Virus record (IMG/VR): IMGVR_UViG_3300031162_001261
Location: 1 to 23,846 of that record
Source of the DNA: a virus
Direction: 5' to 3' (one strand)
Length of the DNA stretch: 23,846 nt
The notes beneath the pieces were generated by a model. It did not search any database, had not been told where the DNA came from, and worked only from the letters and a program-made list of their open reading frames with translations. The stretch's first letter is position 1, and each line of letters opens with the position of its first letter. Both the position numbers and the translations under genes were made by a program. Below are positions 1-23,846 of the stretch, one piece after another.

Positions 1-2286
1 ACACCATCTGATGATCAGGGAGCAGTTGCCGGCGCAGAGGTCAGTGTGACTGAGTCCGACGACAGGACAACTGATGTTGAGTACGGAACCAGTGCAAATA
101 ATCCTGAAAAGGGCGTGACTATACCTGACAGTTTTACTAAACCGTTTGAGGCACAGCCCAATATATTACGCGAGCTCGGGCATTACACTTATCAGATAGC
201 CATATATCTACAGAACAAGGAAGAATACTATCGACTAGTAGCATCAAAGCAAAAAGTGCCCACGGGGGATCTCATAATACAGAGCGGTGGTATCGCCGTC
301 GAGGAAAGGGCAGAAGAATTCAAAGACTATGATTACTTCATCGATGACTTAGAGATACAGTCATTGATGCCACAGGAAGTGGGAGGGGCCACGAATGCCA
401 CAAGCATGTCGTTTACGATTTCGGAACCCTATGGATTCACTTTCCTAGGAAACCTCAAGAAGGCCGCACTGCGTAAAATGGATGGCAAGGGCAGTGACTT
501 CCTCAAGCAACACTATCTAATGGTCGTTAGGTTCTTTGGCGAGGACGGCGAGGGCAATCCCACAACAACTTTTCCCGCGGCGGCGGGAGGATCTTCGACT
601 CCGGTAGCATTGGTAGAAAAATTTATTCCCTTTAGATTCTCTAAGATAACTTCCAAGGCAAGGACCGGAATAGTGGAGTATGTCTGCGAGGCACTAGCAA
701 CCAACCATAGCGAAGGCTTTGGGCAGAAGAGGGCCGCAATACCTTTCCAAGTTGAGATCAAGGGGCAGACACTGAACGACTTATTCAACGGCAAGGACGA
801 CAGCCAGGAGGTGGCAGAAGCCATTAAAGACACCAGCGGTAGGGAGAACAAGACTGCAAATGGGGAGATCGGGTCGGCATTGATGACACAGCCCAAGGCC
901 ATTAATACCACAAGCAAGACGGTAATCAGTTCGGGCCTGATAGAGGCATTAAACAAGAGGATGCAGAAACTTGCCAATGAAGGTAAGGTAGGCATCGCAG
1001 ATAGATATAAGGTCACTTTTGATACAGCATCCGGACTATCGTCTGCTAGAATTAAACCACCGGGTACTACTAAAAAATCTAAGACACCTATGGATAATCC
1101 CAAGCAAGGTGCACAGGTGTATCTAGCCAGCAGGGGCAAGGTAGACAAGGACACGTTCTTAATCAGTACCAATGCGGGCCAACAGATGCAACAGTTCATA
1201 GATCTGGTGACTAGAACTAGTACATACATCACGGACCAGCAGACATTTCATTTAGATCCCAATACGGGTTCTCCTACTCCCAATGAAAAGAGTAATGAGG
1301 TAATGGCTTGGTTCCGCATAGGCGCCAACACCAAACCTATTGAATGGGACGACGTTAGGAATGATTGGGCTTATGAGATAGAATATGTAGTGGTACCATC
1401 ACAGGTAAGTGATCTCAAGAGCGAATATTTCCCTAAATCAAAATTTTATGGAGTACATAAGAAATATAGTTATTGGTTCACAGGTACTAATACCGAGGTA
1501 TTAAGTTATGAAGTTGATTATAATGCCCTATTCTACATAGGCATGGGTGCCGAAGTGCCCAAACTTTCAACGAATAGTGCAGATAAGGATGATCAACATG
1601 CTAAGGTCGTAGAACCGCCCACTGCTAATTCTGGAACATTGGATTCCAAATCATCTGAACCCGCATCCAGGGGAGCCAGCGTGTTGTACTCGCCCACTGA
1701 CTATGCCCAATTACGTATGGAGATATATGGAGATCCGGCATTCATAGTACAGAACGATGTATTCTATAGATTAGGTACATACAACGATAGATTTTTACCT
1801 GACGGTACCATTAATATGGATGGCTTTGAAACATTGGTTGAAGTCAATTGGAATACCATTGAGGATTACGACGACACCACCGGTACTGCTGAAATCAAAC
1901 AGTTAGAAAAGAAAAATACCAAACAGAGAGACATAACGGGTACAGATGGCATCATATATGCACTAACATCAATCACCAATAAATTTAGTAAGGGAGAATT
2001 CACACAAGAAATCAACGGCATCATGCGTGAGTTCCAAGAGAGTGCTGTCAAGAACACATCAGCATCATCCAGCACGACAACTGTCACAGTGGGGAGAGAC
2101 GAAGCTCCCACCCAACGCTTACCGGGAGGGGTATTACCCGGTAGGGGCACTGCCGGCAACTTGCCTTTGATAGGTCCACAGGGTGGTGGGCTGGGTTCTA
2201 CTGTTCCCAAAAAGTTAACGGTCGAGGTATTGATACCGGGCGATCCCGGCTACGGAGTATATGATGAGGATCGCGGAGATTTCTAA
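1..2286 (+). CDS. Baseplate hub-like protein (gp27-type position), 5' partial
   Basis: Probable central tail hub protein, the platform on which the gp5 spike sits. The frame is open from base 1 with no stop. The first start-like codon, GTG at 46, is preceded by readable codons, so the true start probably lies upstream of the window. At about 313-456 there is a hub-like segment with YFIDDLEIQSL followed by TNATSMSFTISEPYGFTFL, a pattern I associate with the first tube-like domain of myovirus hub proteins. Later come EIYGDPAF (about 1720) and NKFSKGEFTQEINGIM (about 1978), which resemble the closing barrel of gp27/gpD-type hubs. The C-terminus (about 2100-2280) is rich in Pro and Gly and looks like a flexible tail. 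The gene lies 32 bases upstream of gp5, and hub-spike adjacency supports the role. Assignment rests on motif memory and context; a different tail structural protein is possible. Confidence 0.7.
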   Translation, partial: TPSDDQGAVAGAEVSVTESDDRTTDVEYGTSANNPEKGVTIPDSFTKPFEAQPNILRELGHYTYQIAIYLQNKEEYYRLVASKQKVPTGDLIIQSGGIAVEERAEEFKDYDYFIDDLEIQSLMPQEVGGATNATSMSFTISEPYGFTFLGNLKKAALRKMDGKGSDFLKQHYLMVVRFFGEDGEGNPTTTFPAAAGGSSTPVALVEKFIPFRFSKITSKARTGIVEYVCEALATNHSEGFGQKRAAIPFQVEIKGQTLNDLFNGKDDSQEVAEAIKDTSGRENKTANGEIGSALMTQPKAINTTSKTVISSGLIEALNKRMQKLANEGKVGIADRYKVTFDTASGLSSARIKPPGTTKKSKTPMDNPKQGAQVYLASRGKVDKDTFLISTNAGQQMQQFIDLVTRTSTYITDQQTFHLDPNTGSPTPNEKSNEVMAWFRIGANTKPIEWDDVRNDWAYEIEYVVVPSQVSDLKSEYFPKSKFYGVHKKYSYWFTGTNTEVLSYEVDYNALFYIGMGAEVPKLSTNSADKDDQHAKVVEPPTANSGTLDSKSSEPASRGASVLYSPTDYAQLRMEIYGDPAFIVQNDVFYRLGTYNDRFLPDGTINMDGFETLVEVNWNTIEDYDDTTGTAEIKQLEKKNTKQRDITGTDGIIYALTSITNKFSKGEFTQEINGIMREFQESAVKNTSASSSTTTVTVGRDEAPTQRLPGGVLPGRGTAGNLPLIGPQGGGLGSTVPKKLTVEVLIPGDPGYGVYDEDRGDF

Positions 2287-2302
2287 TAACACCGTATTAA
2301 CT

Positions 2303-2318
2303 AAGGATACATAAGAGC
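2303..2318 (+). promoter_or_regulatory. Ribosome binding region of the gp5 gene
   Basis: The 32-base gap before gp5 holds AAGGATAC at 2303-2310 and AAGAG at 2313-2317. Either purine run could pair with 16S rRNA. The same AAGGATAC occurs before the fibre gene at 22540-22547. No GATAAATA octamer is present here, so gp5 is probably read from an upstream promoter together with the hub gene. Confidence 0.5.
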
Positions 2319-4568
2319 ATGGCAGAGAACGTACAGAGAAATATAGGCAGAGGAAAAGCCTACAAATACGATAAAGAGGGAGTCCCCTCGGAGTTTGGGC
2401 CGTTTATAGGAACGGTCAAAAACAATATCGATCCCACTAGGAAGGGAAGGCTACAGGTCTATATAGAACAATTTGGTGGTGAAAACCCAGACGATGAGTC
2501 AAACTGGAGGACTGTAAACTACGCATCTCCCTTCTATGGCGACATAGGTAGGATGGATGAAAGCCAAAGGAACTCGGTTACGGGCACCGGAGAGTTCGTA
2601 GGAAATAAACACGCATACGGCATGTGGTTCACGCCACCGGACTTAGGTACAAGGGTGATCTGCGTATTCATCGGAGGTAGTCCGGATGAGGGATACTACA
2701 TAGCCTGCGTACCCAGTCCTGGGCTGGGACACATGTTACCTGCGGTGGGGGCATCAAATAAGTACGTGGCTCCCTCGGATCCAAACGCCAGGAAATATCT
2801 AAGCGGAGCGTCAAAGGTCCCCGTCACAGAAATCAATGATATGAATGTAGCAGTCATTGAGGATCCGAGATACTATGATCAACCAAAACCGGTACATGAG
2901 ATATTAGTGTCCGAATTATTCCGTCAAGGCTTGATATCCGACAACATACGCGGTCCTATATCAAGTTCCAGCCACAGGGAATCGCCCAGTAAGGTATTCG
3001 GTGTAAGCACTCCAGGACTTCCTATATACGAGGGAGGAATGAGTGAGAGCACCATTAAGACACAGTTAGAGACCGGTTCCGTTACACCGGCGCAAATCAA
3101 AGTCGTTGGTCGGAGGGGCGGACACTCTTTAGTATTGGACGACGGAGATATCGAAGGCAAGGACCAATTAATCAGAATTAGGACTGCCAAAGGACATCAG
3201 ATCACGATGAGTGATGATGGTGACTCGTTTTATATAATACATGCCAACGGACAGACTTGGCTGGAGTTGGGTAAGGAAGGCACCGTTGACGTGTTCTCAA
3301 CGAACTCCGTGAACGTTAGGACACAAGGTAGCATAAACCTACACGCTGACAAGGACGTCAACATATCAGCAGGCATGAAGATCAACATGTATGCCAAGCA
3401 GGAAACTAACTTAGAGTCCCTGGTGATTAATAATCGTGCAGACACTGAGCTAAATTTGTACAGCAAGACCAAGATTTCAGCAAGGAGTAATGGAACCATT
3501 GCACTGCAAGCGGACAAGACTGCCAGCGTGGACGGCGGAGATGCGTTACAACTCGAGGGAGGCTGTGTGAACCTCAATGGAGGCGGAGCACTACCTGCCA
3601 AGACAGTGCCGGCGATACGTAAGAACAAGTTACCTGACACCAAATTTAATGACAGCACGGGATGGCAGGTCGAGAGCAGTAAGTTGGAAACCATTACAAC
3701 CAGGGCACCCACACACGAGCCCTATCCTTATCATGGACTTGGCGTGGAAAATTCAGCTAACCTGGGAACAACTCCGGCATCGGCACCTCCTACCAAGACA
3801 CAGACCAAATTGGATGAGGCACAGTCTCTGACTCCGGATGGATTGACAGTGGATCAATTCACGGCACAGAAACGTGTGGACAAGGGAGTGGCCAATTTAA
3901 ATGCTGATCAAACCACTGGTATGATGGCGCAGTTGGGCAAGGAGACAGCACAGAATTATAACGAGTTCTCGGTTGACAAGGGCATAGGTAAGTTTGGCGT
4001 TAGTCCTGAACAATTGGAAGAAACGGGTTACCTCAAACCAGGAACTGTCAGCAACTTCCTGCAGAACCCAAACAACACATCAACGGATCTGTTGGGGAAC
4101 ACAAGGACAGATTTTGAAAAGGTATTGTCAAATACTAATGTATGGACCAACAAGGGCGGTGCCACGAATCTGACAGAGTTCTTAAGTTCAGACGGCATAC
4201 AGGACTCTGTGATACAGGATGTCTTTAAGACGGATCTCAGCAAGTTGAAGGCCAATGGTGTGATACGCGGAACTGAAAATCCAGCGGATGTCGCAGGCAT
4301 ATTGAATGCCAGTGCCAAGCACGGCAGTGCCAATGTGATAGCATGGACCAACAACAGCGATAGTCTCGATAACTTAGCGGCAAATAGCATCAAGCAGACA
4401 GTGAGGAACGGCCAGTATGCCACCAAGTTCGTTGACACTAAAATTACACCGGATCTAAGTGGATTCAGCAGTCCGGGAGGATATGCAAATACCACACAGA
4501 CCGAGGGTGTTGATGCCGGGGTATCAACATTCAGCAGTAGTGGCAAGGTTCCCTACCCAAAATATTAA
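2319..4568 (+). CDS. gp5: Baseplate spike protein gp5-like (OB fold plus beta-helix)
   Basis: Trimeric central spike of the contractile tail, which punctures the cell envelope. Residues about 27-132 form a gp5-type OB fold: FIGTVKNNIDPTRKGRLQVY, then a loop, then TPPDLGTRVICVFIGGSPDE. Residues about 262-425 are short alternating beta strands (IRIRTAKGHQITMSDDGD, INLHADKDVNISAG) typical of the intertwined beta-helix needle. T4 gp5 (575 residues) has its lysozyme domain between these two parts; here that place is filled by about 130 residues without lysozyme motifs. Instead, residues about 535-707 resemble the phage lysozyme/transglycosylase fold (GIGKFGVSPEQLEETGYL, later NVWTNKGGATNLTEFL and ADVAGILNASAKHG), but the catalytic Glu is not clear. 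ATG at 2319 is chosen for the purine-rich leader. The OB and needle calls are firm; the C-terminal call is tentative. Confidence 0.85.
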   Translation: MAENVQRNIGRGKAYKYDKEGVPSEFGPFIGTVKNNIDPTRKGRLQVYIEQFGGENPDDESNWRTVNYASPFYGDIGRMDESQRNSVTGTGEFVGNKHAYGMWFTPPDLGTRVICVFIGGSPDEGYYIACVPSPGLGHMLPAVGASNKYVAPSDPNARKYLSGASKVPVTEINDMNVAVIEDPRYYDQPKPVHEILVSELFRQGLISDNIRGPISSSSHRESPSKVFGVSTPGLPIYEGGMSESTIKTQLETGSVTPAQIKVVGRRGGHSLVLDDGDIEGKDQLIRIRTAKGHQITMSDDGDSFYIIHANGQTWLELGKEGTVDVFSTNSVNVRTQGSINLHADKDVNISAGMKINMYAKQETNLESLVINNRADTELNLYSKTKISARSNGTIALQADKTASVDGGDALQLEGGCVNLNGGGALPAKTVPAIRKNKLPDTKFNDSTGWQVESSKLETITTRAPTHEPYPYHGLGVENSANLGTTPASAPPTKTQTKLDEAQSLTPDGLTVDQFTAQKRVDKGVANLNADQTTGMMAQLGKETAQNYNEFSVDKGIGKFGVSPEQLEETGYLKPGTVSNFLQNPNNTSTDLLGNTRTDFEKVLSNTNVWTNKGGATNLTEFLSSDGIQDSVIQDVFKTDLSKLKANGVIRGTENPADVAGILNASAKHGSANVIAWTNNSDSLDNLAANSIKQTVRNGQYATKFVDTKITPDLSGFSSPGGYANTTQTEGVDAGVSTFSSSGKVPYPKY
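3921..4440 (+). other. Lysozyme-like C-terminal domain of the spike, possibly inactive
   Basis: Residues about 535-707 of the gp5-like protein. MMAQLGKETAQNYNEF leads into GIGKFGVSPEQLEETGYL, which matches in shape the E-S/T-G ... GKYQ motif block of phage lysozyme-like transglycosylases. It is followed by a W-T-N-K-G-G segment and an A-G-I-L-N-A helix, in the order seen in that family. Glu542 or Glu549 could be catalytic, but neither sits exactly where the family Glu would align, and GKYQ reads GKFG. It may be a degenerate, binding-only domain. Confidence 0.45.
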
Positions 4569-4570
4569 TA

Positions 4571-4578
4571 GATAAATA
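4571..4578 (+). promoter_or_regulatory. T4-type late promoter octamer before gp25
   Basis: GATAAATA, one base away from the T4 late consensus TATAAATA recognised by the phage sigma factor gp55. It ends five bases before the gp25 ATG. With T4 spacing (octamer at -13 to -6), transcription would start at the A of that ATG, giving a leaderless message. No Shine-Dalgarno sequence is visible between the gp5 stop and gp25. Confidence 0.6.
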
Positions 4579-4583
4579 TTAAC

Positions 4584-4958
4584 ATGGCTACTTACATTGG
4601 ATTCAGCACAATAGGAAGAAAAAGAAAGTTCACGTTAACTGACAACGATCTCGTCATACGTGATGTTCTCAACAGCCTGTTGATCAGAAAGGGAGAAAAA
4701 CTAGGTCGTCCGGACTACGGTACTGATCTATGGGGTTTGATATTTGAACCATTAAATGATCAAATGGTTAAGGAACTGCAGGAAGAACTTAGGCAAACCA
4801 TCGAACAAGATCCTCGAGTGAGATTTGAAGACGCACAGGCCTATACACAACCAAACGGTATATTGGTAGAGTTATTCATAACAGTATTACCTACATCTGA
4901 ACAACAACGACTCAGTTTGTTTTTCGACCAAGACCAACAGACACTTTCACTACTATAA
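4584..4958 (+). CDS. gp25: Baseplate wedge protein gp25
   Basis: Small wedge protein that links the baseplate to the tail sheath and, with gp6, forms the conserved inner wedge of contractile tails. The 124 residues are close to T4 gp25 (132). Family features are clear: N-terminal GFSTIGRKRKFTLTDNDL, a VIRDVLNSLL helix, RKGEKLGRPDYGTDLWGL, then IFEPLND (the EP of the conserved EPR motif, with Leu in place of Arg), a helix, and a beta C-terminus VELFITVLPTS. The ATG at 4584 is required because the conserved N-terminus begins there. It lies 15 bases after the gp5 stop and 69 bases before gp6. It has no recognisable ribosome binding site, so translation may depend on coupling or on a leaderless message from the octamer at 4571. 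Confidence 0.95.
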   Translation: MATYIGFSTIGRKRKFTLTDNDLVIRDVLNSLLIRKGEKLGRPDYGTDLWGLIFEPLNDQMVKELQEELRQTIEQDPRVRFEDAQAYTQPNGILVELFITVLPTSEQQRLSLFFDQDQQTLSLL

Positions 4959-4999
4959 TATCTACATATTAATTTAAAAAGTACGCAGTTATCTAATGT

Positions 5000-5007
5000 G
5001 ATAAATA
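5000..5007 (+). promoter_or_regulatory. T4-type late promoter octamer before gp6
   Basis: GATAAATA followed by CT, matching the extended T4 late form (TATAAATACT) except at the first base. It ends 20 bases before the gp6 ATG, leaving room for a leader of about 15 bases that contains AGAGAG (5017-5022) as ribosome binding site. The surrounding 69-base gap (4959-5027) is AT-rich and has a 6-base inverted repeat, GTTATC at 4988-4993 and GATAAC at 5011-5016, framing the octamer. Confidence 0.7.
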
Positions 5008-5027
5008 CTGGATAACAGAGAGATATT

Positions 5028-8000
5028 ATGGCCAAGACTACTAGACAGACAGCAATATTTGGTGCGGAAGATTGGAGAAGACTATACCAAACATTCCGTG
5101 AGGCAGACCTTCAGAGCTATGACTACGAAACACTTCGCAAGTCAATGATTGACTATCTCAGATTATACTATCCTGAGACATTCAACGACTATGTGGAGTC
5201 GTCAGAATTCGTAGCATTACTGGACCTCATGGCATTTATGGGACAGGGCCTATCCTTCCGTAATGACTTAAACACCAGAGAGAACTTCCTTAGCACTGCC
5301 GAACGTAGAGATTCGGTAGTCAAGTTGGCAGAACTAGTGGGTTATACTCCTAAGCGTAATACAAATGCCGAGGGGTATATCAAAGTAACTAGTGTCACAA
5401 CTACCGAGAGCGTGGTAGACTACAATGGCTTTAATCTCTCAGGGCTACAAGTCAATTGGAACGACGCCACTAACGTTGATTGGTACGAACAGTTCACGAG
5501 CATAATGAATGCCGCATTCGTTTCAAGCCAGCGTGTGGGCAGACCAGGAAACAAACAAGAAATATTGGGAGTCACAACGGACGAATATGAATTTAATGTG
5601 ACCGCAGGTTACCTACCTGTGATACCTTTCCAGTCCACTGTAGACGGTAACAGTATGACATTCGAAGTGGTGTCAGCCACATCAGCAAATAAGACATACA
5701 TCTATGAACCCGCACCTCAGACCAATGGTCAGATGAATGTGCTGTACCGCAATGACAAGTTAGGTTATGGTAGTAGCAACACGGGATTCTTCTTTTACTT
5801 TAAACAGGGTAGCCTAATCAATCAGGACTTCACTGTACAGGAGAGGATATCCAATAGGGTAGTTGACATTGATTTAGACGGTGTCAATAATAATGACATT
5901 TGGTTATTTGAGGTGAAAGATGAAGGCAGAAGTCTAACAGAATGGAGTAAGGTAGATAACATATACGCAGTGGGAGCAACACCTAGTGTGAACAATCAAT
6001 TAAGGAGTGTGTTCTCTGTGAAATCTAGAGGCAACGACCAAATCAGCCTGGTGTTCGGTGACGGAGTGTTTGCCAAACAACCTATAGGAACATTTAGAAC
6101 TTTCATACGATCATCAAATGGTTTAGAATATGTCATTAATCCAGATGAATTACAGGACGTACAGATATCTCTACCATATATCAGCCGTAACGGTCGTAAC
6201 GAAACTCTAACATTTACGTTAAGCCTACAAACAACCATAACGAATTCTAAATTCAGAGAGAACTTGTCTGAAATCAAGACAAGGGCGCCGTCGACATTCT
6301 ACACACAGAACAGGATGGTCAATGGTGAGGACTACAACAATTTTCCTTACACACAGTTTACCTCAATATTGAAGTCAAAAGCAGTGGGCAGATCGAGCAT
6401 TGGTCTCTCTAGATACCTCGACTTATTAGATCCCACAGGAAAATATTCCAGCACCAACACCTTCTGTTCGGACGGTATGTTATACAGGAACTATGAAGAT
6501 CCAAATTTTACGTTCACTTTTGTTGACACCAATGATATTTCCAATGTGCTGGTGAATCAACTGGAGCCTGTACTGGCATCCAGGGCATTCGTGCATTTTT
6601 ATCATGACAAGTTCGTGAGACCATCATTGACCAATATTGACATACTATGGCAACAGTCGACTAGTTCTACTAACCAATCCACCGGATACTTCAAGAACAG
6701 CATTAGCAACACGGTGCCTGTGGGAACCACAGCATCAAATAACGCAAAATACATAGCCCAGGGCAGTTTAGTTAAGTTTGAACCTCCCACAGGTTATTTC
6801 TTTGATACCAATAATAGATTAAAGGCAGGTACTCCAAGTTTACCTAATGAAAAATTAGTCATATGGTCGACGGTATCGGCATTGACACTGGACGGCACCA
6901 ACTTTGGTAACGGTAATCTAAGCGATGGCACGGGACCCGTAACACTGAACCAGTTCGTTCCGACAGGTGCGATACCCACACAGGTCATAGCCAAGTTGGT
7001 GACAGACCTGCCTACGAGCATCGAGGCTTTAATGATTGCACAGGCGGAACTCTATAGAGATTTTGGTATTGGTTATGACAACACGACAGCAACATGGTAT
7101 GTCATTACCGCGGATAATCTCAATAAGAATGCCGCATGGTCGACATCATATGCCAAGAACACTGACAGATTACAGCGTGACGCTAGTTGGTTGGTACAGT
7201 TCACGACCGATGGCGGGACATACACTGTGAAATATAGAAATCTAAATTATTATTTTGCCAGCGTACAGGAAAATAGATTTATTTACGACAGCAGTGACAA
7301 GATATTTGATCCCAGGACCGGTAAGACTGTGAATGATTACGTCAATGTGTTGAAAATGAACAGCAAGCCTGACTCAAATGCCGCCCTCACAACAGATCTT
7401 AGGTTAGACATCATTGGACAGGAAGTGGAGACAGATGGTTTTATTGACAACTTTAAGGTAATGGTCAGTTATGCTGACAGCGACGGCGACGGTGTTGCTG
7501 ATGACCCGGATATATTCAAGAATGTGGTGGATCCAACAGTCAACCCGTCAACCAAGGTCGTGTTCCTAGAAAAGACCACTGACTTTGACAACCTGGAAAG
7601 ATACCTGCCCGTGACATCAAATCAGATCAATACGTTGTATGCTAATCTTGCGGCCATGGAACTGGCAAAGACTCAATATCTAAACGGACAGGTGTTTTAT
7701 GGCACCACCAGTAAGAAATTTTACAAGTTGACAGTTGTTGGTACCACCTACACATTGTCCGAGTCCCGTGATTATATCTATAGGACAGGAAGGCAGGACA
7801 TATATTTCCAATATAAGCACAATTCAAGTAACAACAAGAGGGTTGATCCCGGAATCACTAACATCATTGATGTCTTCTTGATAACCAGTCCTTACTATAC
7901 TGCATATCAGAATTGGATCAAGGATGATACAAACACGGTGACTAAACCAGCAGTACCGACAATTGACGAACTAGGAGTCGCTTACAGCACACTGAACCAG

Positions 8001-8432
8001 TACAAGATGATCAGTGACAACATGATATTAAATGCTGTGAGCTTCAAGCCACTGTTTGGTAGCAAAGCCGCAAAGGAATTACAGGGAAAGATTAAGGTCA
8101 TTAGATATTCAGACACCGTGACATCAACCAGTGAGATTAAATCGCGTGTGGTCGAGGCACTGAATGAATATTTTACCATTTCCAATTGGGACTTCGGAGA
8201 CATATTCTACTTCTCTGAATTAAGTGCATACCTACACGAACAGTTAGGTGACATAGTCTCATCGGTAGTGTTGGTACCTAATGATCCAGAGAAGAGTTTC
8301 GGCGATCTTTATGAGATCAGGTCGGCACCAAATGAGATATTCGTTAATGCGGCAACGGTCAATGACATTGATGTCGTGACTGCGTTGACACCTAGCGTAT
8401 TAAGAACAGCAACCAACAGCGGAATCATTTAA
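5028..8432 (+). CDS. gp6: Baseplate wedge protein gp6, enlarged
   Basis: Core wedge protein of the T4 baseplate that dimerises to make the inner ring and binds gp25 and gp7. The N-terminus has the family's helical start (DYETLRKSMIDYLRLYYPE, SSEFVALLDLMAFMGQGL, RNDLNTRENFLSTAERRDS, LAELVGYTPKR). The Baseplate_J-like core shows FGDGVFAKQPIGTFRTFIR and RAPSTFYTQNRMVNGEDYNN (about residues 340-435). The C-terminus has YFTISNWDFGDIFYFSEL and SAPNEIFVNAA. At 1134 residues it is far longer than T4 gp6 (660). The extra length lies mainly in the middle and includes a possible calcium loop, DSDGDGVADDPD (about residues 817-828). AGAGAG five bases before the ATG supports this start. The stop overlaps the next start by one base (TAATG), which suggests translational coupling. 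Confidence 0.93.
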   Translation: MAKTTRQTAIFGAEDWRRLYQTFREADLQSYDYETLRKSMIDYLRLYYPETFNDYVESSEFVALLDLMAFMGQGLSFRNDLNTRENFLSTAERRDSVVKLAELVGYTPKRNTNAEGYIKVTSVTTTESVVDYNGFNLSGLQVNWNDATNVDWYEQFTSIMNAAFVSSQRVGRPGNKQEILGVTTDEYEFNVTAGYLPVIPFQSTVDGNSMTFEVVSATSANKTYIYEPAPQTNGQMNVLYRNDKLGYGSSNTGFFFYFKQGSLINQDFTVQERISNRVVDIDLDGVNNNDIWLFEVKDEGRSLTEWSKVDNIYAVGATPSVNNQLRSVFSVKSRGNDQISLVFGDGVFAKQPIGTFRTFIRSSNGLEYVINPDELQDVQISLPYISRNGRNETLTFTLSLQTTITNSKFRENLSEIKTRAPSTFYTQNRMVNGEDYNNFPYTQFTSILKSKAVGRSSIGLSRYLDLLDPTGKYSSTNTFCSDGMLYRNYEDPNFTFTFVDTNDISNVLVNQLEPVLASRAFVHFYHDKFVRPSLTNIDILWQQSTSSTNQSTGYFKNSISNTVPVGTTASNNAKYIAQGSLVKFEPPTGYFFDTNNRLKAGTPSLPNEKLVIWSTVSALTLDGTNFGNGNLSDGTGPVTLNQFVPTGAIPTQVIAKLVTDLPTSIEALMIAQAELYRDFGIGYDNTTATWYVITADNLNKNAAWSTSYAKNTDRLQRDASWLVQFTTDGGTYTVKYRNLNYYFASVQENRFIYDSSDKIFDPRTGKTVNDYVNVLKMNSKPDSNAALTTDLRLDIIGQEVETDGFIDNFKVMVSYADSDGDGVADDPDIFKNVVDPTVNPSTKVVFLEKTTDFDNLERYLPVTSNQINTLYANLAAMELAKTQYLNGQVFYGTTSKKFYKLTVVGTTYTLSESRDYIYRTGRQDIYFQYKHNSSNNKRVDPGITNIIDVFLITSPYYTAYQNWIKDDTNTVTKPAVPTIDELGVAYSTLNQYKMISDNMILNAVSFKPLFGSKAAKELQGKIKVIRYSDTVTSTSEIKSRVVEALNEYFTISNWDFGDIFYFSELSAYLHEQLGDIVSSVVLVPNDPEKSFGDLYEIRSAPNEIFVNAATVNDIDVVTALTPSVLRTATNSGII
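7476..7511 (+). other. Asp-rich DxDGDG loop in gp6
   Basis: Codes for DSDGDGVADDPD inside a beta-rich stretch of gp6. The spacing of Asp and Gly is that of EF-hand-like or thrombospondin type 3-like calcium loops. Calcium binding is inferred, not shown. Confidence 0.45.
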
Positions 8433-11400
8433 TGGCAACCAGAGTGAGGACGGTAGACCTACTACCTGAGATATTTAGAACCGAGACCAACAAAAAGTTC
8501 CTTGCGGCCACGCTGGATCAAATGGTCCAACCTCCAAAGCTCAAGAGGGTACAGGGCTACATAGGAAAACGTTACGGCATCGGTGTTGACCAAACAGACA
8601 AGTATGTCATCGAACCAGACAAGGAAAGGGCAGACTACCAATTAGAACCCACGGTTGTCTACAAGACGGCAGACACACAGAAGACCAAGGATCTATTGAC
8701 CTATCCGGGACTGATAGATGCCCTAGATGTCAATGATGCCATCACCAATAGACATGACAGATTATTCTCAAGTGACTATTACTCATGGGATCCATTAGTA
8801 GACTATGACAAGTTCGTTAATTTTGGACAATATTATTGGTTAAGTTCCGGCCCTGATCCGGTAGATGTGCAGGCAACACCGGTTGCCTTTACTGATGACT
8901 TCACTGTGACCAGGGCCAGCAAGGGGTATGAGCTGAGTGGAGTATCGGGAACCAACCCTACACTGACATTGGCCAGGGGCGGTAACTACACATTCAACGT
9001 CACACAAACAGGCAATCCCTTCTGGATCCAGAGCAACGCAGGCACCAGCGGGGTAATCCCCGGACAAGAAAATGTGTCAAGTCGTGAGGTATTCGGAGTT
9101 ACGAATAATGGCGACGACAATGGTACAGTGACATTTAATGCACCGCTGGCAGATGCACAGAGCTTCTATTACGGGTTGACAGATCTAGGCACAGTTGACC
9201 TAGCGACCTCACTAAAGTTTGACGAGATCAACAATCAATTTGTTGATGTCTTCCTTGCATCCACAGACGGCATAGATCAAATTAGAGATCTAAACGGAAG
9301 GACAGTGATATTTCTCAACAGGAACACGCAGAGTGATCCTGCAAACAGTGGGTGGAGATACACTGATAGGTTCGACACCGATGGTGTTAACTTTGACACT
9401 GCCACTTTTGATACAGAGACAGAAATAACCAATCAAGACCTTAGATACTCGGTATGGCAGATACAATATGTCACTGACGTAAGTAGCACACGACCATACA
9501 TGAAGTTGATACGTGTGCTGGATGCACCCAAGCTCAACAAGATAGAGGTAGAATACGGAACAGTATCAGCATCAAGATCTTATTATAGGAACGCAGAGGG
9601 TTTCTGGGAATTGATCCCACCATTGACAGCGGTTAAGGACACATTATACTACCAGGATGGCACAGACAGCACCAAGTTTGGTGTTATAAAACTCGTGGAT
9701 GAAACCACCAAGGACCTATTATTCGTTACAGATGACATCGTGGGCAAGAAGACATACACGGCACCCAACGGCGTCGTATTCTCAAATGGAATGAAGGTCA
9801 AGTTCCGTGGTAGCACCCAGCCCGCAACATATCAGGATGGTGAATATTACATCGAGGGAGTGGGCAATGCTATACAACTATTACCCACCAGTGATTATAG
9901 GACGCCAGAGAAATACACCAAGTCAGAGACACAACCATTTGACATATATGGTTATGATAGCGTTCCTTTTGATGAGAGTCTAAATGCCCCCACTGAGCTA
10001 GATTACTTTACGATTAACAAGGCAAGCCCGGACAGGAACGCATGGAGCCGAAGCAATAGATGGACGCACATTGACGTTATCAACAAGACTGCAGAATATA
10101 ACAAGACAACAGCCCTGTTAAATCAAGACAAGCGGGCCAAACGACCAATCCTTGAATTCAAGGCCGGGCTAAGACTGTTTGATTATGGAACGAACTCGCT
10201 GGGTCCTGTGAACATTATGGACTCCAGTGAAACAGACGCACTGTCAAATGTCAATGGCAAGACAGGATACAGCGTGGACGGTTATTCACTGGCCACTGGC
10301 ACAAGGATAATATTCACCAAGGATACGGATCCTGAGGTGAGGAACAAGATATATCAAGTTGAATTAATTGACGAGGATGGTAGTAATGCCACTGCCAGAA
10401 TAATCAATCTCACAAAAGTGAACGACGTGGTCACTGACGATGTCGTCTATCAGTTGAGTGGAGCCAAGGGACAGGGCAAGACCTGGCGCTATGATGGAAC
10501 AGCATGGCAGGAGACACAACAGAAGACATCAATTAACCAGGCACCATTGTTTGACGTGTTTGATAAGAACGGGCGTGGTTTCAGTGATAGAACATATTAC
10601 CCATCAACTAACTTTACAGGATCCAAATTATTCTCATATGCACCAGGATCAGGTGCTGTTGACAAGGAACTTGGTATCAGGCTAAAATATCAGACCATTA
10701 ACAATGTTGGAGATATCGTATTTGACAATAATCTTGAAAAAGATACCTTCATATACACCTCTGACTCTGTGTCAACTACATTAAAGGTCAACACGGGTTT
10801 CGTACGCAATTACTCGGGTAGGACAACATTTACCAGGGAGATAGGTTGGAAGAAACACGTCAACAAATCAACACAGTATCAATCATTGGAGTTTACCTAT
10901 ACGGGTGTTCCATTGGTTGCAGACATACCTGCCAGAGAGACCGAAGACATCCCGGTAGTGGTCTATGTTGATAATGTGTTCCAGGAAACATCTAGATATT
11001 CATACACCGTGTCTACCACACAGACTACCATAACATTTGGTAGTGGGTATGCTCCCAAGAAGGGTGCGAACATCACCATAAGAATACAGAGCGACAAGGT
11101 CAGCCAATTTGGACACTATGAGGTGCCGCCCAACCTGGCAAACAACGCACCCAATGGTTCCTTCACTGACATCACACTGGGTACAGTCCGTAATCACTAT
11201 ATTGATCTAGCACAGAATCTAATAGATCTGTCAGGTAAGGTATTTGGAGCAAACAATTCTAGAGACCTGGGAGACATAGTACCTTACGGTGGGTTGATAG
11301 TGCAACAGGGAAGTCCGTTACATTTAGCCGCAACGTTCATCAAAGACAGCAACATCAATTTCTTCAATGCGTTGGACTACTCGTCACGTGAATATGAAAA

Positions 11401-14400
11401 ATACAAGGGAAAACTCTTAGACGCACTTGCCAAGAACGCCTTCCAAGGAACTGTGGCCGAGCAGTTAGATGAGGCACTGTCATTCGTTAACAATGGCAGA
11501 CAAAATTCTGACCCATTCTACTGGTCAGACATGATACCATGTGGCCAGGTGTTCACAGAAACCAAATACAACATAACTGCCATTGACGATAACATATTTG
11601 ACCTGTCACAGACGTATGATTTCACCAAGGCAAACTATCTTGGACTGGTGGTCCATGTCAATGACATTCAGTTGATCAAGGATACTGACTTCACTGTCAC
11701 TACCGGTGCACCAAGGCTAACTATATCTACTACACTGAACACCGGAGATGTCGTTAAGATCAGAGAATACACGAATACCGCAGGTAGTTTCATTCCATCT
11801 ACCCCTACTAAGCTAGGGTTGTATAACAAATACCGACCAGAAAAGATAACAGACAACAGTTATGTGGAATCACAAGATGTCATCATAGGTCACGACGGTA
11901 GCAAGACCATAGCATTTGGTGATAATAGGGACGACATACTGCTCGAATTTGAGAAACGCATATTCAATAACATCAAGTGGACCGGAGATGTCCCGTTATG
12001 CCTAGAGGATGTTGCGCCGGGCAAGTTCAGAAAGACAGATTACGCCAATGCGGAAGTGACAACCTTATTGAACAGAGATTTCTTATCCTGGGTTGCCTGG
12101 AACAGGCTGGATTACAAGTTGCAGGATTATGTGGCAGACAACAAGAAAACATGGAACTACGCACAGTCACAGGATAGGATAGATGGAGAACTGTTACCGG
12201 GCAATCAGAGAGGTATATATTTAAAATATTATGACACCGACACCCCGCACGTCACTCCATGGGAGATGATTGGTTTCGCTGTGAAACCAATTTGGTGGAA
12301 TGTCAAGTATGGTGCCGCTCCATATACATCAGGTAACAAGGTATTGTGGGATGACCTGGAGAACGGTCGTGTCTGGAACGGGGTGGACACCTATACTGTC
12401 GTGGCCAAATGGAAACGGCCAGGCCTCAGCAAGATCATTCCAGTAGATGACGAGGGAAATCTAAAGACAGCATTTGATAGCATAGTCGGCAATTATGACA
12501 GCCTCAGTTTTGAAAAATCTTGGGTCAGTGGTGACAGCGGCCCGGTCGAGACAGCATGGAGGAGATCAAGCAGTTTCCCGTTCGCAGTCATCAGGATGCT
12601 GGCTCAGAGCAAACCTGCTGAATTCTTCGCACTAAATGCCGACAGGGACCTGTACAAGTACGACAGTGAATTGGCTCAATATGTCTATGATGGCAGATCA
12701 AGGATCAGGGCCGAGGACATAGTGTTATACGGAGCTGGTACAGCCAAGCACTCCTACATCAACTGGTGTGTTGAATACAGTAAGAAACAGGGCGTATCGG
12801 CGATTGCAGGCATCAAGGACGTATTAGAAAACATCAACATACAGTTAACTTATAGATTAGCAAGTTTCAGTGACAAGGAATATCTCAAGATATACACTGA
12901 GAAGTCATCACCAAACTCAAACAATGCCAGCCTGCTACTTCCTGATGAGAGTTTCGAGGTGTTCCTATACAGCAACGAGGTATTTGATACCGCCGAGTAT
13001 TCATCAGTCATAATACAAAAAACAGCAGACGGATGGGCAGTGAGCGGTAACAGCCAACTTGATCCGTATTTTAAAATATACAACAGCATCGTGAACGGAA
13101 ACTATCAGATGATCAAGGTGGGAAGTCGTTCAGTCAGGGTCAGCAAGGATTTCAATACCACGACCACACGTGTTCCATATGGTTATGTGTTTACCAGCAC
13201 CAGCGCCGCGGCAGACTTCCTAATAAGTTACGGAAGATACCTTGAGGACAAGGGCTTTGTCTTTGAAGACTTGGATAACCACTATCTACTGGACTGGAGC
13301 CAAATGATCAGAGAGTTCCTACATTGGAGCCAACAGGGATGGGCGGATGGTAGCATAATTAATCTCAATCCCAATGCCAATAGGCTCAAGATTACAAGAG
13401 CACAGAGCATAGTCGCACCCATAACGGGAGAAACGGCAGATGACTTCGTGCTAAATCAAAATCTGAAAGCCATACCTAACAATAAATTAAACTTCAACAG
13501 GATGGACAACACCTTCGAGGTAGAGAGCCTGGATGAGGATGCTATATCATATCTCAAGGCTGATTTCACGAGTTACGAGCATGTGTTGGTCTTTGATAAC
13601 AAGTCCATCTTCAATGACTTGCTATATGACCCAACAACAGGGTCAAGACAACAGAGATTGAGGATATCGGGTTACAAGACAGGCGAGTGGAACGGCCAGG
13701 TTGACGCACAGGGCTTCATATTCAACATTGACAACGTCAAGGAATGGACCAACAATAAGGAATACAGCAAGGGAGACATTGTCCTCTTCAAGAACGGATA
13801 CTATACCGCGGCAAAATCAGTATATCCAAAAGAAAAATTTGATTACAGTGATTGGGTAGAGACAGAATACAACACCGTCAAGAAAGGATTACTACCTAAC
13901 CTTAGCCTCAAGACAGATCAACTCAGGGATTACTATGATATCAACGTTGCCAACTTGGAAAAGGATGGTGACAAGTTGGGCTTCAACATCATTGGTTTCA
14001 ATGAGAGGGATTATCTATCCAGCATGGGACTCGACGACATCAGTCAGATCAACGTATTCCGCAGTTTCATTGGTAGCAAGGGAACAAACCGTGCGGCCAA
14101 CCTATTCAAGACATCCAGGTTACAGAAAGAGATCGCCGACTATGACATCTATGAGAATTGGGCAGTCAAGCAGGGACAATATGGTGCGGAAGGCAACAGG
14201 GCATACGTTGAACTGAGATTGGATGAGAGCCTAATGGATGCCAATCCATCAACATTCAAGATAACTAACAGTGGAAGTGATCAAACAGTTGACCAAAGCG
14301 TCAGTCTGGAAAACCTATACAAACAGAGTTACAAGATATCAACGACACCGATACTGCCACAGCGGTACAGCGTTGCGTCAGAGCTCAACTTGCCCACGGC

Positions 14401-17400
14401 CGGTTACGTCAACGTTGATGATATTAACATACAATTATTTGACATACTTGATTTAAAAGCATTAATTCCTTACATGAATAAAATAGGTGAGGGCACTACC
14501 ATTTGGGTGGCCAAGGACAATAGATGGGGTTGGAATGTCTATAGAAGCAGTCTGGTACTACCTACACTATCTAAGATAACCGACAACCTAGATGGCACCT
14601 CCACGTTACTGTTTGACAGTAGTCATGGTCTGGCAAAGGATGACATCATAATGATCAAGTGGGGAACGGATGAAGGGACACTGGTAGACGGTGGTTTCAG
14701 GGTGCTAGTGGCACAGAGCCTAAACAAAATATCGATAGGAGTGAGCCTCCCAGACGACATCACATCAGTCACACTAGAAGCACTAACATACAAATTAAAT
14801 TCTGTGAGAGTGGCACAGGGAAGTGACATACTTGGCCTACCATTTGCCAACGAGATAGATCCAGGTAACAGGGTATGGATTGACAACAACGGCAATGACA
14901 GATGGCAGGTGCTCGAGAAGATAGATCCATTTAAACAGGAAAGCAGTCTAGAGCCGTCAAGAAACTTCATCAATGGATTAACAGATCAGACCATGGTCAA
15001 TATCGACTTTGGTGCATCAGTGGCACAGAATGCAGAAAGTTTGACAGCATTCGTGGGTGCTCCTAGTTACAACAGTAGCAAGGGAGGACTTTTCACATAC
15101 GTCAAGACTGCCAACGACACCATGGCACAGAACATCATATTGACAGGTACTGGTACCACAGCATTGGACAACTACGGCAATGACGTGGCATGTGCAAACG
15201 AGATGTGGTCCATAGCAGGTGCCTCAACATCTAACAGCGGTGAAGGTTACGCCTACATACTCAAGCAACTGAATTCAAACTTGATATCAGAACATCAGTT
15301 ATTGGTCAATCCAAGCGATGCCAATGATGAAGCCAAATTCGGTCATGCGGTGGCGATGTCAGATGACGGCAGGTGGGCATACGTGTCGGCACCTGGTAAG
15401 GATTCCGTGTACGTGTTCCAGCGTGTGGACAGGCAGTTACAGAGATTTACCGGAACCGGTAACGATGACAGTAACGCACAATACGATCTCAGCGACTACA
15501 TCATAGCAAATGAGCCAGATCAAATAGCAGTCGTAGTCAACAACGTTGAGCTAGGTGTCGCTGATTACACGTTCACATCCAGCGTATCAAGCACGGGCAT
15601 ATTGACACTCAACACAGGTTTAACACTAGATGACAAGATTGCAGTGACCAGGAGAGAAACACTTACACTCAACGGTGATGGGTCAACAAGAGTTTTTGAC
15701 ATCACAGGTCTTTACACGGCAGACGGCGAGTACTCGTTGACAGTGACTGTCAATGGCGTGTTACAGAGGTTGAACATTGACTATGACTACGCACATGACT
15801 CATCTAATGTTTTCGCATTCGCGACTGCTCCAGCAGATGGCGCAGTGATACAGGTTAGATCGAGTGACTACTATGAATACGTCACAGCCATCGTGGGCAC
15901 CAAGGGCGAGGAATTTGGTTATAGCCTGGCAACCACCACAGACGGTCGTCAGGTGGCTATCGGAGCAAGGACAGCCAACAAGACATACATATATGACAGA
16001 GATGTCGAGAGACAGGTGGTGACAGATGCCACTGACAAGACCTACGTGTCAGACAAGACTCCGATTGGAAGGGCAGTTGTCTCAGTAAATGGAAAAATAT
16101 TACAGGATTCAGCGAGGTACATCGGTGGAACATACACCGTGGCAGGTAAGACAGTCACAATGGCAACGGCACCTGGCTTGGGTGACTTTGTCGAGATAGA
16201 GACAAACAATTTCATGTTGGTTGACACCATGGAGATGACGAACCCATACGCTGGCGCCGAGTTTGGACACAAGGTGACCATATGTCCTACTAACTGTTCT
16301 GTATATGTGAGTGCACCCGAGGACGGTACTGTGTTACCTAGTGCAGGTAGCGTACAGCGTTCAGTTAACCAATCAAGATTTTACGGAACCATAACAGGTA
16401 CTGTTTCAAATCCGACGGTCACGATAGGTGAGAAGATAAGAATCAATAACGTTGTGGTGACATTTACGGGAACTACGTTAGATCAAGTGGTCACAGACAT
16501 CAACAACGCAACGATACCAAATGTCAAGGCAGTGAACTCCAATGGCAAACTGACCATATCATTGACGAACATCAAAGCCGGTGCGGTCGCCAACAAACTA
16601 TACGTATATCCTGCGGGCAATGATAATGGTGCGTTGACAGACCTAGGGCTCGACATATTCAAATATCTACAGACCATTACATCACCATATCCATCAGATA
16701 AGGCACGCTTTGGTGAGAGCCTGTCTGTGAGTGATGACGCATTTACTGTGGTAGTGAGCTCAAGCAAGGGAGCCAGCAACTTACCAACAACATTTGACAA
16801 CAAAAAGACAAAACTGGATGGTGGTAGTACAAGGATCAGAGACGTGAGGATACAGAGCGGTAGCGTGTACACCTTTGACTACTTGTCATCAGCCAGTGAC
16901 AGCATATCAAACCCAGGCAAGTTGGTGTTTGGCCAACAGGTGGTGGACAACACCGTGATAGAATTGGCAGAATTTGGCAAGGCTGTTGACTACAAGGGCG
17001 GAAGGTTATTTATAACGAGCCCCGGGCATGTGAGTGGTGACGGATCGAGTGAAGTAGGACGAGTGGTGATATACAACAATGCGAAAAAAGAATTTGCCTG
17101 GAAGACAATCAGAGAGGAAGGTCAGGTCGTCAACGTTGAATTATTAAATAGAGCATTCATATATGATAAGAATACATTAGAGAGCAAGGTTGATGTTGAC
17201 TTCTTTGATCCGTTACAGGGTAAACTGTTAGGTGCCGTAAGAGAAAACATAGACTACCTAACTCCTGTTGATCCTGCAGGATATGATGTGGGTAGTGTCA
17301 ATAACTATGGACAGACATGGCGAGATGAACATGTTGGTGAGATATGGTGGAACACAACAAATACCAGATACATTAATCATTATATAGGAGATCCAGAATA

Positions 17401-20400
17401 CAGGGCTAAGAGATGGGGACAACTGTTCACAGGCTCTAGCGTGGATGTCTATCAATGGATAGAAAGTACCCAAGCACCTGCGGACTATACAGGTACCGGC
17501 ACAGTGTACAGCACTACCTCTTATGCTACTAAAACACGAGTTGGAGTGACAGGTTTTGTAGAAACGGTTTATTACTATTGGGTCAAGAACATTCCATCAG
17601 TTTCGCCCGGTAAAACATTAAGTCCATCAGTGATGGCACAGTACATCGAAGATCCGAGGGCAAGTGGTATCGCCTACCTAGCACCAGTTGATGCTAACAC
17701 GGGTGCTCTATACAACGTGGGACAATACCTATCTGCCAAGGACAGCATATTACATGTTGAGTATGACAGAAAACAGACGGACAACAACGTACACGTTGAA
17801 TACGAATTAATTAAAGTAGGTGATCCTGACCAGTTCCTAAATGCCCAACTCTATAGAAAATTACTTGATAGTTTCGCAGGAGTCGACACCGCAGGCAACA
17901 AGGTACCCGATGCCACCTTGTCGGAAGCCAATCAATATGGTATTGAGTTCAGGCCAAGACAGAGCATGTTCAAGGATAGATACACTGCTCTCAAAAACTA
18001 CTTGACTAGAGCGAATAGGAAATTAGCATTATATCCTATCAGTGAGAGCAAGTCGTTTAACTTATTGAACAGCAAGGATAACGAACCGGCGGCAACTGCA
18101 TACAATAAGCGACTATTGACATACGAAGAACTGACTTATCAGGATCTATCATTGGTATCGGCAGGTTACAAGTACCTAGTGGCTAACGACAGCACACAGA
18201 ACAATCTATGGACCATGTATGAGGTGCAGAGTAACAAAACTCTGTTGTTAACACGTGTACAGAATTATAAGACATCTAACTACTGGTCATATAAGGATTG
18301 GTATGCCACTGGTTACTCGGCAAATTCAAAACCCACGTACGAAGTGTCAACATATTCAAGATTGTCAACTGTTAACAGCAAGACGGCAGTGGGTGAGATA
18401 GTCAAGGTAACGACAAACAGTGCAGGCAAGTTTGAGCTCTATGAGAAGACCACAACAGGATGGGTCAGGATCGGACTGCAGGACGGCACTATTGAGATTA
18501 ATAAAGATGTCTATGACTATACGGAAGGACGCAATGGGTTTGACGTTGAGGTATTTGATGCACAATACTTTGATGAGGAACCAGTTACCGAAACCAGGCA
18601 GATAATCAAGGCAATCAATGAGGAATTGTTTATCGCTGAGTTGGCAAAAGAACGCATAGATCTCATTAACTTGATATTTGAATACACCAAGAGCGAGCAC
18701 ACCGCGGCTGACTGGTTGGTCAAGACATCATTGATTGATGTCAACCATAACCTCAGAGATCTCAAACCATTCAACATCTATCAGGTTGACAATCAAGACT
18801 TCATTGAGAAATACATCAACGAGATCAAGCCTTATCACGTACAGGTCAAGGAATTCTCACTGACCTATAAGGGAGATGATCTGTTTAGTGGTGACGCCAC
18901 TGACTTTGACTTACCTGCATATTATGATGAGACGCAGGCCAGATTCATTAGTCCTAAATTAGCAACAACAGGAGTTGCCGGGGACTTTACGTCAACTGAC
19001 GCTATATGGAAAACATGGCCATACAATCAATGGATATCAAATTACACGTTGAGCATTGACTCAGTGACTGTGCTCAAGAAAGGATCCGGATACACAGAAG
19101 CCCCAACAGTTACCGTGAGCGGCACTGCCACAACTCCCGCTACAATGGTAGCAAGGGTGAACACAGCTGGTGAGGTGATATCAATAGAAGTAACCAATCC
19201 CGGAATAGGGTACATAACTGCACCAACCATCACATTAAGCGGTGGTAATGGCACAGGAGCCGCGGCAGTGGCCGTGACATCGCCAGGAACCGTGCGTGAC
19301 ATGAAGACAACGTTGCGTTATGACCGGTACGAATACCAATCAGAGATAGTTGATTGGGCGGCAAATACTGCTTACGATCCCGGACAGTTAGTTAGATATA
19401 GAGACAAGGTCTATAAGGCCAAGAATGAGGACGACTCAGCATTGTCTGTAACGGGAGCAACGTTTAACACTGATGATTTTGAGGTAGTTGACCCAGGCAC
19501 ATTGAGCGGTGTTAACAGGACCATGGGATTGTATGCTCCAAAAGTCAACAATACCGGATTGGATCTAGGTCTGTTGGTGTCCGGCACTGACTATCCAGGC
19601 GTACAGGTCAAGGGTGTGTTGTATAATCAGAACACAGGCTATGACAGTGGTAACTATGATATCAACCCATATGATAACCTGGACTTTGGTGAAGAGGGCA
19701 GACCAAGTTATTCTGAATCATTGCTGGATACAAAATACAATCCTGGTGACTATACAGACACATATCTAGGCACACTGACTGCAGACATCAATGTGGATGG
19801 TGGTGAGTACATAGACACATACAGCTCACATTCGCCTGAAGAACTGGTGCCAAGCTCAATATTTGACACTCTCAACATGAAGGTGTTCACACGTCCTGGG
19901 TATGACTATGAGAATGACGGGCACGGACAACCATTTGGTTCATACACATGGAAATATACGGGCTCTTCAGACACAACAACGGTGAGCTGGGATCTGATCG
20001 AGAATCCCTTTGCGGTTCGCGTGTTCAACGTGACGACCGGGTTGACCTTACGTTTCGAATACTTTGCTCCATACGAGGGCACGGTTAATTACTCAGCAAA
20101 CTGGCTTAACAAGACAGTGACACTGACAGGTTCTGGCGTGTCAGTGGGAGACATATTACGTGTCGAGTCATACGGCATAGGTGGTGGAGATCAATTATGG
20201 GTGGACAACTACTCGGTCAGCGATCTATTGATAGATGACTCAACAGATGGTCTATATGTTGACATACCAGTTGCGTTCGAGGACATATATGAGGCAATGA
20301 TCAAGGTCAACGGTTACAGAGTCACTAATTACACGTTCGCAGAGCTGAATGAGACAACGACGCGGGTCACGTTTGGCACGCAGGACGTGGACGGTAATGG

Positions 20401-21835
20401 CACACCGGACCTGGAAGTAAAATATGATAATAGAGATCCATTGGCGGCAGGTGACTATATCGGCATGGCAGTGTTTGGGTATGATGAGAATGAGAAATCA
20501 ACTATTCCAGGTTATGTCACACATGACGAGCATCTGGTACACTCATCCAGCCACCCCACATCACAGATAATGTATGGCAACGGCACACGCAAGGAATTCT
20601 CGCTGATCAATGACATACAGGGAACCAACGCATTCACGGCAGTGGTGGAGATTGACGGTAGGCGCCTCGTCCCGGCAGAGGGAATAGAATACACCGGTGA
20701 CGGATCCAGTGAGGGACCTTTCTACCTGAACTTGACTAATTGGTCAGTAACAGAAGACCTATTCCAGACAGTGATAGCAGACAGTGACGTACATTGTTTC
20801 GTTGATGGAGTAGAGCAAAAGTTGTACGAGGACTTCACTGTCAGTGCTGTAGACGCCAGCACAGTCAGATATGTGGTGTTTACCACAGCACCCGCGGCAG
20901 GCGCAGACGTCAAGATATTCGTTGAGACATCAGCGGAGTACAAGATAAATTATTCCGGAGTTCCTGTGAGCCCAGGATTGAATTCGATAACATTTAATAC
21001 GGCTCCCATCGATGGTGCCCGCATAATGGTGACCACGGACAATAATACGTCTGAGCTTGACATCATTAATAGATGTTATAGGGGACCGACATCAACAGGC
21101 TCAACCATAACGACTGGATTTGACCAAGTTGGTTTCGATGCCGATGGCGAACCATTTGACAAGACTGTGGGAATCGTGGTTGACACCAGTAACTTTGATC
21201 TCGGTAGAAGCATAACCAAGCCTGATAAGTTACGTGTCACGGTGAATGGACTACGCAAATATCTCGGTAGGGATTGGCAGATGAACTCAACAGATAGCAC
21301 TGAGTTGCAGTTCACATCAACAGCGATCAGCGACAGTGATGTCGTGGTGGTGACGCTACAGACAGAGAACGAGGCACCTGATAACTTGAATTTTGCTATA
21401 TTCAAGGACATGCGAGATAACAATGCTGTCTATAGAATCAAGGCCAGCGAGCAGACAACACTTACACAGGCATTGTCAGCAACTGCGGATACCATATATG
21501 TCAGAGATGCCAGCAAGTTAGCGAAACCAAATCTCAATGAGGGAACGTTTGGTATAGTCATCATCGATGGAGAACGCATAACATATCGCAATAGAGATGT
21601 TACCAACAATACATTAAGCGGACTGCGTAGGGGTACCGCTGGCACGGGTGCGGCGGCACATGCGGCCGGTAGCATTGCCTATGACTACTCCGTATCGACG
21701 TATCTGGATTACGGTTATAACAAGACATGGTATGACCTACCAACTGTTGATGATGGTAGCACAGTTACACAGGGCAAGGCATTACAGAACACAAACACTG
21801 TACCGGCCAAGTTCTTAAAGGGTGAAAATTCATAG
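8432..21835 (+). CDS. Giant mosaic virion structural protein (baseplate/fibre), 4467 residues
   Basis: A single frame of 13.4 kb directly after gp6, in the place of gp7 in T4, but showing no similarity to T4 gp7 that I can see. The N-terminus (VDLLPEIFRTETNKKFLAAT, YDKFVNFGQYYWLSSGPDP, residues 1-145) resembles what I remember as the anchor of large structural proteins in marine T4-like and jumbo phages. Further signatures of that kind recur: PYGYVFTSTSAAADFLISYG (about 13174), RWGQLFTGSSVDVYQWIES (about 17413), NEIKPYHVQVKEF (about 18816), GGEYIDTYSSHSPEELVP (about 19801). Inserted modules are listed separately. No signal peptide or membrane segment is evident. It likely starts at the wedge and extends outward with receptor- or glycan-binding parts. 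It overlaps the gp6 stop by one base and the next frame's GTG by one base, implying coupled translation. The structural role is secure; its exact place in the virion is inferred. Confidence 0.85.
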   Translation: MATRVRTVDLLPEIFRTETNKKFLAATLDQMVQPPKLKRVQGYIGKRYGIGVDQTDKYVIEPDKERADYQLEPTVVYKTADTQKTKDLLTYPGLIDALDVNDAITNRHDRLFSSDYYSWDPLVDYDKFVNFGQYYWLSSGPDPVDVQATPVAFTDDFTVTRASKGYELSGVSGTNPTLTLARGGNYTFNVTQTGNPFWIQSNAGTSGVIPGQENVSSREVFGVTNNGDDNGTVTFNAPLADAQSFYYGLTDLGTVDLATSLKFDEINNQFVDVFLASTDGIDQIRDLNGRTVIFLNRNTQSDPANSGWRYTDRFDTDGVNFDTATFDTETEITNQDLRYSVWQIQYVTDVSSTRPYMKLIRVLDAPKLNKIEVEYGTVSASRSYYRNAEGFWELIPPLTAVKDTLYYQDGTDSTKFGVIKLVDETTKDLLFVTDDIVGKKTYTAPNGVVFSNGMKVKFRGSTQPATYQDGEYYIEGVGNAIQLLPTSDYRTPEKYTKSETQPFDIYGYDSVPFDESLNAPTELDYFTINKASPDRNAWSRSNRWTHIDVINKTAEYNKTTALLNQDKRAKRPILEFKAGLRLFDYGTNSLGPVNIMDSSETDALSNVNGKTGYSVDGYSLATGTRIIFTKDTDPEVRNKIYQVELIDEDGSNATARIINLTKVNDVVTDDVVYQLSGAKGQGKTWRYDGTAWQETQQKTSINQAPLFDVFDKNGRGFSDRTYYPSTNFTGSKLFSYAPGSGAVDKELGIRLKYQTINNVGDIVFDNNLEKDTFIYTSDSVSTTLKVNTGFVRNYSGRTTFTREIGWKKHVNKSTQYQSLEFTYTGVPLVADIPARETEDIPVVVYVDNVFQETSRYSYTVSTTQTTITFGSGYAPKKGANITIRIQSDKVSQFGHYEVPPNLANNAPNGSFTDITLGTVRNHYIDLAQNLIDLSGKVFGANNSRDLGDIVPYGGLIVQQGSPLHLAATFIKDSNINFFNALDYSSREYEKYKGKLLDALAKNAFQGTVAEQLDEALSFVNNGRQNSDPFYWSDMIPCGQVFTETKYNITAIDDNIFDLSQTYDFTKANYLGLVVHVNDIQLIKDTDFTVTTGAPRLTISTTLNTGDVVKIREYTNTAGSFIPSTPTKLGLYNKYRPEKITDNSYVESQDVIIGHDGSKTIAFGDNRDDILLEFEKRIFNNIKWTGDVPLCLEDVAPGKFRKTDYANAEVTTLLNRDFLSWVAWNRLDYKLQDYVADNKKTWNYAQSQDRIDGELLPGNQRGIYLKYYDTDTPHVTPWEMIGFAVKPIWWNVKYGAAPYTSGNKVLWDDLENGRVWNGVDTYTVVAKWKRPGLSKIIPVDDEGNLKTAFDSIVGNYDSLSFEKSWVSGDSGPVETAWRRSSSFPFAVIRMLAQSKPAEFFALNADRDLYKYDSELAQYVYDGRSRIRAEDIVLYGAGTAKHSYINWCVEYSKKQGVSAIAGIKDVLENINIQLTYRLASFSDKEYLKIYTEKSSPNSNNASLLLPDESFEVFLYSNEVFDTAEYSSVIIQKTADGWAVSGNSQLDPYFKIYNSIVNGNYQMIKVGSRSVRVSKDFNTTTTRVPYGYVFTSTSAAADFLISYGRYLEDKGFVFEDLDNHYLLDWSQMIREFLHWSQQGWADGSIINLNPNANRLKITRAQSIVAPITGETADDFVLNQNLKAIPNNKLNFNRMDNTFEVESLDEDAISYLKADFTSYEHVLVFDNKSIFNDLLYDPTTGSRQQRLRISGYKTGEWNGQVDAQGFIFNIDNVKEWTNNKEYSKGDIVLFKNGYYTAAKSVYPKEKFDYSDWVETEYNTVKKGLLPNLSLKTDQLRDYYDINVANLEKDGDKLGFNIIGFNERDYLSSMGLDDISQINVFRSFIGSKGTNRAANLFKTSRLQKEIADYDIYENWAVKQGQYGAEGNRAYVELRLDESLMDANPSTFKITNSGSDQTVDQSVSLENLYKQSYKISTTPILPQRYSVASELNLPTAGYVNVDDINIQLFDILDLKALIPYMNKIGEGTTIWVAKDNRWGWNVYRSSLVLPTLSKITDNLDGTSTLLFDSSHGLAKDDIIMIKWGTDEGTLVDGGFRVLVAQSLNKISIGVSLPDDITSVTLEALTYKLNSVRVAQGSDILGLPFANEIDPGNRVWIDNNGNDRWQVLEKIDPFKQESSLEPSRNFINGLTDQTMVNIDFGASVAQNAESLTAFVGAPSYNSSKGGLFTYVKTANDTMAQNIILTGTGTTALDNYGNDVACANEMWSIAGASTSNSGEGYAYILKQLNSNLISEHQLLVNPSDANDEAKFGHAVAMSDDGRWAYVSAPGKDSVYVFQRVDRQLQRFTGTGNDDSNAQYDLSDYIIANEPDQIAVVVNNVELGVADYTFTSSVSSTGILTLNTGLTLDDKIAVTRRETLTLNGDGSTRVFDITGLYTADGEYSLTVTVNGVLQRLNIDYDYAHDSSNVFAFATAPADGAVIQVRSSDYYEYVTAIVGTKGEEFGYSLATTTDGRQVAIGARTANKTYIYDRDVERQVVTDATDKTYVSDKTPIGRAVVSVNGKILQDSARYIGGTYTVAGKTVTMATAPGLGDFVEIETNNFMLVDTMEMTNPYAGAEFGHKVTICPTNCSVYVSAPEDGTVLPSAGSVQRSVNQSRFYGTITGTVSNPTVTIGEKIRINNVVVTFTGTTLDQVVTDINNATIPNVKAVNSNGKLTISLTNIKAGAVANKLYVYPAGNDNGALTDLGLDIFKYLQTITSPYPSDKARFGESLSVSDDAFTVVVSSSKGASNLPTTFDNKKTKLDGGSTRIRDVRIQSGSVYTFDYLSSASDSISNPGKLVFGQQVVDNTVIELAEFGKAVDYKGGRLFITSPGHVSGDGSSEVGRVVIYNNAKKEFAWKTIREEGQVVNVELLNRAFIYDKNTLESKVDVDFFDPLQGKLLGAVRENIDYLTPVDPAGYDVGSVNNYGQTWRDEHVGEIWWNTTNTRYINHYIGDPEYRAKRWGQLFTGSSVDVYQWIESTQAPADYTGTGTVYSTTSYATKTRVGVTGFVETVYYYWVKNIPSVSPGKTLSPSVMAQYIEDPRASGIAYLAPVDANTGALYNVGQYLSAKDSILHVEYDRKQTDNNVHVEYELIKVGDPDQFLNAQLYRKLLDSFAGVDTAGNKVPDATLSEANQYGIEFRPRQSMFKDRYTALKNYLTRANRKLALYPISESKSFNLLNSKDNEPAATAYNKRLLTYEELTYQDLSLVSAGYKYLVANDSTQNNLWTMYEVQSNKTLLLTRVQNYKTSNYWSYKDWYATGYSANSKPTYEVSTYSRLSTVNSKTAVGEIVKVTTNSAGKFELYEKTTTGWVRIGLQDGTIEINKDVYDYTEGRNGFDVEVFDAQYFDEEPVTETRQIIKAINEELFIAELAKERIDLINLIFEYTKSEHTAADWLVKTSLIDVNHNLRDLKPFNIYQVDNQDFIEKYINEIKPYHVQVKEFSLTYKGDDLFSGDATDFDLPAYYDETQARFISPKLATTGVAGDFTSTDAIWKTWPYNQWISNYTLSIDSVTVLKKGSGYTEAPTVTVSGTATTPATMVARVNTAGEVISIEVTNPGIGYITAPTITLSGGNGTGAAAVAVTSPGTVRDMKTTLRYDRYEYQSEIVDWAANTAYDPGQLVRYRDKVYKAKNEDDSALSVTGATFNTDDFEVVDPGTLSGVNRTMGLYAPKVNNTGLDLGLLVSGTDYPGVQVKGVLYNQNTGYDSGNYDINPYDNLDFGEEGRPSYSESLLDTKYNPGDYTDTYLGTLTADINVDGGEYIDTYSSHSPEELVPSSIFDTLNMKVFTRPGYDYENDGHGQPFGSYTWKYTGSSDTTTVSWDLIENPFAVRVFNVTTGLTLRFEYFAPYEGTVNYSANWLNKTVTLTGSGVSVGDILRVESYGIGGGDQLWVDNYSVSDLLIDDSTDGLYVDIPVAFEDIYEAMIKVNGYRVTNYTFAELNETTTRVTFGTQDVDGNGTPDLEVKYDNRDPLAAGDYIGMAVFGYDENEKSTIPGYVTHDEHLVHSSSHPTSQIMYGNGTRKEFSLINDIQGTNAFTAVVEIDGRRLVPAEGIEYTGDGSSEGPFYLNLTNWSVTEDLFQTVIADSDVHCFVDGVEQKLYEDFTVSAVDASTVRYVVFTTAPAAGADVKIFVETSAEYKINYSGVPVSPGLNSITFNTAPIDGARIMVTTDNNTSELDIINRCYRGPTSTGSTITTGFDQVGFDADGEPFDKTVGIVVDTSNFDLGRSITKPDKLRVTVNGLRKYLGRDWQMNSTDSTELQFTSTAISDSDVVVVTLQTENEAPDNLNFAIFKDMRDNNAVYRIKASEQTTLTQALSATADTIYVRDASKLAKPNLNEGTFGIVIIDGERITYRNRDVTNNTLSGLRRGTAGTGAAAHAAGSIAYDYSVSTYLDYGYNKTWYDLPTVDDGSTVTQGKALQNTNTVPAKFLKGENS
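8930..9180 (+). other. Cupredoxin-like module in the giant protein
   Basis: About residues 183-250: GGNYTFNVTQTGNPFWIQ, then VFGVTNNGDDNGTVTFNAP and FYYGLTD. This follows a beta-sandwich pattern I recall from marine phage and bacterial proteins, usually read as GHPFWI ... GVTNNG ... YYCQYHSSM. In this copy the His, Cys and Met that would hold copper are not seen (GNPFWI, FYYGLTD), so it would be a structural or binding version. The assignment is from memory of the pattern. Confidence 0.4.
10942..11094 (+). repeat. VNG-type fibre module 1
   Basis: Residues about 838-888 of the giant protein: VVVYVDNVFQETSRYSY, a beta turn, then FGSGYAPKKGANITIRIQS. This is the common phage fibre module with the order V-x-V-N-G-x-x-Q, x-Y-x-Y, AP-x-x-G-x-x-I-x-V. 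Related copies occur at about 11635, 15518, 15661, 16067, 20248, 20778 and 21227. Confidence 0.55.
11635..11775 (+). repeat. VNG-type fibre module 2
   Basis: GLVVHVNDIQLIKDTDFTV followed by LNTGDVVKIREYT. Same module order as the copy at about 10942, with ND in place of NG. Confidence 0.5.
13739..13870 (+). other. CBM5/12-like carbohydrate-binding motif 1
   Basis: EWTNNKEYSKGDIVLFKN followed by GYYTAAKSV and YSDWVE, about residues 1770-1813. This follows the chitin-binding type 3 / CBM5/12 pattern W...Y..GD.V...G..Y.A......W. A role in glycan contact is inferred. Confidence 0.5.
15518..15658 (+). repeat. VNG-type module inserted between propeller blades 3 and 4 (first copy)
   Basis: QIAVVVNNVELGVADYTF then LTLDDKIAVTRRE. 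A fibre module placed in the loop between blades 3 and 4, directly followed by a second one. Confidence 0.5.
15661..15885 (+). repeat. VNG-type module inserted between propeller blades 3 and 4 (second copy)
   Basis: LNGDGSTRVFDI, then SLTVTVNGVLQRLNIDYDY and FATAPADGAVIQVRS. The clearest copy of the module in the window, with both the VNGVLQ turn and the APADG turn. Confidence 0.6.
16067..16215 (+). repeat. VNG-type module inserted between propeller blades 4 and 5
   Basis: GRAVVSVNGKILQDSARY then VTMATAPGLGDFVEIETNN. A single module accounts for most of the longer spacing between blades 4 and 5. Confidence 0.55.
16420..16665 (+). other. Flagellin-IN-like insert between propeller blades 5 and 6
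   Basis: IGEKIRINNVVVTFTGTTL, DQVVTDINNA, NVKAVNSNGKLTISLT, ending LTDLGLDI. The order of IN-x-V, T-G-T-T-L-x-x-V-V-x-x-I-N, N-G-K-L-T-I and a closing LGL resembles the flagellin hook IN motif of bacterial flagellar proteins. Homology is uncertain; the fold may simply be similar. Confidence 0.4.
19050..19298 (+). repeat. Tandem GSGYT-type beta repeats in the giant protein
   Basis: Two copies in a row, about residues 3540-3622: VTVLKKGSGYTEAPTVTVSG and IEVTNPGIGYITAPTITLSG, each followed by an Ala/Thr-rich strand. This repeat is widespread in phage and bacterial surface proteins; its binding partner is unknown. Confidence 0.65.
19344..19493 (+). other. CBM5/12-like carbohydrate-binding motif 2
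   Basis: DWAANTAYDPGQLVRYRDKV, then YKAKNEDDS and a closing FEVVD. Same W...Y..G..V.Y....Y.A order as the motif at about 13739, directly after the GSGYT repeats. The final Trp is not seen. Confidence 0.5.
20248..20430 (+). repeat. VNG-type module with Asp-rich loop
   Basis: YEAMIKVNGYRVTNYTFAEL, then DVDGNGTPDLEVKYD. A fibre module whose second turn is replaced by a DVDGNG loop that looks able to bind calcium. Confidence 0.5.
20778..20946 (+). repeat. VNG-type fibre module near the C-terminus
   Basis: VHCFVDGVEQKLYEDFTV then FTTAPAAGADVKIFVETS. Both turns of the module are present, with DG in place of NG. Confidence 0.55.
21227..21370 (+). repeat. VNG-type fibre module, last copy
   Basis: KLRVTVNGLRKYLGRDWQM then LQFTSTAISDSDVVVVTLQ. 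The VNG turn is clear; the AP turn is replaced by AISDSD. Confidence 0.5.
21457..21715 (+). other. C-terminal 'IDGERITY ... RRGTAGTGAAAHAAGS' module
   Basis: About residues 4343-4428 of the giant protein: IIDGERITYRNRD followed by LSGLRRGTAGTGAAAHAAGS. This pair of motifs is frequent in tail fibre proteins of marine phages, as I recall it, and marks the end of the giant protein. Function unknown. Confidence 0.55.
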
Positions 21836-22500
21836 TGGATAAATATAGTATGGAACAAAATAAAGATACTGAGATGAAAGAAGAACAAAAGAAACCAGAC
21901 GAGCAAGGTGGGGTCCTGATCGAGGGACACATCAAGATATTTGATCCCAACAACGAGGAAGTCTTTGTGGACAAGCGTAATGCCATCCATTATGAGAACT
22001 TCTCAAACAGCCTGGCTCAGGCAATGGCCAACAAGAACTTGGGACACATATATCAGATGGCGTTTGGCAATGGAGGATCAAGTGTGGACACCACGGGTGT
22101 CATCACATACCTTCCACCAAACATCACCGGACAGAATGCTGATCTATACAACCAAACATATCAAAAGGTAGTGGATAACACATCATCGGCCAACACGGAC
22201 ACATCAAGGAACAAGTTGACGGTATTACACACAGCAGGAAAACTATACACGGACATATTGGTATCATGCTTATTGGACTACGGCGAACCTTCAGGACAGC
22301 AGGCATTTGACAACTCAACCAACTTAGATGGTAATTTCGTGTTTGATGAGTTGGGATTGAAATCATGGCAGGGTTCAGCAAGTAATTTAGATCTAGTGAC
22401 ACACGTGATATTCCATCCTGTGCAAAAGTCTCTGAACAGACAGATACAGATAGATTACACGGTGAGGATACAGACTCTGACCAATTTGAGCACTACTTAA
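21835..22500 (+). CDS. Conserved small virion protein of marine T4-like phages
   Basis: Function not established. The 221-residue protein has a charged, Lys/Glu/Gln-rich start and a core I recognise from marine T4-like genomes: VDKRNAIHYENFSNSLAQAM, YQMAFGNGGSSVDTTGVITY, LPPNITGQNADLYNQTY, SCLLDYGEPSGQQAFD, FDELGLKSWQG, THVIFHPVQKSLNRQIQIDY. Placed between the giant protein and a fibre gene, it is probably a tail or baseplate-periphery component. Three starts are possible: GTG 21835, which overlaps the upstream stop (TAGTG) and has AAAGGG at 21817-21822; ATG 21850; and ATG 21874. The GTG is chosen for its spacing, but a late-promoter octamer lies within its first codons, so messages begun there could use only the later starts. 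The core is intact in all three cases. Confidence 0.8.
   Translation: MDKYSMEQNKDTEMKEEQKKPDEQGGVLIEGHIKIFDPNNEEVFVDKRNAIHYENFSNSLAQAMANKNLGHIYQMAFGNGGSSVDTTGVITYLPPNITGQNADLYNQTYQKVVDNTSSANTDTSRNKLTVLHTAGKLYTDILVSCLLDYGEPSGQQAFDNSTNLDGNFVFDELGLKSWQGSASNLDLVTHVIFHPVQKSLNRQIQIDYTVRIQTLTNLSTT
21838..21845 (+). promoter_or_regulatory. T4-type late promoter octamer at the small virion gene
   Basis: GATAAATA lies three bases after the giant protein's stop begins to be read out, inside the first codons of the GTG-started frame and four bases before ATG 21850. With T4 spacing, transcription would begin at about 21850-21851. That would leave ATG 21850 leaderless or lost and ATG 21874 with a leader of about 23 bases. 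Confidence 0.6.
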
Positions 22501-22521
22501 ATGTGCTTAGTTAATCGGTTA

Positions 22522-22529
22522 GATAAATA
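22522..22529 (+). promoter_or_regulatory. T4-type late promoter octamer before the fibre gene
   Basis: GATAAATA in the 59-base gap after the small virion gene, ending 30 bases before the fibre ATG. This is the most conventional arrangement in the window: it predicts a leader of about 25 bases that contains AAGGATAC (22540-22547) and GGAG (22548-22551), the latter eight bases before the ATG. Confidence 0.7.
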
Positions 22530-22559
22530 ATACATAACAAAGGATACGGAGTATAAAAG

Positions 22560-23846
22560 ATGGCTTATACAATTAATCAAACAGATGGAACCATATTTGC
22601 CACGGTGGCAGATGGAACCATCAACACCACCAGCTCATTGACGCTGGTCGGTAAGAACTACGCCGGTTACGGTGAGTTCCTGAACGAGAACGTTCTCAAA
22701 TTACTTGAGAGTGGTGCTAACACGACAGCACCAGGTGCACCACTGACAGGCCAATTATGGTTTGACAAGACTGCGGGCGTGCTAAAAGTTTATAACGGCA
22801 CAATATTTAAGAACCTAGGTTCAGCCACGAGCTCCAGCACTGCACCAACATCAGTTGTGTCAGGCGATTTATGGTTTGACTCAACAAACAAACAGTTGAA
22901 AGTATATGATGGTGCCAGTTGGATCTTGGTAGGTCCTTCATTCACTGCCGGCACGGGAACATCAGGTGCCATAGTTGACACCGTACAGGACAACGTGGCA
23001 GTTGATCACGTCGTCGTAAAATTATTCGTTGAAGACAGCATAGTGGCAACTGTATCCAAAGACGCAACGTTCACTCCAGGAGCGGCCATCACTGGTTTTG
23101 CAACGATCGGTCCAGGTGTACAGTTAAGCTCATCAGTTTCAAACGCGGTGTTTAAAGGTTCAGCTACGAACGCACAAACATTAGATAACTTAGATTCAAC
23201 AGACTTCCTAAGTGCCATCGCAAATGACACGACATCAGGCACACTGGGCGTATTAAACGACACAGGACTAGCAGTTGGTGTGGACAGTGACTTCAGGGTA
23301 AGCGTATCCGGCTCAGACGTTACTATTGCTAACCAAACACTAGACGGTGATGTTATCCTTAGAGTCAATGACGGAGGCGTCGCTAAGAACGTTGCTGTGG
23401 TTGACGGAGCAACGGCTTCGGTATTGCCCGGTGCAAACAACACGTATGACATAGGTGCGTCCGGAAATGTCTGGGCAAACATATATGCCACGAACTTTAA
23501 CGGTACAGCATCTGCCGCTGAATATTCTGACTTGGCTGAACGCTTTGAGACAGATACAGCATATCCGGCAGGTACCGTGGTTGAGTTAGGCGGTGTTAAA
23601 GAAATCACTATGGCGCAAGATGAATTAAGTGACGCAGTTTTCGGTGTTGTATCAACGAAGGCGGCTTACTTGATGAATTCAGGTGCGGGTAGTAATGAGA
23701 CACACCCACCGATCGCTATGAACGGTCGAGTTCCTGTGAGAGTAATCGGTACAGTGAATAAGGGTGATAGACTAGTATCAGCAGGTAACGGGTTGGCTAG
23801 AGCGGCTTCGAAAGATGAACCCACAGCATTCAACGTGATCGGCAGG
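22560..23846 (+). CDS. Tail fibre/adhesin-like structural protein, 3' partial
   Basis: Open to the window edge (429 codons, no stop). The N-terminus YTINQTDGTIFATVADGTIN then LVGKNYAGYGEFLNENVLKL is a start I recall from marine myovirus fibre or structural proteins, probably the virion attachment part. Two related segments follow, GQLWFDKTAGVLKVYNG (about 22750) and GDLWFDSTNKQLKVYDG (about 22864). Next comes the fibre motif AQTLDNLDSTDFL (about 23177). Near the edge are NNTYDIGASGNVWANIYATN and AEYSDLAERFETDTAYPAG, then VFGVVSTKAAYLMNSGAG and GRVPVRVIGTVNKGDRLVS. That block resembles the C-terminal regions of phage fibres and preneck appendages, some of which cleave themselves. ATG 22560 is supported by GGAG eight bases upstream. 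It is likely an exposed part, perhaps receptor-binding. The cut-off end hides any distal domain. Confidence 0.72.
   Translation, partial: MAYTINQTDGTIFATVADGTINTTSSLTLVGKNYAGYGEFLNENVLKLLESGANTTAPGAPLTGQLWFDKTAGVLKVYNGTIFKNLGSATSSSTAPTSVVSGDLWFDSTNKQLKVYDGASWILVGPSFTAGTGTSGAIVDTVQDNVAVDHVVVKLFVEDSIVATVSKDATFTPGAAITGFATIGPGVQLSSSVSNAVFKGSATNAQTLDNLDSTDFLSAIANDTTSGTLGVLNDTGLAVGVDSDFRVSVSGSDVTIANQTLDGDVILRVNDGGVAKNVAVVDGATASVLPGANNTYDIGASGNVWANIYATNFNGTASAAEYSDLAERFETDTAYPAGTVVELGGVKEITMAQDELSDAVFGVVSTKAAYLMNSGAGSNETHPPIAMNGRVPVRVIGTVNKGDRLVSAGNGLARAASKDEPTAFNVIGR
22749..22936 (+). repeat. Two LWFD...VY.G repeats in the fibre-like protein
   Basis: GQLWFDKTAGVLKVYNGTIF and GDLWFDSTNKQLKVYDGASW, about 38 codons apart. 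Such repeats are common in fibre shafts and collars and probably form small beta units. Confidence 0.6.

Follow-up and report, generated by a model that had tools for sequence, protein, structure and literature searches.

Can an integrin-like β-propeller act as a carrier of exchangeable fiber modules in a phage tail? The question is raised by a giant protein in which an earlier note had read seven FG-GAP-type repeats split by fiber modules, and had proposed an unusual host-contact head with exchange-tolerant loops. The window, which is the entire 23,846-base virus record that was analyzed and which probably is a fragment, carries genes for a virion protein, a spike similar to gp5, gp25, a wedge protein similar to gp6, the giant, a 221-aa protein and a Peptidase_G2 fiber, arranged in this sequence. 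The giant is a putative virion protein of 4467 aa (8432..21835, + strand, as for all of its features below; phrog_10938) that follows homologues of gp5, gp25 and gp6 and so occupies the position of T4 gene 7, with a gene order that matches T4 genes 5, 6, 7 ... 10. The cluster is paralleled in PA5oct (gp5-gp25-gp6-giant-221 aa-gp10-like fiber), where the protein downstream of the giant is annotated as gp10-like and the record of gp355, the homologue of the giant, carries an ESI-MS/MS annotation, i.e., of detection in the virion. The fiber gene of the window (22560-23846) encodes a Peptidase_G2 autoproteolytic chaperone domain and runs off the window end; the N-terminus of its product shares ~40% identity with the PA5oct protein that bears the T4 gp10-like annotation.

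The giant is a conserved protein consisting of a core (window aa ~436-2040) and a domain that follows the propeller (2890-3500). Although the gene order is shared with T4, no sequence or profile similarity to gp7 was found: hhalign comparisons of four profiles of giant segments with the single T4 gp7 sequence each gave a probability of <1%. A model of core residues 880-1950 (pLDDT 77.9) produced PDB matches only to a carbohydrate-binding-module (CBM)-like domain before the propeller and to a VNG-like module; T4 gp7 was absent among the matches listed, which excludes nothing. PDB profile searches with alignments of the core, N-terminal and post-propeller regions returned a chitin-binding domain and noise only. 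The giant therefore is termed a gp7-position protein instead of gp7, as no sequence or profile link to the T4 protein was found and the core fold matched small modules only. The CBM5/12-like (chitin-binding type 3) module lies in the core shortly ahead of the propeller (aa 1767-1814; 13730..13873), and was recognized by fold matches to a Milano baseplate protein and chitin-binding domains (Z 7.1, 1.0 Å, 45 residues) and by a profile match to the chitinase A1 chitin-binding domain (E 0.018).

The repeats in the giant were examined by motif, profile and hidden Markov model (HMM) analyses. The FG/YG motifs start at aa 2193, 2248, 2303, 2495, 2611, 2760 and 2848 (DNA positions 15008, 15173, 15338, 15914, 16262, 16709 and 16973), with YG in place of FG in the second blade. 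Consecutive motifs are separated by 55, 55, 192, 116, 149 and 88 residues, which agrees exactly with the spacings described earlier for the first three blades and for the steps after blades 3, 4, and 5. The 88-residue step between blades 6 and 7 results from a long hairpin within blade 6 that also is present in the bare propellers of relatives. The Pfam family FG-GAP_2 (PF14312) matched the isolated window region with an E-value of 1.1e-11, above its cut-off and with the best stretch in blade 3, as well as 54 of 55 non-redundant relatives (best E 2.6e-19). In a leave-one-out test, each blade was searched for with an HMM trained exclusively on the remaining six blades as they occur in distant relatives. 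All seven window blades were detected with 11.2-36.7 bits compared to ≤8.7 bits in shuffled sequences, and none of 1000 shuffles reached the score of any of the seven blades. Motifs, FG-GAP_2 and leave-one-out HMMs together substantiate the seven repeats.

The blade HMM, the leave-one-out test and an AlphaFold2 model each located the seven blades. Blade 1 spans aa 2178-2240 (14963..15151) and blade 2, with the YG motif, aa 2229-2283 (15116..15280). Strands 1-3 of blade 3, which FG-GAP_2 also marks, occupy aa 2281-2347 (15272..15472), with strand 4 following the inserts at aa 2480-2488. Blade 4 (aa 2476-2538; 15857..16045) has its fourth strand after the third VNG module, and blade 5 (aa 2592-2658; 16205..16405) after a flagellin-IN-like insert. 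Blade 6, with the long hairpin between strands 2 and 3, extends over aa 2740-2827 (16649..16912) and blade 7 over aa 2829-2899 (16916..17128). A strand modeled ahead of blade 1 (aa 2168-2173; 14933..14950) probably is the outer ring-closing strand, as in integrin alpha.

The AlphaFold2 model, for which 55 aligned sequences were used, most of them sharing 35-40% identity with the window, was confident (pLDDT 88.9, pTM 0.90) and its strands were assignable as four per blade. In a Foldseek search of the PDB, integrin alpha chains ranked first with E-values down to 1.6e-10. VIA-align superimposed model residues 16-744 on the integrin alphaM headpiece with a Z of 38.4 and an rmsd of 2.7 Å over 351 residues, the alignment starting at model residue 16, which corresponds to integrin residue 1. 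Headpieces of alphaX, alpha4, alpha5, and alphaV, which likewise are closed rings of seven FG-GAP blades, aligned over their full length in the same range as alphaM (Z 34-38, rmsd 2.6-2.9 Å), even though the window propeller is only 17-19% identical to integrin alpha. A sequence-profile search of the PDB, which is independent of the model, yielded integrin alpha in eight of eight matches that were weak (E 0.04-0.09) but in register on the FG-GAP motifs. As the best PDB matches of the model are integrin-alpha headpieces, the ring is predicted to close, and the assignment of residues 2168-2899 as a closed seven-blade integrin-alpha-like FG-GAP propeller is supported by the model. Thus, the predicted structure, its comparison with known folds and the natural insert-free relatives described below uphold the closed propeller that had been proposed, the structure prediction of residues ~2180-2900 having been suggested as a check. 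The region instead might be a string of beta-sandwich fiber modules in which FG-like motifs occur by chance, a reading with which the poor conservation of the blade 2 motif and the abundance of VNG sandwiches around the blades are in keeping. However, it is contradicted by the AlphaFold2 model, Foldseek, VIA-align, the leave-one-out HMMs and the bare propellers, and is regarded as extremely improbable.

The likeness to integrins is confined to the propeller. The giant possesses neither thigh, calf and membrane domains nor a beta partner, and its flanks are unrelated; hence, it is not classed as an integrin. DxDxDG-type calcium loops, which are typical of integrins but are not needed for FG-GAP_2, were found neither in the window propeller nor in 11 of 12 bare propellers that were scanned. 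Calcium binding by the window blades was dismissed on the basis of this motif scan.

The window propeller carries three VNG modules and one flagellin-IN-like segment. VNG module 1 (aa 2341-2410; 15452..15661) and VNG module 2 (aa 2412-2480; 15665..15871) lie in the strand 3-4 loop of blade 3, VNG module 3 (aa 2528-2594; 16013..16213) in that of blade 4, and the flagellin-IN-like segment (aa 2649-2742; 16376..16657) in that of blade 5. Module 2 was detected both by a module HMM and by the Pfam Phage_T7_tail N-terminal domain (PF03906; 29.5 bits, cut-off 25.2; E 6.8e-7). Modules 1 and 3 were recognized only by the module HMM, with strands in the AlphaFold2 model additionally marking module 1. 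The flagellin-IN-like segment was assigned with a module HMM; Flagellin_IN (PF07196) matched seven of 55 relatives (best E 0.0011), the window segment itself giving no match to this family. These identities agree with the two VNG modules, single VNG module and flagellin-IN-like segment noted initially, with the Pfam evidence for the last coming from relatives only. The location of the inserts differs in one respect from that first description. The three sites at blades 3, 4 and 5 are correct, but when the model strands are compared with bare relatives, each insert falls inside a blade, after strand 3 (which has the G-x-V-Y-x-Y pattern) and before strand 4, and not between blades. In the AlphaFold2 model, strands 368-380 and 437-452 run continuously from blade 4 into VNG module 3. 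By established propeller topology, loops 1-2 and 3-4 project from the same face. Because all insertions in the window use strand 3-4 loops, its four modules would on this topology be expected to cluster on one side of three adjacent blades.

Comparison of flanks revealed that the propeller is a unit inserted between the conserved core (~436-2040) and the conserved domain (2890-3500), of which aa 2893-3153 (17108..17890) form the right border of the insertion site. Bare seven-blade propellers of ~460-500 residues, without inserts of the window type, occupy the same place in the same giant in L018/L100, L122, L124, L147, L172, L173 and L180 among others, with the seven blades identified by HMM in several of them and by inspection in L018 and L180. 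These relatives are a natural equivalent of the window region with its inserts removed, a removal that the earlier note had recommended, and they still are seven-blade propellers. The giants of Atu_ph07, PA5oct, RaK2, PBECO4, and SCTP-2 (phrog_10938) share the core, gene position and insertion-site flanks with the window, but the site is devoid of FG-GAP blades. Its length is ~120 residues in RaK2, Munch, PBECO4 and Vibrio phage 2.275.O, ~320 in PA5oct, ~400 in SCTP-2 and ~1500 in Atu_ph07 and Phosso; the family HMM found no FG-GAP blade at the site in any of eight isolate giants. A tblastn search for isolates with the same propeller in this giant retrieved none. Five or more blades were detected in 160 of 162 environmental giants, a sample that was gathered via the flanking domain and a bare relative and is biased toward relatives of the seeds. 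The propeller thus is dispensable for this baseplate type, as eight isolate phages have this giant but lack the propeller.

The alternative contents of the insertion site are diverse. The ~400 aa in Salicola phage SCTP-2 (L009:17745-19067) read like LamG/jellyroll, with no family assigned by Pfam, and ~1500 aa of unassigned sequence are present in Atu_ph07 and Phosso (L006:11729-16411, L007:16956-21638). The phage giant, in several cases with seven blades, also appears in marine metagenome-assembled genome records labeled bacterial or archaeal (L183-L189) that probably are mis-binned virus contigs. Assignment of a host from such genome-contig matches was rejected because the bins span very different taxa and the contigs are likely to be mis-binned viruses.

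The loads in the propeller loops were compared among relatives with module HMMs. The VNG and flagellin-IN-like sites are the same in nearly all 54 decorated relatives, which mostly are 35-40% identical, and the same three sites bear different loads. A GTGY module is found between the two VNG modules or, in L087, within the hairpin that joins strands 2 and 3 of blade 4. The flagellin-IN-like segment may itself harbor a nested module of CBM5/12-like or VNG type, and CBM_X2 also occupies the propeller region in relatives. In L155 and L171, CBM5/12 modules that exceed the Pfam cut-off are located in loops 2-3 and 3-4. Helical repeats that by eye are DUF4214-like, with no Pfam match, are present in the propellers of L111, L113 and L118; eight such units lie in the loops of L118 (4791-8036), with a gap of 476 residues between two blade matches. 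On a quick tree of the core of 52 giants, the presence of GTGY changed at least 10 times, the nested CBM at least nine times and the nested VNG once, counts that are approximate because HMMs can miss divergent modules. The close pairs L066/L069 and L074/L084 differ in the load of a single loop, the nested CBM. The content of the inserts therefore does change among related phages, and the module HMMs, tree counts and sister pairs support the tolerance of the loops to exchange.

Such turnover could be neutral, with loops collecting mobile tail modules of little effect and the propeller being a spacer. High module turnover, the nesting of modules within modules and the eight isolates without a propeller fit this explanation. 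Nevertheless, it is considered improbable: the inserts and the ring appear to be maintained, as the VNG and flagellin-IN-like sites are constant and seven blades persist across lineages.

The interpretation preferred here, which we judge to be just on the probable side, is that the propeller serves to display exchangeable modules with an adhesive or fiber-docking role. It would form a rigid scaffold at the baseplate rim or tail tip and hold the modules outward, either to contact polysaccharide or other receptors on the surface of the bacterium or to seat fibers. Recombination in the loops would swap modules, allowing lineages to re-tool while leaving the ring undisturbed. A host-contact head is plausible, its virion location being deduced from gene order and from the annotation of PA5oct gp355. 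Direct adhesion is favored because modules of carbohydrate-binding type use the same propeller loops in relatives. Fiber docking is the main rival because VNG has the N-terminal fold of the T7 fiber; VNG modules are docking-type domains that could mean indirect host contact. In its strict form, the propeller and VNG modules would be a hub that seats separately encoded fibers or other baseplate proteins with no host contact, and module exchange would follow fiber exchange. The match of VNG to the T7 tail-fiber N-terminal domain (PF03906) accords with such a hub, as do the match of the VNG-like stretch of the core to domains in podovirus portal-tail structures and the location next but one of the Peptidase_G2 fiber gene with its PA5oct gp10-like N-terminus. 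However, CBM5/12 and CBM_X2 in the same region of relatives fit sugar contact better, and bare propellers exist without any docking module. A hub of this type consequently seems rather unlikely. The predicted propeller, with modules growing from its loops, suggests that this large uncultured phage has in its giant tail protein a re-toolable surface for bacterial contact.

Neither FG-GAP propellers nor propellers in phages are new, and mosaic tail proteins likewise are known. FG-GAP_2 proteins of bacteria, giant viruses and phages share the repeat family and fold of the window propeller, examples being the Atu_ph07 'hemagglutinin' A0A2L0UZX4, cyanophage S-TIM5 H6WG31 and FG-GAP proteins of the mimivirus group. 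These mostly are separate proteins of ~400-1400 aa, whereas the window propeller is embedded in a gp7-position giant and is loaded with tail modules. Propellers also are reported in the adhesion devices of Staphylococcus aureus phage phi11 (Gp45; PMC4901313) and in the K1F endosialidase tailspike (PMC12632334). These belong to other propeller families and contexts. In the literature searched, no text linked the baseplates of jumbo phages to propellers of the FG-GAP or integrin-like type. The combination that is new relative to this literature is an integrin-alpha-like ring in a gp7-position giant, with loop sites that stay fixed while tail modules are exchanged and nested in them, which is frequent among uncultured phages but lacking in the eight related isolates.

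In alphaI integrins, the I domain, a binding domain, is inserted in the propeller. That insertion is between blades 2 and 3, whereas the window inserts are in strand 3-4 loops of blades 3-5. A broader proposal, to which we give somewhat less than even credence, is that the integrin-alpha-like propeller is a standard tail-tip display chassis of many environmental jumbo-type phages whose loops receive, nest and swap VNG, GTGY, flagellin-IN, CBM5/12 and helical repeats. Host contact then would evolve by loop insertion as well as fiber-tip exchange, paralleling the animal integrin I domain. If so, plug-in modules on fixed propeller loops would be a second route of host-range evolution beside fiber-tip exchange, and the integrin-alpha head architecture, with binding modules in the ring, would extend to phage virions. 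That such a design has gone unnoticed would be because five or more blades occur in 160 of 162 sampled environmental giants but none in the eight isolate relatives examined.

At aa 3517-3640 of the giant (window 18980-19351), PHROGs gives the names 'head closure Hc2' and 'baseplate hub and tail lysozyme', both of which were discarded because a repeat module that is shared brings the annotation with it. This segment is a G-x-G-Y-x-x-x-P-x-V repeat module common to many tail proteins, and the labels look like artefacts. In L018 (14755-15648), the gene of a 297-aa protein of collagen-like Gly-x-y repeats, absent from the window, separates the giant from the 221-aa gene. In Sinorhizobium phage Phosso, a similar propeller is located in a different giant gene (gene 108; L181:5001-6317), as though the module were mobile among tail proteins.
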